From Anaerolineae bacterium (lineage in GTDB: Bacteria > Chloroflexota > Anaerolineae > B4-G1 > SLSP01), in NCBI GenBank assembly GCA_016934645.1, contig JAFGSL010000503.1, positions 1 through 53,891 on the forward strand: a DNA stretch of 53,891 nucleotides, given 5' to 3'. The position numbers were made by a program, and so were the translations under genes. The notes below the pieces were generated by a model. That model made no database searches, was not told the DNA's origin, and saw nothing but the letters and a program-made list of their open reading frames with translations. This document shows, one piece after another, positions 1 through 53,891 of the stretch. How positions within the stretch are numbered: the first letter of the stretch is position 1; each line of letters starts with the position of its first letter.

Positions 1-312
1 ACCGTCATCGCCCGCTCGCCGACCAACCACGGCAAGAATTACCCCTACTGTGAAGCGGTGCTCATCAACTGCGCCATGGCGGGCATCAGACCCGAAGGGT
101 GGGGCGAGGTGGGCGGCGACCCGACCAACGTCCATTACTGGGAGTACAACAGCACAAACCTCAGCGACGGCACACCGGTAGATATGAGCCAGCGGCATCC
201 TGTTGCCCGGCAACTGACGCTGGCAGAAGATGCCGAGATCATCGCCACCTACAGCGATCCCGCCTACGTGCTGGGTGGGTGGAACCCGGAGACTGTATTC
301 CGTACTTCGTAA
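1..312 (+). CDS. Pectinesterase-like carbohydrate esterase, C-terminal part (5' end outside window)
   Basis: The frame is open from base 1 to a TAA at 310-312, so only the last 103 residues are present. The fragment contains INCAMAGIRPEGWGEVGG and a later VHYWEYNSTN stretch, which resemble the C-terminal part of CE8 pectin methylesterases, where a conserved Trp-rich segment ends the right-handed beta helix. CE8 enzymes remove methyl groups from pectin outside the cell. This role is from family knowledge, since the catalytic Asp residues lie upstream of the window. An internal GTG at 58 is not a credible start because homology-like sequence continues upstream of it. A 10-bp inverted repeat begins within its stop region. 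Confidence 0.6.
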   Translation, partial: TVIARSPTNHGKNYPYCEAVLINCAMAGIRPEGWGEVGGDPTNVHYWEYNSTNLSDGTPVDMSQRHPVARQLTLAEDAEIIATYSDPAYVLGGWNPETVFRTS

Positions 313-339
313 ATTTGCAAAAAACAAAGTTACGAAGTA
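303..339. repeat. Perfect 10-bp inverted repeat at the end of the pectinesterase gene
   Basis: TACTTCGTAA (303-312) and TTACGAAGTA (330-339) are perfect inverted copies separated by 17 A-rich bases. The left arm contains the stop codon. It could act as a weak terminator hairpin, but there is no T tract after it, or as a protein-binding site. Confidence 0.5.
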
Positions 340-640
340 TGAAGAAGTACGACGTTGATCCTGGCATTGTGGGCGTGAATACTGTGACCGTGCGCCGATA
401 AACCGCGTCCGCGTCAATCTCTCGCTGTCGGATGTTATCTAGTGTTCCTCTGGGCGCTGGTGTGCACACAGGAGTAGCACGATAGAGACCGCAGGATCGA
501 GCTTTTGGCTTTCCACGATGCCGATACGCGCCAGCGTAAGTTTTTAGTGGTGAGTGTAGGTACCGCACACCTGCCCATGCCCATCGAAACTAACACCCAT
601 ATTGGGATTTCCCAAGCATTCCGAGAAGACAATGCGATGT
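340..640. other. Intergenic region between pectinesterase fragment and defence island
   Basis: No credible gene was found in these 301 bases. Short frames exist on both strands but lack a ribosome binding site and a recognisable domain. It marks the downstream edge of the minus-strand island and the end of the plus-strand pectinesterase gene. No direct repeat or integration site is visible. Confidence 0.5.
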
Positions 641-1096
641 TTATTGCTGCGACGGTATCGATAATCTCCACACAATGAGCGGACGATGTTTGCCTGGCTC
701 TTCCTTCCAACGCTCAAACCCTAAATGGGTATAAAAGGTGTTGGCTGGGAGTTCAGCGGGGCATTTTAGGATCAGTGTTTGCTTACCTAAAGCCTGAATC
801 TCAGCTACCAAAGTTTGAACTAAAGCTTTTCCAATCCCTATCAGCCGATACTCCGCTGCGACGACGATATCGTAGAGTGTTGTCTGTTCATCGCGACGGT
901 GGCGATAGTGGACAAAACCGGCAAGATGCCGGCTGTTCTGTGCGACGATGATTTCTTTCCGGTGGATGGCTTCTAGTAAAGCCGGGCGACGCACAAATCC
1001 TAATTCACGGCGATGAGCATCGGCCATAATTTTAATATTATCCAAGTCTTCTTCAGTGGCTTTGCGAAGGGTAATTTCAGCGTTTCCAGAGATCAA
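641..1096 (-). CDS. GNAT family N-acetyltransferase
   Basis: The protein shows the GNAT fold pattern: an N-terminal ITLRKATEEDLD strand-helix, a central LYDIVVAAEYRLIGIGKALV segment matching the acetyl-CoA binding motif A (R/Q-x-x-G-x-G/A), and a C-terminal FYTHLGFERW motif B. It would transfer an acetyl group from acetyl-CoA to an amine; the substrate is unknown. I prefer a TTG start at 1096 because AAGAGG lies 6 nt before it; the longer ATG start at 1135 has no visible ribosome binding site and would overlap the HerA-like gene by 59 bases instead of 20. It is the last gene of the minus-strand island. Acetyltransferases are common passengers, so membership of the defence system is uncertain. 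Confidence 0.75.
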   Translation of the reverse strand: MISGNAEITLRKATEEDLDNIKIMADAHRRELGFVRRPALLEAIHRKEIIVAQNSRHLAGFVHYRHRRDEQTTLYDIVVAAEYRLIGIGKALVQTLVAEIQALGKQTLILKCPAELPANTFYTHLGFERWKEEPGKHRPLIVWRLSIPSQQ

Positions 1097-2285
1097 AGGT
1101 ATCCTCTTCTTGTGTAGGTAAAGTACTTCCGCCATGCTGGCTGCGACGAGGGCGAATGCGTAACATATTCACGGTCTCACGTTCATCGTCTACCAAAACG
1201 GCTTCACCAGTGCGCTTGAGCGCCTTGATGAAGGTGCGTAGTTCTCCACCCATATAATCTTGACTGAGACCATTCAACGCGGACATATCCGCTCGGGTGG
1301 TGAGTTTGTGACTGAGTATGATGTCACATTGCGACAACACGTCCGGGTCAATTGCCGAGGGTTGTTGGCTGGCAACGACCAGCGATAGTCCTGGCTGGCG
1401 ACCTTCCTTGGCCCAGCGGATGAGTTGGTCCTTTGATAACGTCGCCCCACCGTTAGGCACAAATTGATGGGCTTCATCCAGCAACATCCAGACGCGCGGC
1501 AAAGGCGTCGCCAGGCCAAATTCTTCGCGGAGGCGCGCGTCGGAGCGTGCGCGAAACAGGTTGCGTGCGATGATGGAAATCACCAAGTTACGGCGACCCC
1601 GATTGCCGGGGTCCAAACGGCTCAAATCCAGCACGTTAACCATTCCTGGCGCAAAGAGTTCTTGTAACGGTTGGTAACCGCTCGTGGCAAATAACTCCCA
1701 ACTTTGCGCTGCCTCTAACCGGTTGAGCAACGCCTCTTTGGAAGCATCGGGCGCTTTGCCATCGCGTTCGATCATCCTGATAATGTCGGGAATGGTGAAA
1801 CATTCTTCTTTGTTTTGCAGCCGTTGCACGGCGCGGAATAGGACAATCCCCAATGGCTTGTTGATGTCGGCGTTGAATAGATCGCACCAACCGTCAGGCG
1901 ACAAATCTGAGGGATTCAAACGCAGAGGGATGACATTGACGCTACGTTGCTTGAACATTTGGAGTACATCGGTGTCATAAAGCGCAGTGGGGTTGCCAGG
2001 AATGAGCAGTCGCACGTCATAGCCTTTGGGCGCGAGACCCCACTTGAACAAGTCATCTTGCTGGGGTGTATTGGATTGTGTCATCGTGTGATAGACGCCC
2101 ATCGGGTCAACGATGATGGGAATGATTTCATTGCCGCCCGTAGCCAGCAATTCCTCCACCAATACGCCCAAGGTGTAGGATTTGCCGCTACCGCGTTTGC
2201 CACAGACCAAAACAGCGCGTGAACCTTCTGCGTTGAGATAGACCGGTTCATCGGATTGGGTGTCTTTGCCCAAGAACATTTTCAT
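1077..2285 (-). CDS. HerA/FtsK-like ATP-binding protein (DUF87 type)
   Basis: A 402-aa P-loop ATPase. Walker A GKRGSGKS is at residues 29-36, IIVDPMGVYH follows a strand typical of HerA/VirB4-like proteins, and a Walker B strand with LLDEAHQFVP lies in the second half, followed by a sensor-like LSHKLTTRADMSAL. HerA-family ATPases form hexameric DNA translocases and recur in defence systems with nucleases or with PglZ-like proteins. I chose the ATG at 2285 because GGAGGTGA lies just upstream and the ATG overlaps the stop of the PglZ-like gene as ATGA, which indicates translational coupling. An upstream ATG at 2327 would give 14 extra unconserved-looking residues. Its probable role is DNA translocation for the system; no nuclease domain is visible in it. 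Confidence 0.8.
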   Translation of the reverse strand: MKMFLGKDTQSDEPVYLNAEGSRAVLVCGKRGSGKSYTLGVLVEELLATGGNEIIPIIVDPMGVYHTMTQSNTPQQDDLFKWGLAPKGYDVRLLIPGNPTALYDTDVLQMFKQRSVNVIPLRLNPSDLSPDGWCDLFNADINKPLGIVLFRAVQRLQNKEECFTIPDIIRMIERDGKAPDASKEALLNRLEAAQSWELFATSGYQPLQELFAPGMVNVLDLSRLDPGNRGRRNLVISIIARNLFRARSDARLREEFGLATPLPRVWMLLDEAHQFVPNGGATLSKDQLIRWAKEGRQPGLSLVVASQQPSAIDPDVLSQCDIILSHKLTTRADMSALNGLSQDYMGGELRTFIKALKRTGEAVLVDDERETVNMLRIRPRRSQHGGSTLPTQEEDTFDLWKR

Positions 2286-3406
2286 ACATTCACCTCCACG
2301 CGCACAAAGGGAACCAAGCTTTCCCAATAAGAAAGCCCACCATGAACGCCGCTGTCGTTGGCGTGGATGGTCGCGCCGAGATATGGGTAGCGATACAGGG
2401 TGTACATTTGTCCCGTCAGAGACAATTCCACGCCATAGTCCGACAGCGCGCCGCCCCCGCGTTGATAGCGTGGATGGGCGGAGTGCAATTCCTCAACCAG
2501 CCGTAAATCGGGATGCTGTGCCTTCCACAAAATACCATGGTCGGCAGTAAGATATACTACTCCCGGAAGTTCCGTGGCAGCGACCACTTCTATCAAACGA
2601 CGGTAATTATCATGGATAGCCTCCACCGCCGCTTCAATCTCACGCGGCGTGACCTCTCGGCGGCTGTGCGCTAGACCGTCCAGTCCTTCACGTACCAGTT
2701 GCACATACGTGCCCTCTAAAGATTGCTGCTCCAATGTTTCCAGGGCGGTAGTGATTCCCGCTACACGGGTCAAGGGAACGCCTTCAAAAAGATACGCGGA
2801 GACTTCGTTGCGTTCTCGTCGCCAATAGGAAAATCCGGTGGAATGGGGAACGCCCACATCCACCAACCGCCGTGCTAACGTCGGCGCGCCTACAATGCCG
2901 GGAAATCCCACTGTGGGCACAATCTCATCCTGGTCGGTGAGGTTGTATGTGATCGATGGGCCATCAATCAAACATGGCTCCGGCGCTTCGGGCCAATGGC
3001 GGGCGTCCTCATAACTCAGACCATCTACCAACAGAAGTGCCACCACACAGTAGCCCCGCTGGATGGTATCGCTGACGATACGCTCTGCCACACGCTGATG
3101 GGTAAGCAGCAGGCGGCGCGCGTCCGCCAGACGGCGCGGGAGCATCTCATTCGCAGCCTCGGGCGTATAGGTCAACGACTCATTCAGTACTTGAAACCGA
3201 TGCCGATAGCGTGTGTCTATGCACGGGATGAGTATCGGCCGCTCAGAATGAGGCTCCAAAATATCCAGCCGCTCCACCAGGGTTTCGGCGTCGGACGCAA
3301 TATCTATTTCCGGCGGCAGGCACAAAAGCGCTAGCGGGGATATCTCGGTCATCACCGGCCCACGTTGTAATGCCTGAAGTAACCGCATGAATCCTGTTTC
3401 AGTCAT
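2282..3406 (-). CDS. PglZ-like alkaline-phosphatase-superfamily protein
   Basis: A 374-aa protein with the PglZ signature. LLLVDGLSYEDAR (about 125-136) carries the first metal-binding Asp, YLTADHG (about 285-291) the Asp-His pair, and VHGGLSYWESLVPF (about 354-367) the terminal His motif that is highly typical of PglZ. PglZ is the one protein common to all BREX and Pgl systems and also occurs in other defence sets; its biochemical role is still poorly settled. At 374 residues it is far shorter than full BREX PglZ proteins (roughly 800 aa), so it seems to be a near-minimal core domain. It overlaps the upstream ATPase gene by 8 bases and the downstream HerA-like gene by 4, so the three are almost certainly one operon. 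Confidence 0.8.
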   Translation of the reverse strand: MTETGFMRLLQALQRGPVMTEISPLALLCLPPEIDIASDAETLVERLDILEPHSERPILIPCIDTRYRHRFQVLNESLTYTPEAANEMLPRRLADARRLLLTHQRVAERIVSDTIQRGYCVVALLLVDGLSYEDARHWPEAPEPCLIDGPSITYNLTDQDEIVPTVGFPGIVGAPTLARRLVDVGVPHSTGFSYWRRERNEVSAYLFEGVPLTRVAGITTALETLEQQSLEGTYVQLVREGLDGLAHSRREVTPREIEAAVEAIHDNYRRLIEVVAATELPGVVYLTADHGILWKAQHPDLRLVEELHSAHPRYQRGGGALSDYGVELSLTGQMYTLYRYPYLGATIHANDSGVHGGLSYWESLVPFVRVEVNV

Positions 3407-6400
3407 AGCGTATCGGTTCTATCGTAATGCGCACGCGGCGCTTGGCGTGCAGGCCGCGCAGCGCCGTCCAAAATTCATCTTCCGCCAAACGGCGCTGCTG
3501 TTGCCACAACGCGTTAATTTCAACGGTGCTGCTTTCCGCGCCTAAGGTTTGCAGAACGACTTCTTCCGGGCCGGTCAATTGTAATTCGCGCAATTTTCGG
3601 CTCAATGTCTCTACACCACGGTGCGTTTGAGGAAAGTGGTCGCTGGCCTGTCCCAGGATTTGCAGCAGTTTATGGAATTTACCTTCACCTTCAATCGGAA
3701 AATCGGTCAATGTGGGGCGTTCGACCAGTTGCACACGGGCGCTATTCAAGCTATTGCTCAGGCCGCCGAGTTCTTGCTGTAATCTGCGGCCCTCTTGCGC
3801 GACGGCCTCACGTTCCTCCGGTGCTAGAGCCTGTATATAAGGTGACGCCAGCGTGGCACGCACTGCTTCCAGGTCTTGGGCAACGGCCTGCACTAACCGC
3901 TCGCACATATCCAATAGCGTATCGCGCACAGCATCGTAGAGTCGTTCGTAGCTATTCTCAGGTGCCCAAGGGTTATATTGCTCTGGACGCCACAGACGGT
4001 CGGCAGGAACCCTGAGACCTTGAATGAGCGCTTGTTGATACCGTTCCTGAAGTTGTGTGAACCGCTGCACGGCGGTTTCCCGCACTTGGCGCACCGTGGC
4101 GGCAATCTCACCCAAACGCAATCCATAGGTAGGTGCATGGGGCAGGGCTTGTTCCTTATCGGCGCTGATGTGCCCGTTGATGTCTTGGGAAAGACGTTGG
4201 AATTGTTCGTGCGGTTCGCGCACCAGGTCGCCCAATTGTTGAATCTCTTCTTGCAGCGCAGAACCGCGCTCTACCAGATCAACCCAAGCGGCAAACTCAT
4301 CATACTTTGCACTCAACACCTCACGGCGTGACTTGAGGCCGTCTAATTGTTGTTCGCGCGCTTTCAGGTCTTGCGCCAGGCGCGCTAAAAGTGTTAATCC
4401 CAGGTCCTCTGCCTTGAGCTCGGCTTGCTGCGCCTCAACGTCACGCCGAACTTTCTGCGCTTCGTTTTCCAAAGCCGTATACTGGCGCAAAACTCGCGTG
4501 CGCAGGTCATTGATTTGGAACACATAATCCACCCCGCCCTGCACTTGCGCGTTCAAACGTTCTCCCTGGCGTCGTTCCGGTGCGGGGATGCGGCTTACCA
4601 GCCGGGTCACTTGTTGTCGGAGCGCCGTTTGTTGTTCCCCGGCAAAGGTCTGGAGTTGCCGATGATAGGCTTGCGCAGAACGGCGCAGCCGGATGAGTTT
4701 TTCATCATCGGGTTTGCTTTTGAGTTGTTCATCTACTACCCGCCGTGCTTTTACTGCTTCGTCACACCACTGCTTGAGTAGCGTAGATTCAGGAAAGCCG
4801 CGCAACAGGATATCTATGTCCACCTGCCAGGCCTGAATTTCTGCCGCCAGTTCATCCACCGAAGGTGCTTGTGAGACCGTTTCACGCCAGATGCCGCGCC
4901 GGGGATCGTTTTCCAGCAAGCCTCGGTCGGTCATCAAATCCAAAACGACATCAATCTCTTTTTCCCGATAGCCTAACTGCGCAGCGCGGTGATAGATTTC
5001 GTTCGCTGGCAGCAGGTGAACCTCGTAACTGCGTCCGGCGGCTTGAATACGCTCGCTGGTCGGCGAAGCCAGGAGCCAAGCACGGATTTTTTGCTCCAGG
5101 GGATGTAGTTTGAAACGCACTGCGCCTTTGATGCCTTTTTCGGCGTCACGTCGCGAAGGAAAATCTTGAGTGATCTTGATCAAGGACGGAAAGTTGCTGA
5201 TAAAGGTGTCTAACCCGGTGTTGGAAAGAGTGAATAAGGTCGCCATATCTTCTTTGAGTCCTTCGTAGGCAATCTGTCCCTGGCGCTCGTGCGCTGTTTC
5301 CAGATGTTTTATGGCATTAACGTATTTGGTCAACGAACTTTCCCAGTTGCTGACAAGCATCAGCGTGTCATAGTCAGGATATAGCGCATCCAGTAGCTGT
5401 AGCAAGGCCACTTCCAAGAGTCGTTCTTGGGCAGCTTCTACCGGTGATCCAACAGCGGCATTGAATAGACCGCGAAAGACATTGTCGAGCAAATCCGTTT
5501 GAAAATACTGCACTTGGGGATCATCGGGCTTGGGAATAAGATTGGCGGCGCGCTTGGCATCCATCGTTTCGTGCATCGTCAAGAGCAAAAGCGGTGTCAA
5601 TTTGTAGGGAGAAACAATGGGTGCGACCAGGCGTTCTAGCGTCGGTGAAATACCGCCATCTTCGCGCGCCATCAAATTTAACGTCAGATTGATTTTCCGG
5701 GCATCATAGTCTATCTGAAGTGATTCAGCATGACGGCGACGCTCCTCTTCGGGGAGATCCAGATAGCGGCACAAGCGCATCTGCACAACGACATCACCCA
5801 ACGGGTTGGCATCACGCACAGAATCATCTTCCCACATTATCCGTACGTGGACGCGGCGTTTGGGGAATTTGCGGGCAAAGCCGTTAAAGTGACCTTCCAG
5901 AACCACACCCAGGTTGCGCGTCAAACCGTCAGGAATGGTTTCCACAACCGCCCATTGATTGTCGGGAAAGACGCGTCGGGTTAGTAATTGCAGGAATGCT
6001 TTAAGGGCGCGTAATTTGGTTGGATCTGAGGTTTCATAATAAGAACGCCAAAACTCGCGGATGGTCATGGTGAGCCAATCCGACTCTACCTGGACCTGAT
6101 CCAATCCACGCAAGGTAAAGCCGGGATTGCGTACATCTCCCACTGAGATAATCAGGTCACCTTGTGCACTTTGGGAAAGATCATCAAACGCTAGTTGAAG
6201 GTTGAAGCGTTCCTGTGCTTTACGAGTAAGCCCCTCGTTAGGAAATGCCGCTGCCCACTTGATCGCGCGTTCGCGCTCCGGCTGGCCCCGCACCAGACTG
6301 TGCGCCAACGCTTGTGAAACAATCTGTGGGATTTTCTTGGGGCTGTCGTACTGAATCTGTCCGCTCATAAAGTCATCAATGAGATGACCGGGGTTGTAGG

Positions 6401-7454
6401 CCGCATCGGCTGGGTAGCCCGTCTCGATATAACGCCGGGTAGCGCGGCGGAAGACGTTGACGACGGTGCGCGGGCCATCCGCCAGATCCTGCCGCGACGA
6501 AATTTGTCCCAGTGCGTCCAGACATTCTGGACTGAGGATGCGCGCCTGATGGTCTTCAAAATCAAAGGATTTCGCCAAGCGTTGCCACAAACGCGCTGGA
6601 AACTGATTGTCGTAAACCGTGCTCAAATCCAGACTCACCTGAAGAACGCGATGTATCAGGTCACCACGGATATCACGCATCAGGCTGATTTCTTTGGGCG
6701 GAATGACCATGATCAGCCCAAAGTTCAGGTGGTTGCGCCGAGTGAGTATCGCGCCGACCACATCAAACAGCGGACTGATCGGATCTTTGATGCCGGATTT
6801 AATTTCCGGTTCGATGTACTGTTGAACTTCATCGGCCAGGAGCAACAAGCCTTCAAAACCAGCCCGTTGCGCCAGGTGCGTCATATCTTCAAAAAAGCGA
6901 ATGTAATCTGCCGGACCGAGTTCGAGGATTTCCGGTTTGTCTTGGGCCATCCGCCGCGCGGCAGCCACATCAATGTGATACCGGTGTGCCAAGGTTTCAG
7001 CATTGCGTTCCATCACTGCCTGGTAGATAGCTTGCGCTTCACTGACCAGATTGGGGCGCGTACGGCCGATTTCGTAACGCGCCCAACCAAAGCAGCCCAC
7101 GAGTAAATCAGTGAGACGGTTGAGTTGGAAGGGCGGTGTGACCAAAATGTTGGCGTCACGGGCGCGTTCCCAAAGGTACAACGCCGTGCTGGTCTTGCCG
7201 TAACCATACTCGGCGGTGAGATAGCCGCGCATCGCACCACCCTGCCGGACTTCTTGAATAACTTGTCGTTCAAAACTGGCTACGTTCTGGCCACTTTGAC
7301 CGTTTTCGGCTTGCCGCCCCAGCGGCACATAGGTGCGCACGTGGCGTCTGTAGGCTTCGTCCACAGCTTCGGGACGTTCAAATAGATCAGTGGCGCGCTG
7401 TGTGGCAACAATTTCTTCTTTATCGAGGATGGCTTGTAGACCTTCTAAACTCAT
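3399..7454 (-). CDS. Giant BrxC/PglY-like P-loop ATPase with coiled coil
   Basis: A 1351-aa protein. Walker A is AEYGYGKTST at 81-90, resembling the E-(Y/F)-G-x-GKT loop of BrxC/PglY, and Walker B is LLLLADEVQQ at 203-212. The middle is an alpha/beta region, and roughly residues 880-1130 are rich in Glu, Gln, Arg and Leu with a heptad look, suggesting a long coiled coil. BrxC and PglY are 1200-1300-aa ATPases of BREX and Pgl systems, so length and order of motifs agree. It lies between VapC (45-bp gap) and the PglZ-like gene (8-bp overlap), and a BrxC-type ATPase in the same operon as PglZ is the core BREX arrangement. It probably assembles on DNA or with the sigma/TGT components. The exact family would need a profile search. 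Confidence 0.75.
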   Translation of the reverse strand: MSLEGLQAILDKEEIVATQRATDLFERPEAVDEAYRRHVRTYVPLGRQAENGQSGQNVASFERQVIQEVRQGGAMRGYLTAEYGYGKTSTALYLWERARDANILVTPPFQLNRLTDLLVGCFGWARYEIGRTRPNLVSEAQAIYQAVMERNAETLAHRYHIDVAAARRMAQDKPEILELGPADYIRFFEDMTHLAQRAGFEGLLLLADEVQQYIEPEIKSGIKDPISPLFDVVGAILTRRNHLNFGLIMVIPPKEISLMRDIRGDLIHRVLQVSLDLSTVYDNQFPARLWQRLAKSFDFEDHQARILSPECLDALGQISSRQDLADGPRTVVNVFRRATRRYIETGYPADAAYNPGHLIDDFMSGQIQYDSPKKIPQIVSQALAHSLVRGQPERERAIKWAAAFPNEGLTRKAQERFNLQLAFDDLSQSAQGDLIISVGDVRNPGFTLRGLDQVQVESDWLTMTIREFWRSYYETSDPTKLRALKAFLQLLTRRVFPDNQWAVVETIPDGLTRNLGVVLEGHFNGFARKFPKRRVHVRIMWEDDSVRDANPLGDVVVQMRLCRYLDLPEEERRRHAESLQIDYDARKINLTLNLMAREDGGISPTLERLVAPIVSPYKLTPLLLLTMHETMDAKRAANLIPKPDDPQVQYFQTDLLDNVFRGLFNAAVGSPVEAAQERLLEVALLQLLDALYPDYDTLMLVSNWESSLTKYVNAIKHLETAHERQGQIAYEGLKEDMATLFTLSNTGLDTFISNFPSLIKITQDFPSRRDAEKGIKGAVRFKLHPLEQKIRAWLLASPTSERIQAAGRSYEVHLLPANEIYHRAAQLGYREKEIDVVLDLMTDRGLLENDPRRGIWRETVSQAPSVDELAAEIQAWQVDIDILLRGFPESTLLKQWCDEAVKARRVVDEQLKSKPDDEKLIRLRRSAQAYHRQLQTFAGEQQTALRQQVTRLVSRIPAPERRQGERLNAQVQGGVDYVFQINDLRTRVLRQYTALENEAQKVRRDVEAQQAELKAEDLGLTLLARLAQDLKAREQQLDGLKSRREVLSAKYDEFAAWVDLVERGSALQEEIQQLGDLVREPHEQFQRLSQDINGHISADKEQALPHAPTYGLRLGEIAATVRQVRETAVQRFTQLQERYQQALIQGLRVPADRLWRPEQYNPWAPENSYERLYDAVRDTLLDMCERLVQAVAQDLEAVRATLASPYIQALAPEEREAVAQEGRRLQQELGGLSNSLNSARVQLVERPTLTDFPIEGEGKFHKLLQILGQASDHFPQTHRGVETLSRKLRELQLTGPEEVVLQTLGAESSTVEINALWQQQRRLAEDEFWTALRGLHAKRRVRITIEPIRYD

Positions 7455-7499
7455 CGTGTGCTCCCGTTTTTCATCATAAAAGCTACCGTCGGATGCTGA

Positions 7500-7946
7500 T
7501 CACAGTAACGCCTCCAAAACCAAAACTTCGACCTCGGTGATTCGGCTCAAACCTTTGTCATTGGTTAAAAATGCCTGACAGTCGTTCAGCAAAGCCGCAG
7601 CGACTTGCAATGCATCCGGTGTGCGCAAATGGTACCGAGCGCGTAACTCGGCGGCGCGTTCGGCAATCTCACTTCCTATGCTCACCAACGTAAAATGCGC
7701 TGCGGAGGTTAACAACTTTCTGTAGGTTTGGCAGAGGTCGTGTTGTCCTTTCTCCATTGGCAACGCCAAAACTTCAGTCAATGTCAAGGTTGAAGTGATT
7801 CCTTCAATTTGCCCTTCTGCAATGCGCTGGAAGATCGTTGTCACCAGTGCATCGTAACGCGGATGCGCCTCCACAAAATAGATAATCGGGCTGCTATCCA
7901 GAGCCAGCCGCGAAATCGAGGCGAAAGCCGTTTCCAGCGCGGTCAT
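7500..7946 (-). CDS. VapC-like PIN-domain toxin
   Basis: A 148-aa PIN-domain protein. LALDSSPIIYFVE gives the first catalytic Asp, TSTLTLTEVLALP the conserved Thr/Glu, and RTPDALQVAAALL plus FLTNDKGL the C-terminal acidic residues of the Mg-dependent RNase site. VapC toxins cleave RNA, often tRNA, and are neutralised by the upstream VapB. The ATG at 7946 overlaps the stop of the upstream small gene as ATGA, the usual toxin-antitoxin coupling. A longer frame starting at 8009 would run through the antitoxin and is rejected. Its location inside an otherwise continuous defence operon is unusual. Confidence 0.85.
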   Translation of the reverse strand: MTALETAFASISRLALDSSPIIYFVEAHPRYDALVTTIFQRIAEGQIEGITSTLTLTEVLALPMEKGQHDLCQTYRKLLTSAAHFTLVSIGSEIAERAAELRARYHLRTPDALQVAAALLNDCQAFLTNDKGLSRITEVEVLVLEALL

Positions 7947-8188
7947 TCTGCACGCTCCCATTCTTGCCGTAGTTCTGAAACATAGGTTTGCGCGTCTATG
8001 CCTTGCCATATTTCTTTGCCGAGTCCATGTAAGGTCATAATGCTGACCGATGGCTCAACGTTTTGCGCTTCGCGTGCCAATTGACGGCTCATCAAGGCAA
8101 TAAGCTCTAATTTCTCGGCAGTCGAGAGTCGTTGGATATGGCGTTGATACAAAGAGTTGAGAGTTCTTTGGTACTGTTGTACAGTCAT
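7943..8188 (-). CDS. VapB-like antitoxin (small protein upstream of VapC)
   Basis: An 81-aa protein with a helical look (MTVQQYQRTL..., LSTAEKLELIALMSRQL) and an acidic, Trp-containing tail ending QEWERAE. No DNA-binding fold is certain from sequence alone. Its identification as antitoxin rests on its size, its 4-bp overlap with the PIN toxin gene, and its own strong ribosome binding site AAGGAGG ending 8 nt before the ATG at 8188. Antitoxins of this kind bind the toxin with the C-terminal tail. The 50-bp gap before it and the 45-bp gap after vapC contrast with the overlaps elsewhere in the operon. Confidence 0.65.
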   Translation of the reverse strand: MTVQQYQRTLNSLYQRHIQRLSTAEKLELIALMSRQLAREAQNVEPSVSIMTLHGLGKEIWQGIDAQTYVSELRQEWERAE

Positions 8189-8238
8189 CTTTTTTCCCTC
8201 CTTAAAAAGCATTGGATAAGACGGGCGCAACGGTGATG

Positions 8239-8742
8239 CTATAGTACTTGCATCACTACTACCCACAGATTGGCATCATAGGCAGGGTTGAGTGCGTAAT
8301 AATCCAGCAAACTCAGGTTACGGTAGATCGTATCCACATCCTGAGGTGTAGGAACGGGCAAGCCAACTGCCGGTAATCCCAACCGGCCAGGCTGCGCCGT
8401 AATCATCAATGCTGTACGCGCCTTGTTGAGTTGAAGTGCAGCCAGCAGTCGCCGTAATGCAACGACATCATCGGGTGCATTATCGATAACCACACGCGCT
8501 TGATCGCGCACCGAAGCTATATGGTAAACGCGCGCGGAAGGATAATAAACTGCGTTCAACGCGCGCGCCACGCTCCACGCCAGGAAGGTTTTGCCGGCAC
8601 CGGGCGGCCCATAGAGATTAATTCGCTCTGGAAAGCGCCACAACCGTTCAATTTCACTCAGGGTCGCGGCTTGACTTTCGGTCAGCCAGTCGTGGCGCGC
8701 TTCAGCCTTGAGGCGGTTCAATAACACCAGTAGACGGCTCAT
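8239..8742 (-). CDS. Small AAA/P-loop ATPase, BrxF-like
   Basis: A 167-aa protein that is little more than a nucleotide-binding domain: LYGPPGAGKTFLAW gives Walker A at 45-52, and TALMITAQPGR lies near the expected sensor/Walker B strand, though a classic DE Walker B is not clear. Small stand-alone ATPases (BrxF in type 3 BREX, BrxD in type 2 and 6) are known partners of BrxC/PglY. BrxF is about this size, so a BrxF-like role as regulator of the giant ATPase is a reasonable inference. The ATG at 8742, 10 nt after the stop of the upstream gene, gives the natural N-terminus; a longer frame to 9126 lies entirely in antiphase to the upstream gene and is spurious. No good ribosome binding site spacing is seen (GGAAAG abuts the ATG). 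Confidence 0.7.
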   Translation of the reverse strand: MSRLLVLLNRLKAEARHDWLTESQAATLSEIERLWRFPERINLYGPPGAGKTFLAWSVARALNAVYYPSARVYHIASVRDQARVVIDNAPDDVVALRRLLAALQLNKARTALMITAQPGRLGLPAVGLPVPTPQDVDTIYRNLSLLDYYALNPAYDANLWVVVMQVL

Positions 8743-8752
8743 CTTTCCACGC

Positions 8753-9571
8753 TCACCGTAACAAATCTTGCAATTCCGGCCATTTGAGAAAGCGGATAAA
8801 CCGCCCATAGACACCCGCACCGGTGCCGGGGCGAACAACAGCGGGATAGAGCGGCAGCGTCCAATCCAGCACGCGATCCAACGCGGCGGGGTCCAACAAG
8901 CAAACACGGCACACAGCCTCGCGCCGTTCCAGAGTGAGCAAGAAATCAATGCCCACTTCACCGCCCAGCGTTTGTCCCACCCAACCCAGCGCCAACAGCG
9001 CCAGTTCCGGCGGACAAAAGTACCGCCGGGTGAAAATATCGTTTTCGATGACGGGAGGAGTGAGGGCTTCCAACCATTTACGGACGCCGCGTATGCTCTT
9101 GGGGCTGAACGATGGATCGCTTTCAAAAGTCTCTTGAATCTGATTTCGGATTTCTTCGGCTATGACATTAGAAATCTTGCTTATATCTGCTCCGGGTTGT
9201 CGCCAAAGAAGATCAACGACTTGACGGTAACTCCACAGAACAGTTTTATCGAGAGGCCTTTCAGCTTGCCAACCAGAGTAAATGATATAATGAACAACAT
9301 CCGGTCTTGTCTCCGGCTTCAACTGGAGCATCCATAACGCTGCTTCAGACAAACCAATGCCCTTTACTTGATCCTTTTGTAATAACCCGCAATCGCTGGC
9401 GAAACTATTAATCTCAGCGCGCGACATCAGCCCGTGCTGTTGAGCAAAATCCAAAAGAGAAGCAACAGTATCGAATTCTGCTTGCTCGGCGTTGACTGCT
9501 TCGAGTAGTGGAATTAGAGTGCTAGGTTCGGCCTCTTGCGGGACGTGAAAAGTCAGATGCCGTTCAGCCAT
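8753..9571 (-). CDS. Unrecognised 272-aa protein of the defence island
   Basis: I do not recognise this family. The protein starts HLTFHVPQEAEPS, has a mostly helical first half with a short HTH-like stretch (FDTVASLLDFAQQHGLMSRAE), a Trp/Tyr-rich centre (HYIIYSGW, VLWSYRQVVDLLW), and a second half with CRVCLLDPAALDRVLDW. There is no signal peptide or membrane segment. It overlaps the TGT-like gene by 19 bases at its start and is followed after 10 bases by the small ATPase, so it is co-expressed with them. Its position suggests an adaptor or regulator between the modification enzyme and the ATPases, but that is only inference. Confidence 0.7.
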   Translation of the reverse strand: MAERHLTFHVPQEAEPSTLIPLLEAVNAEQAEFDTVASLLDFAQQHGLMSRAEINSFASDCGLLQKDQVKGIGLSEAALWMLQLKPETRPDVVHYIIYSGWQAERPLDKTVLWSYRQVVDLLWRQPGADISKISNVIAEEIRNQIQETFESDPSFSPKSIRGVRKWLEALTPPVIENDIFTRRYFCPPELALLALGWVGQTLGGEVGIDFLLTLERREAVCRVCLLDPAALDRVLDWTLPLYPAVVRPGTGAGVYGRFIRFLKWPELQDLLR

Positions 9572-10620
9572 TTTTGGTACTCCTCTCTATAACGTGGTGA
9601 TCCATTCCTGTAAATTCTTTCAATAGTATCACCAGCATCACTGTTAATCATATTTACAGATTGCTGAATGGCAATCAAATTATGCAAGGCGCGATGCATT
9701 TTATGGGCTTGTAGTTCATCAATGGAAGCGCAAAAAGGACAAGAGTGTCCGGTAAGTATTTTCAGCGTTTCAAATTCTTTAAATTGAATACCCTGTTGTA
9801 ATTCTGAGCCGCCATTACGATGTGAAATATTGTAGCCGCGTGTAAACGGCAAGTACACCTGTCCAAACCCGGCAGATTTTATCCATGCCGAAGAATCAAA
9901 AGAATCCGCTCCTGCTCCATAAATCATAGCAATCAAAGCCGGGGCTCCCAGACCAAAAAAATGTACCTTAACGCTATTTTTGTGCGCTATATCTACGACA
10001 TATCTAGCAAGATCCACTGCGCTATTTGTTGCAATATTGATTCCATTATTTTTCCCTATGGTACCGAAACTGCCAAACCCTATACGCTGAACCCCTAACT
10101 GCAAATAAGTCTTTAGACAAAGGTCAACTTGTTCATACGTGTGACCTTGTACTACTGCCAAAGCCCGACTTTGCAGATGATGAGGCATTTCTTGGTAGAA
10201 TAGTGCCGTGTAGTCTGCCGTATCTCTGATTTTTTGCCAAACGACTTGTTCACTATCTTGAGATGTGGGAACGTGATCAGGCAATGTATAAATATCAGCC
10301 CACGGATTTGCTTTGTAAAACTCTAGCAACGGATAATAGAGTTCCTGATAGGTTAGTTTCCCTACTTGAACGTAGTAACCACCGCTGTCGAACATAACAG
10401 TTGAACCATTATGCTCTTTTAAGTTTCGAACTAATTTCAATGACTCAGGCGACGCGAACAAGGGTGTGATAAGAATATGACGTAGCGGATTCATATCAAT
10501 CCGGTGCATATCAAGTAAACGGCGGATTTTACGAATATCACTTGGGCAAAGAGTCAGTGCAGTGAAAAAGTTTAACATTGGCAATTTCTTTTCGATCAAT
10601 AATACCAATCCGTTGATCAC
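9553..10620 (-). CDS. tRNA-guanine-transglycosylase-like protein, DpdA-like (putative DNA 7-deazaguanine inserter)
   Basis: A 355-aa TGT-superfamily protein. FDSGGYY (77-83) matches the DSGGFQ active-site motif, ADSFDSSAW (238-246) matches the G-x-D-x-FD nucleophile motif, and CPFC (294-297) followed by His residues at 306, 309 and 313 looks like the zinc site. TGTs swap guanine for queuine or preQ1 in tRNA; DpdA paralogues insert 7-deazaguanines into DNA. It is less like housekeeping Tgt than expected and sits in a defence operon, so a DpdA-like role is favoured. Its GTG start at 10620 overlaps the sigma gene stop as GTGA; an ATG at 10578 is an alternative. No preQ0 synthesis genes are present in the window. 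Confidence 0.7.
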   Translation of the reverse strand: MINGLVLLIEKKLPMLNFFTALTLCPSDIRKIRRLLDMHRIDMNPLRHILITPLFASPESLKLVRNLKEHNGSTVMFDSGGYYVQVGKLTYQELYYPLLEFYKANPWADIYTLPDHVPTSQDSEQVVWQKIRDTADYTALFYQEMPHHLQSRALAVVQGHTYEQVDLCLKTYLQLGVQRIGFGSFGTIGKNNGINIATNSAVDLARYVVDIAHKNSVKVHFFGLGAPALIAMIYGAGADSFDSSAWIKSAGFGQVYLPFTRGYNISHRNGGSELQQGIQFKEFETLKILTGHSCPFCASIDELQAHKMHRALHNLIAIQQSVNMINSDAGDTIERIYRNGSPRYREEYQKWLNGI

Positions 10621-13016
10621 TCAAATGAAAACTCGACGAAATCCCATTCATCTTCTGTCAGTGATTCGTCGACGGCGACGTCAATGTTCTCCGGTTGCCG
10701 CGCCCAACGAGTGGCGAGTGTGTCCCCTAGAGGTGTCAACTGATACCTCCCGCCATAGGATGACTTTTGCGCAGCGCCGATGCCGGCGAGCAAATTCAAC
10801 CGGTTAGTGACATCATCCAATTCCAATGGATGTGTCACCACAAATAATTGCACTAATTCGGTCACGCGGAGCGGTTGGTGGCGTTGCAAGAACCACCAAA
10901 ATTCAGGCATCGCCTGCAAGCGGCGTGAGAGCGTATCCAGGCAATACCCTCGCAATGTTGATAAGTCGGTAGTCGGCAAGGAGAGCGATAGAACCTGCTC
11001 GGTACCCTCGGTATAAAAAACATAGGGAATAGCTCCTACCAAATAATACGCCGAAAGCGCGCCTTGACAAACCCATCGCGGTTGCGGCCATGGCAGGCGA
11101 GACCACTCAGTCAATGTCCGTAAAAAGGTCATTATACCGCATGGTTTTTGCAGTATTTCACGAACAATCATCACGGACTCAAAAAATGCATTGGGCTGGT
11201 CGGGAGGATCAGGGAAAGGGGTGGGACAAAAGGGCAACACCGGTTCTGCTTCTGTGGTGCGCTGACATTCCCATTCTGCCAAGCTAAAAAAACCTTCGCC
11301 CAGGCGCACAAAAACGTCCTCATATTTCATCAACACCGCGTAGACGTAACTTTCGTCCATCTGCGATTCACCGGCAAGATCATTGACTTGCTCTGCAATG
11401 GCATTGTAATGAGCGGGTGTTTCCAAGACGCGCATTGCTGCTAAGACCTGGTCCTGACGTGTGCTGCCGCCTGGAACGCGGTAGGTATGCCAATCTCCAC
11501 CGGGTAACTGTGATAAGTAGTAATCAATTTGCTGGTATAAAGTCATTTCTGTGTCTTTGTTGCCTTGCTCAAAACTAAAATGTTCGTCCAAATAAGCGCC
11601 GATTGGCGACGGCAAAGGGCCAAAACATGCCGATTGCGCCGCAAAATCTACCGCGAATCCTTTTGCTCGCAAAATCTGCTTTAGTTTTGGCAATGTGCGC
11701 TTTTCGATCTGGCGGATACGTTCGCGTGTAAGGTCAAATTGCTGCCCTACTTCTTCTAGTGTACGTTCTTGCCCATCGTCAAGGCCGTAACGCAAACGCA
11801 TAACTTCGACATCGCGCGTATTTATCCTGAGACGTAGCACGTCGGGATCGCGTGCGCTTATCCTGCTGGCAGCATCGAACACTATTTGAACATTCTGCTG
11901 CCATTCTGATTGTTCATAACTTGTCCCAATGGCTCCTTCGGTTTCATAATCAGTAACACAATCAGCCAGGCTTACACCAACTTCATCCGTAATCCCTACT
12001 TGTTCACACAATGAAATGGGTAGCTCTAGATCAATAGGAATCAACGGTTGGCAATATTCAATCATGCGATAAGTCTTACGGCGCGCCTTAGCAGATGCCG
12101 AAGGTTTTTGGGCCGTTGATGATGGGGCTCCATCTTCTTCATCCTCTTCTATGTCGGCAGCGTCATTTATTGCACAAGAAGCCAAGACATCCTCTATTGT
12201 TTCTTTTTCTAGTTGCTTTTGCAGTGAACACACACGTTCGTGCATATGCACCGGTAACCGAATAGTGCGTCCATGGTCGGCTATTGCACGGCTGATGCCT
12301 TGCCAAATCCAACTGGAAGCAAACACTGCAAAGCGCGCTCCTTGGCGGTAGTCAAAACGCTCCGCGGCGCGCATCAATCCCAATACCCCATCTTGAACCA
12401 GATCCAGATAATCTACTCCTTGTCCTATATGATTGCGTGCAATCCGCAAAACATAGCGTAAATACCCATTGACCAGTGTGGCGTGGGCTTGATCGGCACG
12501 TTCTTCTACTGCCTGCCATATCTCCCCAAGCTGATAATACCTGATCCGATCAGTAAATTGTGGTATAGGTGGCAGTCTTTTCCTGCCTTCTGGAATATCT
12601 ACCAGATACTCAAGCATAGGCTCTGGCAATAGACATAATGACTCAGCAATATCATACGCTTCGTTGGTCAGCTCTGAACCAATGTTCTCAGGGAACATTG
12701 AGGTAGATTTGACAAATTGATGCAAGCTCGAACGTTGTAACCCATAAATGTTGCGGTAAGCTTCTAGAGCTTCGGCAATCCAGATTTCAAGTTTAGGGGT
12801 GACTATATCTGCTTTTCTGGCACATATAGCTTTAAGTTTGGAAAATCGTTTTCTTAAGTCGGCATAGATCACCGGTAGAGTGGCATCATTCGCTACACCA
12901 AGTGCTTCCCAAGTTTGAGGGGCCTTGATCTGAATACCTAACCAGAGTTCTTGCGAAAAGTTGGTCAGGATGGGTATCTGCGCGATATCCGAGAACAATA
13001 GACCGAGCGTATCCAT
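10617..13016 (-). CDS. Large sigma70-like protein with C-terminal winged-helix extensions
   Basis: A 799-aa protein. Residues about 182-265 are a complete group-1-like sigma2 domain (LDLVQDGVLGLMRAAERFDY, then SSWIWQGISRAIAD and TIRLPVHMHE), and 400-452 are sigma4 (VMRLRYGLDDG, TLEEVGQQFDLTRERIRQIE). Between them is an acidic linker. About 520-590 resembles a HARE-HTH-type winged helix (HYNAIAEQVNDL), and the C-terminus has another winged-helix-like stretch. Housekeeping sigma factors end soon after sigma4, so about 350 extra residues are exceptional. It heads the operon with a probable promoter just upstream and overlaps the TGT-like gene by 4 bases. It may direct transcription of the system or have been repurposed to sense foreign DNA or transcription. 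Confidence 0.8.
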   Translation of the reverse strand: MDTLGLLFSDIAQIPILTNFSQELWLGIQIKAPQTWEALGVANDATLPVIYADLRKRFSKLKAICARKADIVTPKLEIWIAEALEAYRNIYGLQRSSLHQFVKSTSMFPENIGSELTNEAYDIAESLCLLPEPMLEYLVDIPEGRKRLPPIPQFTDRIRYYQLGEIWQAVEERADQAHATLVNGYLRYVLRIARNHIGQGVDYLDLVQDGVLGLMRAAERFDYRQGARFAVFASSWIWQGISRAIADHGRTIRLPVHMHERVCSLQKQLEKETIEDVLASCAINDAADIEEDEEDGAPSSTAQKPSASAKARRKTYRMIEYCQPLIPIDLELPISLCEQVGITDEVGVSLADCVTDYETEGAIGTSYEQSEWQQNVQIVFDAASRISARDPDVLRLRINTRDVEVMRLRYGLDDGQERTLEEVGQQFDLTRERIRQIEKRTLPKLKQILRAKGFAVDFAAQSACFGPLPSPIGAYLDEHFSFEQGNKDTEMTLYQQIDYYLSQLPGGDWHTYRVPGGSTRQDQVLAAMRVLETPAHYNAIAEQVNDLAGESQMDESYVYAVLMKYEDVFVRLGEGFFSLAEWECQRTTEAEPVLPFCPTPFPDPPDQPNAFFESVMIVREILQKPCGIMTFLRTLTEWSRLPWPQPRWVCQGALSAYYLVGAIPYVFYTEGTEQVLSLSLPTTDLSTLRGYCLDTLSRRLQAMPEFWWFLQRHQPLRVTELVQLFVVTHPLELDDVTNRLNLLAGIGAAQKSSYGGRYQLTPLGDTLATRWARQPENIDVAVDESLTEDEWDFVEFSFE

Positions 13017-13017
13017 A

Positions 13018-13052
13018 GTTCAGATTATGATATACTCGTTTGTAAAGGATAC
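13018..13052 (-). promoter_or_regulatory. Candidate promoter of the defence operon
   Basis: On the minus strand TTGTAT, a 16-nt spacer and TATCAT precede the sigma-like gene; the -10 is only 10 nt from the ATG, implying a leaderless or nearly leaderless transcript. The hexamers GTATCC and GGATAC (13047-13052 and 13009-13014 on the plus strand) flank the region as an inverted repeat, a possible operator that could equally be chance. Confidence 0.35.
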
Positions 13053-13077
13053 AAAACCAGCAATTCCACATCTGAAA

Positions 13078-13102
13078 CAAAAAAAACGCCCCAGCGGGCG
13101 TT
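13078..13102 (-). terminator. Rho-independent terminator after the PAP2 gene
   Basis: On the minus strand a 7-bp stem (AACGCCC with GGGCGTT) and a 4-nt loop is followed by an uninterrupted run of T residues. It ends the PAP2/AbiE transcription unit and insulates the island operon from it. Confidence 0.85.
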
Positions 13103-13140
13103 ATTAATTGGATTCCAGACATAGCTATAGAATCCCACCC

Positions 13141-13659
13141 TCACAAAACCGCCAACATCACCACCCCCACGCCCGCACCGATAAGCCCTCCCGCCACCAC
13201 GTCGCTGGCGTAGTGCAGGCCCAGCGCCACGCGGCTCAGGCCCACACACAGCCCCCACAGGAGCAAGACAAACGCGCCCCAGAGCGGGAGCAGGCCCGCC
13301 AGTACCACCCACAGACCACCAACGCGCACGGCGTGACCGGAAGGGAACGAGTGCTGGTCGATCTTCAGGTAGAAAAGGCCCTGTTCCCCTTCCGGGCGAG
13401 GGCGGCGGACAAAGTATTTGAGCACGGTGCTGACCACCCACGTGAGCGCCGTGATGAGCAGGATGCGCTCCCCAGCCCTGGCCCAGGTAGCGATACCGAA
13501 GCGCCAGAGCAAGACCCCCAGGAAGACCCACACCAGACTGTCGCCGGAGTGCGCGAGGCCCGTCGCCAGCGCGCGAACAAACGGACCGCGAACCAGCGTC
13601 ATGGCGCGCGCTGTGAGCGCGTGGTCGCGTTCGAGCCAGGATTGCCAACGCATACTCAT
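13141..13659 (-). CDS. PAP2-family membrane phosphatase
   Basis: A 172-aa integral membrane protein with all three PAP2 phosphatase motifs: KYFVRRPRP, SFPSGH, and SRVALGLHYASDVVAG, containing the catalytic His residues. Several hydrophobic segments surround them. PAP2 enzymes dephosphorylate lipid phosphates such as undecaprenyl pyrophosphate or phosphatidic acid at the outer face of the membrane. Its ATG at 13659 overlaps the end of the nucleotidyltransferase gene (ATGA), and a strong terminator follows. The substrate cannot be told from the sequence; a link to the adjacent nucleotidyltransferase in polar-lipid or envelope synthesis is possible. Confidence 0.88.
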   Translation of the reverse strand: MSMRWQSWLERDHALTARAMTLVRGPFVRALATGLAHSGDSLVWVFLGVLLWRFGIATWARAGERILLITALTWVVSTVLKYFVRRPRPEGEQGLFYLKIDQHSFPSGHAVRVGGLWVVLAGLLPLWGAFVLLLWGLCVGLSRVALGLHYASDVVAGGLIGAGVGVVMLAVL

Positions 13660-14423
13660 TGCGCCAATGCCCGGCGGCAGATCTCCAACTGGAACGGTTT
13701 GTCGGCGTCCATGCCCATTTCGGCATCATCCACGGGCAACGCGCGCACGTTCAGGCTGAACTTTTCGAGTGCAAGCCGTTCCACCTCCGCCAGGCTCAAG
13801 CGATGCGCCAACAGTTTGATGAAAAAGACAGGGCCGAGACGCGCCGCCTGTTTAAGCGCGTTTTTGCGGCTGTCGAGCAGATCGTCCCACAAACCCCGGT
13901 GCTTGTGGCCGATGTGCGGCGCGACAACGTGAATATCCCCGGCGGCGAAGTCCCCATCGCTAAAGTGAACGTAACTGCGCCGCGAACCGGGGAAACGCCG
14001 CTCCATCTTCTCACGCGACACGATAGTGTGATAGATATCCACTGCCGGATCCGCACACTGCGCGAGGAGACGTTCCACCATCGCGCCGGTCAGCATCGGA
14101 ATATCGGAACTGCTGATCAAGACCTGTCGCGTCTGCGGATTGCGCTCCAACACCCAATCGATGCCGCCGAGGATGTTCTTCAGCATCGAGCCTTGATCGG
14201 GTAAATCGTAAGCGATTTTAGGAGATGCCAGGGCCGCTGCATCCACTGGCCCCACTACCACGATATCACGCACGCTCGGCGCCTCGTCGAGCGCGTCCAG
14301 CACCCATTGGACCATCGGCTTGCCGCCCACATCGAGCAGCGCCTTCGGTTGTCCCTGGGTGTATGCGTAAAGCAAATCTTCTTCTTGCGGCACGCCGCCA
14401 GCCATCAGGATACAGTCAATCAC
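13656..14423 (-). CDS. MobA-like NTP transferase family protein
   Basis: A 255-aa protein with the nucleotidyltransferase start ILMAGGVPQEED, then QPKALLDVGGKPMVQWVLDAL, which carries the PKAL-(D/V) substrate-binding pattern of sugar or cofactor nucleotidyltransferases, and SSSDIPML with the metal-binding Asp. The Gly-rich loop lacks the usual GxGxRL, so it is a divergent member. The reaction would be transfer of a nucleotide to a phosphorylated or alcohol substrate, not identifiable here. Overlaps of 8 bases with abiEii upstream and 4 bases with the PAP2 gene downstream place it in one operon with an AbiE pair, an odd combination. Confidence 0.75.
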   Translation of the reverse strand: MIDCILMAGGVPQEEDLLYAYTQGQPKALLDVGGKPMVQWVLDALDEAPSVRDIVVVGPVDAAALASPKIAYDLPDQGSMLKNILGGIDWVLERNPQTRQVLISSSDIPMLTGAMVERLLAQCADPAVDIYHTIVSREKMERRFPGSRRSYVHFSDGDFAAGDIHVVAPHIGHKHRGLWDDLLDSRKNALKQAARLGPVFFIKLLAHRLSLAEVERLALEKFSLNVRALPVDDAEMGMDADKPFQLEICRRALAQ

Positions 14424-15231
14424 GAGAATCTCCTAACATCTTCAAGATATTCTCTCGCGTCAACAACGCGAGATCGGTTTCCTTTTCCACAAAAGGCCGC
14501 ACATCGGCCAAAACGTGTTCCCACGCGAGTTGTACCAATCGATCCCTGAGCATCGCTCGCCAGGTGTCCGGCGTCGGTGTGCGACCGGTCCAGCCCGTTT
14601 GTTCAAGGGCATTGTTGAGCAAAATCAGGTTTGGCTCTGGCCAGTCAGGATCGCTGAGATACCAAAAAAGATCGTCAAGGTCCCGGCCCTTGACATACGG
14701 ACGTTGCAAGAGAGCGTGAATTTTGCCGGCCAATAACGAGGGGCGATCATGGTGTTGAAGATGCAGCGGAACGTAGCGCCGCAAGATCGTGGTAACTAAT
14801 CCGGCCCCCTGCGGCGGATTGGTATCCACTTCAAGCTTGACCGCCAAGACTTGATCTGTGTGTGGCGACAATGCCAATTCGTAAAGCAAACCCACAAAGC
14901 GAATGAAAGCACTGTGAACAGTTTTCTGATCGCTGACCTTGATCTGAACAGTATAACCTTCGGCCATAAACTCGGCCTGAATGGCCTTGAGATAAGCGCG
15001 AAAGTCATACAACGATGGGGAGTGCTCCAAAGCAAAGTCCAGATCCTCGGAGTAGCGAGGGATGGCATACAAGAAGCGGAGCGCCGTTCCTCCGTGAAAC
15101 GCCAGCGGCACCATCGCGCCGGATCGCTGCAATGTTCCCAAAATCCTGGCCTGCAAGTATTCACGCACCTGATTCTGTGCTTGCATGAGCGACGGAGCAT
15201 TTCGAACCAGATCGGTAAGCAGAGATTTCAT
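14416..15231 (-). CDS. AbiEii/AbiGii family nucleotidyltransferase toxin
   Basis: A 271-aa protein with the type IV toxin motif FHGGTALRFLYAIPRYSEDLDF: the GG(S/T)-x9-D-x-D nucleotidyltransferase pattern, followed by a conserved AGKIHALLQR-PYVKGRDLDDLFW region. AbiEii toxins are GTP-dependent nucleotidyltransferases that act on tRNA or other targets and give abortive infection or stability of mobile elements. It overlaps the antitoxin gene by 4 bases (ATGA at 15228-15231). Length matches the family. Confidence 0.88.
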   Translation of the reverse strand: MKSLLTDLVRNAPSLMQAQNQVREYLQARILGTLQRSGAMVPLAFHGGTALRFLYAIPRYSEDLDFALEHSPSLYDFRAYLKAIQAEFMAEGYTVQIKVSDQKTVHSAFIRFVGLLYELALSPHTDQVLAVKLEVDTNPPQGAGLVTTILRRYVPLHLQHHDRPSLLAGKIHALLQRPYVKGRDLDDLFWYLSDPDWPEPNLILLNNALEQTGWTGRTPTPDTWRAMLRDRLVQLAWEHVLADVRPFVEKETDLALLTRENILKMLGDSRD

Positions 15232-15869
15232 AACGTCTCGTATGCCTCGCTTTCAGCGTGTGCAAGTTCGGTGATATGTCGCGCCGCTCTGAGCAATTTA
15301 GGGCTTTGTCCGCGCATCGCCTGCCGGTGCAAAACGTCTGTATCCACTTGTGCGAGGTTCTGCAAGCGCAATTCACGGAGATATTCCGGCGCATCGCCGC
15401 CCGGTTGCAAATACACCAGGTCTAGCAGCGCCTTTTCCGGCCCGGCGACCATCGCAGTTTGCCCTACAGCAACAGCTTCGGTCCGATACCCGTAAAACAG
15501 TTCCGGCTTGATGTGACGGTACTCAAAACGCCCAAGCGGCGTTGCCCAATATCCAGTACGCGACGTTGTCACGCTGGTTACGGCAGGAACGTACTCTGGA
15601 ATGAGGCCATAGTAAGCCAAGGCGGATTGGCAACTGACGTAGGTCCCATGTGCAAGATGATTGGCGAGCACAAACGGGTGAGGGTTGGAACGTTGATAGG
15701 GCGGTGCCAACACGTATACACCACGCCGCAACTGATGCAGTTTCCCCGCCTTCGTCCACAACGAGAGTTGTTTACGCACCAAGTCAGGATCAACGTTCCC
15801 GGCAAGCAGAAGCCCCGTATCAAATACAGGTTCAGAACCAACAATGTGTAACAATTCTTCAAACTTCAT
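15228..15869 (-). CDS. AbiEi-type antitoxin and transcriptional autoregulator
   Basis: A 213-aa protein with an N-terminal winged helix (LVRKQLSLWTKAGKLHQLRRGVY) and the typical AbiEi middle region LANHLAHGTYVSCQSALAYYGL and a later GPEKALLDLVYLQ. AbiEi antitoxins counteract AbiEii without direct complex and repress their own operon by binding inverted repeats in the promoter. The sequence just upstream contains such a repeat (15876-15897). It starts the operon that also contains abiEii, the nucleotidyltransferase and PAP2 genes. Confidence 0.88.
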   Translation of the reverse strand: MKFEELLHIVGSEPVFDTGLLLAGNVDPDLVRKQLSLWTKAGKLHQLRRGVYVLAPPYQRSNPHPFVLANHLAHGTYVSCQSALAYYGLIPEYVPAVTSVTTSRTGYWATPLGRFEYRHIKPELFYGYRTEAVAVGQTAMVAGPEKALLDLVYLQPGGDAPEYLRELRLQNLAQVDTDVLHRQAMRGQSPKLLRAARHITELAHAESEAYETL

Positions 15870-15875
15870 ACGCTC

Positions 15876-15897
15876 AATTTACCACAAAAGGTAAATT
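15876..15897. promoter_or_regulatory. Perfect inverted repeat upstream of abiEi, likely AbiEi operator
   Basis: AATTTACC (15876-15883) and GGTAAATT (15890-15897) are perfect inverted copies around a 6-base spacer, 7-28 bases upstream of the antitoxin start. AbiEi proteins are known to bind inverted repeats over their own promoter, so this is the best operator candidate. Confidence 0.65.
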
Positions 15898-15915
15898 ATT
15901 GCAATAGTTTTCCGA

Positions 15916-18459
15916 TTATAGGACTTCCACCGGATCGATATCGACCAGCCATCCGGCGGGGATATCGAGCGGGCGCAGGAAATCCGCCGGAGAGACGCTG
16001 CGCAGCAAGATCTGCCAACGGTAGCGGCCCCGCACGCGGGCGAAGAAGGCCGGCGCCGGTCCAATCAAATCGGTGATGGGCAACCCGGCGGCACGCAGTG
16101 CGTCCCGCAGTACGGCAGCGAAATCCTCGGCGGACTGCTGTGCTTTCTCGCGGTTCGTGTGCGCGTAGACCAGCCGCGCCAGCCGGATCGATGGCGGGTA
16201 GTCGGCCTGCTCGCGGAACGCCATCTCGCGCTGCGCGAAACCGGTATAATCGTGGACCGCCGCCCGCTGGACGGCATAGTGCGCGGGATGGTACGTCTGC
16301 AAGACCACCCGCCCACCGAGCAGCCCCCGTCCGGAGCGCCCGGCGACCTGCGCCAGCAATTGGAACGCGCGCTCGGCGGCGCGGAAGTCCGGCAGGTTGA
16401 GCGCGGTGTCGGCGGAGATGATACCCACCACCGTCACCTTGGGGATGTCCAACCCGCGCGCCACCATCTGCGTGCCCACCAGGATGTCGGCCTCACCGCG
16501 GGCGAAACGCCCCATGATGGCCGTGTGGACAGCGTGCGAGCGGGCCACGTCCTGATCCCAGCGCACGAGGCGCGCCGCAGGCCACCGCTCCGCTACCCGT
16601 CCCTCCAAGCCCTCCGTTCCCAACCCGAACGCGCGCACCCGCGACGAGCCACACGCCGGACATTGGCGCGGCATGCGCTTCTGCCGCCCGCAGCGATGGC
16701 AGATCAGGCTACCGATGCCCTCGTGATACGTGAAGGGGACATCGCAGCGCGGGCACTCCGCTACCCACCCACAATCACGGCAGAAAACATAAGTTGCCGT
16801 GCCGCGACGGTTGAGGAACAGGATCACCTGTTCGCGCCGGGCCAGGGCCGCGTCCATCGCCTCCTGCAATGCCACACTGAAGATCGAGCGATTTCCGGCC
16901 TTGAGTTCAGCTCGCATGTCCACAATCTGCACCGGCGGCAAAGCGATAGTGTAGGGTCCCTGTGGTGCTCCACGCAAAGGCTGGTAACGGCTGGCGGGAA
17001 GGTGCAAATATTGTTCCCAGGCCCGGAGGCGCTGTTGGTGCGCCATCACCCGCTGTGGCATCTTCAGGAGCCGGTATTGACCGGCTTGGGCGCGAGCGTA
17101 AGCTTCCAGCGAGGGCGTGGCGCTGCCCAGGATGAGCAACGCGCCGCGCCGCCGCGCGAGTTCTTCCGCCACGTCGCGTGTGTGGAAGTATGGTGCACGG
17201 CTTTGCTTGTAGCTCGTGTCCTCCTCTTCATCCATCACGATGAGGCCCAGATTGGGGAACGGCGCGAACAGGGCCGAGCGCGCCCCGACCACCACAGCAA
17301 TATCGCCGCTGCGCACACGCCGCCACGTATCGAAGCGCTCACCGTCGCTCATCGCGCTGTGCCACAGCCCCACCTGGCCCGGAAAGCGTACGGCGAAACG
17401 GTGGACGGTCTGCGGCGTCAGGCTGATTTCGGGGACGAGGATCAACGCCTGCCGGCCCTGCGCCAACACCTGCGCCACCGCCCGCATGTACAACTCTGTC
17501 TTTCCTGAGCCGGTTACGCCCAAGAGCAGAATGGGAGCCGCCGGTTCTGGCGCCGCCAACTCTGGCGCTGCGACGGTCTCCTGCAACAACGGTTCGATGG
17601 TATCCCAGGCCGCCTGCTGTTCGGGAATCAGAACCGGGGGCCGGTCGGGCGTAAAAATCATCTCCGCCAGAGGATCGCGCAACACCTCCTCGTGGCTGAA
17701 GGCAATCAGACTACGCTCAACCAGCATTTTGAGATGATAGTATTTCGCGCCCGTTTCGGCGTAGACCACATCGACCTCCACAGGTTGCGCTTCGCCTTCG
17801 AGGAAGTCCAGAATGCGCCGGTACAACGCCACATCGCGCAGGCCATGCAGGCCCGTCTCCCATTGTGCGCGCGGCGCAACCAGCCGGGCCAGCCGGTTGA
17901 CTTTCGGCTGGACGATGTTGAGCCGCAGCAGGCGTTCCACTTCGATCAAACGACGCTTCAGCAAATAGCGCCGCGCCCAACGCACATCCACGCCCTTGAG
18001 CGCGCGTTTGACCTGCGCGCTCGTCAACGGGCCGCGCTGAATCAGCGTCTGCAACAACCGGGCAGCGGGATCGGGGAGATCGGAGGGGACAGCAGCCACC
18101 TGTGAGGAGAGGCGCAGGTAGACGGTCGCACGCAGGCCCGGTGGCAGCATCGTCTTCACGCACTGGTGGAGTGGCGACAACGTCTCATGCGATATCCACT
18201 GTGCCAGATCCAGCATATCCGCATCGAGCACGGGATCGGGGTAGAGGACGCCCTGAATGGGTCGCGTTTTGGGAACAGCGGGTGCGTTGGTCAGTGCCAG
18301 CACGATACCCGGCAACACCATCTCGCGGAGCGGGACGAGGACCAGCATACCCGGTCGCACAGTGGCAGTAAACCTCGCCGGAATGTCGTAATCAAACACA
18401 GGTGCGGTCTTGGTTCTAAAGGGGAGAAACACTACCACGCGCGCGTACATCGCTTGCAT
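15916..18459 (-). CDS. priA: Primosomal protein N' (replication restart helicase PriA)
   Basis: An 847-aa protein with the PriA layout: an N-terminal 3'-DNA-binding region (PVFDYDIPARF), helicase lobe with Walker A LLGVTGSGKTE, a DEEE Walker B box followed by DTSYKQ, SATPSLEAY, then eight paired cysteines of the zinc-binding insert (CRDC, CPRC, CHRC, CPAC), and the second lobe (DILVGTQMVARGLDIPKVTVV, VAGRSGR). PriA reloads the replisome at stalled forks. The Walker B box is normally DEEH, so the fourth position is changed to Glu. It starts 2 nt after the kinase stop, with another ATG at 18450 as alternative start. It is longer than E. coli PriA (732 aa). Confidence 0.95.
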   Translation of the reverse strand: MQAMYARVVVFLPFRTKTAPVFDYDIPARFTATVRPGMLVLVPLREMVLPGIVLALTNAPAVPKTRPIQGVLYPDPVLDADMLDLAQWISHETLSPLHQCVKTMLPPGLRATVYLRLSSQVAAVPSDLPDPAARLLQTLIQRGPLTSAQVKRALKGVDVRWARRYLLKRRLIEVERLLRLNIVQPKVNRLARLVAPRAQWETGLHGLRDVALYRRILDFLEGEAQPVEVDVVYAETGAKYYHLKMLVERSLIAFSHEEVLRDPLAEMIFTPDRPPVLIPEQQAAWDTIEPLLQETVAAPELAAPEPAAPILLLGVTGSGKTELYMRAVAQVLAQGRQALILVPEISLTPQTVHRFAVRFPGQVGLWHSAMSDGERFDTWRRVRSGDIAVVVGARSALFAPFPNLGLIVMDEEEDTSYKQSRAPYFHTRDVAEELARRRGALLILGSATPSLEAYARAQAGQYRLLKMPQRVMAHQQRLRAWEQYLHLPASRYQPLRGAPQGPYTIALPPVQIVDMRAELKAGNRSIFSVALQEAMDAALARREQVILFLNRRGTATYVFCRDCGWVAECPRCDVPFTYHEGIGSLICHRCGRQKRMPRQCPACGSSRVRAFGLGTEGLEGRVAERWPAARLVRWDQDVARSHAVHTAIMGRFARGEADILVGTQMVARGLDIPKVTVVGIISADTALNLPDFRAAERAFQLLAQVAGRSGRGLLGGRVVLQTYHPAHYAVQRAAVHDYTGFAQREMAFREQADYPPSIRLARLVYAHTNREKAQQSAEDFAAVLRDALRAAGLPITDLIGPAPAFFARVRGRYRWQILLRSVSPADFLRPLDIPAGWLVDIDPVEVL

Positions 18460-18461
18460 GG

Positions 18462-19925
18462 TCAGCTTGTCTCGCCTGGTCTATCGCCGGCGTCACCCGA
18501 TGTCCGCACTCGCTGTGTATGCTCCGGCGCGGCAGGTAAGATGAAGAAGAAGGTACTGCCTTGCCCAACCACGCTTTCGACGCCGACCTCGCCGCCGAGC
18601 CTTTCCGCGATCCGCCGCACGATAGACAATCCCAGGCCATAGCCCTTGGCCCGCGCTTGATCAAGCCGGGTAAAGGGTGTAAAGAGACGCGCTTGCTCTT
18701 CCGGGGCGAGGCCAGGGCCGTTATCGCGCACCCAAAACCGGATGCTGAATACTGGATGCTGGATACTGGATGCCGGATCAAGCTCTGAGCTTCCAGCTTC
18801 GAGTGTCGTATAGCCGAGTTCGATGTGAGGAGGGGCACCGCCGTACTTGATGGCGTTGCTGATGTAGTTCGTCCAGATTTCTTCGACCCACGAAGCCTGG
18901 CCAAAAGCGACCGGCCAGGCTTCAGGGAGGACGATTTCGGCCTTCTTCTCGGCGATTTCATGGAGAAGACGCTGCTGGGCCTCATCCACGATAGTGGCCA
19001 TATCGAGCGGCCCAACGTCAACAACTTCAGCCTCGCGCACACTCGACAACAACAACAACTCATCGACGATATTGGTGATCTTCCGGCCATTGCGCGCAAT
19101 AATACCGAAATAATAGGTCAGTTGATCATTAGTAAACTCGGTGTGGTGTCTTTCCAAAAGCTCACCAAAACCGATGATCGACGCTAATGGCGCTTTGATA
19201 TCGTGGGCGACAGTGTGAGCATACGCATTCAACTCTTCATTGCGGCTTTCAAGTTCGACCGTACGATGGCGGAGAACTTCTTCCATATGCATGCGGTCAG
19301 ACACCTCAGACCGGAGATGCTGATTGCTCTCGACCAATTCGGCAGTACGTTCTGCCACCTGGTCTTCCAGCCGGTGATTGAGGCGCTCAAGATCCTGAGT
19401 GCTCTGAGCAATAAGCCGTTCGACGACTTTGGCGGGGACTGTAAACCCATAAGATACGATGATCGGCACGATCATATTGTGCCAGATATTCAGGTAAATT
19501 GCGCCAAGGACTAAAAAGACCATCCCGGTAGCAATCATGTAGTGAAGCGAGTCCTTGTAGCCCAGAATAATGCCGAGCGTAAAAATGCCTACATAAAACA
19601 TCGTGAATAAGTAAACATAATCCTGACCGGTAATAATCTCATGGGCAAGGAGCACTGAGAGAAAGACAAAAGTGATCCAGGCAAAAAGCAGCATTGCTCT
19701 GGATAACGAATGTTTGAGTTGCGTGAGTGACACTACCGCAGCTACACCGATCATGGCTGTAGAAATCAGGTAGACTGCGTTTAGGTCTTTGTGCCTACTG
19801 ATGGATCTTACAATGTGAAGCGCGAAGCCCAGGAGAGTAAGTCCCGTATAACTCCACAGGACCCACCGTGCGGACTCACGCCGTGCGCGTTCTCCAGGTA
19901 ACAACTCGGTGTTCATTGCAATCAA
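18462..19925 (-). CDS. Membrane sensor histidine kinase
   Basis: A 487-aa protein. Residues about 22-165 form several membrane segments, about 170-230 a coiled coil (DLERLNHRLEDQVAERTAEL), then HisKA with the phosphorylated His at 241 (HTVAHDIKAPLASIIGFGEL), and a HATPase domain with N box NYISNAIKYGG, G1 DNGPGL, F box FTPFTRL and G2 GYGLGLSIV. It autophosphorylates on sensing an unknown signal. No response regulator is present nearby, so the partner is elsewhere. Between the TTLE and RFWVRDNGPG parts of the ATPase domain lies about 20 extra residues encoded by degenerate tandem repeats (plus-strand 18742-18803), apparently an in-frame insertion. A hairpin and possible promoter lie upstream. 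Confidence 0.92.
   Translation of the reverse strand: MIAMNTELLPGERARRESARWVLWSYTGLTLLGFALHIVRSISRHKDLNAVYLISTAMIGVAAVVSLTQLKHSLSRAMLLFAWITFVFLSVLLAHEIITGQDYVYLFTMFYVGIFTLGIILGYKDSLHYMIATGMVFLVLGAIYLNIWHNMIVPIIVSYGFTVPAKVVERLIAQSTQDLERLNHRLEDQVAERTAELVESNQHLRSEVSDRMHMEEVLRHRTVELESRNEELNAYAHTVAHDIKAPLASIIGFGELLERHHTEFTNDQLTYYFGIIARNGRKITNIVDELLLLSSVREAEVVDVGPLDMATIVDEAQQRLLHEIAEKKAEIVLPEAWPVAFGQASWVEEIWTNYISNAIKYGGAPPHIELGYTTLEAGSSELDPASSIQHPVFSIRFWVRDNGPGLAPEEQARLFTPFTRLDQARAKGYGLGLSIVRRIAERLGGEVGVESVVGQGSTFFFILPAAPEHTQRVRTSGDAGDRPGETS
18742..18803. repeat. Degenerate tandem-word repeat inserted in frame in the histidine kinase
   Basis: On the plus strand the words GGATGCTGAATACT, GGATGCTGGATACT and GGATGCCGGATC follow one another, then a CTCTGAGCTTCCAGCTTCGAG segment. 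They encode about 20 residues that interrupt the HATPase domain between TTLE and RFWVRD without breaking the frame. The style matches the intergenic word repeats at 31156, 52014 and 53710. Confidence 0.65.
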
Positions 19926-19947
19926 TTATTCCAAGAATCAGAAACTC

Positions 19948-19967
19948 GCGCTTCGACAACGAAGCGC
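19948..19967 (-). promoter_or_regulatory. Perfect 8-bp hairpin in the leader of the histidine kinase gene
   Basis: GCGCTTCG and CGAAGCGC flank a 4-base loop (ACAA), 23-42 bases upstream of the kinase start on the minus strand. It could be a leader stem-loop affecting translation or mRNA stability. No terminator T tract follows. Confidence 0.5.
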
Positions 19968-19997
19968 CGTGAAAACGACATCTGTTCTGCGGGTCGC

Positions 19998-20025
19998 AAT
20001 ATATCTTGATGTCTATTTGACACAA
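19998..20025 (-). promoter_or_regulatory. Candidate promoter for the histidine kinase-priA unit
   Basis: On the minus strand TTGTGT, a 16-nt spacer and TATATT resemble a sigma70 promoter, about 73 bases upstream of the kinase start. A further perfect inverted repeat, ATTTGCCA/TGGCAAAT with a 4-base centre, lies upstream at 20101-20120. Confidence 0.4.
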
Positions 20026-20100
20026 AATTCCTGCTTAGTATGCAAAATCCACATCTCAAATTGAGAGTCATACGCCGCTGAGTTTATCACAATTCCGATG

Positions 20101-20120
20101 ATTTGCCACTGATGGCAAAT
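20101..20120. repeat. Perfect 8-bp inverted repeat between pbpC and the kinase gene
   Basis: ATTTGCCA and TGGCAAAT are separated by CTGA, in the gap downstream of the penicillin-binding protein gene. It could be a terminator stem without a T tract or an operator for the kinase promoter at 19998-20025. Confidence 0.45.
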
Positions 20121-20159
20121 TGGATTGTTTGGCATTATCCATGAGCAAACGCGCAGCGT

Positions 20160-22595
20160 TCATTCTTGGACAACAATGGTGACGGCGGCGCTTGACACTT
20201 CCATCCCGTCTGCGGTGTCGCCCACGGCGGAGAACGTGTGTAAGCCCGGTTCCAATCGCCAGAGATGTGTATAGGGTGGTGATGTGAACTGCGCCAAAGG
20301 CAGATCATCGACGAACAATTTTACTTGCTCAAACACCGCATCGCTCGCAGCGGAAACAGCAATCTTCTGTGTCTCACGAGATTGCGCCGGATCGATGCGA
20401 TAGACCGCACCGGCATCCGGACTGGTGAGACGGAGCAGGGGAGCGGGTGATGAACTGGCGGACGCCGGTTGGGGGAGATTGTGCTCGCGTGCCCACTCCT
20501 GAACCTCGGGGGGGAGAACGGTGTAGACGACGCCGTCAATGCGTTGGTGTATCTGGCAGACTGTGGTCGGTTCGGTCCCGGCAATGAACATCTCGACGAT
20601 GCGGTGCGGGCAGTCCGGCCCCGGCAGTTCCCCGGACAACGCGCAAACCTCTACATCGACCAGCCCCTCAGGGCGCGCAAATGCCTGGACCGGTTGCCCC
20701 TTGAGCGCCGCCTCCATCACATCGTGCCAGATAGGCGCGGCGCCGGTAACGCCGGTAACGGCCTTCATCGTTTCGTTGTCCGCATTGCCCACCCAGACAC
20801 CAACGACCAACTCCGGCGTGTAGCCCACCGTCCAGTTATCGCGGAAGTCGGTGGTGGTGCCGGTCTTGACAGCAGCCGGGCGACTCAGGTTGAGCACACT
20901 ATCCTCGCCAAAGGTAGGGATGCGCGCCAGCTCGTCGCTCAGAATGTCGGTGATAAGGTAGGCCACACGGGCATCGAGGGCCCTCGATGCGAGAGCGGGG
21001 TCCTCCATGCCATCGGCCCCCGCCCAAAGTACCGTGCCGGCCGCGTCTTCGACACGTTGGATAACACGCGGCGACACGGCATAGCCGCCGTTGGCGAACG
21101 CGGCGTACGCGGCGGTCAGTTCCAGCAGACGCACCTCGCCGCCGCCTAATCCCACCGCCAGTCCAATCCTATCAGGATCATCAAAAGTGGTGATCCCCAG
21201 GCGGCGTGCCATCCCCGTCAGCGCTTCAACGCCGATGGCATCGAGCACCTTGACGGTAACGAGATTGTACGACGAGGCCAGTGCCTCGCGCAGCCGAACC
21301 GGGCCTCGGAAAACCAGGTCGTAGTTCAGCGGAACATAAGGCGTGCCCTCGCGCGTCACGAAAGCGGTGCGCACGTCCAGCAACATCGTCGCGGGGGTGA
21401 AATCGCCCTGCCCAAGGGCAGCGCGTTCGAAGGCGGCGGCGTACGTCAGCGGCTTGATGGACGAACCGGGTTGACGCAGTGCCGTCGCGCCGTTCACCGC
21501 ACCGGCAATACGCGCCGAGAAGTAGTCCGGGCTACCCACCATCGCCACGACCTCGCCCGTCCACGGATCGAGGGCCACCAACGCGGCATTGCGCACATTC
21601 CGCCCGCCAGGTGGGCACTCAGCGTCGTAGTGACATACCGCAAGCAACGTTAAATGCTGGCGGATGATGTCGCGAGCGGTATCGGTCAACGCCAGATCCA
21701 GCGTGGTGTAGACGTTCAACCCGCCGGCTTGCACCCTTGCCAGCCCCAACTCACGCTCCAATTGGCTGCGTACGAACATCACAAAATGTGGCGCGCGGAT
21801 GGGAAACGGCGCAGCCGCGAAATCGAGGGACTCAGTTTTAGCCAACTGCGCATCCTGCACCGTCACGTAACCTTGCTTCACCAACAAATCCAGCACGATG
21901 GTCTGGCGCGCTTTGACCACGTCGAGAGCTTCGAGTGGATTGTAGAGGGCAGGGGCCTGCGGCAAACCGGCGAGGAGCGCGCACTCGGCCAGGTCCAGGT
22001 CACGCGCAGACTTGGCGAAGTAGGCCCGCGCCGCCGCCTCAACGCCGTAGGCCATATTGCCATAGTATGTTTCGTTGAGGTAGAGATTGAGGATTTCATC
22101 TTTGGAGTAGCGCCGGGTGATACGAATGGCCAGGATCAACTCGCGTAACTTGCGGTGCAGCGTCCGCTCAACGCGCTCATCGGCGCTGAACATCACCGTG
22201 CGCACCAACTGCTGCGTGATCGTACTCCCGCCTGCCTCCCCGCCCTGCACGTTGATCCACACTGCGCGGAGGATGCCCTGTAGATCCATGCCGGGATTGC
22301 TATAGAAGGTGGCATCCTCTGTGGCAATGGTGGCCTGGATGAGATAAGGCGGTATGTCGTCCAAAATCACGGGCGTGTGACTTCCGGTATACGGCGGCGG
22401 CATCTCGAAGAGCAACTGGCCGTGGCGATCGTAGATTTTGCTGCTTGGTGCGCTGGTGTAGGCGCTCAGATCGTCCGGTGCAGGAAGTCCGGCACAGAGC
22501 CACAGGTACAAACCTGCGCCACCGAGGAAAGCCAGCGCGCACAAAATCGTTAAAACACGCACCGTGCGGGTCTTGAACAAACGGTTCGCTTTCAT
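20160..22595 (-). CDS. pbpC: Bifunctional penicillin-binding protein (PbpC/PBP1-type)
   Basis: An 811-aa class A PBP. One N-terminal membrane anchor (about 11-34) is followed by the transglycosylase domain with catalytic EDATFYSNPG (E93) and GGSTITQQLVR (122-132), then the transpeptidase domain with SSIK (378-381), SYN (442-444) and KTGT (577-580). The C-terminal about 130 residues form an Ig-like beta domain typical of PbpC (BiPBP_C; LRLTSPDAGAVYRIDP). It polymerises and cross-links peptidoglycan outside the cytoplasmic membrane. The ATG at 22595 is followed by a basic-hydrophobic signal anchor. Confidence 0.92.
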   Translation of the reverse strand: MKANRLFKTRTVRVLTILCALAFLGGAGLYLWLCAGLPAPDDLSAYTSAPSSKIYDRHGQLLFEMPPPYTGSHTPVILDDIPPYLIQATIATEDATFYSNPGMDLQGILRAVWINVQGGEAGGSTITQQLVRTVMFSADERVERTLHRKLRELILAIRITRRYSKDEILNLYLNETYYGNMAYGVEAAARAYFAKSARDLDLAECALLAGLPQAPALYNPLEALDVVKARQTIVLDLLVKQGYVTVQDAQLAKTESLDFAAAPFPIRAPHFVMFVRSQLERELGLARVQAGGLNVYTTLDLALTDTARDIIRQHLTLLAVCHYDAECPPGGRNVRNAALVALDPWTGEVVAMVGSPDYFSARIAGAVNGATALRQPGSSIKPLTYAAAFERAALGQGDFTPATMLLDVRTAFVTREGTPYVPLNYDLVFRGPVRLREALASSYNLVTVKVLDAIGVEALTGMARRLGITTFDDPDRIGLAVGLGGGEVRLLELTAAYAAFANGGYAVSPRVIQRVEDAAGTVLWAGADGMEDPALASRALDARVAYLITDILSDELARIPTFGEDSVLNLSRPAAVKTGTTTDFRDNWTVGYTPELVVGVWVGNADNETMKAVTGVTGAAPIWHDVMEAALKGQPVQAFARPEGLVDVEVCALSGELPGPDCPHRIVEMFIAGTEPTTVCQIHQRIDGVVYTVLPPEVQEWAREHNLPQPASASSSPAPLLRLTSPDAGAVYRIDPAQSRETQKIAVSAASDAVFEQVKLFVDDLPLAQFTSPPYTHLWRLEPGLHTFSAVGDTADGMEVSSAAVTIVVQE

Positions 22596-22618
22596 AACGC
22601 TTTCGTTCTATTCAGGTT

Positions 22619-22735
22619 GGCAATCCTTGCAAAGGTTTTTTGTCCGGGTTGTGGCCGGAGAGGCACCCGCGGATAATGAAATCATCGTGCTTTGCAATCT
22701 CGTACGCAACCTTCGCTCACCCTTGCGAAAGTTGG
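22619..22735 (+). repeat. Diverged ~110-nt dispersed repeat, copy A
   Basis: ATCCTTGCAAAGGTTTT (22623-22639) is followed about 60 bases later by a TCGTGCTTTGCAATCTCGTA-type block from 22685 and CCCTTGCGAAAG. The same two blocks occur at the same spacing in copy B (24288-24388). The copy occupies the region immediately upstream of the pbpC start and is the only visible content of the 22596-22793 gap. Confidence 0.5.
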
Positions 22736-22793
22736 CGATCTCCGCCGAGGAAACCGAAAAGGCACGTCAGGTCTGCGACCGGGCCCGCCATCG

Positions 22794-23747
22794 TCAGGCG
22801 ATAACTTGATCAACAACTGTCGCACCACTATCGACGCTTGCTCCACGCAGCACCATCACGTCGTGCAGGGTCACATCGTCACCGATATGGCAGTCCCGTT
22901 CGATGTAGACGTTCGGTCCGATAACACAGCGCGTCCCGATGACGGTACCCTGTTCGATGTACAGTGGCGTGATCAACTGCGTTTCCGGACCAACAGTGTG
23001 TGGTTCCAGTTGCGGACGGCCATCACCGTGCATCAGATATTCACGGTTGAGTGCCAGCAGGTCGGCGGCATTGGTCAACGTCAGCCGGCGTTCAACCGTC
23101 ACACCGCCCACATGCCCCTCACCGTCGATGAGCATTTGAATGGCATCCTGCAATTCGTATTCACCGCGCGGTGAGGGTGAAACTTTGGGCAGATATGCCA
23201 GGATGCGAGGAGAAAAGACGTAGAGTGGCAGGCTGGAGATGTTCGAGGGCGCTTCTTCCGGCGTCGGTTTCTCGACAATGCACGTGATCCAGGGGCCGTC
23301 CATAGCCACAATGCCCGTGCTGCTGATGCGCTCACGTTTCACCGGCATCAGCGTCAAGACAGCATTGGGCTGGGGCGAGGTTTGCCAAAAGGCCATCAAG
23401 CGACCCACGTCGGCGAACGTCACCAGATTATCGCAGGCAGAGAGGACAAAATCCTCGCTAATAAGTGGCTCAGCACATTGCAGCGCCTTCGCCATTCCCA
23501 GGCGCTCCGTCTGGTACACAAAACGCACCTCAGCGGGAAAGGTTGCTTCTCGCAGAAAATAGTGAGCGATGTCACGATCTTCAGGGCTGACGACAAGGAC
23601 AAAATCGTCCACGCCGTTGGCAAGCAGCAATTCCATCACCCGCTCAACGATAGGCTTTCCCAGGATAGGGAGCATCGCCTTGGAACGGCTTAACGTGATC
23701 GGGTGGAGACGCGAACCTTTACCGGCCGCCAGAATAACGCCTTGCAT
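22794..23747 (-). CDS. Sugar-phosphate nucleotidyltransferase (RmlA/GlmU-like)
   Basis: A 317-aa protein. The N-terminus has the classic GVILAAGKGSRLHPIT-RSKAMLPILGKPI signature for NTP and sugar-phosphate binding, with LSACDNLV later supplying the metal-binding Asp. The last about 90 residues have the isoleucine-patch rhythm of a left-handed beta helix (LIEQGTVIG, CVIGPNVYIERDCHIGDD). It would join a sugar 1-phosphate to a nucleotide for envelope polysaccharide synthesis; the sugar is unknown. It lies 54 bases downstream of the Hfq-like gene on the same strand. Confidence 0.85.
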   Translation of the reverse strand: MQGVILAAGKGSRLHPITLSRSKAMLPILGKPIVERVMELLLANGVDDFVLVVSPEDRDIAHYFLREATFPAEVRFVYQTERLGMAKALQCAEPLISEDFVLSACDNLVTFADVGRLMAFWQTSPQPNAVLTLMPVKRERISSTGIVAMDGPWITCIVEKPTPEEAPSNISSLPLYVFSPRILAYLPKVSPSPRGEYELQDAIQMLIDGEGHVGGVTVERRLTLTNAADLLALNREYLMHGDGRPQLEPHTVGPETQLITPLYIEQGTVIGTRCVIGPNVYIERDCHIGDDVTLHDVMVLRGASVDSGATVVDQVIA

Positions 23748-23776
23748 CCGGTGATTTTCCTCGTGGAGACAATGCT

Positions 23777-23800
23777 GCGAAAACTGCGTACAGTTTTCGC
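23777..23800 (-). terminator. Perfect 10-bp hairpin after the Hfq-like gene
   Basis: GCGAAAACTG and CAGTTTTCGC flank a 4-base loop (CGTA) just 1 base downstream of the hfq-like stop codon. There is no long T run, so it may be a processing or 3'-end-stabilising stem or a partial terminator between this gene and the nucleotidyltransferase. Confidence 0.55.
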
Positions 23801-23801
23801 G

Positions 23802-24026
23802 CTAGTTGCTGGCGCGGTGGATATAAATGATGTTCCCTTTGGGAAGCAGCAATTCCAGGCCGGTTTCCTGACGGATAAGGATGTCGTACACATCCACGCC
23901 GATGAGCGTCCCTTTGAAGCTTTTGCCGTTGCTCACCGCAACCTGAACGGGGTGATTCTCCAGTTCGGTGTAGAATTCTGCTGAACGTTTCCCCCACACT
24001 TGTGCAGCTTTTGCTTTTTCGTCCAT
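23802..24026 (-). CDS. Hfq/LSm-like small RNA-binding protein
   Basis: A 74-aa protein with a short N-terminal helix and a five-strand Sm-like core: VQVAVSNGKSFKGTLIGVD matches the Sm1 motif (x-V-x-L-x-x-G-x-x-x-x-G-x-L-x-x-x-D), and LLLPKGNIIYIHRA matches Sm2. Hfq-type proteins form ring hexamers that bind U-rich RNA and help small RNA pairing. It is not a textbook Hfq: the YKH Sm2 signature is replaced by YIH. A strong ribosome binding site (GGGGAGGG) precedes the ATG at 24026. A perfect hairpin follows the stop. Confidence 0.65.
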   Translation of the reverse strand: MDEKAKAAQVWGKRSAEFYTELENHPVQVAVSNGKSFKGTLIGVDVYDILIRQETGLELLLPKGNIIYIHRASN

Positions 24027-24110
24027 TGTCTTTCCCTCCCCTCATAGTCAACAATTTGACGGATCCAAGAAATGGAATTCATTGCATGGGCAGTCTTTGA
24101 CCGTGCCCTC

Positions 24111-24116
24111 ATTGTA
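24111..24116 (-). promoter_or_regulatory. Candidate extended -10 promoter of the Hfq-like gene
   Basis: On the minus strand TGGTACAAT forms an extended -10 element 85 bases upstream of the start. No good -35 box is seen. Confidence 0.3.
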
Positions 24117-24418
24117 CCATGTTCTGCTGGTTTAGGAATGGGTACTCAATAACTCTTCCAATTCAAACTGAAAGCGGGTATAGGAAACCTCGCAGATGGG
24201 CAAGTTATTTAGCTTTCAGTCCTTGGCACTTGCTTTTGCTTGACTTTGACCTAGCCTGTGGTAACGTTGCCGCTGGCAATTATTCAGCCATCCTTGCAAA
24301 GGTGTTGCACAAGTTCGGTATAAAAGGCGTTCACGGGTGACGAAACGGTCATGCTTCGCACTCTCTTTTGCAACCCTCGCAAGGATGGAAGTACACGACA
24401 TCCGAGATTTGAGGGACT
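24117..24418. other. Intergenic region containing repeat copy B
   Basis: About 300 bases between the divergent Hfq-like gene and the hypothetical gene at 24419. Apart from the promoter-like element and the palindromic repeat 24288-24388 I see no gene, tRNA or recognised riboswitch. Confidence 0.5.
24288..24388 (+). repeat. Diverged ~100-nt dispersed repeat, copy B, with perfect terminal inverted arms
   Basis: CCATCCTTGC (24288-24297) and GCAAGGATGG (24379-24388) are perfect inverted arms around 81 bases. Extended, 13 of 15 positions pair. Internal blocks ATCCTTGCAAAGGT and TC-TGCTT-GCA-TCTC are shared with copy A (22619-22735) in the same orientation, at nearly the same spacing. Confidence 0.6.
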
Positions 24419-24850
24419 ATGCCAATTAAAGAGCGGAACCAACAGATGCGGGTGGTAGCAGAGATCCTGCTCATCCATTTGCCTGAAGTGCTGCCAAAGG
24501 ATCAACCTCTAGCGCATGACTTGCTGGCGGTCGTGGGAACAGCGCTTAACACGATCTACGAAGACGCCGAGCGCTCCACCGAAGCATGGGACAAGCGCGC
24601 CTACCATTCACGGGCGGACGCGATGCGTAAGGAATGGGTTTGGGCGCTGGCAGCGTCAAACTACGCGCTCGGATTAGCGTTGCGCCCCGATCCATTGACA
24701 ACTGCCACCCTGGAGAGGGTACAAAAACTCATCCAGCCCGGCTTGCAGCGCCCCAGCCGGCGCCAGATCCCCAATCCGGCGCGTTTTCGCGGTGCAGCGC
24801 TGGCGGTCAGAGAGCAACAGGCGCAAAAGCGCAAACCGATCAGAGGCTAG
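24419..24850 (+). CDS. Hypothetical protein, 143 aa
   Basis: I do not recognise a family. The protein is basic, with an N-terminal helical half (MPIKERNQQMRVVAEILLI, then a Trp/Tyr-containing WVWALAASNYALGLAL) and a C-terminus rich in Arg, Pro and Gln. There is no signal peptide, and the hydrophobic stretches are too short for a clear membrane segment. A GAGGGA ribosome binding site precedes the ATG. Its stop overlaps a small inverted repeat (24849-24865). It is followed by a promoter for the next gene, so it is probably a monocistron. Confidence 0.6.
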   Translation: MPIKERNQQMRVVAEILLIHLPEVLPKDQPLAHDLLAVVGTALNTIYEDAERSTEAWDKRAYHSRADAMRKEWVWALAASNYALGLALRPDPLTTATLERVQKLIQPGLQRPSRRQIPNPARFRGAALAVREQQAQKRKPIRG

Positions 24851-24865
24851 CTTGTTTTCCAAGCT
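24849..24865 (+). terminator. Short hairpin at the end of the hypothetical gene
   Basis: AGCTTG and CAAGCT flank a TTTTC loop directly at the stop codon, a weak terminator-like stem with T-rich sequence downstream. Confidence 0.35.
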
Positions 24866-24891
24866 CGCTTGCTTTTCTACCTTGTGGACTA

Positions 24892-24900
24892 TGCTATAAT
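24892..24900 (+). promoter_or_regulatory. Extended -10 promoter (TGCTATAAT) upstream of the tandem-HTH gene
   Basis: TGC directly before TATAAT (24895-24900) is a strong extended -10 element, about 100 bases upstream of the start at 25001. The -35 region is poor, as is usual for extended -10 promoters. Confidence 0.55.
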
Positions 24901-25000
24901 GAAATAGGAGTTGCCCGTTTTGTTGCTCGTAGGGCATGTGTTAAATGGTCAGGCCTAACCGGTCATGGGTTCCTCATCGGATGCAACACAAGGAGTCAAT

Positions 25001-25678
25001 ATGCCAAACCAAGAGGTCATCGAGCTGCGGAGTCGGATCATCGGAGCCTTGCTTCATAGCGTGCGCGACCAGGCACGCGTGTCGCTCCAGGAGTGCACTG
25101 CGATACTAGGGATTTCCCCTGAAACCCTGGCAGCCTACGAAGAAGGAAGCAAACCTATCTCACTGCCGGAGTTGGAACTGCTGACACGTTTTCTTGACGT
25201 CCCTCTGAGCGCTATCCGCACCACCGAGACAGTGGCGGATATCCAGGAAGACAAGAAATTACCCGATCCCAGAATGTATTTGATGTTACGCCATCGCATC
25301 GTAGGCGCACGGCTACGTCAATTGCGCAGCGAAGCTCACCGCACGCAGCAAGACCTCGCAGAGATGCTGGAATGCCCTTTGGAAACGATCGTGGCGTACG
25401 AGTTTGGCAAACGCCCGATCTCCGTTGCTGAACTAGAAGTGATTTGCCGGGCGCTCAATGTCCCGCTCAGTGAATTTCTGGATAAAAACAGCGACATCGG
25501 CAAGTGGCATTTATTGCAGGATCAATTTGAACTATTCAAGGAACTATCCCCTGAGGTACGTGAATTCGTCCTCAAACCGATCAACGCGAGCTACCTGGAA
25601 CTGGCGATGAAGCTCGCAGAGATGCCGGCTGGCGCACTGCGTGCCATCGCTGAAGGTATTTTGGAGATCACCTTTTAA
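25001..25678 (+). CDS. Tandem Xre-type helix-turn-helix protein
   Basis: A 225-aa protein with two similar HTH_XRE domains, about residues 8-60 (LLHSVRDQARVSLQECTAIL, ISPETLAAYEEGSKPISLPEL) and 96-148 (LRQLRSEAHRTQQDLAEMLE, LETIVAYEFGKRPISVAEL), the second apparently a duplicate of the first. The C-terminal 65 residues are helical and may bind a partner. AAGGAG with 5-nt spacing supports the ATG at 25001, not the upstream 24965 in the ORF. It is followed after 10 bases by the TPR protein gene, so the two are probably one operon. It lies beside a parS site, which is notable but may be coincidence. Confidence 0.85.
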   Translation: MPNQEVIELRSRIIGALLHSVRDQARVSLQECTAILGISPETLAAYEEGSKPISLPELELLTRFLDVPLSAIRTTETVADIQEDKKLPDPRMYLMLRHRIVGARLRQLRSEAHRTQQDLAEMLECPLETIVAYEFGKRPISVAELEVICRALNVPLSEFLDKNSDIGKWHLLQDQFELFKELSPEVREFVLKPINASYLELAMKLAEMPAGALRAIAEGILEITF

Positions 25679-25688
25679 GGAGGAAACA

Positions 25689-26225
25689 ATGGCAACGCCA
25701 ACCGCCGACGAGTTACAGAATGAGGGACTGCGTCTCTTCCAGGAGGGGCTGTATGATGAGGCTGCCCAACGTTTCAGCGAAGCCCTGGAGCACTTTACCG
25801 AAGAGGGACGCGAGATCGAGGCAGGCGAGATGCTCAACAATATCGGCATTATTCGTCACAAGCAAAGTCGTTGGGACGAAGCCCTGGAATCTCTCGAAGA
25901 AGCGCGTCGCATCTTTGCCCGCGCAGGGGATAAAACACGTGAAGCGAAAGCCCTTGGTAGTATAGGCACCATCTACGCGACACTAAAACGGCAAGATGAG
26001 GCTATAGAAGCCCGGAACACAGCAGCCGCTATCTTTGCAGAACTCGGCGACCGGCAAAACCAGGGCGAGATTTTGATGGCCTTAGGGACTTCACTTTTCA
26101 AATCAGGCCGTCGTCAGGAAGGGCTGGCCTCTTACCAAGCTGGCCTGCAGATCGTCACTAACCCCACTGCAAAGCAGAAAATTGCACGGCTATTTATGAA
26201 TATGCAGGCGCGCTTACTTGGTTAG
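25689..26225 (+). CDS. TPR repeat protein
   Basis: A 178-aa protein made almost entirely of tetratricopeptide repeats (for example LQNEGLRLFQEGLYDEAAQRF, LNNIGIIRHKQSRWDEALES, LGSIGTIYATLKRQDEAIEA and LMALGTSLFKSGRRQEGLAS), about four in all. TPR solenoids are protein-protein interaction scaffolds; the partner is unknown. AGGAGG stands 6 nt before the ATG at 25689, 10 bases after the HTH gene, suggesting co-expression. A strong terminator follows at 26247-26273. Confidence 0.85.
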   Translation: MATPTADELQNEGLRLFQEGLYDEAAQRFSEALEHFTEEGREIEAGEMLNNIGIIRHKQSRWDEALESLEEARRIFARAGDKTREAKALGSIGTIYATLKRQDEAIEARNTAAAIFAELGDRQNQGEILMALGTSLFKSGRRQEGLASYQAGLQIVTNPTAKQKIARLFMNMQARLLG

Positions 26226-26246
26226 GCTAGATTCGTATGGTTTTAC

Positions 26247-26273
26247 AAAGGGGCGCTTGGTCGCCCCTTTTGC
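26247..26273 (+). terminator. Rho-independent terminator after the TPR gene
   Basis: AAAGGGGCG and CGCCCCTTT form a 9-bp stem with a 6-base loop, followed by a short T run. It separates the HTH-TPR operon from the parS site and rplI operon. Confidence 0.85.
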
Positions 26274-26278
26274 ATACA

Positions 26279-26294
26279 TGTTTCACGTGAAACA
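26279..26294. repeat. parS-type ParB-binding site (perfect 16-bp palindrome)
   Basis: TGTTTCACGTGAAACA is identical to the consensus parS of B. subtilis and many other bacteria (TGTTNCACGTGAAACA). parS sites nucleate ParB-CTP clamps and SMC loading, and cluster near oriC. It stands immediately after a terminator in a non-coding gap, not inside a gene. A perfect match of 16 bases is unlikely by chance in 54 kb. Only one copy was noticed in the window. Confidence 0.85.
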
Positions 26295-26451
26295 GTAAAG
26301 ACGATGCAAATGTTTACTCATCAAGGTCAGTTATGAGACGCTTACAGCCCAACCTACTTTATTGCGCTTTGGCTGATTTGGATTACTATTACGTTGAGGG
26401 GCAGGGATAAGCAATCCCGAACCGTTCCTAACACATTGCCGGGAGGCCATT

Positions 26452-26901
26452 ATGAAAGTGTTCTTGAGACGTGATGTACCAGGGCTAGGAAAAGCCAACG
26501 AGGTCAAAAACGTATCCGATGGCTACGCGCGTAATTACTTGTTCCCAAAGGGGTTAGCGGCGCCTGCGACCGAGAGCAACCTCAAAGCAGCTAAAGTTTT
26601 TGCCGAAACAAAAAAAGCGCGCGAAGATCGTATCCGCGAGCACAGCCAATACATCGCCGAGCAACTTAAAACCAAAACGTTAAAATTCAAAGCCAAGGCG
26701 GGTGAAACCGGCCGGCTCTATGGATCCATCACCTCCGCCGACATAGCGACAGAGATCGGACGTGTGCTCAATATGACTTTCGATAAACGCTGGATCCTCC
26801 TGGAACGCCCTCTCCGCGATATTGGAACACACGCCATTGACATCAAACTCGATGGCGGCATCCATGCGCAAGCCCACGTGGTCGTAGAGACGGAGGAGTA
26901 A
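26452..26901 (+). CDS. rplI: 50S ribosomal protein L9
   Basis: A 149-aa protein matching bL9: [18 protein letters not shown] (usual K-V-I-L-x-x-D-V-x-x-L-G-x-x-G-x-x-V), [14 protein letters not shown] and the C-terminal [12 protein letters not shown]. bL9 binds 23S rRNA with its N-terminal domain and spaces ribosomes. A GGGAGG ribosome binding site precedes the ATG. Its stop TAA overlaps the next gene's ATG (TAATG), so it is co-translated with the RodZ-like gene. Confidence 0.96.
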
Positions 26902-27743
26902 TGAGCGACGGTCTGGGCTTGTGGCTACGCCGCACCCGTGAAACACGCCAGATCTCGCTACCCGATGTCGAGAAAGCGTTGCGCATTCGCCGCCGCTACC
27001 TCCAGGCACTGGAAATGGGTGACTATACTGCACTGCCTGGTGAAATCCAGGCACGGGGCTTCTTGCGCAACTACGCCCGCTATCTTAACTTGCCGGTGGA
27101 AGAAGCTTTGGCGCGCTACGACGCTGAAATTCAGGGTCGGCCGATGCAGCCACGTGCACACGTAGGCACGGCCGCAGAACCCAAAGCCCCGCCAGTCAAC
27201 CGCCCTTCAGTTTTCTCCCCACCGCCCACCGAGGCCGAGGAGTCTGCGTCACCACGCACACGAATCCCCAGTTTCATCCTCCAACTTCTGCTCGTCGCAC
27301 TGGTTTTTTTTATCGTCATAGCGGTGGGAAGCTTCATCTGGCTACAAATTGCCAGCCGCGATCAGAAAACCAACGGTGCAGCGGCACCCGTCACAGCCCA
27401 AACGCAGCCCTCCACCACAGAGACAACACCAAACGCACAAAGCACATCATCTACAGCGCTGGATTTTGTCGCCTCGGCCGATGGCCTGGTCTACCTACGG
27501 TTAGTCGCCAACGAACATGCCTGGATCAGAGTCTCATCCGACGCCAATATCGTCTTTGAAGGTATGGCTGCACCCGGCCAGACACTCGAAACTTCAGCCG
27601 AGGAAATGCTGATTGTCTCCACGGGCAACGGCGGCGCTTTCGAGCTTTACATCAACGGCACGGGCTGGGGGACACTCGGCGGTTCGGGTGAAGTCGTGCG
27701 CCGTGCATGGAACCCCGTTGGCGAGGTTCCATTGGAGAACTAA
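26901..27743 (+). CDS. RodZ-like helix-turn-helix membrane protein (DUF4115)
   Basis: A 280-aa protein. Residues about 4-75 are the RodZ HTH (LWLRRTRETRQISLPDVEKA, LQALEMGDYTALPG, RGFLRNYARYLNLP), about 126-148 a single membrane helix after a basic Pro-rich linker, and the C-terminal about 90 residues a periplasmic-type DUF4115 beta domain (LRLVANEHAWIRVSSD). RodZ links MreB to the elongasome and cell shape. The ATG overlaps the rplI stop, and its own stop overlaps the rimO ATG (TAATG), so three genes form a tight operon. Confidence 0.85.
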   Translation: MSDGLGLWLRRTRETRQISLPDVEKALRIRRRYLQALEMGDYTALPGEIQARGFLRNYARYLNLPVEEALARYDAEIQGRPMQPRAHVGTAAEPKAPPVNRPSVFSPPPTEAEESASPRTRIPSFILQLLLVALVFFIVIAVGSFIWLQIASRDQKTNGAAAPVTAQTQPSTTETTPNAQSTSSTALDFVASADGLVYLRLVANEHAWIRVSSDANIVFEGMAAPGQTLETSAEEMLIVSTGNGGAFELYINGTGWGTLGGSGEVVRRAWNPVGEVPLEN

Positions 27744-29173
27744 TGCCGCCACATTCTAGAAAAGACACCAAAAGGGGCGACGAGCGCCCCTTTCGCTTTT
27801 ATATCGCGTCCCTGGGCTGCCCCAAGAACACGGTCGACTCCAGCAATATGGCTGTTTTGTTGCAACGCGCCGGCTACGCGCCCACTCTCGATGCTGAACA
27901 AGCCGACATCCTCATTGTGAACACCTGCGGTTTTATCGAAGCGGCGCGCCAGGAATCGCTGGAGACAATGCAGGCATTAGCCGCCGACCTGCGTTCCGAC
28001 CAACACCTTGTCGCGGCAGGCTGTTGGGCACAGCGCGAACCTGATGTGTTGCTGGACGCCATTCCCCAACTGGATGCCGTGCTTGGCACACGCACCTGGA
28101 ACAACATCGTGTCTGTGGCTGATCAGTTGTTCAACGAAACCACAAGCAGTTTTCCGCACGCAACACAGCCCTTCAAGCGCATTGCCAACACCGCGGTCAC
28201 TCTGCCGGAGGCAGCCGGCACACCGGGATTCGTTATCTCTGGGCCGTCGGCATACCTCAAAGTCGCCGATGGGTGCAGTCGAATGTGCGCCTTCTGCGCC
28301 ATTCCGGCCATCAAAGGGGCTACGATCAGCCGTCCCATCAGTGCCGTGATTGACGATGCGCGACAGTTGCAGGCATTCGGCGTGCTGGAAATTAACCTGA
28401 TCGCCCAGGATGTGACCTATTACGGGCGCGATATGGGATTACAAGATGGTCTGGCACAGCTTTTGGAGCAGATGCTCGTCGCAACCCCCGATGTGCCTTG
28501 GCTGCGCCTGCTCTATGCATTTCCCGGTTTCGTCACGCCCCGGCTGATTGACGTGATCGCGCAGTCACCGCAAGTGCTCCCCTACATCGACATTCCGCTA
28601 CAACACGCTCACCCCGATGTCTTGCGGCGGATGCGCCGTCCAGCAGACATCGACAGCGTGCGCCGTCTCGTGGAAGACCTGCGTGCCGCCATCCCCGACA
28701 TCGCCTTGCGCACGACCTTCATCGTGGGGTTTCCCGGTGAAACCGAGAGCCAGTTCCTCGCACTGCTGGATTTCGTCAATGCAACGCGCTTCGACCGTGT
28801 CGGTGTCTTCACCTACTCGCACGAAAATGGTACAGCCGCCGCGCAACTCCCGGATGACGTCCCACCTGAGGTCAAAGAGGAACGCCGCGAGGCCCTGATG
28901 CTGACCCAACAAAGCATCTCGCGCCGCAGGAATTCAACCTTTATCGGGAAACGTATGGAGGTGCTGCTTGAGGGAACCGGTGATGGCATGACCGTAGGGC
29001 GTTCCTACCGCGACGCGCCGGAAATCGACGGCGTCGTCCTTATCCGCGAGGAACTGCGCCCTAACCGGTTGGTCACGGTCAAGATCACCGATGCACTGGA
29101 GTACGATCTGATCGGGCGGGTGGTACGAACCAATCCTAGAGGGAATCCTCGTGGAGAACCTGTGCGGCGATAG
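27743..29173 (+). CDS. rimO: Ribosomal protein uS12 methylthiotransferase RimO
   Basis: A 476-aa MiaB/RimO radical-SAM enzyme. N-terminal UPF0004 cysteines C26, C61 and C93 (SLGCPKNTVDS, NTCGF, GCWAQ) bind one iron-sulfur cluster, and CSRMCAFC (C177, C181, C184) the radical SAM cluster. SLGCPKN-x-VDS is characteristic of RimO rather than MiaB. A C-terminal TRAM-like domain follows (MEVLLEG...VVLI). It adds a methylthio group to Asp of ribosomal protein S12, fitting the rplI neighbour. The ATG at 27743 overlaps the rodZ-like stop; an upstream start at 27707 is rejected. Its last 38 bases overlap the convergent Nudix gene. Confidence 0.94.
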   Translation: MPPHSRKDTKRGDERPFRFYIASLGCPKNTVDSSNMAVLLQRAGYAPTLDAEQADILIVNTCGFIEAARQESLETMQALAADLRSDQHLVAAGCWAQREPDVLLDAIPQLDAVLGTRTWNNIVSVADQLFNETTSSFPHATQPFKRIANTAVTLPEAAGTPGFVISGPSAYLKVADGCSRMCAFCAIPAIKGATISRPISAVIDDARQLQAFGVLEINLIAQDVTYYGRDMGLQDGLAQLLEQMLVATPDVPWLRLLYAFPGFVTPRLIDVIAQSPQVLPYIDIPLQHAHPDVLRRMRRPADIDSVRRLVEDLRAAIPDIALRTTFIVGFPGETESQFLALLDFVNATRFDRVGVFTYSHENGTAAAQLPDDVPPEVKEERREALMLTQQSISRRRNSTFIGKRMEVLLEGTGDGMTVGRSYRDAPEIDGVVLIREELRPNRLVTVKITDALEYDLIGRVVRTNPRGNPRGEPVRR

Positions 29174-29804
29174 CCAATAACTCGCTGGTCATCATAGCAG
29201 TCGCGCCCCAGATGTAGTGCGGAGGGATGTAGAAGCTTGGGAACGTGCGGAGTTGCCCGTTCGCCTCACGCACGCACGTCGTCACGGTTGCAGGATACCA
29301 CAACGTTTGCAGTGACACCGAAAGGACTACTGCCACTTCATGAGAGTCCGGGTTCAGTAAGGGCAACGCCGGAATCCAGCCGACAAATGGGTGAACCAGG
29401 TTCCGGCTCGACTCGATAAACAACGTCGTCAACGAGCCAAGGATACGCACATCGGCAATTGGCATCCCCAGTTCTTCGGCGGTCTCGCGCAGCGCCGTGT
29501 GCGCCAGCGAAGGATCTCCCTCTTCTCGGCCACCGCCAGGAAAGCTGACTTGCCCACCGTGATGCGCTAATCGCGAGGGCCGCAATGTGTATAATACCGC
29601 CAGTCCTGCCGGTGAAGGGTGCAACAACGCCAAGACTGCCGATTGTCGCAAAGTGGGCAACTCTTCTGCTTCGGGCATCCAACGACGCTCTGCCGAGGAC
29701 ATCTTCCGCTGCGCATCCACACCCGGCAACGGTCCCAGCGCCAGCCGCGCTTCCAGACGTTGTATGAACCGTTCCGGTTGATCCAATACACTGTCGTTAT
29801 CCAT
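29136..29804 (-). CDS. Nudix hydrolase, CoA pyrophosphatase-like
   Basis: A 222-aa protein with a Nudix box: GGGREEGDPSLAHTALRETAEELGM, split here as G-x5-E and REtaEELG, plus the upstream QVSFPGGG typical of NudL/CoA diphosphatases. These enzymes cleave CoA or related nucleoside diphosphates, but substrate needs assay. It is convergent with rimO and shares 38 bases with its end. A start at 29804 near the clear N-terminus fits. Confidence 0.85.
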   Translation of the reverse strand: MDNDSVLDQPERFIQRLEARLALGPLPGVDAQRKMSSAERRWMPEAEELPTLRQSAVLALLHPSPAGLAVLYTLRPSRLAHHGGQVSFPGGGREEGDPSLAHTALRETAEELGMPIADVRILGSLTTLFIESSRNLVHPFVGWIPALPLLNPDSHEVAVVLSVSLQTLWYPATVTTCVREANGQLRTFPSFYIPPHYIWGATAMMTSELLAIAAQVLHEDSL

Positions 29805-29914
29805 ATCCCCATTATAACATCACTGTTAGGCGACAACCACGCTATTCACCCCTATAAGCGCAAGAAAACCCAATCATAATGGCCCTGGATTCTGTCGGAC
29901 TCCCTTGAATAGGG

Positions 29915-29920
29915 TATAAT
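29915..29920 (+). promoter_or_regulatory. -10 box of the GH-like gene promoter
   Basis: TATAAT in the sequence GGGTATAATAG lies 17 bases before the start at 29937, suggesting a nearly leaderless transcript. The -35 position has only a poor match. Confidence 0.5.
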
Positions 29921-29936
29921 AGATTCGATAAAGGCT

Positions 29937-31094
29937 ATGGGAAAAATGTGCGATATGTGCCGGAAGTTTACCGCTCACGCGCGCGGGTGGAGTGGGGAAG
30001 GGTGGCCGTGGGCCGTGTTGCTGCTCGTGGTCTTGTGGGGCATACGCCCGCCAACCGTGTTGGTGACAATGCCAGATCAACAGCAGGTACAAACATCCAA
30101 TCCTAAGGTGGGCCTCCACACGCGCCTGACGGACGAAGTGGAGGAGTGGAAAATCCAACGTTCGCTGGCCCTGGTGCGAGAAATGGGTGCTCCATGGATC
30201 GTCGAATATTTTCCTTGGGCCTATTACGAGCCGGAACGAGGACACTACGACTGGACCCACACCGATATGGTAATCCAACACGCGCGCAATCAGGGGCTGA
30301 CGGTGATCGCGCGTCTGGGAATGACCCCGGCGTGGGCGCGGCCTGATCCTAAAGAACAGGAAACGACGGACACCTACCTCGCCCCCGACAGCTACGCCGA
30401 CTTTGCCAACTTCGTCGCCGTCTTTGCAATGCGGTATAAGGGGGATGTACAACACATCATTATCTGGAACGAACCAAATCTGAGCTTCGAATGGGGGTAT
30501 CGGACAGTCGATCCAGAGGCTTACGTGGACTTGCTGCGCGTCGTCTATCCCGCCGCACATGCCGCCAATCCCGCTATCATCGTTCTCGGCGGTGCGCTCG
30601 CCCCGACACTGGAGCCGCCGGGCAGTCCCGCCGGACTGAACGATCTGCTCTATCTTGAAGCGATGTATGCTGCTGGAGGCAGAGCATACTTCGATGCTCT
30701 TTCGGCGCACGCTTACGGGCTAGGCTTTGCACCGGAAACACCACCTGATCCCGAGATCATCAACTTCCGGCGCGTGGAATTGCTGCGTGAGATTATGAAC
30801 ACTAACGGCGATGCCAGCAAGCCCATCTACGTGACAGAGGCTGGCTGGAATGACCATCCCCGCTGGACGTGGGCTGTCAAGCCAGGGCAGCGCATCCAAT
30901 ACACGCTAGATACCTATACCTGGGCGGCGGAACAGTGGTCATGGTGTCCTGTCGTTGCTATGTGGATGCTGCGCACGCCGGCCAAGTTGCGCAATTACCA
31001 GGATTACTATGCTTACGTGACACCGGACTTTCAGAAACGGCTGATTTACACTGCCGTGCAAGCATACACCGGTAACAGTCTCTCAACGGATTAA
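29937..31094 (+). CDS. Glycoside-hydrolase-like TIM-barrel protein (clan A type)
   Basis: A 385-aa protein with an N-terminal hydrophobic anchor or signal (about 22-42). The rest looks like a clan A (beta/alpha)8 hydrolase: IIIWNEPNLSFEW carries the Asn-Glu acid/base pair, and PIYVTEAGWN the second Glu nucleophile, as in GH39/GH5-like families. Its substrate is unknown. It is followed by a solute-binding lipoprotein and glycerate kinase on the same strand, with a 117-base gap containing a short-repeat block. An ATG at 29946 is an alternative start. Confidence 0.75.
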   Translation: MGKMCDMCRKFTAHARGWSGEGWPWAVLLLVVLWGIRPPTVLVTMPDQQQVQTSNPKVGLHTRLTDEVEEWKIQRSLALVREMGAPWIVEYFPWAYYEPERGHYDWTHTDMVIQHARNQGLTVIARLGMTPAWARPDPKEQETTDTYLAPDSYADFANFVAVFAMRYKGDVQHIIIWNEPNLSFEWGYRTVDPEAYVDLLRVVYPAAHAANPAIIVLGGALAPTLEPPGSPAGLNDLLYLEAMYAAGGRAYFDALSAHAYGLGFAPETPPDPEIINFRRVELLREIMNTNGDASKPIYVTEAGWNDHPRWTWAVKPGQRIQYTLDTYTWAAEQWSWCPVVAMWMLRTPAKLRNYQDYYAYVTPDFQKRLIYTAVQAYTGNSLSTD

Positions 31095-31155
31095 ACGAGT
31101 TTTAATAGATTCTTAACTAAAAAATTCTTTTGTTAGGTCGCCAGAGTCACAAAGC

Positions 31156-31194
31156 TCTCTCGACTTTGGACTTTCGACTAGCGACTTTCGACTC
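31156..31194. repeat. Degenerate tandem-word repeat (GACTTTCGACT type) upstream of the SBP gene
   Basis: CGACTTTGGACTTTCGACTA is followed by GCGACTTTCGACTC, two and a half rough copies of a 9-10-base word, directly before the ribosome binding site GAGGAGG. Similar word repeats occur at 52014 and 53710 in equivalent positions. Confidence 0.6.
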
Positions 31195-31211
31195 ATTTGA
31201 GGAGGCGCTGT

Positions 31212-32507
31212 GTGAAGATTTTGCGTATAAGCTTGTTAGGGATTATGCTCGCCATTGTGTGTAGTGGATGCGCCTGGCTACCCACGTCGGAGCCACCCCA
31301 GACGCCAATCCCCACGGACTTCCCCACGTCCACGCCGGAACCGACCCTCACGCCGACAGCAACGCCATTACCGAGTGTCGCCACTTTAACGCTTTGGGTA
31401 CCGGGTTTTCTCAGTCCATACGAAGACGCGACGGGCGCCGCCATATTCCACGAGCAATTAGCGGCATTTTCGCTGATCCAGCCGGATATCCAAGTGCAAA
31501 TCATCGTCAAAAAGGAAACCGGCACGGGTGGGTTGTACAATATGCTGAGCACGGCCTATGTCGCCGCCCCCACTGTCCTGCCGGATGTCATCATCTTGAG
31601 CGAATACGATCTACAGACAGCAACAGATGCCGGCTATCTGCAGCCACTCGACGCAACGCTGGTGCAAACCACGGATTTCTTCCCCTTTGTACGTATTGCT
31701 GACCCGGCCATCACCACCACTTACGGTGTACCTTTTGTCATCGAGGCCGAACAAACAGCCTACCGCCAGAACGTCGCGGCGACAGCCCCGCTCTCATGGA
31801 CTGCCGTTTTGACCGGAAACTATTCCTTGCTTTTCCCGGCTGCACCGGCTGATGAACTGGCAAGCGATAGTGTGTTAGCCGCCTACATCGGCGCGGGCGG
31901 CGCAACTAGCGACGAAAACGGCAAAGCTAAACTCGATCGCGCGGCACTGGAACAAGTTTATCGCTTTGTAGCCGAAATGGTGGCTAACAATTTGATCGAT
32001 GTTGAACGTATTTCAGGCCTAGAAGATGCCACGGCGTGTTGGGAACTCTACCAAGAAGGGACCGGTCGTATGAGTGTCGTCCCTGCCGGGCTATTTTGGA
32101 TCGCACCGGTTGAGGGCACCTCACCGGGTTGGATCCCTACGCCGACCGGGAACCCCATCACCATCGGCCATGTGTGGTCGATGGCCATGGTGAGTCAGGA
32201 TCCCTATCACCAGAAAGCGGCGCTGAAGCTACTGGAATGGCTGACGACACCAGAGCAGGTCGCCGATTTGACCCGTGCTACGCATATGCTCCCGGCCCGC
32301 TTCCATGCCATCGAACTGTGGGACCTATTACCAGAAGAGACAGCATTCCTCAAACAGTTGCTAGATGGCGCTGTACCGAGTCTGCCGCCGAGTATTGACG
32401 CGCCGGTGCGACGCGCACTGCAAGCTGGACTGACGGCCATCCTCAACGCCGACGTCGAAACGCCGGAAAAGGCAGCGTCATACGCACTGAATAGCCTGCA
32501 CCCGTGA
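31212..32507 (+). CDS. Extracellular solute-binding lipoprotein (sugar ABC-type)
   Basis: A 431-aa protein. The GTG start at 31212 has GAGGAGG 6 nt upstream; a TTG at 31197 is less likely. A short signal ends in the lipobox VCSGC, followed by a Thr/Pro-rich linker and a periplasmic-type binding fold (TLTLWVPGFLSPY, then GMSVVPAGLFWIAPVEG and KAALKLLEWLTTPEQ near the C-terminus), as in family 1 sugar-binding proteins. No permease or ATPase is present nearby, so the transporter is elsewhere or the protein has another role. It overlaps the glycerate kinase start by one base. Confidence 0.8.
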   Translation: MKILRISLLGIMLAIVCSGCAWLPTSEPPQTPIPTDFPTSTPEPTLTPTATPLPSVATLTLWVPGFLSPYEDATGAAIFHEQLAAFSLIQPDIQVQIIVKKETGTGGLYNMLSTAYVAAPTVLPDVIILSEYDLQTATDAGYLQPLDATLVQTTDFFPFVRIADPAITTTYGVPFVIEAEQTAYRQNVAATAPLSWTAVLTGNYSLLFPAAPADELASDSVLAAYIGAGGATSDENGKAKLDRAALEQVYRFVAEMVANNLIDVERISGLEDATACWELYQEGTGRMSVVPAGLFWIAPVEGTSPGWIPTPTGNPITIGHVWSMAMVSQDPYHQKAALKLLEWLTTPEQVADLTRATHMLPARFHAIELWDLLPEETAFLKQLLDGAVPSLPPSIDAPVRRALQAGLTAILNADVETPEKAASYALNSLHP

Positions 32508-33838
32508 TGACGACGCTCCACGACCATCTTGGGCTCATTCAAACGGCGGCGTTACGCGCCGTCGATCCTTATCCTGCCGTACAACGCTACCTTGCCCGAG
32601 CAGGCAATGTGCTACGTGTCGCTGACCGCTCCTGGAATCTTGACGAAGTCACGCGGATCGTGCTCATTGCTGTGGGAAAAGCCGCTGTTCCCATGGCGCA
32701 GGCGGTGGTTGATGGGATGGGCAACGTGTCACTCACCGGCATTGTAGTGACGAAAGACGGGCATGCTGCGAAACACACCTTACCAGAAACGTTGGGCGTC
32801 GTCGAAGCGGGACATCCTGTCCCGAATGAACCGGGCCTGGCTGCCGCAAAGACCGTCGCTGATGTACTTGCCACAACCACTGCGCGCGATCGTGTCCTGT
32901 TGCTCCTATCAGGCGGCGCATCGGCGCTGCTGCCCTCACCCGTGAACGATATCTCGCTGGCGGACTTGCAAATCGCCACGGAGCATCTCCTGCGCGCAGG
33001 GGCCACCATCGACGAAATTAACACGGTACGCAAACACCTTTCGCGCCTCAGTGGTGGGCAGTTGGCACGGCTTGCACAACCCGCGCCCGTCGTCGCGTTG
33101 ATCCTCTCCGATGTGGTCGGCGATCCGCTGGACGTCATTGCATCCGGCCCTACCGCGCCCGATCCAACAACTTACACCGCTGCCCAGGCCATCCTGGCGC
33201 GATATGATCTTGTGGAACAGATGCCACCTTCAGTATTGATGCATCTCGAAAAGGGAGCATCTGGACGCCTCGCGGAGACTCCCAAGCCCGGCGATTCCGT
33301 CTTCGCCAACGTTACCAACATCATCATCGGCTCCAACCGGGTGGCGGCGCTGGCCGCCGTTGCCGAAGCGGAGCGGTTAGGCTACAACACGTTGCTGCTC
33401 ACGACATTTATGGAGGGCGAGGCGCGCGAGGTCGCCAAAGTCACAGCGGTGCTGGCGAAGGGCATCCGCGCCCACGGCGATCCCGTGAAATGTCCGGCGT
33501 GTCTTGTCTGGGGAGGGGAAACAACGGTCACGGTTCGCGGGAAAGGAAAAGGAGGGCGCAATCAGGAGTTAGGGCTGGCGGCAGCCCTGGCACTGGCGGG
33601 TTTGCCGGATGTTGGGCTGCTGACGCTGGCAACCGATGGAACAGATGGTCCAACCGACGCCGCAGGCGCTATCATAGATGGACGTACCGTCGAAATCGCG
33701 CGAGAATGCGGTTGGGATCCTGTGGCGACGTTAGCGGACAATAACGCCTACCCGCTGCTCGATGCGGTGGGTGCGCTGCTACACACCGGTCCAACAGGGA
33801 CAAATGTCAATGATATCGCGGTCCTGCTTGTGATTTGA
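32507..33838 (+). CDS. Glycerate 2-kinase (MOFRL family)
   Basis: A 443-aa protein with the GckA/TtuD layout: an N-terminal DUF4147 domain (VGKAAVPMAQAVVDG, VTKDGHAAKH, SGGASALLPSP, RKHLSRLSGGQLARLA) and the C-terminal MOFRL motif (GRNQELGLAAALAL, TDGTDGPTDAAGAI). It phosphorylates D-glycerate at O2 to give 2-phosphoglycerate, feeding glycolysis. Translational coupling with the solute-binding protein is indicated by TGATG; a GTG at 32504 is the alternative start. Confidence 0.9.
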   Translation: MTTLHDHLGLIQTAALRAVDPYPAVQRYLARAGNVLRVADRSWNLDEVTRIVLIAVGKAAVPMAQAVVDGMGNVSLTGIVVTKDGHAAKHTLPETLGVVEAGHPVPNEPGLAAAKTVADVLATTTARDRVLLLLSGGASALLPSPVNDISLADLQIATEHLLRAGATIDEINTVRKHLSRLSGGQLARLAQPAPVVALILSDVVGDPLDVIASGPTAPDPTTYTAAQAILARYDLVEQMPPSVLMHLEKGASGRLAETPKPGDSVFANVTNIIIGSNRVAALAAVAEAERLGYNTLLLTTFMEGEAREVAKVTAVLAKGIRAHGDPVKCPACLVWGGETTVTVRGKGKGGRNQELGLAAALALAGLPDVGLLTLATDGTDGPTDAAGAIIDGRTVEIARECGWDPVATLADNNAYPLLDAVGALLHTGPTGTNVNDIAVLLVI

Positions 33839-33942
33839 GCGACAACGATTGGCTGGTTCTTCACAGGTTCACTGTTCGCGCTCGTTAGGGCAACCGGTAA
33901 ACTGGCGGTTTGAACGACAATGACTTGCCGTTTCTCCTGAGT
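33834..33942 (+). repeat. Imperfect direct repeat downstream of glycerate kinase
   Basis: TTTGAGCGACAACGATTGGC (from 33834) and TTTGAACGACAATGACTTGC (from 33909) are imperfect copies 75 bases apart. The first spans the kinase stop. They may be a local duplication with no known function. Confidence 0.45.
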
Positions 33943-33994
33943 AGTGTATGATAGTCATCAATTCCCATTCTAAAATTTATTTAGGCATTATTGT

Positions 33995-34978
33995 ATGAAT
34001 AGACAAAAATTTTTAGTCACGGGCGGCGCAGGATTTATCGGGTCACATCTCGTGGATGCGCTTTTGGAGGCCGGGCACACCGTCACCGTACTGGATGATC
34101 TTTCGGTGGGCAAAACGCAAAACTTCGCCCATCATCTCAATCGCCCCAATTTCCACTTCGTCAAAGGCTCCATCCTCGACACGAAATTGGTCACGCAACT
34201 CGTCGGTCAGGTAGATGGCATCTACCATCTGGCTGCCGTCGTCGGCGTGAAGTACGTTGTCGAAAACCCTCTTCATGGAATGCAAGTCAATGTCAAGGGA
34301 ACGGAAACCATCCTGGAGGCAGCATGCGAACGAGGCTGCAAAGTCGTGTTGGCTTCCAGTTCTGAGGCTTACGGCAGATCGACCCGGCTGCCATTTGCCG
34401 AAGATGACGTAACGGTGATCGGCCCGACATCCGTGCCACGCTGGTCCTATGCCATCTCCAAGTTACTGGACGAACACCTGGCCTTCGCATACTATCGTCA
34501 GGAAGGACTGCCAGCAACGGCTGTCCGCTATTTCAACGTTTATGGGCCGCGATTGGACCCGCGTGGGTACGGCAGTGTCATTGCCCGTTTTATCGACCAA
34601 GCGCTTGATGGCAAAGCACTTACCGTCTACGGGGACGGGCAACAAACGCGCTCGTTTACCTTCGTCGCGGATACGGTGCGTGGCACCATCGCAGCGATGG
34701 AAATGCCGGAGAGCAACGGACAGGCTTTCAACATCGGTAATCCCTATGAGGTCACGATGAACGAACTGGCCGAACAGATCCGGGCGAGCGTAGGAGCAGA
34801 TGTGGATATCGTCTATGTGCCCTACGCACAAGCCTACGGCGCAGCTTTTGAGGATACGCCTCGGAGGCTACCGAACGTCACACGCGCGACCGGGATTCTC
34901 GGCTTTCAAGCAGCAATCCCTCTTCCAGAGGGATTACATCAGACTATTGAATGGTTCAAGGAGCAACGCGATGCATAG
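33995..34978 (+). CDS. NAD-dependent epimerase/dehydratase (nucleotide-sugar)
   Basis: A 327-aa short-chain dehydrogenase-like protein. TGGAGFIGSHL gives the Rossmann NAD site, the active-site SSSEAYG and YAISK (Y-x-x-x-K) supply catalytic Ser, Tyr and Lys, and QTRSFTFVAD is typical of UDP-glucose/GDP-sugar epimerases. It interconverts nucleotide sugars for surface polysaccharide, consistent with the O-antigen ligase and WecA-like genes that follow. Its stop overlaps the ligase ATG by 8 bases. Confidence 0.88.
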   Translation: MNRQKFLVTGGAGFIGSHLVDALLEAGHTVTVLDDLSVGKTQNFAHHLNRPNFHFVKGSILDTKLVTQLVGQVDGIYHLAAVVGVKYVVENPLHGMQVNVKGTETILEAACERGCKVVLASSSEAYGRSTRLPFAEDDVTVIGPTSVPRWSYAISKLLDEHLAFAYYRQEGLPATAVRYFNVYGPRLDPRGYGSVIARFIDQALDGKALTVYGDGQQTRSFTFVADTVRGTIAAMEMPESNGQAFNIGNPYEVTMNELAEQIRASVGADVDIVYVPYAQAYGAAFEDTPRRLPNVTRATGILGFQAAIPLPEGLHQTIEWFKEQRDA

Positions 34979-37900
34979 TTTAACCGCGCAAAGCACATCT
35001 ACACCGTCATCACGCCTTAGTGCATTTTGTGACCGCGCATTAGAAGCCGGTTGGCTGCTGGGGGTCACGATCACGCCCGTATTCTTTAATGTGTATTCCA
35101 GCCGGGTTTTTGAGCCCGACAAGTTGACGACGTTGCGTATCCTGGCGACCGTGATGGCCATACTGTGGCTGGTACGTCTGTTCGAGGGAATTGTGCGTAA
35201 CGGGGTACAGTTGCGCTTCTCCTGGCGTACCCCTATGATTTTGCCAGCCATAGCAACGATGGCGATCTATCTGGTCAGTTCCGCTTTCTCGTTGGTCCCA
35301 TACACCAGCTTTGTTGGCTCTTACCAGCGTCTGCAAGGGACATATACTCTGTTTGGCTACCTGGTGCTTTTCTTCGCCCTCATCACCAGTCTGCGCACGC
35401 GCACGCAACTGTCGCGGCTGATTACAGTGCTTATTCTCAACAGTCTGCCGATTTCGCTTTACGGCATCATCCAGCACAATGGCCTGGATCCACTCCCCTG
35501 GGCCGGGGATGTAACCTCGCGCGTGGCCTCGAATATGGGCAACGCAATCTTCGTAGCCGCCTATCTCATTATGATCGTTCCACTGACGGCGACGCGCATT
35601 ATCCAAAGTTTCAGCGACATTTTGAGCCGTGAAGAGGCACGGTTAAGCGACATTCTGCGTGCTTCAGGCTATATCTTCATCATCGCTGTGCAAGTACTTA
35701 CGATCTGGTACTCGCAAAGCCGTGGCCCCTGGCTCGGTATCGTGGCCGCCGCGGTGCTCTTCCCGTACCTAGCACTGATCATGTTGCAACGCCGCGTATT
35801 GACTGAGGACCAACAACCGCCCAAGGCATGGATGGACATTTTGAAAGGTGTCGGCTTTGGTTTAGGGCTGCTCGTTATCGCCGTGGGTTTAGCTGCGCTG
35901 GCCATGGTGGTGCTCAAAGGCAAGACAGGCGCCTATGTGGGCGGCGGATTGGCTGTGCTGACCTTTGGTGGGGCCTGGCTCTACTGCGTCGTCGAGCGCA
36001 AAGGCTGGCGTTGGCTGTGGATCGGATGGGGAACGGTTGGGTTGGTAGCCGCGTTGGTGCTGCTACTGTTCAACATACCCGGTTTTTTGCAAACCCAGGT
36101 ACGTAAGATTCCAGAGCTACGCCGCTTGACAACGATTACGGAACTGCAAAGCGGCACGGGGAAGGTGCGTGGCTTGATCTGGCAGGGTGCGGTTGAGTTG
36201 ATCACACCACACGCACCGCTTAAGTTCCCTGATGGCAGTGAAGATCGCTTCAACGCCATTCGCCTGATCATCGGTTATGGCCCGGAATCCATGTACGTGG
36301 CCTATAATTCCTTCTATCCGCCAGAATTGGGACACTACGAATCGCGCACTGCGTCACCGGACCGCTCCCACAACGAGACACTGGACTCCATCATCATTAC
36401 TGGAGTCTTGGGGTTGGCAGTATACCTGTTTACTTTCGTGAGCTTTTTCTACTGGGGTATGAAATGGCTCGGGCTGCTCAAGACCCGTGGACAACTTTGG
36501 CTTTACATCGGATCAATGACGGTCTTCGCCATTATCTTCTTCATCATCGCGTGGCAAGTGGAGGGCGCCTACCTCTTCGCTGTGGCAATTCCACTAGGCG
36601 TTTTGGTAGGGACGCTGGTTTACATAACGGTGGAGGCTTTCCATGCACAATTCGCCGTGCGAGCCACGGATGAGACTACGACCGACGAGGACACACAAGC
36701 ACCACAGACGATGCACCCGCACACGCTGCTCATCATTGGTCTGCTGGCCGGCGCGATTGCGCATTTCGTGGAAATCAATTTCGGGATCGCTATCGCCGCA
36801 ACCCGCACCACTTTCTGGGCATTCGCTGGGCTGTTGGTTGTACTCGGCATGGAGTGGGTACCAGGCATCATCACAGCAGTAGATGACACGGCGCGGAACC
36901 CATCACCCGAGAAGCAGGCCGGGCGACGACGGCGCACTTCACGAGCACGCCACAGACAAACGGGACTACCCGCGTGGCTCGCCGCGGTGTTGGCGTTGAG
37001 TTTCGTGGCGACATTCCTGTTGGGGACATTGGCCTTCGACTTTATCAACAACCCGGAACGACTGACCAGCGCGGGTGAGATTTTCGCCAATTCGCTGACA
37101 ATGAAATACCATCCAGAGAAAACCAAAGCCTACGGCGCACTGATGATCTTCATCTTTACGTGGGTATTGTTTGGTGTGGTGGGGCTAAGTGAATTCGACC
37201 GCGAGGGACTTTTCGAGGAAGAACGCGGCACGCGCTGGGGCACAGCGATTGCCGTTTACGCCACCATCTCGTTGGTAGGCCTGCTGATCTTCGGAAGTAT
37301 GCTGGCGGCACACCAAGCGAACTTGACCGCTACAGGCGTCGATCAATCGTCGCTAGATAGCTTGATCCGCGATGTCGTCAACATTGCCAACCGGTTGGCT
37401 ACACTCTTGGTGCGCTATTATGGGTTGATCTTTACCGTAATGGTGCTGTCGGGATTGGTTTTACTCTGGGAAGAACCACTCCCGCGCACACTGGGAGAAA
37501 TCTGGAGTCCCCTGATTCTCATCGTGCTGCTGGGGCTAGGTATCGCTGTACTTCTCGTCCCCGCAGGATACAACCTGATACGTGCGGACATCATCTACAA
37601 ACAGGGAGGCGTGTTTGCCAGCAGCAGCACGGCTAATGAGAAACAAATCGGGATAGCCCACTATGAAAAGGCGCTAGAGTATGCCCCACACGAAGATTAC
37701 TACGATTTATTCCTGGGCAAAGCATATCTGGAACTAGCACAAGGTCTTCCGACAGAGACAGAGCCGGAGCAGCGAGAATTGATTTTCCGCAAGACGGAAG
37801 AGATTCTTATCTATGCGCGCAAGATCAATCCCCTCAATACGGATCATAGCGCGAATCTAGCGCGCTTCTACAAATCATGGGCGGCGCGCGGCGCCTCTGA

Positions 37901-38504
37901 CCTAAGCGCGGGAGAATTAACCACTGCGCAACAGACAACGCTAACCGATCAATACAACACGCTGTTGCAGCAATCTGAGGAAAACTACAAAATCGCACTA
38001 ACGCTCAGCCCTAACAACCCCATCATCTGGAACGAACTAGCACAGCTCTACGCCATTGACCTTAACGACGGTCTGAAATTCCAGCAGACGATTTCCAAAT
38101 CGCTGGAAGTTGACGACGAGTTTGAGCAGACATGGATGTTACTCGGTGACATACGTTCTTCACAGGGTGACCTTGCGGGTGCAGCGGCAGCCTACCAGAA
38201 ATCTCTGGAAGTCAAAAACAACTGTACCGTACGGCGCGTACTTGGCACATTGCAAGCACAACAAAACCTGTGGGCAGAGGCTGCCGTCACGCTGGGAGAG
38301 GCTGTGGAGAAATGCCCCACATCGAGCGAGTTGTGGGATATTTACCGCGTACAGGCTATCGCTTACGCCAACCTGGGTCAGCTAGAGGCCGCTCTACAAA
38401 CCGCGTCACTATCACTGCAGTCCGCACCCGAAGCACAAAAAGAAACCATAGAGCAACTTATCGCCCAATTGCAGGCCCAATCCACACCGGCAGAGACACC
38501 CTAG
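34971..38504 (+). CDS. O-antigen ligase/polymerase-like membrane protein with C-terminal TPRs
   Basis: A 1177-aa protein. Residues about 25-250 and on to about 830 contain a dozen or more membrane segments, with the Wzy_C-like loop GYGPESMYVAYNSFYPPELG (before DRSHNETLD) typical of O-antigen ligase WaaL/Wzy and pilin glycosyltransferases. After about 850 residues there are TPRs (AHYEKALEYAPHEDYYDLFL, ENYKIALTLSPNNPIIWNEL, GAAAAYQKSLEVK) for protein contact. It would transfer lipid-linked glycan onto an acceptor outside the membrane. AAGGAG with 7-nt spacing supports the ATG at 34971, overlapping the epimerase gene; an upstream start at 34800 would run through it. Confidence 0.85.
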   Translation: MHSLTAQSTSTPSSRLSAFCDRALEAGWLLGVTITPVFFNVYSSRVFEPDKLTTLRILATVMAILWLVRLFEGIVRNGVQLRFSWRTPMILPAIATMAIYLVSSAFSLVPYTSFVGSYQRLQGTYTLFGYLVLFFALITSLRTRTQLSRLITVLILNSLPISLYGIIQHNGLDPLPWAGDVTSRVASNMGNAIFVAAYLIMIVPLTATRIIQSFSDILSREEARLSDILRASGYIFIIAVQVLTIWYSQSRGPWLGIVAAAVLFPYLALIMLQRRVLTEDQQPPKAWMDILKGVGFGLGLLVIAVGLAALAMVVLKGKTGAYVGGGLAVLTFGGAWLYCVVERKGWRWLWIGWGTVGLVAALVLLLFNIPGFLQTQVRKIPELRRLTTITELQSGTGKVRGLIWQGAVELITPHAPLKFPDGSEDRFNAIRLIIGYGPESMYVAYNSFYPPELGHYESRTASPDRSHNETLDSIIITGVLGLAVYLFTFVSFFYWGMKWLGLLKTRGQLWLYIGSMTVFAIIFFIIAWQVEGAYLFAVAIPLGVLVGTLVYITVEAFHAQFAVRATDETTTDEDTQAPQTMHPHTLLIIGLLAGAIAHFVEINFGIAIAATRTTFWAFAGLLVVLGMEWVPGIITAVDDTARNPSPEKQAGRRRRTSRARHRQTGLPAWLAAVLALSFVATFLLGTLAFDFINNPERLTSAGEIFANSLTMKYHPEKTKAYGALMIFIFTWVLFGVVGLSEFDREGLFEEERGTRWGTAIAVYATISLVGLLIFGSMLAAHQANLTATGVDQSSLDSLIRDVVNIANRLATLLVRYYGLIFTVMVLSGLVLLWEEPLPRTLGEIWSPLILIVLLGLGIAVLLVPAGYNLIRADIIYKQGGVFASSSTANEKQIGIAHYEKALEYAPHEDYYDLFLGKAYLELAQGLPTETEPEQRELIFRKTEEILIYARKINPLNTDHSANLARFYKSWAARGASDLSAGELTTAQQTTLTDQYNTLLQQSEENYKIALTLSPNNPIIWNELAQLYAIDLNDGLKFQQTISKSLEVDDEFEQTWMLLGDIRSSQGDLAGAAAAYQKSLEVKNNCTVRRVLGTLQAQQNLWAEAAVTLGEAVEKCPTSSELWDIYRVQAIAYANLGQLEAALQTASLSLQSAPEAQKETIEQLIAQLQAQSTPAETP

Positions 38505-38523
38505 CAGCCCTGAGAGTTTACGG

Positions 38524-39546
38524 ATGGGTACTTACATCGTTGTCTTTGCCGGGGTCCTACTCCTTGCTGTCATCGGAACGCCGCTGGCTCGCAAACTGGG
38601 CCTGCGCCTCAACATGCTCGACCAGCCTGACCCAACCCGCAAGGTCCACACAATCCCTACGCCACGGCTGGGGGGTGTCGCGATTTTCCTGAGCACATTG
38701 ATCGTCACGCTGTTATTAGGAGAACGGTACAACGTCAGCCAACTGGCAGGCGCGTTAATCGGCGCGACACTGATGTCATTTATGGGTTTCTGGGATGATC
38801 GCTTTTCGCTGCACGCCGGCATCAAGCTCGTCGGGCAGTTCGTCGCGCTGGGCTTATTGATCATCAGCGGCGTTTCGATCAGGGTCTTGCCTTACCCCCT
38901 TCTCAACCTGCTGGCGACTGCGCTGTGGGTGGTGGGAATCACCAATGCCATCAATCTATTGGACAACATGGACGGGCTGTCAGGCGGGATCGCGGCTGTT
39001 GCTGCCGCGCACTTCGCGCTGATGTGCGCCTTCACCGGGCAATATCTGGTCGGCGCGCTAGCCATAGCTGTGATGGCGGCATGCATTGGCTTTCTCATCT
39101 ACAACTGGAATCCCGCGACAATCTTTATGGGCGACTCTGGCACCCTCTTCTTGGGATTTATGCTAGCTGCTATCGGAATCAAGGTTGACTTTCCCCAAAA
39201 CATTCCCATCGTCACCTGGATGATCCCCATATTGGTGTTAGCCGTACCGATCTTCGACACCACATTGGTCACAATTTCACGCCTCAAGCGTCGTCTCAAT
39301 CCTCTAACAACCCCTGGTGTCGATCACACCTCGCACCGTCTCACCTACGCGGGCCTGACGCGCCGCGAGGCTGTGCTGGTGTTGTATGTGACCGCCTTCA
39401 TTGTGGGATTAGTCGCCATCTTCGTCACCCGCGCGACGGTGTGGGAAGGCTATCTGATGGGCGCACTCATCGGGATCATGGGACTTTACGCCCTGTGGCG
39501 CATGGAACGCCCACCGTTCTGGCCACCTGGCACCAACCAGCACTGA
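38524..39546 (+). CDS. Undecaprenyl-phosphate sugar-1-phosphate transferase (WecA/TagO-like)
   Basis: A 340-aa integral membrane protein with about ten segments. RKVHTIPTPRLGGVAIF, FWDDRF, NAINLLDNMDGLSGG (catalytic Asp region) and FMGDSGTLFLGFM match the MraY/WecA/TagO superfamily, and HTSHRL is typical of the WecA/TagO branch. It starts glycan assembly by moving a HexNAc 1-phosphate from UDP to undecaprenyl phosphate on the cytoplasmic face. It follows the O-antigen ligase-like gene by 19 bases. Confidence 0.92.
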   Translation: MGTYIVVFAGVLLLAVIGTPLARKLGLRLNMLDQPDPTRKVHTIPTPRLGGVAIFLSTLIVTLLLGERYNVSQLAGALIGATLMSFMGFWDDRFSLHAGIKLVGQFVALGLLIISGVSIRVLPYPLLNLLATALWVVGITNAINLLDNMDGLSGGIAAVAAAHFALMCAFTGQYLVGALAIAVMAACIGFLIYNWNPATIFMGDSGTLFLGFMLAAIGIKVDFPQNIPIVTWMIPILVLAVPIFDTTLVTISRLKRRLNPLTTPGVDHTSHRLTYAGLTRREAVLVLYVTAFIVGLVAIFVTRATVWEGYLMGALIGIMGLYALWRMERPPFWPPGTNQH

Positions 39547-39765
39547 TACTTCTTCCAAAAAACCAACTTCACAAGTACGCGTTGCGGAAATCGCTGCTAC
39601 ATTCCCTCTTGTTCCCCAAGGTCTTATCATCCTCTTGGTGTAATGCACTTCAGGTCCCTACTGGCTCAAAAAAGCTACTTCAATGGCAAGATAGCACGCA
39701 AAAACCTCTTGGATCGCGAGAATGATAAAGCCCTGACACACTCCAAAAACCGTTTATGATGCCCT
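39547..39765. other. Intergenic region after the WecA-like gene
   Basis: No gene, hairpin or recognised RNA was found in these 219 bases, which precede the promoter and inverted repeat of the fusion lipoprotein gene. Confidence 0.4.
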
Positions 39766-39793
39766 AATTTAGTGGTATAATATCTACTAAATT
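39766..39793 (+). promoter_or_regulatory. Promoter with -10 TATAAT inside a perfect inverted repeat
   Basis: AATTTAGT (39766-39773) and ACTAAATT (39786-39793) flank a 12-base spacer containing TATAAT (39776-39781). A repressor bound to the arms would cover the -10 of the fusion lipoprotein gene, whose start is about 80 bases downstream. Confidence 0.5.
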
Positions 39794-39873
39794 CGGGAGG
39801 AATAGAGAGTCTGCCACATGGCAGCATATCACTCGAACTGCCGGATAAAGACTGACTACTATAGGAGTATATA

Positions 39874-41175
39874 ATGGGAAAAATGAAATGGATTGTGTCG
39901 GTCACTCTGTTGGCTGTTCTTATTTTAAGCGCTTGTGGGGCGAAACCCACGGTTGAACCTACCCCCACAGCGGCACCAACGGCGACGCCGATACCCACGA
40001 CCGCGCCAACGGCTGCATCTGCCACACCAGTGAACGAGGAAGGCTACTGCGAGATCGTTCCGTTACCTGAACTTCCTAACTCTGGACTCCCCATCACCGT
40101 CACTGATGAGGACTGGAGCACTGGCGCAAGTGCAGAAGATGCCGAACTAACCATCGTGGAATACTCTGATTTCCAATGCCCGGCCTGCGCTGGCGCAAGC
40201 CCTTCCATCGATGCCATCGTCGAAACCACGCCCGGCATTCGCCTCGTCTTCCGCCATCTGCCCCTAGAGAGCTTGCACGACAAGGCCTTCTTGGCTGCGG
40301 AAGCGGCCGAGGTAGCCGGCGCGCAAGGGAAATTCTGGGAAATGTACTCTCTGCTCTTTGAGCGCGCCATTGGGGGATACATCGCGCAGCAAAACGGAGA
40401 AGCCACTACAGAATGGATCGCATTGTCACTTGAAGATGCACCGGCAGAATTCGCCAAGTTTGCACAAGAACTGGGGCTGGATGTCGATCGCTTCACCACC
40501 GACCTGGAAAAAGGGACTTACAGGGAAAAAGTTGACGAGGACTTCAACGAATTTGGCACTCTGGGACTATCCTATGCCACACCTACCTTCATCATTGGCA
40601 TTGACGGAATCTACTTCCAGCCAGATCTTTCTTCATATAGCGACCTGGTCCGCTACGTTGTTATAGCGAAAATGATGCATGGTGAATTCACCTTCTTTGA
40701 TACACTGCCAGAAATGACCGTGACCGAAACACAGACTTACCAGGCAACCCTGAAGACGACCCAGGGCGATATCGTACTTGAATTGTCGGGGTCACTCGCG
40801 CCGACGCACGTCAACAGCTTCCTCTTCCTGGCGCAGCAGCAGTGGTATGACGGCTCCGACTTCTTCTATGTGAGCGACAATTTCGTCGCCGTCACCGGCG
40901 ATCCAAGCAGCACCTTCTACGGCTACCCTGGCTACTACTGTGATGGAGAGAAGCAAAGCGACTTCAGTGAAGCCGGCACGGTCGGCGTGTTCCCTAGCGG
41001 GCAGTTCTTCATCACCTTAGGCGCGGATGCTGCGCAGCTTAACGGACAATACACGCAAATTGGGCGTGTTGTCGAAGGCATGGACATTTTGGACAAGCTA
41101 GCCCGCGTCATGCCAGGCGATCCTTCTGCCCCCCAACCAGATATGCTTGAAAGCATTCAAATCGTCGAAAAATAG
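39874..41175 (+). CDS. Lipoprotein with fused DsbA-like and cyclophilin-like domains
   Basis: A 433-aa protein. A signal peptide ends in lipobox LSAC (C21), then a Pro/Thr-rich linker. Residues about 88-285 form a DsbA/thioredoxin_4 domain with the CPAC active site at 102-105 and a cis-Pro TPTFIIG. Residues about 293-433 resemble a cyclophilin peptidyl-prolyl isomerase (TTQGDIVLELSG, QFFITLG, GRVVEGMDILDKLARV), although the usual FHRV/GGDP core is altered. It would couple disulfide and proline folding outside the membrane, an unusual combination. AGGAGT precedes the ATG, and a long hairpin follows the stop. Confidence 0.8.
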   Translation: MGKMKWIVSVTLLAVLILSACGAKPTVEPTPTAAPTATPIPTTAPTAASATPVNEEGYCEIVPLPELPNSGLPITVTDEDWSTGASAEDAELTIVEYSDFQCPACAGASPSIDAIVETTPGIRLVFRHLPLESLHDKAFLAAEAAEVAGAQGKFWEMYSLLFERAIGGYIAQQNGEATTEWIALSLEDAPAEFAKFAQELGLDVDRFTTDLEKGTYREKVDEDFNEFGTLGLSYATPTFIIGIDGIYFQPDLSSYSDLVRYVVIAKMMHGEFTFFDTLPEMTVTETQTYQATLKTTQGDIVLELSGSLAPTHVNSFLFLAQQQWYDGSDFFYVSDNFVAVTGDPSSTFYGYPGYYCDGEKQSDFSEAGTVGVFPSGQFFITLGADAAQLNGQYTQIGRVVEGMDILDKLARVMPGDPSAPQPDMLESIQIVEK

Positions 41176-41191
41176 AGCCATAAAGGCAATC

Positions 41192-41227
41192 ATACAACGG
41201 ATGGGGCGCTCATCCCATCCGTTGTAT
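41192..41227 (+). terminator. Perfect 14-bp hairpin after the fusion lipoprotein gene
   Basis: ATACAACGGATGGG and CCCATCCGTTGTAT form a perfect stem with an 8-base loop, starting 17 bases after the stop codon. There is only a weak T run, but the stem is strong. Confidence 0.7.
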
Positions 41228-41256
41228 CTATAAACCGATTGTTAACGGGCAACCTT

Positions 41257-42435
41257 ATGAAAAAGCCACTCCCCCAAACTCTATGGATCATCACGGCTGT
41301 AACCGGTGCTGCTATCATTGCTGGGAGCATCCTGGGCACGGTGTTAATCTTCATCCTGCCGCAAGCTGCAGAAGGTACACTGGCGCTGATTCTTGTGAGC
41401 CTAGGCTTTGTCGGTTTGTTGCTCGGTTTAGGGCTATTATGGGCAGGATGGTCAGGGTGGCAACGCCTGCCCGCCCCACAGATCTACACCCGCTGGGGAT
41501 GGGCCGCATGCCTCGTTTTGATCATCATGCTTGTGGGAATCGCTTTTCTGATACCAGAGGATTGGCAGCAACACCCCATCTTTGCGCCGTTCCACCTGGG
41601 ATTGGCCGCACTGCCGGCGTTCTTTCTGTTGACCTTGATTGCGCTGACCGCCGGACGCTATCGCGCATTGACCTTTCGAGAATTGATTGCCGCACTGAGC
41701 GGCGGGGCAACTTCCATCGTGATGGCCCTTCCGGTCGAGATTGTCGGTTTCGTGATTAGCGCTATCGTAGTTGCCCTCGTAACACTGATGCTACCGGGCG
41801 GCACGGCAGAAATCAACCGTATGGGTGCGCTGATAGAACATTGGAGGCTGATGCCCCCAACAGACACTGGACAAATGGTAGAAGCCATCGCTTCTCCTGT
41901 CGTGTTGGTCATACTCTTCCTGGTATTTGTCGTCATCGCGCCGGTCGTCGAGGAAATCGGCAAAACACTCGTGATGGGTGTAATGGGAGTCTGGCGTCGT
42001 CCTGGCTTAACGCAGGCGTTCATCTGGGGCGCAGCTTGCGGGCTTGGCTTTGCTATCGTCGAAAGCATCACCAACGGCGCAAGCAGCCTGGGCGAAGTGT
42101 GGGGATGGTTGGGCGGTATGGGTGCGCGAGCGTTCGCCGCTGCTATGCATATGTTGACCAGCGGCATCATAGGTTTGGGATGGGGATTCTTCTGGCGCAA
42201 ACGACGTTGGGTGCTACCGCTCACCTATGCTATCGGCATTTTGTTTCATGGTTTATGGAATCTCAACACCGTTATAACCATCGCAGGCACAGCGATTGGA
42301 ACTGCGACTTCGTCGGTCGGATTCGTTATCGCGACCATTGGAACAGGCCTGATCATCATCCTGGCGCTATTTGCTCCACTGGCGTTGATCAGCATTCCGG
42401 TGTTGCTCCGCGCCTACGAATCGCGAACAGAGTAG
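41257..42435 (+). CDS. PrsW-like membrane protein
   Basis: A 392-aa multispanning protein. PVVEEIGKTLVM, then AACGLGFAIVESITNG and LFHGLWN match the PrsW/CPBP-type conserved Glu-Glu, Glu and His residues of intramembrane proteases and related proteins. In PrsW these residues cleave anti-sigma factors, but substrate cannot be told here. The ATG at 41257 is chosen over an upstream TTG. It is convergent with the WYL regulator, with an 8-base gap. Confidence 0.7.
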   Translation: MKKPLPQTLWIITAVTGAAIIAGSILGTVLIFILPQAAEGTLALILVSLGFVGLLLGLGLLWAGWSGWQRLPAPQIYTRWGWAACLVLIIMLVGIAFLIPEDWQQHPIFAPFHLGLAALPAFFLLTLIALTAGRYRALTFRELIAALSGGATSIVMALPVEIVGFVISAIVVALVTLMLPGGTAEINRMGALIEHWRLMPPTDTGQMVEAIASPVVLVILFLVFVVIAPVVEEIGKTLVMGVMGVWRRPGLTQAFIWGAACGLGFAIVESITNGASSLGEVWGWLGGMGARAFAAAMHMLTSGIIGLGWGFFWRKRRWVLPLTYAIGILFHGLWNLNTVITIAGTAIGTATSSVGFVIATIGTGLIIILALFAPLALISIPVLLRAYESRTE

Positions 42436-42443
42436 GACCAATG

Positions 42444-43412
42444 CTATGGGCGATAAACCCGCAGCGTTTGCTCCGCGAAGTCGGCCAAACTCAGCCGTAG
42501 AGTGTCCGGTTCCAGGACTTCCACCGCGCCACCGAGGGGCAACAACCGCGCACGCGCCGTCTCCAGCGTGTCGAAGGTAAGGTCAAGTATGAACCAGCCT
42601 TCTGCATCCGGCGGACCAGCGTGCGCCAGCGCATCTTGGCTACGGCTGCCCAGGTAAAACGCCAGCCAAGCGCGTGCTTCCGGTGCAATACGCGCCCGCA
42701 CGTAAAACTGCTGATGCCGTTCGGCACGCTCGACGCACCACGCTTTCCAGAAGGCCTCCAAAGCAAAATCGGACGGACGCGTGAAAGATTCCTCGGTCAA
42801 ACGCACATCCATGAATTCACTCACTCGCCAGACGCGGATACGATCACGATAGGCGAAGACCAGATACCATTCCCCTGCTTTCACCACCAGACCATAGGGA
42901 TCGATAGTTTGTTCGAGTTCGACAGAAAAAAGCGGGCGATACTTCACCGTCACCCGGCGATCCTGCCACACAGCCTGGTGAATGATGTGCAGATGCGGTG
43001 TCGGGCTGCCATCGTGCTCCCAGCCCACGGCATCCAGATAAAATCGGTCGCGAACGCGCACCTCATCTCCACGACGAGTAGCAGGTAGCGCAGCAGTAAG
43101 CTTGAGCAGTGCCGCCTTTAGTTCCTGATTCACCCCCAACTCGGCCAGCGGCGTCGGAATGCTGAGCATGAAAAGCGCGCGCACCTCGCCCTCCGAAAGC
43201 CCGGTGAGGCTGGTACGATAACGATCTATCAAGCCATAGCCACCGTCGCGGCCAGGTTCAGCGTAAATGGGGACACCCGCCATCTCCAACGCCTCGATAT
43301 CGCGGTAGATCGTACGCTCAGTGACTTCCAATTCTTTAGCCAGTGCGCGAGCGGACATTTTGCCACGCGTCTGCAATAACATCATCAAGGATAATAAACG
43401 ATCAGCACGCAT
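42444..43412 (-). CDS. WYL-domain transcriptional regulator (YafY-like)
   Basis: A 322-aa protein with an N-terminal DeoR-type HTH (MRADRLLSLMMLLQTRGKMS, LAKELEVTERTIYRDIEAL) and a central WYL domain (VKYRPLFSVELEQTIDPYGLV, WYLVFAYRDRIRVWRVSEF), plus a C-terminal WCX-like region. WYL domains bind nucleic acid or small ligands, and such regulators control neighbouring divergent genes. It is divergent from the GNAT and GyrI-like genes, with a palindrome between them. Confidence 0.9.
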   Translation of the reverse strand: MRADRLLSLMMLLQTRGKMSARALAKELEVTERTIYRDIEALEMAGVPIYAEPGRDGGYGLIDRYRTSLTGLSEGEVRALFMLSIPTPLAELGVNQELKAALLKLTAALPATRRGDEVRVRDRFYLDAVGWEHDGSPTPHLHIIHQAVWQDRRVTVKYRPLFSVELEQTIDPYGLVVKAGEWYLVFAYRDRIRVWRVSEFMDVRLTEESFTRPSDFALEAFWKAWCVERAERHQQFYVRARIAPEARAWLAFYLGSRSQDALAHAGPPDAEGWFILDLTFDTLETARARLLPLGGAVEVLEPDTLRLSLADFAEQTLRVYRP

Positions 43413-43453
43413 AAACTCTCCTTTCCCTTCCAGCGAAATTATACCGCAAAACC

Positions 43454-43470
43454 CTGACAGTAGATGTCAG
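43454..43470. promoter_or_regulatory. Palindromic candidate operator of the WYL regulator
   Basis: CTGACA (43454-43459) and TGTCAG (43465-43470) are perfect inverted copies around a 5-base centre, between the divergent WYL regulator and GNAT genes. It is a good position for autoregulatory binding, but the protein's site preference is unknown. Confidence 0.45.
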
Positions 43471-43475
43471 TGATA

Positions 43476-43503
43476 TTGTCGTATACTTTGAGCGTAGTAT
43501 GAT
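43476..43503 (+). promoter_or_regulatory. Sigma70-type promoter for the GNAT/GyrI-like genes
   Basis: TTGTCG and TATGAT are separated by 16 bases, about 37 bases before the GNAT start at 43540. It lies just after the palindrome at 43454-43470, so a bound regulator could contact the polymerase. Confidence 0.5.
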
Positions 43504-43539
43504 TTTGCCAGCGATGAAAACAAATCTATGGAGGGAATG

Positions 43540-44055
43540 ATGGAGTATTTTGAAGGATTACAGTTCAGAGATTTCGCGGAAACAGATGTGATGCCCTTTA
43601 CTCGCATTATGAAACGTGCCTTCGATGAAGACGCAAGAAGGCATCTGGGAGAAGAAAGTGGTGGTCCGCCTGGATACGATAATGGCGATTTTTTGCGGAA
43701 GTGGGCATTGGACAAAAACAGCACCGCCTACGCAATCTTCAAGGAAACGGTGCCCATCGGCGTCACCGCCATCGGCGTCGTCATCGTCTGGATCAACAGC
43801 AACAACGAGAATTTTCTCGGGAACATTTTCGTCGATCCCGACTTCCAGGATCAAGGGATTGGTTCATTGATATGGAAATTCATCGAACAGAAATACTCAA
43901 ACACAAAGGTATGGCGAACAGAAACACCCGGCTTTTCAAAGAGGAATCACAATTTCTACGTGAACAAGTGTGGTTTTAAGATCGTGAGAATTGAGAACCC
44001 AGGAAACAAATACGAAGAAAGCTACATTCTGGAAAAAGAAATCACGAGGGCATAA
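43540..44055 (+). CDS. GNAT family N-acetyltransferase
   Basis: A 171-aa protein with a GNAT core: an N-terminal QFRDFAETDVMPF, a central FLGNIFVDPDFQDQGIGSLI (acetyl-CoA motif A: Q-x-x-G-I-G) and a terminal FYVNKCGF. Substrate unknown. GGAGGG followed by 4 nt supports the ATG at 43540; upstream ATGs at 43528 and 43537 are alternatives, the first being part of the ribosome binding site. It is divergent from the WYL regulator and 56 bases ahead of the GyrI-like gene. Confidence 0.85.
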   Translation: MEYFEGLQFRDFAETDVMPFTRIMKRAFDEDARRHLGEESGGPPGYDNGDFLRKWALDKNSTAYAIFKETVPIGVTAIGVVIVWINSNNENFLGNIFVDPDFQDQGIGSLIWKFIEQKYSNTKVWRTETPGFSKRNHNFYVNKCGFKIVRIENPGNKYEESYILEKEITRA

Positions 44056-44111
44056 GCATTTGTGCTGACAACCACTGTAACTGATTCCGAACCATTTCTG
44101 GAGGTAAAACG

Positions 44112-44582
44112 ATGAACGAGAACAAAATTCGCATTGTGCAACTAGAACCACTGCGCGTCGCACGCTTTCACGGATTCGGGGAAGGTCCGGAGGGGATTGC
44201 CTGGCAGAAGTTAGTGGACTGGGCTGAGCCACGCGGTCTATTGGACTACACCGAGGAGCATCGTATCTTCGGCTTCAACAACCCGAATCCCGCACCCGGC
44301 AGCCCGAACTACGGCTACGAGTATTGGATCACAGTGACGCCAGATGAGACCGCTGGAGAAACGGTGGAAATTGTGGACTTCCCTGGTGGACTGTACGCCG
44401 TGGCGCAGTGCCCTGTCCGCGACCCGGGCAGTGACATTGGGGCGACGTGGCAGCAACTCGTCGCCTGGCGCGAAGGCAGCCCCTATAAAGCAGCCGAACA
44501 CCAGTGGCTAGAGCAGCATCTTCGGGTCAATGTGCCGGGCAGTAACTTCGATCTTGCGCTTTACTTGCCCATCGCTGAGTAG
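44112..44582 (+). CDS. GyrI-like small-molecule-binding protein
   Basis: A 156-aa protein with the GyrI/AraC effector-binding fold: an N-terminal VQLEPLRVARFHGFGEGPE and C-terminal FPGGLYAVAQCPV and LEQHLRV segments typical of the SHS2 repeats. Such proteins bind or hydrolyse hydrophobic or planar molecules, and often neighbour WYL or AraC regulators. Its place after the GNAT gene, divergent from the WYL regulator, suggests a small stress or drug-response module. Confidence 0.8.
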   Translation: MNENKIRIVQLEPLRVARFHGFGEGPEGIAWQKLVDWAEPRGLLDYTEEHRIFGFNNPNPAPGSPNYGYEYWITVTPDETAGETVEIVDFPGGLYAVAQCPVRDPGSDIGATWQQLVAWREGSPYKAAEHQWLEQHLRVNVPGSNFDLALYLPIAE

Positions 44583-44596
44583 GGAGATGCAACACA

Positions 44597-44631
44597 CAGA
44601 AGCCCCTAAGGAAAGTCTTTAGGGGCTTCTG
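44597..44631. terminator. Bidirectional terminator between GyrI-like and EcfT genes
   Basis: CAGAAGCCCCTAA and TTAGGGGCTTCTG form a perfect 13-bp stem with a 9-base loop. It lies between convergent genes (gyrI-like plus, ecfT minus) and may act in both directions. Confidence 0.8.
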
Positions 44632-44665
44632 TATATGTGAACCGCTTCTGCGCCCAACCCGGATA

Positions 44666-45487
44666 TCACACAAGCACAATCAGCGTCACCAGGGAGACCA
44701 CAAGACCCAGCGCCACGGCATCTGCCCGTTGAAACCGCAGCTCCACCATCGTCGTGCGGCCCTTGCCACCCTGGTAGCCACGCGCCTCCATCGCCAATGC
44801 GAGGTTTTCTGCCCGCTGTAAACCGGCGAGGAACAGCGGCACCAGCAGCGGCAGAGCCTGGCGTGCGCGGCGCAGCAAGCCCCCGCGACCTGTGCCCCAT
44901 TCCGCACCCCGTGAGGCCTGCGACTTGGCGATCCGCTCCGCCTCCTGCGCCAACAAGGGCAGAAAGTGCAACGTCACCTGTACCATCAGAACAAAAGCGT
45001 GCGTGGGCAGGCCAAGCTTTGTCAACGGCGCGAGCAAGGCGTCCAACGCACGCACGATCTCTGTGGTAGAAATGCAGAACGACAGCCAACTGATCGTCAG
45101 GATCAACACGGCAAAGCGCAACACGATCAACGCCCCGCTCAAGAGGCTGGCAGCGGAAACGAATACCGGGCCCCATACCCACAGAGGCATCACATCAGCG
45201 CCACGCGGGCCAAAGAGAATTTGCAGCACCGAGAGAAACACGATGAAAGGCAGTGGTGGGAGCAGTCCCTTCAGCGCATAGCCCAGCGGTATCCGCGCGA
45301 GGGCCAATGCCGCAAGCAACGCGACGAGCGCCATCACCAGTCCAGTCCAGTGTGGCGCGACAGTAACTGCCGCCAATAACAGGAAACCGACCAACAGCCG
45401 CGCGCGCGGATCCAGCCGGTGGATGATGGAACCGGTTGGCAAGTATTGCCCGATCGTCACAAAGCGAAGAAACTCGAAATCGTGCAT
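44666..45487 (-). CDS. ecfT: ECF transporter transmembrane T component (EcfT)
   Basis: A 273-aa protein with six or so membrane segments. It contains the cytoplasmic coupling motifs S-R-G and A-R-G (AKSQASRGAEWG and LALAMEARGYQG), and PRARLLVGF near the start, all typical of EcfT/CbiQ. EcfT joins the two ATPases to a substrate-specific S component for vitamin uptake. It is 6 bases downstream of the fused ATPase gene, so they are one operon. Confidence 0.9.
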   Translation of the reverse strand: MHDFEFLRFVTIGQYLPTGSIIHRLDPRARLLVGFLLLAAVTVAPHWTGLVMALVALLAALALARIPLGYALKGLLPPLPFIVFLSVLQILFGPRGADVMPLWVWGPVFVSAASLLSGALIVLRFAVLILTISWLSFCISTTEIVRALDALLAPLTKLGLPTHAFVLMVQVTLHFLPLLAQEAERIAKSQASRGAEWGTGRGGLLRRARQALPLLVPLFLAGLQRAENLALAMEARGYQGGKGRTTMVELRFQRADAVALGLVVSLVTLIVLV

Positions 45488-45493
45488 AGTGAA

Positions 45494-47239
45494 TCAGCGA
45501 ACAGACACAATCCGTTTAGAGAGGTATCCAATGAGCGCCGCGGACGATACCAAACCCGGCGGCAATGACCAGCCGCGCGCCCGCAGCCCCTCGACTACCT
45601 GCGTGACTACAGGAACGGATAGACCTAACGCGCGTAGTTGCTCACCTTGCGCGAAGACGTCGCGCACACTACCATCGAGGACCGAGCGCCCGCTGTCAAG
45701 AACCGTTACCTGTCCGGTGAGCGCGGCCACATCCTCCATCTGATGCGATGACAGTACCAATGTCATCCCGGTTTCCTTCAGCTTTTGCAGGTGAGACAGC
45801 AATTCGCGGTGCGAAGCAGGATCCAATCCGGCGGTGGGTTCATCGAGCAAGAGCACCGAGGGGCGCAGCGCGAGGATCGCTGCGAGTGCAACTTTGCGCT
45901 TCTCACCGCCGCTCAGCGCGAACGTGAAACGATCCTTGAACGCATTGAAGCCCATCCCTACCAGTTCCATCGCCCAGCGCACACGCTGCCGTAGCGAGTC
46001 ACCAAGCAAACCCTGCAAGCGCGGTCCATAGGCGATCTCATCACCCACGTATTGCTCGAAAATCTGTGCCTCCGGCAACTGGAAGACCAGCCCAACCATC
46101 CGTCGCACCGCCCGCACATCCGTCTGGGAATCGTCAAGCATATAATCGCCGACGCGCACTGTGCCTTCCTGTGGACGTAGCAATCCATTGAGATGCTGCA
46201 TCAGCGTCGATTTGCCGGAGCCGGTTGCACCAAGCAGACCGTGCGCCGATCCTTCGGCTATCTCAAGCATGACGTTCTCGATCGCGCGCTGCGCAAGTGG
46301 CGTGCCCTCCATATAGGTGTGGCCCAAATCGCGCACGGCGATCAACGGCGGCACAATGATCGGAGATTCGGTTTTTCGTGGGATAACGCTTTCGGCATCA
46401 CGATGGGGTAGGGCATCCAATGCCGCAACAAGCGCGGGAACGGTCAACAACCCGGCAGGCAACGCCGGAAAATGCTGCCATAACATATGCGCCAATCCCG
46501 CCGCTGGGGGCAGAGCTAATCCCAAAGTGCACAGGAGCGCCGCATCGGCGAAAACTAGCTCCGGCGGGCCATCGAGTGCCACACCCCCACGCTCCACCAC
46601 AACCACGCGCTGCGCGTCCAAAGCCTCTTCCATGAAGTGGGTAATGGCAATGATCGTCAACCCCGCACGGTGCAAGCTAGTCATCATCTCACGTACTGCG
46701 CGACGTCCAGCAGGATCGAGCATCGCCGTGGCCTCGTCGAAGACAATGCAGCGTGGACGCATCGCCAGCACCCCAGCTAACGCCACGCGCTGCTGTTGCC
46801 CAGCCGAGAGTTGGTGCGGCGGGCGCATGCGCATCTCCCACAGCCCTACCGTTTCCAACGCCTCATCCACGCGCGCGCGGATTTCGCCGGAGGGGACACC
46901 CATATTCTCCACACCGAACGCTACATCTTCCTCCACCAGCGACGCTACAATTTGGTCTTCCGGACGCTGGAAGACCATGCCCACGGTGCGGTGAATCATC
47001 GCGTGCTGTGGCTGATCGCGTGTATTCAGCCCAGCTACGGAGACAACGCCTTCGTCTGGGATAAGGAGTGCGTTGAGGTGCTGCGCCAGCGTCGACTTAC
47101 CGGAGCCATTCGCCCCGACGATGGCGACATACTCCCCTTCTTCGATGCGCAACGATATATCCCGCAACGCGGCGACGCGACCGCCGCCAGGGAGCGGGTA
47201 GGCATAAGTAACGTTGTCAAATTCAATCAATGCAGACAT
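45494..47239 (-). CDS. Fused ECF transporter ATPase (EcfA-EcfA)
   Basis: A 581-aa protein with two complete ABC ATPase domains. The first has Walker A GANGSGKST (about 41-49), LSAGQQQRVALAG and FDEATAMLDP; the second GATGSGKST, LSGGEKRKVALAAIL and LLDEPTAGLDP. In most ECF transporters these are separate EcfA1 and EcfA2 proteins; here they are one chain. The first half has ATAM in place of EPT after the Walker B, as often seen in one subunit. It energises the EcfT and S components, and its gene is divergent from the S component gene, 125 bases away. Confidence 0.92.
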   Translation of the reverse strand: MSALIEFDNVTYAYPLPGGGRVAALRDISLRIEEGEYVAIVGANGSGKSTLAQHLNALLIPDEGVVSVAGLNTRDQPQHAMIHRTVGMVFQRPEDQIVASLVEEDVAFGVENMGVPSGEIRARVDEALETVGLWEMRMRPPHQLSAGQQQRVALAGVLAMRPRCIVFDEATAMLDPAGRRAVREMMTSLHRAGLTIIAITHFMEEALDAQRVVVVERGGVALDGPPELVFADAALLCTLGLALPPAAGLAHMLWQHFPALPAGLLTVPALVAALDALPHRDAESVIPRKTESPIIVPPLIAVRDLGHTYMEGTPLAQRAIENVMLEIAEGSAHGLLGATGSGKSTLMQHLNGLLRPQEGTVRVGDYMLDDSQTDVRAVRRMVGLVFQLPEAQIFEQYVGDEIAYGPRLQGLLGDSLRQRVRWAMELVGMGFNAFKDRFTFALSGGEKRKVALAAILALRPSVLLLDEPTAGLDPASHRELLSHLQKLKETGMTLVLSSHQMEDVAALTGQVTVLDSGRSVLDGSVRDVFAQGEQLRALGLSVPVVTQVVEGLRARGWSLPPGLVSSAALIGYLSKRIVSVR

Positions 47240-47321
47240 TCAACCTCGAAATCACAAGAACGATCCTCCGTAGTATAACACTTTTGTGAGGGTAGACACT
47301 TTATCTTCCTTCAGGTTCAGC

Positions 47322-47327
47322 TATAAT
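47322..47327 (+). promoter_or_regulatory. -10 box of the S-component gene
   Basis: TATAAT lies 37 bases before the ATG at 47365, in the 125-base divergent gap with the fused EcfA gene. The -35 region is weak. Confidence 0.4.
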
Positions 47328-47364
47328 TCTCCTATTCGTTATCCATAAAGAAAGTAGGTGTCCT

Positions 47365-47922
47365 ATGTCGAAAGATAACATTCGTAAAATTGCCATCACT
47401 GGCGTGTTAGGTGCAATTGCGGCCCTGTTGGGCTGGACGCATTGGGGCTTCATCCCCTGGTTTGCCGGTGCCTCATTGACGATTATGCACGTCCCCGTCA
47501 TCATCGGCGCAGTGCTGGAAGGTCCGATCGTGGGCATTGCAATCGGGCTAATCTTCGGCGGATTCAGCATGTTGCAGGCCGCCATCGCACCGCTCGGTCC
47601 CACTGACGTGCTGTTCACCAATCCGCTGATTGCCGTCCTGCCGCGCTTGTTCATCGGGCCGGTCGCGTGGCTAGTCTGGCGCGCCCTGGAACGCAAACCT
47701 GTGCCCGGTTTAATTGTCGCTGGCATCGCTGGAAGCCTCACCAATACCGTACTTGTGCTCGGGATGATCGGGCTACTTGGCGAAGCACCCTGGGGCGTTC
47801 TGTTGCCGCTCGTTGTCGCCAATGGTTTTCCGGAAGCCGCCGCGTCGGCCATCATCACCCTCGCTGTCGTGGCCGCCTGGAAGCAAATCGCTGTTGGCAA
47901 ACAGCAAGGGTCTAAACTCTAG
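47365..47922 (+). CDS. ECF transporter substrate-binding S component
   Basis: A 185-aa protein with six hydrophobic segments and the S-component look (ITGVLGAIAALLGWTHWG, TIMHVPVIIGAVLEGPIVGI). S components bind the vitamin and dock onto EcfT. Gene order suggests niacin because the next genes are nadCA and nadB, but the binding residues cannot be read to a substrate and other vitamins are possible. It is divergent from ecfAA/ecfT, so the two transcripts make one transporter. TAGGTG precedes the ATG. Confidence 0.85.
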   Translation: MSKDNIRKIAITGVLGAIAALLGWTHWGFIPWFAGASLTIMHVPVIIGAVLEGPIVGIAIGLIFGGFSMLQAAIAPLGPTDVLFTNPLIAVLPRLFIGPVAWLVWRALERKPVPGLIVAGIAGSLTNTVLVLGMIGLLGEAPWGVLLPLVVANGFPEAAASAIITLAVVAAWKQIAVGKQQGSKL

Positions 47923-48000
47923 ACTCAATGAAACTAACAGATTTGAACGGACTAGACACTTCAGCTACGTGACTAACGCGACTATTTTTTAGGAGTTCCT

Positions 48001-49920
48001 ATGGATGATAAAACACTACAAGCATTGCTGGACGCAGCGGCGCCGCTGATCGAACTTGCCATCGCCGAGGACATTGGACCAGGCGACGCGACCAGCACGG
48101 CCACGCTCGACCCGAGCATGCTACTGCACGGGCGCATCACGGCCAAGGAGCGCGGAGTGATCGCCGGATTACCGGTGGCTGAAGCCGTCTTCCACCGCGT
48201 CGATCCTGCCATCACCTTAACCGCGCGCGTCACTGACGGACAAGAGGTCGTACCCGGCGAGGTCGTCGCCGACGTCGTCGGACCAGGACCATCGCTACTG
48301 GCGGCTGAACGCCTCGCGCTTAACTTCCTGCAACGGATGTCGGGCATCGCCACAGTCACGCGCAATTTTGCCGCTGCCGTCTCGACCACAAAGGCGACGA
48401 TCCTCGACACGCGCAAGACGCTGCCTGGCTACCGTGTGCTCGACAAGTACGCCGTGCGGATGGGCGGGGGGGGCAATCACCGTATGTCGCTCTTCGACAT
48501 GATGATAGTTAAGGACAACCACATCGACGGCGCAGGCAGCATCGCGCTGGCCGTAGAACGCGCACGCACACAGCATCCCGACCTGCCCATCGAAGTCGAA
48601 GTCCGCGATCTGGAAGAGCTGCGCGAGGCGTTAGCCATCGAACCGCCGCTCAATCGCATTCTGCTGGACAACATGAGCCTCAATATGATGCGCGAGGCCG
48701 TCAGCATCGCTGCTGGTCGTGTCCCGTTGGAAGCCTCTGGCAACGTCACCCGCGCGCGTGTGAAGTCCATCGCCGACACCGGCGTGGACTTCATCTCCGT
48801 CGGTGCGCTCACCCACTCGGTCAAGGCGCTGGACCTAAGCATGAAGATTCAACCCGTCGGCAAGGCGACCGAGATCGACCCGGAAACGCGCATCTGCGAG
48901 GTCAAAGCTGCACTCGGCGACCGGTTGGTCATCCTCGGGCATCACTACCAGCGCGATGCCGTGATTGCCTTCGCTGATTTCCGGGGCGATTCGCTGGAAC
49001 TCTCGCGCCGCGCCGCACAAACGGACGCGGACTACATCGTCTTCTGTGGCGTGCACTTTATGGCCGAGGTCGCCGCCATCCTGGCGAAGCCGGGCCAGCA
49101 TGTGCTCATCCCCGACATCGACGCAGGCTGCTTCCTCGCCGAAACGGCCAGCGAACACCTCGTTGAAGAAGCGTGGAGCATCCTGGATGCTGCGCTCACC
49201 GCCGAGGGCAGCAGCGCCGACGCCGAGATCACGCCCATCACCTACGTCAATTCGGATGCGGCGCTCAAGGCCTTCTGCGGGCGGCATAACGGGACAGTCT
49301 GCACGTCCGGCAACGCGGATAAAGTGCTGAAGTGGGCACTAGGACAACGCCCACGAGTCTTCTTCTTCCCCGATCAACACCTCGGACGCAACACAGCGAA
49401 CAAACTCGGTATCCCGCCGGAGGAAATGCTGCTGTGGAATGTGCGCCGTTCGCCCAGCGCGGAGGCCATCCGTGCGGCGAAAGTCATCCTCTGGCCCGGC
49501 GTGTGCAATGTTCACCAACGTTTCCGACCAGAGCACATCTACAAAATGCGAGAGCGCTATCCCGGCATTCGCGTCATCGTCCACCCGGAGTGCAAAGCCG
49601 AGCTGGTAGCATTGGCCGACGATGCCGGCTCGACGGCCTACATCCTCAAACAGGTGGATGCCGCATCTGCCGGAACGCAGTGGGCCATCGGGACGGAAAG
49701 TCGTCTCGTGCAACGCCTACAAACCGAACATCCCGACCAGCTCATCCTCTCGCTGGCAGACGTGCCACCTTACTGCGCAAACATGAGCCAGATCACGGTC
49801 GATAATCTCGCCGAGGTGATGGACGCCCTGGCACGTGGAGAACTGCGCAACGAAGTCACCGTCGCGCCGGAGACCCGTCGCTGGGCGAAGATTGCGCTGG
49901 AGCGGATGTTATCCTTATGA
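48001..49920 (+). CDS. Fused nicotinate-nucleotide pyrophosphorylase and quinolinate synthase (NadC-NadA)
   Basis: A 639-aa chain. Residues about 5-284 are NadC (quinolinate phosphoribosyltransferase): DTRKTLPGYR (136-145), GGGGNHRM (156-162), KDNHI (171-175). Residues about 296-639 are NadA: ILGHHYQRDAVIAFADFRGDS, with the three iron-sulfur Cys at 349 (FCGVHFMAE), 502 (GVCNVH) and 592 (PPYCANM). NadA makes quinolinate from iminoaspartate and dihydroxyacetone phosphate, and NadC turns it into nicotinate mononucleotide, so the fusion joins successive steps. AGGAG with 5-nt spacing supports the ATG. NadB lies downstream, after two unrelated genes. Confidence 0.95.
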   Translation: MDDKTLQALLDAAAPLIELAIAEDIGPGDATSTATLDPSMLLHGRITAKERGVIAGLPVAEAVFHRVDPAITLTARVTDGQEVVPGEVVADVVGPGPSLLAAERLALNFLQRMSGIATVTRNFAAAVSTTKATILDTRKTLPGYRVLDKYAVRMGGGGNHRMSLFDMMIVKDNHIDGAGSIALAVERARTQHPDLPIEVEVRDLEELREALAIEPPLNRILLDNMSLNMMREAVSIAAGRVPLEASGNVTRARVKSIADTGVDFISVGALTHSVKALDLSMKIQPVGKATEIDPETRICEVKAALGDRLVILGHHYQRDAVIAFADFRGDSLELSRRAAQTDADYIVFCGVHFMAEVAAILAKPGQHVLIPDIDAGCFLAETASEHLVEEAWSILDAALTAEGSSADAEITPITYVNSDAALKAFCGRHNGTVCTSGNADKVLKWALGQRPRVFFFPDQHLGRNTANKLGIPPEEMLLWNVRRSPSAEAIRAAKVILWPGVCNVHQRFRPEHIYKMRERYPGIRVIVHPECKAELVALADDAGSTAYILKQVDAASAGTQWAIGTESRLVQRLQTEHPDQLILSLADVPPYCANMSQITVDNLAEVMDALARGELRNEVTVAPETRRWAKIALERMLSL

Positions 49921-49950
49921 AAACCGCATTCTGCAAAAGGTAGGTCAACC

Positions 49951-50823
49951 GTGATACTTCCTTGTAAACACGAAGTCCGTGTCACTCAACAAGTGCAACC
50001 AACTATTGAGCTGCTAAACAACCTGGATACCTGGCACCCCGATGTTCTACTTGAACACGCCATACAACCCACAGATTACAAATCAGGATTGGTTTTTCGC
50101 TCCGCGATAGAAAGCATTCGCGGCTCGTTCATTGCATCTTCGGTCACAAGTAGACAGGGGCTAGTGGGGGATGTGCTAGAAAACTTACACCAACGCCAAG
50201 TCATCGAAGAATACGAACAGAGTAGCAGCCGAACACGTTACGACTTCACCGTCGGCATCCAACGGAATCCTGATTATTTTATGGCTTTGGAAGTCAAAGG
50301 TGGCGAAGGAAACAGCATCAACATCTCCGAGAGACCTATCTGGGCAAGGGAATTCGGTGTTTGGTCACTTTTGGATGGAGCAATTGTCAATCAACCAGCA
50401 CACGGAGCACATTCTATTGTCAATCGTTTGACCAATGAATTGGTCAGACGAGGGAAAGTTGTCGATGTCCTGTTTTTCAAAGACGTACTTTGTGGCACAT
50501 CCACACGTCCTTGCCCAAAATATCCAGACAATGCATCAGACATAGGACTAAACGCAGCCCCTGACATATTTCTGTTCCCCAAAAGCGCACCCACGAGAGA
50601 ACAACCAAAGCCCCAAGTGCATACCTTGGACAGCCTACGCTTACCCAAAATGGTCCTGGAGTTATTCAGCGTATCACCAGACGACTTTGCGAAGCACGTC
50701 TGGCAAGTACAAGTTGAGCTTGAGGAGATGCCTGATAACCACTTACGTCGCATCGTAAAAGTGTACCATCAGGGTGGAATTATTGATGAAAGCACATCCC
50801 GCGCGTGGCGACAAAGGGAGTGA
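49951..50823 (+). CDS. Putative restriction endonuclease (PD-(D/E)XK-like) of an RM pair
   Basis: A 290-aa protein, no known family recognised. RYDFTVGIQ followed by YFMALEVKGGEG gives a D-x(n)-E-x-K pattern typical of PD-(D/E)XK nucleases (Asp in YDF, Glu-Val-Lys in LEVKG). The rest has few clear motifs. GTG start at 49951, with AAGGTAGG upstream. It overlaps the likely methyltransferase gene region (its stop ends 6 bases before the chosen TTG start), and nuclease and methylase genes adjacent on one strand fit a type II RM system. Lower GC by eye than the surrounding nad genes. Confidence 0.65.
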   Translation: MILPCKHEVRVTQQVQPTIELLNNLDTWHPDVLLEHAIQPTDYKSGLVFRSAIESIRGSFIASSVTSRQGLVGDVLENLHQRQVIEEYEQSSSRTRYDFTVGIQRNPDYFMALEVKGGEGNSINISERPIWAREFGVWSLLDGAIVNQPAHGAHSIVNRLTNELVRRGKVVDVLFFKDVLCGTSTRPCPKYPDNASDIGLNAAPDIFLFPKSAPTREQPKPQVHTLDSLRLPKMVLELFSVSPDDFAKHVWQVQVELEEMPDNHLRRIVKVYHQGGIIDESTSRAWRQRE

Positions 50824-50828
50824 TACTG

Positions 50829-52001
50829 TTGTCTGAAGCAAAAGAGGCCCGACAGCTTTACCTATTTGACAGCGGCAAAATGTTCGAGGAACTCAACGCC
50901 AAACTTTGGCACGGTTCTTTCCTAGCCCGTGAAAGCACTTTGCAACAACTTTCCCCATATCTGGGAAAAATGAAATCGGGTATGGCTAAAGTGCTGATCC
51001 AATTATATTCCAATCCAGGGGACATCGTACTCGATCCTTTTTGTGGTTCTGGCGTTGTGCCCCTGGAAACATTGCTAGCAGAACGGCAAGCTTGGGCCAA
51101 CGACCTAAGCCCCTATGCTTACACAGTAACACGAGCTAAGGTCGAAGCATCGGGAAGCTTGCAAAAAGACTTAGAAGCCGCAAATCAACTCATTGACCGC
51201 ATAGAAAAAGAAGCACCATCCGTAGATTTGAGCACTGTCCCGGAATGGGTACAAGAGTTCTTCCATCCCAATACGTTGCGTGAAGTATTAACAGCCTTCC
51301 GCATTTTGCTAGAGACAGAAAGCTATTTTTTGCTTGGTTGTTTACTGGGAATTCTACACCATGTGAGGCCTGGTTTTCTATCTTATCCAGCTAGCCATCT
51401 CGTTCCCTATTTGAGAAAAAAGAAGTATCCTCCTGCGGAATTTCCTGATATGTACGCCTATCGAGATATACGCACACGGCTTATTGCGAAGATCAAACGT
51501 GCTTATCGCCATGCAAACCTGTCCGCAGACTGGGAAAAACGCCGCTATCGCCTATTCCAAACTAATGCTAGAGAATTGCCTATCCAGAACAACACAGTTG
51601 ATGCCATCGTCTCCAGCCCACCTTACTTTGGGGCTTTAGATTATGCTCGTGACAATCGCTTACGGTTGTGGTTTTTGGGTTATCAGGATTGGAAAGAACT
51701 TGACGCTAAATTGACAGCCAATGCAAAGGTCTATTTACCGCAAATGGCAGAATGCCTCCAGGAAATGGCACGCATCCTCAAACCCGGCAAACATTGCGTC
51801 TTGGTCCTTGGAGACGTTGAGAAAGACAACAAAACCCGACGCACTGCCGAAATTCTGGCCGACCTAGCCGCCGACGTAACGCAAGGGCAATTTGTTGTTG
51901 ATGAAATCTACGACGACCGCATTCCCGATGAGCGTCGCGCGCGCCGCCGGACCCGCACCACAAAATTCGAACGAATCCTAGTGATGCACAAAACAGTATA
52001 G
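50829..52001 (+). CDS. DNA (N4-cytosine or N6-adenine) methyltransferase
   Basis: A 390-aa protein. VLDPFCGSGVVPLE (about 69-78) is the SAM-binding motif I, and AIVSSPPYFGALDYAR carries the catalytic S-P-P-Y motif IV. Such SPPY proteins methylate N4 of cytosine or N6 of adenine in a specific site. A TTG start at 50829, 9 nt after GGGAG, is preferred; GTG at 50805 (overlapping the nuclease by 19 bases) or at 50820 are alternatives. Its partner nuclease is upstream. It lies between nadCA and nadB, suggesting an inserted RM module. Confidence 0.85.
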   Translation: MSEAKEARQLYLFDSGKMFEELNAKLWHGSFLARESTLQQLSPYLGKMKSGMAKVLIQLYSNPGDIVLDPFCGSGVVPLETLLAERQAWANDLSPYAYTVTRAKVEASGSLQKDLEAANQLIDRIEKEAPSVDLSTVPEWVQEFFHPNTLREVLTAFRILLETESYFLLGCLLGILHHVRPGFLSYPASHLVPYLRKKKYPPAEFPDMYAYRDIRTRLIAKIKRAYRHANLSADWEKRRYRLFQTNARELPIQNNTVDAIVSSPPYFGALDYARDNRLRLWFLGYQDWKELDAKLTANAKVYLPQMAECLQEMARILKPGKHCVLVLGDVEKDNKTRRTAEILADLAADVTQGQFVVDEIYDDRIPDERRARRRTRTTKFERILVMHKTV

Positions 52002-52013
52002 ACTCACCAAAGC

Positions 52014-52041
52014 TCTTGCATCCTGCGTCCTGCGTTCTTTA
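52014..52041. repeat. Degenerate tandem-word repeat (CATCCTGCGTCCTGCG type) upstream of nadB
   Basis: CTTGCATCCTGCGTCCTGCG then TTCTTTA stands directly before the AAGGAG site of nadB. TGCATCCTGC and TTCTTTA recur in the repeat upstream of the last gene (53710-53766). Confidence 0.6.
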
Positions 52042-52054
52042 AGGAGAATTGACC

Positions 52055-53707
52055 GTGCCCATCCAAACTGACGTCCTTATCATTGGCTCCGGGATTGCTG
52101 GGGCTGCGGCGGCGCTGCAACTGGCGCAAGACCACCAACGCCAGATCACCATCATTACCCGCACGCACGATCCAGACGAGGCCAACACCCGCTACGCACA
52201 GGGTGGCATCGTCGCCGACGGTGGCGGCAATCTTGCCGAGGGAGACTCGCCCGACCTGCTCGTGGAAGACATTCTGCGCGCAGGTGCGGGGCTAAGTTGG
52301 CCGCCAGCGGTGCGTCTGCTGGCAGAAGAAGGACCTAGCCTAGTGGAGCGCGTCCTGATCGATGAGTGTCGCGTTCCCTTCGATCAAAACGAAAACGGAG
52401 CTATTTCCCGCACCCGCGAGGGTGGGCACTCCCTGTCGCGCATCCTCCACGTAGGTGACACCACGGGCCGCGCCATCGAACAGGCGATGCTCGCCCGGCT
52501 GCGCGAGTTGCCCAACGTGACGCTGCGCACCGGGATGACAGCGGTTGACCTCATCACCTCGTCGCATCACAGCTACGATCCACTGGCGACTTACCTGCCG
52601 ATCACGTGTCACGGTGCTTACGTGCTGGATCGCATCGAGAATGCCATCCACCGCGTCCTCGCGCCAGTCACAATCCTTGCCACAGGTGGCGTGGGACGCG
52701 TCTACCGCCACACGACCAATCCGCCCGGTGCGCGCGGCGACGGCCTGGCTATGGCTTACCGCGCCGGCGCGCGCGTCATCAACGCGGAGTACATCCAGTT
52801 TCATCCCACTACACTCGCTGTCCCTGGCGCCGACAACTTCCTTATCTCCGAGGCCGTGCGCGGTGAAGGAGCGCGGCTCTACACACCCGACGGGCGGCAT
52901 TTTATGGACACCTACGCGCCGAAGTGGGGTGACCTGGCCCCACGCGATATCGTCGCTCGCGCCATCCACCACGAGATGCTGGAACACGGTTACGCCAACG
53001 TCCTGCTCGATCTGGCGAGTGTGATGGATGCGGCGCGCATCCGCGAGCGTTTCCCCAGCATCTATGCTACGTGCTTGCAAGCCGGTGCGGATATTACCGC
53101 CGGACCGATCCCTGTCGTCCCCGCGGCACACTACTTCTGCGGCGGCGTCCACGTTGACCTGTGGGGACGCTCGACCATCGAGGGTCTGTACGCTATCGGT
53201 GAGGTGAGTTGCACCGGTGTCCACGGCGCGAACCGTCTGGCAAGCACCTCTCTGTTGGAAGGGCTGGTGTGGGGCAACCGGGCCGGACGCGATGTGCGTA
53301 CACGTGATGATTTGCGCCGGGTGGCTACGGACAACATCCCTCCTTGGCAAGATGTCAGCGAAGGTGCTGCCGCCGACCCCGTCCTGGTCTACCGCGATGC
53401 CCGCACTATTCAGAACATTATGTGGCTCTACGTTGGACTGGCGCGCAATACCCACCGGCTGGTACGCGCTCTACAAGATCTCAACCACCTATGGGGTGCG
53501 ATCGACGAATTCTACCGCTCGACACGCCTTAACGACAACCTTATCGGACTGCGGAATATGGCGCAGTCGGCGTGGATCGTCACCCGCGCGGCGTGGCACA
53601 ATCGCCAATCGCGGGGCACGCACTACCGCGAGGATGCCGAGGACCACGAGTTCGCCGGATTGAGCGATACCGAAGGTCCGCTGCCGAATTCCATCGCCGA
53701 GTTTTGA
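52055..53707 (+). CDS. nadB: L-aspartate oxidase (NadB)
   Basis: A 550-aa flavoprotein of the succinate dehydrogenase/fumarate reductase family. IGSGIAGAAAALQL (ADP-binding), HYFCGGVHVDLWGRS and GLYAIGEVSCTGVHGANRL match NadB. It oxidises L-aspartate to iminoaspartate, the substrate of NadA, so it completes the pathway in this locus. A GTG at 52055, 8 nt after AAGGAG, is preferred to a TTG at 52049, 2 nt after it. It follows the RM pair. Confidence 0.94.
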   Translation: MPIQTDVLIIGSGIAGAAAALQLAQDHQRQITIITRTHDPDEANTRYAQGGIVADGGGNLAEGDSPDLLVEDILRAGAGLSWPPAVRLLAEEGPSLVERVLIDECRVPFDQNENGAISRTREGGHSLSRILHVGDTTGRAIEQAMLARLRELPNVTLRTGMTAVDLITSSHHSYDPLATYLPITCHGAYVLDRIENAIHRVLAPVTILATGGVGRVYRHTTNPPGARGDGLAMAYRAGARVINAEYIQFHPTTLAVPGADNFLISEAVRGEGARLYTPDGRHFMDTYAPKWGDLAPRDIVARAIHHEMLEHGYANVLLDLASVMDAARIRERFPSIYATCLQAGADITAGPIPVVPAAHYFCGGVHVDLWGRSTIEGLYAIGEVSCTGVHGANRLASTSLLEGLVWGNRAGRDVRTRDDLRRVATDNIPPWQDVSEGAAADPVLVYRDARTIQNIMWLYVGLARNTHRLVRALQDLNHLWGAIDEFYRSTRLNDNLIGLRNMAQSAWIVTRAAWHNRQSRGTHYREDAEDHEFAGLSDTEGPLPNSIAEF

Positions 53708-53709
53708 CC

Positions 53710-53766
53710 GGATGCAAGAAGCAAGAGGCAAGGGGCAAGAACAGAATCCTGCATCCTGCTTCTTTA
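53710..53766. repeat. Degenerate tandem-word repeat upstream of the last gene
   Basis: Words such as GCAAGAAGCAAGAGGCAAGG and GCATCCTGCTTCTTTA fill the gap after nadB. GGATGCAAGAAGC and GCATCCTGCTTCTT have inverted character, so it may also form a stem. It shares words with the repeat at 52014. Confidence 0.6.
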
Positions 53767-53790
53767 TAATCTTTTGCCGAGAGGAATTCA

Positions 53791-53891
53791 ATGACGTATA
53801 CTGACGGTTGGGCCGCAATAAACCTGGATATGCCGGCGCGCGTGCCGCACACGGAGTATTCCGTCACGGAACACTGGGACGTGATCAAGGC
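53791..53891 (+). CDS. Truncated gene at the window end; possibly uroporphyrinogen decarboxylase family
   Basis: Only the first 33 residues are present (MTYTDGWAAINLDMPARVPH, then EYSVTEHWDVIK). GAGG lies 6 nt before the ATG. The P-x-R-V-P pattern followed by a Trp-Asp motif resembles the N-terminus of uroporphyrinogen decarboxylase/corrinoid methyltransferase-like proteins, but the fragment is too short to be sure. Confidence 0.35.
   Translation, partial: MTYTDGWAAINLDMPARVPHTEYSVTEHWDVIK

Follow-up and report, generated by a model that had tools for sequence, protein, structure and literature searches.

An operon in an Anaerolineae bacterium combining a probable BREX-Related Capture core with a TGT-family transglycosylase and a sigma-like protein

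An eight-gene operon with a BREX-like core

The window, the whole 53,891-nucleotide stretch of Anaerolineae bacterium contig JAFGSL010000503.1 analyzed here, carries within positions 641 to 13016 an eight-gene minus-strand operon and an inserted PIN toxin-antitoxin pair on the same strand. All eight genes that the first-pass annotation had placed in one minus-strand train were confirmed in position, with intergenic spacing from -59 to +45 bases. The inserted pair comprises an antitoxin-like gene (7943..8266; 107 aa, GTG start), whose product matched no family above cut-off in Pfam, PADLOC, or NCBIfam, and a PIN-domain toxin gene (7500..7946; 148 aa; Pfam PIN, 8.6e-16) overlapping it by 4 bases. 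Homologues of these two proteins were not found at E 1e-3 in loci L001 to L020 of our comparison, which makes a local insertion of the pair into the operon probable.

The BREX-like core recognized in the first-pass annotation is supported. The BrxC-like ATPase (3399..7454; 1,351 aa) belongs to a 16-row alignment in which the motifs GYGKT (84-88) and DE (208-209) are invariant; the BrxC_BrxD profile matched 4 of these 16 members (best, 0.0038), with the window protein at 0.013, below the cut-off. Pfam returned no DUF6079 match in the 16 members scanned, a PDB search with the full-length protein gave only coiled-coil and similar matches, and an N-terminal profile found no BrxC there. One relative is annotated as a "BREX system ATP-binding domain-containing protein," and the authors of BREX-Related Capture (BRC), a system described in January 2026 by Rakesh and Krishnan, assigned DUF6079 by more sensitive methods (PMC12839542). 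The PglZ-like predicted nuclease (2282..3406; 374 aa) retains D128, D243, H247, D289, H290, and H355, invariant across nine rows. Its profile matches were weak: Pfam PglZ at 0.035 for the window sequence alone (below cut-off) and in three of nine members (best, 0.0019), PADLOC PglZ at 0.0023, and PDB matches to PglZ (9zn5, 0.0094) and a response regulator (8ted, 0.0062).

The remaining partners include a HerA/FtsK-type translocase (1077..2285; 402 aa), matching Pfam DUF87 above cut-off (1.9e-15) and PADLOC HerA (9e-26) and mad8 (1.7e-23). A small P-loop NTPase of AAA+ type (8239..8742; 167 aa) carries a Walker A motif, and AAA+ folds head its match list; nSTAND3 gave weak matches to 4 of the 11 members (0.016 at best), and the NTPase of BRC is named an active BrxB-like STAND NTPase (PMC12839542). 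The PADLOC matches of the small protein included no BrxF, and an identity as BrxF is at most tentative. The protein left unknown in the first-pass annotation (8753..9571; 272 aa; hereafter UNK) is a winged-helix protein with the SspB/BrxA fold: VIA-align ranked SspB and BrxA high. By itself, Foldseek returned nothing at E 0.001, and Pfam showed no DUF4007 match in the 19 members scanned. The GNAT N-acetyltransferase (641..1135; 164 aa) scored 44.9 bits against an Acetyltransf_7 cut-off of 27 (E 1.6e-11).

The TGT-family transglycosylase (9553..10578; 341 aa) likewise exceeds its Pfam cut-off (PF01702, 40.7 versus 26.3 bits, E 2e-10) and contains the motifs FDSGGYYVQ, LPDHVPT, VVQG, SFDSS, and HxCxxC...H. 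Its start was set at 10578 by homologues; the frame first listed extended to 10620.

Seven of the eight components, namely PglZ, a BrxC-type ATPase, a BrxA/DUF4007-like protein, an NTPase, HerA/FtsK, GNAT, and TGT, have counterparts in BRC as far as the available text describes it (PMC12839542). Among the features that characterize BRC, the window contains the HerA/FtsK translocase, universal in that system, a TGT, a GNAT, and a BrxA-like protein, together with a PglZ that is weak by sequence; its BrxC-like ATPase and small NTPase are putative equivalents of the DUF6079/BrxC ATPase and the STAND NTPase. The operon is thus very probably a BRC-type system, and the initial statement that no described system has this gene set does not hold. 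Its core is already known as BRC and is not new; what remains of the proposed novelty is the sigma gene, since the available text of that paper names neither a sigma protein nor Druantia for BRC. QueF and QueC/E/D are likewise missing from its BRC section as available. The new elements here are the sigma-like protein seen in bacterial but not haloarchaeal loci, the separable cassette, and the haloarchaeal QueF linkage.

Recurrence of the gene set and exchange of its partners

We compared 38 loci, the window and 37 relatives, all retrieved via the TGT apart from two via BrxC, so that every co-occurrence is conditional on that retrieval. They comprised 21 PglZ-HerA loci, seven Druantia II/IV, three Druantia III, and one Hma locus, along with four truncated loci, one solitary, and one phage. 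The gene set, mostly also in its order, recurs in Chloroflexota, Bacillota, and haloarchaea, although UNK, PglZ, AAA, and BrxC members share just 17 to 52% identity with those of the window. Such recurrence is more than chance, and the co-occurrence that the first-pass annotation had proposed to check proved wide. HerA was present in 19 of 21 PglZ-type loci (both misses lie at contig ends), and GNAT in 29 of 38, the other nine being eight loci cut by a contig end and the solitary L019. For these counts the GNAT profile was rebuilt without the GNAT-TGT fusion, and the window AAA gene, for which the ORF list gives a longer frame, was counted manually.

The unit GNAT-TGT-(BrxA/SspB-fold)-BrxC proved separable from PglZ and HerA: it is partnered by Druantia II/IV-like genes in seven loci, by Druantia III-like genes in three, and by HmaA in one. 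These partners were called by PADLOC and by similarity to PADLOC-called proteins, dropping matches weaker than 1e-100 for HmaA (L009, 4e-29; L055, 6e-14) and for DruE3 (L007, 1e-8). Our comparison supports the earlier proposal that the TGT stands in the position of a marking enzyme.

In a tailed-phage record, TGT adjoins GNAT near the tape-measure gene, with no UNK or BrxC within the 21 of 73.8 kb examined. The BrxC of the window, the BrxC of L017, and the TGT of L012 each found the same two plasmids. A search for BrxC in viral contigs yielded 210 pattern matches, none of which was confirmed. Separately, L076 has a viral look, judged by eye only, and PDB searches with the AbiE-like neighbours returned no useful match.

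Phylogeny and likely substrate of the TGT

Phylogenetic analysis of 53 TGT sequences, excluding the 5'-truncated L020 and including no Cap10, placed the system TGTs in one clade (support, 80) that lies beside phage-type DpdA (joint support, 81) and apart from canonical Tgt. Clustering with housekeeping Tgt, which the first-pass annotation had singled out as a test, was therefore not observed.

Profile similarity alone could be read differently. The best NCBIfam match of the window TGT is arcTGT (6.5e-8), and against the PDB its profile ranks tRNA-acting arcTGT (6.8e-4) ahead of DpdA (0.019) and, weakly, Cap10 (9ntn, 0.58). The window protein scored 17 bits in the DpdA equivalog test, below the cut-off of 200, and had no match among phage records at 1e-5. 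A TGT that modifies tRNA, in an operon of regulatory or translational function, would account for the arcTGT matches; however, in each of the 32 relative genomes a separate site strongly matches canonical Tgt or arcTGT (≤1.8e-74; some cut at contig ends), and the partner genes are PglZ, HerA, Druantia-like, and Hma-like, which makes this reading very improbable.

Cap10 of type IV CBASS carries out protein deazaguanylation, and the TGT might similarly modify a protein of the system. The faint contact with 9ntn points that way, but both arcTGT and DpdA match better, the system TGTs join phage-type DpdA (in a tree without Cap10 sequences), and the 21 kb examined of the phage record pair TGT with GNAT in the absence of UNK and BrxC; we regard a protein target as quite improbable. 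Marking of DNA with a 7-deazaguanine is, by our assessment, likely.

Supply genes and the choice between preQ1 and preQ0

QueF reduces preQ0 to preQ1, and it was found in all nine haloarchaeal loci, although in L021 and L048 the sole QueF belongs to a second, diverged type and sits at the opposite end of the locus. Across 382 sampled Halobacteria genomes, QueF occurred in 8 of 8 with the TGT versus 3 of 374 others (Fisher, 1.6e-14, kinship ignored), and all three TGT-less cases have the second QueF type. The L012 QueF is closer to NADPH-dependent QueF (4f8b, 1.2e-28) than to QueF-Like (1.2e-5). QueC/E/D lie beside two loci, L021 and L051, and in L047 BrxC is followed by a Vut_1-family gene (PF02592; YhhQ). 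Less favourably, of the 32 relative genomes 13 encode full-length QueC, and 5 lack both QueC and any strong match to Vut_1, though several of the genomes are MAGs and may be incomplete.

QueF was found in none of the 12 bacterial PglZ-HerA loci and, as a weak match, in one of seven Druantia II/IV-type loci, so the choice of preQ1 rests mainly on the archaea. The bacterial pattern would suit a BRC system in which the TGT inserts preQ0 and the target of the GNAT is a protein or a different small molecule. Against this reading stand the QueF genes of all haloarchaeal loci and the presence of this TGT in 8 of 11 QueF-bearing Halobacteria genomes. In L022 and L026, moreover, GNAT and TGT form a single fusion protein, and in the phage record the two genes are neighbours, an association that ties the GNAT to the TGT product. 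PreQ0 lacks a primary amine. The BRC authors themselves lean toward preQ0, with modification "perhaps restricted to dPreQ0 alone" in the available text (PMC12839542). We nevertheless consider the preQ0 reading unlikely.

Precedent for preQ1 in DNA exists in the viruses Dp-1 and HVTV-1, which contain dPreQ1 and encode QueF(-L) homologues, HVTV-1 having no DpdA of its own; the word "acetyl" does not occur in the available text of that report (PMC6884629). For preQ1 as the inserted base we see an even chance. That the GNAT then acylates it is a more tentative suggestion.

A sigma-like protein confined to bacterial loci

The sigma-like protein (10617..13016; 799 aa) contains sigma-70 region 2 (Sigma70_r2, 4.8e-16) and region 4 (Sigma70_r4, 1.8e-13), both above the Pfam cut-offs, and a HARE-HTH domain; its best NCBIfam match is MzaA, at 192.9 bits against a cut-off of 800. 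It was present in 12 of 12 bacterial PglZ-HerA loci (13 of 13 if the truncated L010 is counted) and in none of the nine haloarchaeal ones. These counts drop matches weaker than 1e-10 (L050, 3e-5) and use a profile built from 14 proteins, whose own matches are true by construction. A regulator that works with bacterial RNA polymerase should show just such a distribution, and alpha-CTD and sigma domains were both seen among the members. The first-pass annotation had suggested that the sigma factor runs or senses the system; a role as transcription regulator appears moderately probable.

Alternatively, the protein could belong to a DNA-scanning complex. Seven of 14 members lack region 2, the short forms of Druantia III-type loci showed no region 4, and HARE-HTH is a domain proposed to recognize modified bases; some DndH proteins also bear a sigma-related HTH (PMC10853773, as available). 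Yet all nine haloarchaeal loci lack the protein while sharing the rest of the core, so it is dispensable for the core reaction there, and the alpha-CTD and sigma domains among its members suggest a link with bacterial RNA polymerase. We find the scanning role rather unlikely and retain transcription regulation as the preferred reading.

A model of marking and restriction

Taken together, these results make it fairly likely that the operon is a BRC anti-invader system with a preQ1 marking cassette and PglZ-HerA restriction. Sequence comparison establishes the identities of the genes, their co-occurrence, the BrxA/SspB fold, the linkage of QueF and QueCDE in relatives, and the swapping of cassettes; that the substrate is DNA and the base preQ1, and that acylation, restriction, and regulation take place, is inferred. 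The marking cassette would consist of the TGT, the BrxA/SspB-fold protein as DNA binder, the BrxC-like ATPase, and the GNAT. It would exchange guanine in the cell's own DNA for a 7-deazaguanine. PreQ1 is the likeliest candidate, and its free amine might then be acylated by the GNAT. Unmarked DNA would be destroyed by the restriction cassette of PglZ nuclease, HerA translocase, and small NTPase. In bacteria, the RNA-polymerase-tied sigma-like protein would control expression, and forms with HARE-HTH, a domain seen in 13 of 19 sigma-like proteins, may read the mark.

A bolder proposal, which we offer as speculative, is that GNAT-TGT-(BrxA/SspB-fold)-BrxC forms a self-marking cassette that can be transferred, replacing DNA methyltransferases in BREX-, Druantia-, and Hma-like systems, that its mark is a new base, N-acylated preQ1 (7-aminomethyl-7-deazaguanine acylated on the amine), and that the tailed phage wears the same mark through its TGT-GNAT pair. 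If true, base exchange plus acylation would join methylation and phosphorothioation as chemistries for discriminating self from foreign DNA, and acylated preQ1 becomes a concrete base to seek in DNA. The sigma-like protein, found in bacteria and not in archaea, may offer a handle on how self-marking is switched on without killing the host.

Comparison with known systems

The TGT-family enzyme and, in some relative loci, linked 7-deazaguanine supply genes recall Dpd, but no DpdB, DpdC, restriction, or other Dpd family was matched by PADLOC among the 10 proteins of the window. BRIGADE, described in a 2025 preprint as a predicted 7-deazaguanine cluster with helicases of the YprA family, where its authors place Druantia's, provides a precedent for deazaguanine alongside such helicases (PMC12458937). 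It differs in being Dpd/ARMADA-like, with two YprA helicases and confined to halophilic archaea, and TGT, GNAT, and BrxC do not occur in its available text (PMC12458937). Similarity to MADS is limited to the HerA-like protein, which alone matches a mad family (mad8), and similarity to MZA to MzaA, a large sigma-70-like protein that is likewise encoded within a defence operon, no other Mza family being matched. Unlike BREX types 1 to 3, the window shows no PglX/BrxX or any methyltransferase family among the matches of its 10 proteins (for the sigma-like protein, among the best 25 of 50 in NCBIfam).

Druantia and Hma share the TGT cassette as partners in 11 relative loci, whereas PADLOC found no DruE or HmaA among the window's 10 proteins; the published description of Hma includes a methyltransferase (PMC12839542). 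SspBCD and type 4 BREX resemble the operon in design, uniting an SspB-fold protein, a BrxC/SspC-type ATPase, and an interchangeable chemistry enzyme, which is a PAPS reductase there and a TGT here (PMC12839542, as available). This suggests a plug-in logic common to BREX, SspBCD, Druantia, and Hma, in which the chemistry enzyme is exchangeable and its carriers are an SspB/BrxA-fold protein and a BrxC-type ATPase.

Operon organization in the window

The minus-strand operon spans positions 641-13016 of the window and is transcribed in the order sigma-like gene, TGT-family transglycosylase (TGT), 272-aa protein (UNK), small AAA NTPase, antitoxin-like and PIN pair, 1351-aa BrxC-like ATPase, PglZ-like gene, HerA-like translocase and GNAT. 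The sigma, TGT, PIN, HerA and GNAT genes exceeded Pfam cut-offs, PglZ and BrxC scored below them, and the 272-aa protein had no family match. A PglZ profile built from nine relatives matched the solved PglZ 9zn5 at 0.0094 over the whole sequence; the response regulator 8ted, which we take to be PorX, was matched at 0.0062 over the whole sequence, its best single stretch reaching an independent E-value of only 0.71. Six Asp/His residues, presumably metal-binding, are invariant across the nine aligned relatives.

The PIN toxin and antitoxin-like gene (7500-8266) form an insert that separates the AAA gene from BrxC, and neither had a homologue at 1e-3 in loci L001-L020. Another small insert (214 aa) lies between UNK and AAA in locus L057. 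Just upstream of the operon, two adjacent genes (14416-15869) resemble an AbiEii/AbiEi-type pair by eye, an assignment that PDB searches with them did not support. Distant from the operon, a 398-aa ORF (50805-52001) resembles an N4/N6 DNA methyltransferase by eye, and a single ORF (48001-49920) resembles a nicotinate-nucleotide pyrophosphorylase-quinolinate synthase fusion by eye, near a nadB-like gene (52049-53707).

Prevalence and classes of related loci

Besides the window, we compiled 37 loci (20 from a TGT-guided search, 13 longer regions, two viral records and two plasmids); the plasmid loci were found through BrxC and the remaining 35 through TGT. With the window included, they comprise PglZ-HerA (21), Druantia II/IV-type (7), Druantia III-type (3), HmaA (1), truncated (4), solitary (1; L019, an Acidobacteria MAG) and phage (1) classes. 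TGT, UNK, AAA and BrxC occur in all 21 PglZ-HerA loci, which were defined by PglZ and for which the window's AAA was added by hand; HerA (19/21) and GNAT (18/21) are missed at contig ends. Seeds included, the TGT was found in 3 of 400 genomes in the phylum of genome G005 (two besides the seed), 8 of 391 Halobacteria, the class of G012 (seven besides the seed), and 9 of 396 in the class of G017 (four new).

Second copies of UNK and BrxC (L016:15351-20136), of BrxC on the opposite strand (L046:15774-19820) and of UNK (L008:3834-4787) perhaps represent duplicated or stacked cassettes. In one PglZ-HerA locus, a 467-aa HmaA-like ORF (L009:5921-7321; 4e-29) lies just upstream of the sigma-like gene.

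The TGT cassette is separable from PglZ-HerA

Eleven loci carry TGT and UNK, plus BrxC and GNAT as far as the contig extends, and none of them contains AAA, PglZ or HerA; the cassette is thus separable from PglZ-HerA. Druantia II/IV-like genes partner it in seven loci: PADLOC matched DruE at E=0 in L017, L022 and L047, with weaker DruF and DruL; L014, L016 and L046 match the DruE of L022 at E=0; and L026 carries DruF- and DruL-like genes up to the end of its stretch. Druantia III-like partners occur in three, namely L058 (PADLOC DruE3, 3.5e-170), L006 (a fragment resembling the DruE3 of L058) and L018, where the sole indication is a protein related to the 1093-aa neighbour, which itself had no PADLOC match. 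A ~172-aa protein directly precedes TGT in these three alone among the loci searched (L058:8129-8644, L018:4631-5140, L006:6021-6542).

The partner in L007 is HmaA (PADLOC E=0). Of the neighbouring proteins that were scanned in the 11 Druantia/HmaA-partnered loci, none was recognised as a methyltransferase. Because Hma is described, in the relevant passages of PMC12839542, as a helicase, a methyltransferase and an ATPase, TGT and BrxC may by analogy stand in the methyltransferase and ATPase positions in L007.

In one viral record of 73,752 bases, TGT, split over the record's ends, adjoins GNAT, and a tail tape-measure gene (PHROG, 1.2e-39) lies ~2 kb beyond; neither UNK nor BrxC was found in the 21 kb examined. 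The viral TGT pieces retain the FDSGG, LPD, SFDS and HxCxxC motifs.

Phylogeny of the system TGT

Phylogenetic analysis of 53 TGT sequences (331 columns, LG+F+R4, 1000 ultrafast bootstraps) placed the TGTs of these loci in one clade (support 80) adjacent to six DpdA-type sequences, five of phage origin and one from a Paenibacillus plasmid (joint support 81), both groupings being moderately supported. Canonical Tgt and a third TGT group fall outside this pairing, so the clustering with housekeeping Tgt that the first-pass annotation named as part of one refuting condition was not observed. The arcTGT group, an extra TGT of genome G009 and the system plus DpdA-type groups join at 99, and the larger viral piece groups with the L058 TGT (100). 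Strong canonical Tgt or arcTGT matches occur elsewhere in all 32 genomes. In G009, which also has the system, a Vut_1-family gene is immediately followed by another member of the TGT family (L069; G009:C23:16600-18600).

Against the PDB, the TGT profile matched arcTGT (6.8e-4), DpdA 7ui4 (0.019) and Cap10 (0.58). Given these matches, of which the weak one to Cap10 would fit a protein target, modification of a protein has to be reckoned with as an alternative to base insertion.

QueF and GNAT suggest preQ1 as a candidate base

The linkage of 7-deazaguanine genes and GNAT to the TGT suggests that this enzyme would insert preQ1, which GNAT may then acylate. QueF, the preQ0-to-preQ1 reductase, occurs in all nine haloarchaeal loci, directly before TGT in seven; in L021 and L048 the sole QueF is of a second, diverged type and lies at the opposite end of the locus. 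Among 382 Halobacteria genomes, 11 encode QueF, comprising 8/8 with TGT versus 3/374 others (TGT sample, 391). The supply genes QueC/E/D adjoin L021 and L051; in L047, the gene after BrxC belongs to the Vut_1 family. GNAT enzymes usually act on primary amines, and preQ1 bears one; GNAT accompanies TGT in 29/38 loci, the other nine being contig ends (eight) and the solitary L019, and the two are fused in L022 and L026.

Cys-Pro and Pro-Asp positions are present in all 11 aligned QueF sequences, together with an E-x-K-[SA]-L-[KR] motif, all of which we take to have roles in QueF. The one QueF tested lies nearer NADPH-dependent QueF (4f8b, 1.2e-28) than QueF-Like (1.2e-5), two families described in part of PMC6884629 as hard to separate by sequence. 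The same source reports dPreQ1 in the DNA of HVTV-1 (~30% of G) and of Dp-1, and each of these viruses encodes a QueF(-L) homologue.

Against the preQ1 proposal, QueF was absent from all 12 bacterial PglZ-HerA loci, full QueC is present in 13/32 genomes, and 5/32 lack both QueC and a strong Vut_1 match.

The diverged QueF type (L049:12729-13133, L021:18974-19369, L048:18736-19095) also occurs in three Halobacteria genomes without TGT, one viral-looking by eye. A weak QueF-like ORF (PF14489, 27.2 bits) directly follows BrxC in the bacterial Druantia-partnered L046 (15328-15777), and a Vut_1-family gene lies ~12 kb from the system TGT on G013:C111, the contig of L014.

Comparison with known systems

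BREX-Related Capture (BRC) systems, described in January 2026 and reported from 45 taxa, comprise, in the portions of PMC12839542 that define them, PglZ, a BrxC-type ATPase (DUF6079), a STAND NTPase, DUF4007 (BrxA-like), HerA/FtsK, GNAT and TGT. The window holds the same set plus a sigma gene, with the BrxC-like ATPase and AAA NTPase as candidate DUF6079 and STAND counterparts. Among the open-licence papers searched, PMC12839542 alone combines transglycosylase, BREX, GNAT and HerA, and it alone uses 'BREX-related capture'. The operon core is an already published kind of system, and the first-pass statement of knowing no described system with this gene set gives way to the BRC match, as far as those portions describe it.

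What sets the operon and its relatives apart is the sigma-like adaptor, the linkage to QueF and the swapping of cassettes. In the available portion of PMC12839542, passages matching 'sigma' deal with proteins outside BRC, and 'Druantia' has no occurrence. BRIGADE, as described in part of PMC12458937, offers a partial precedent, as it combines 7-deazaguanine genes with helicases from the family that includes Druantia's.
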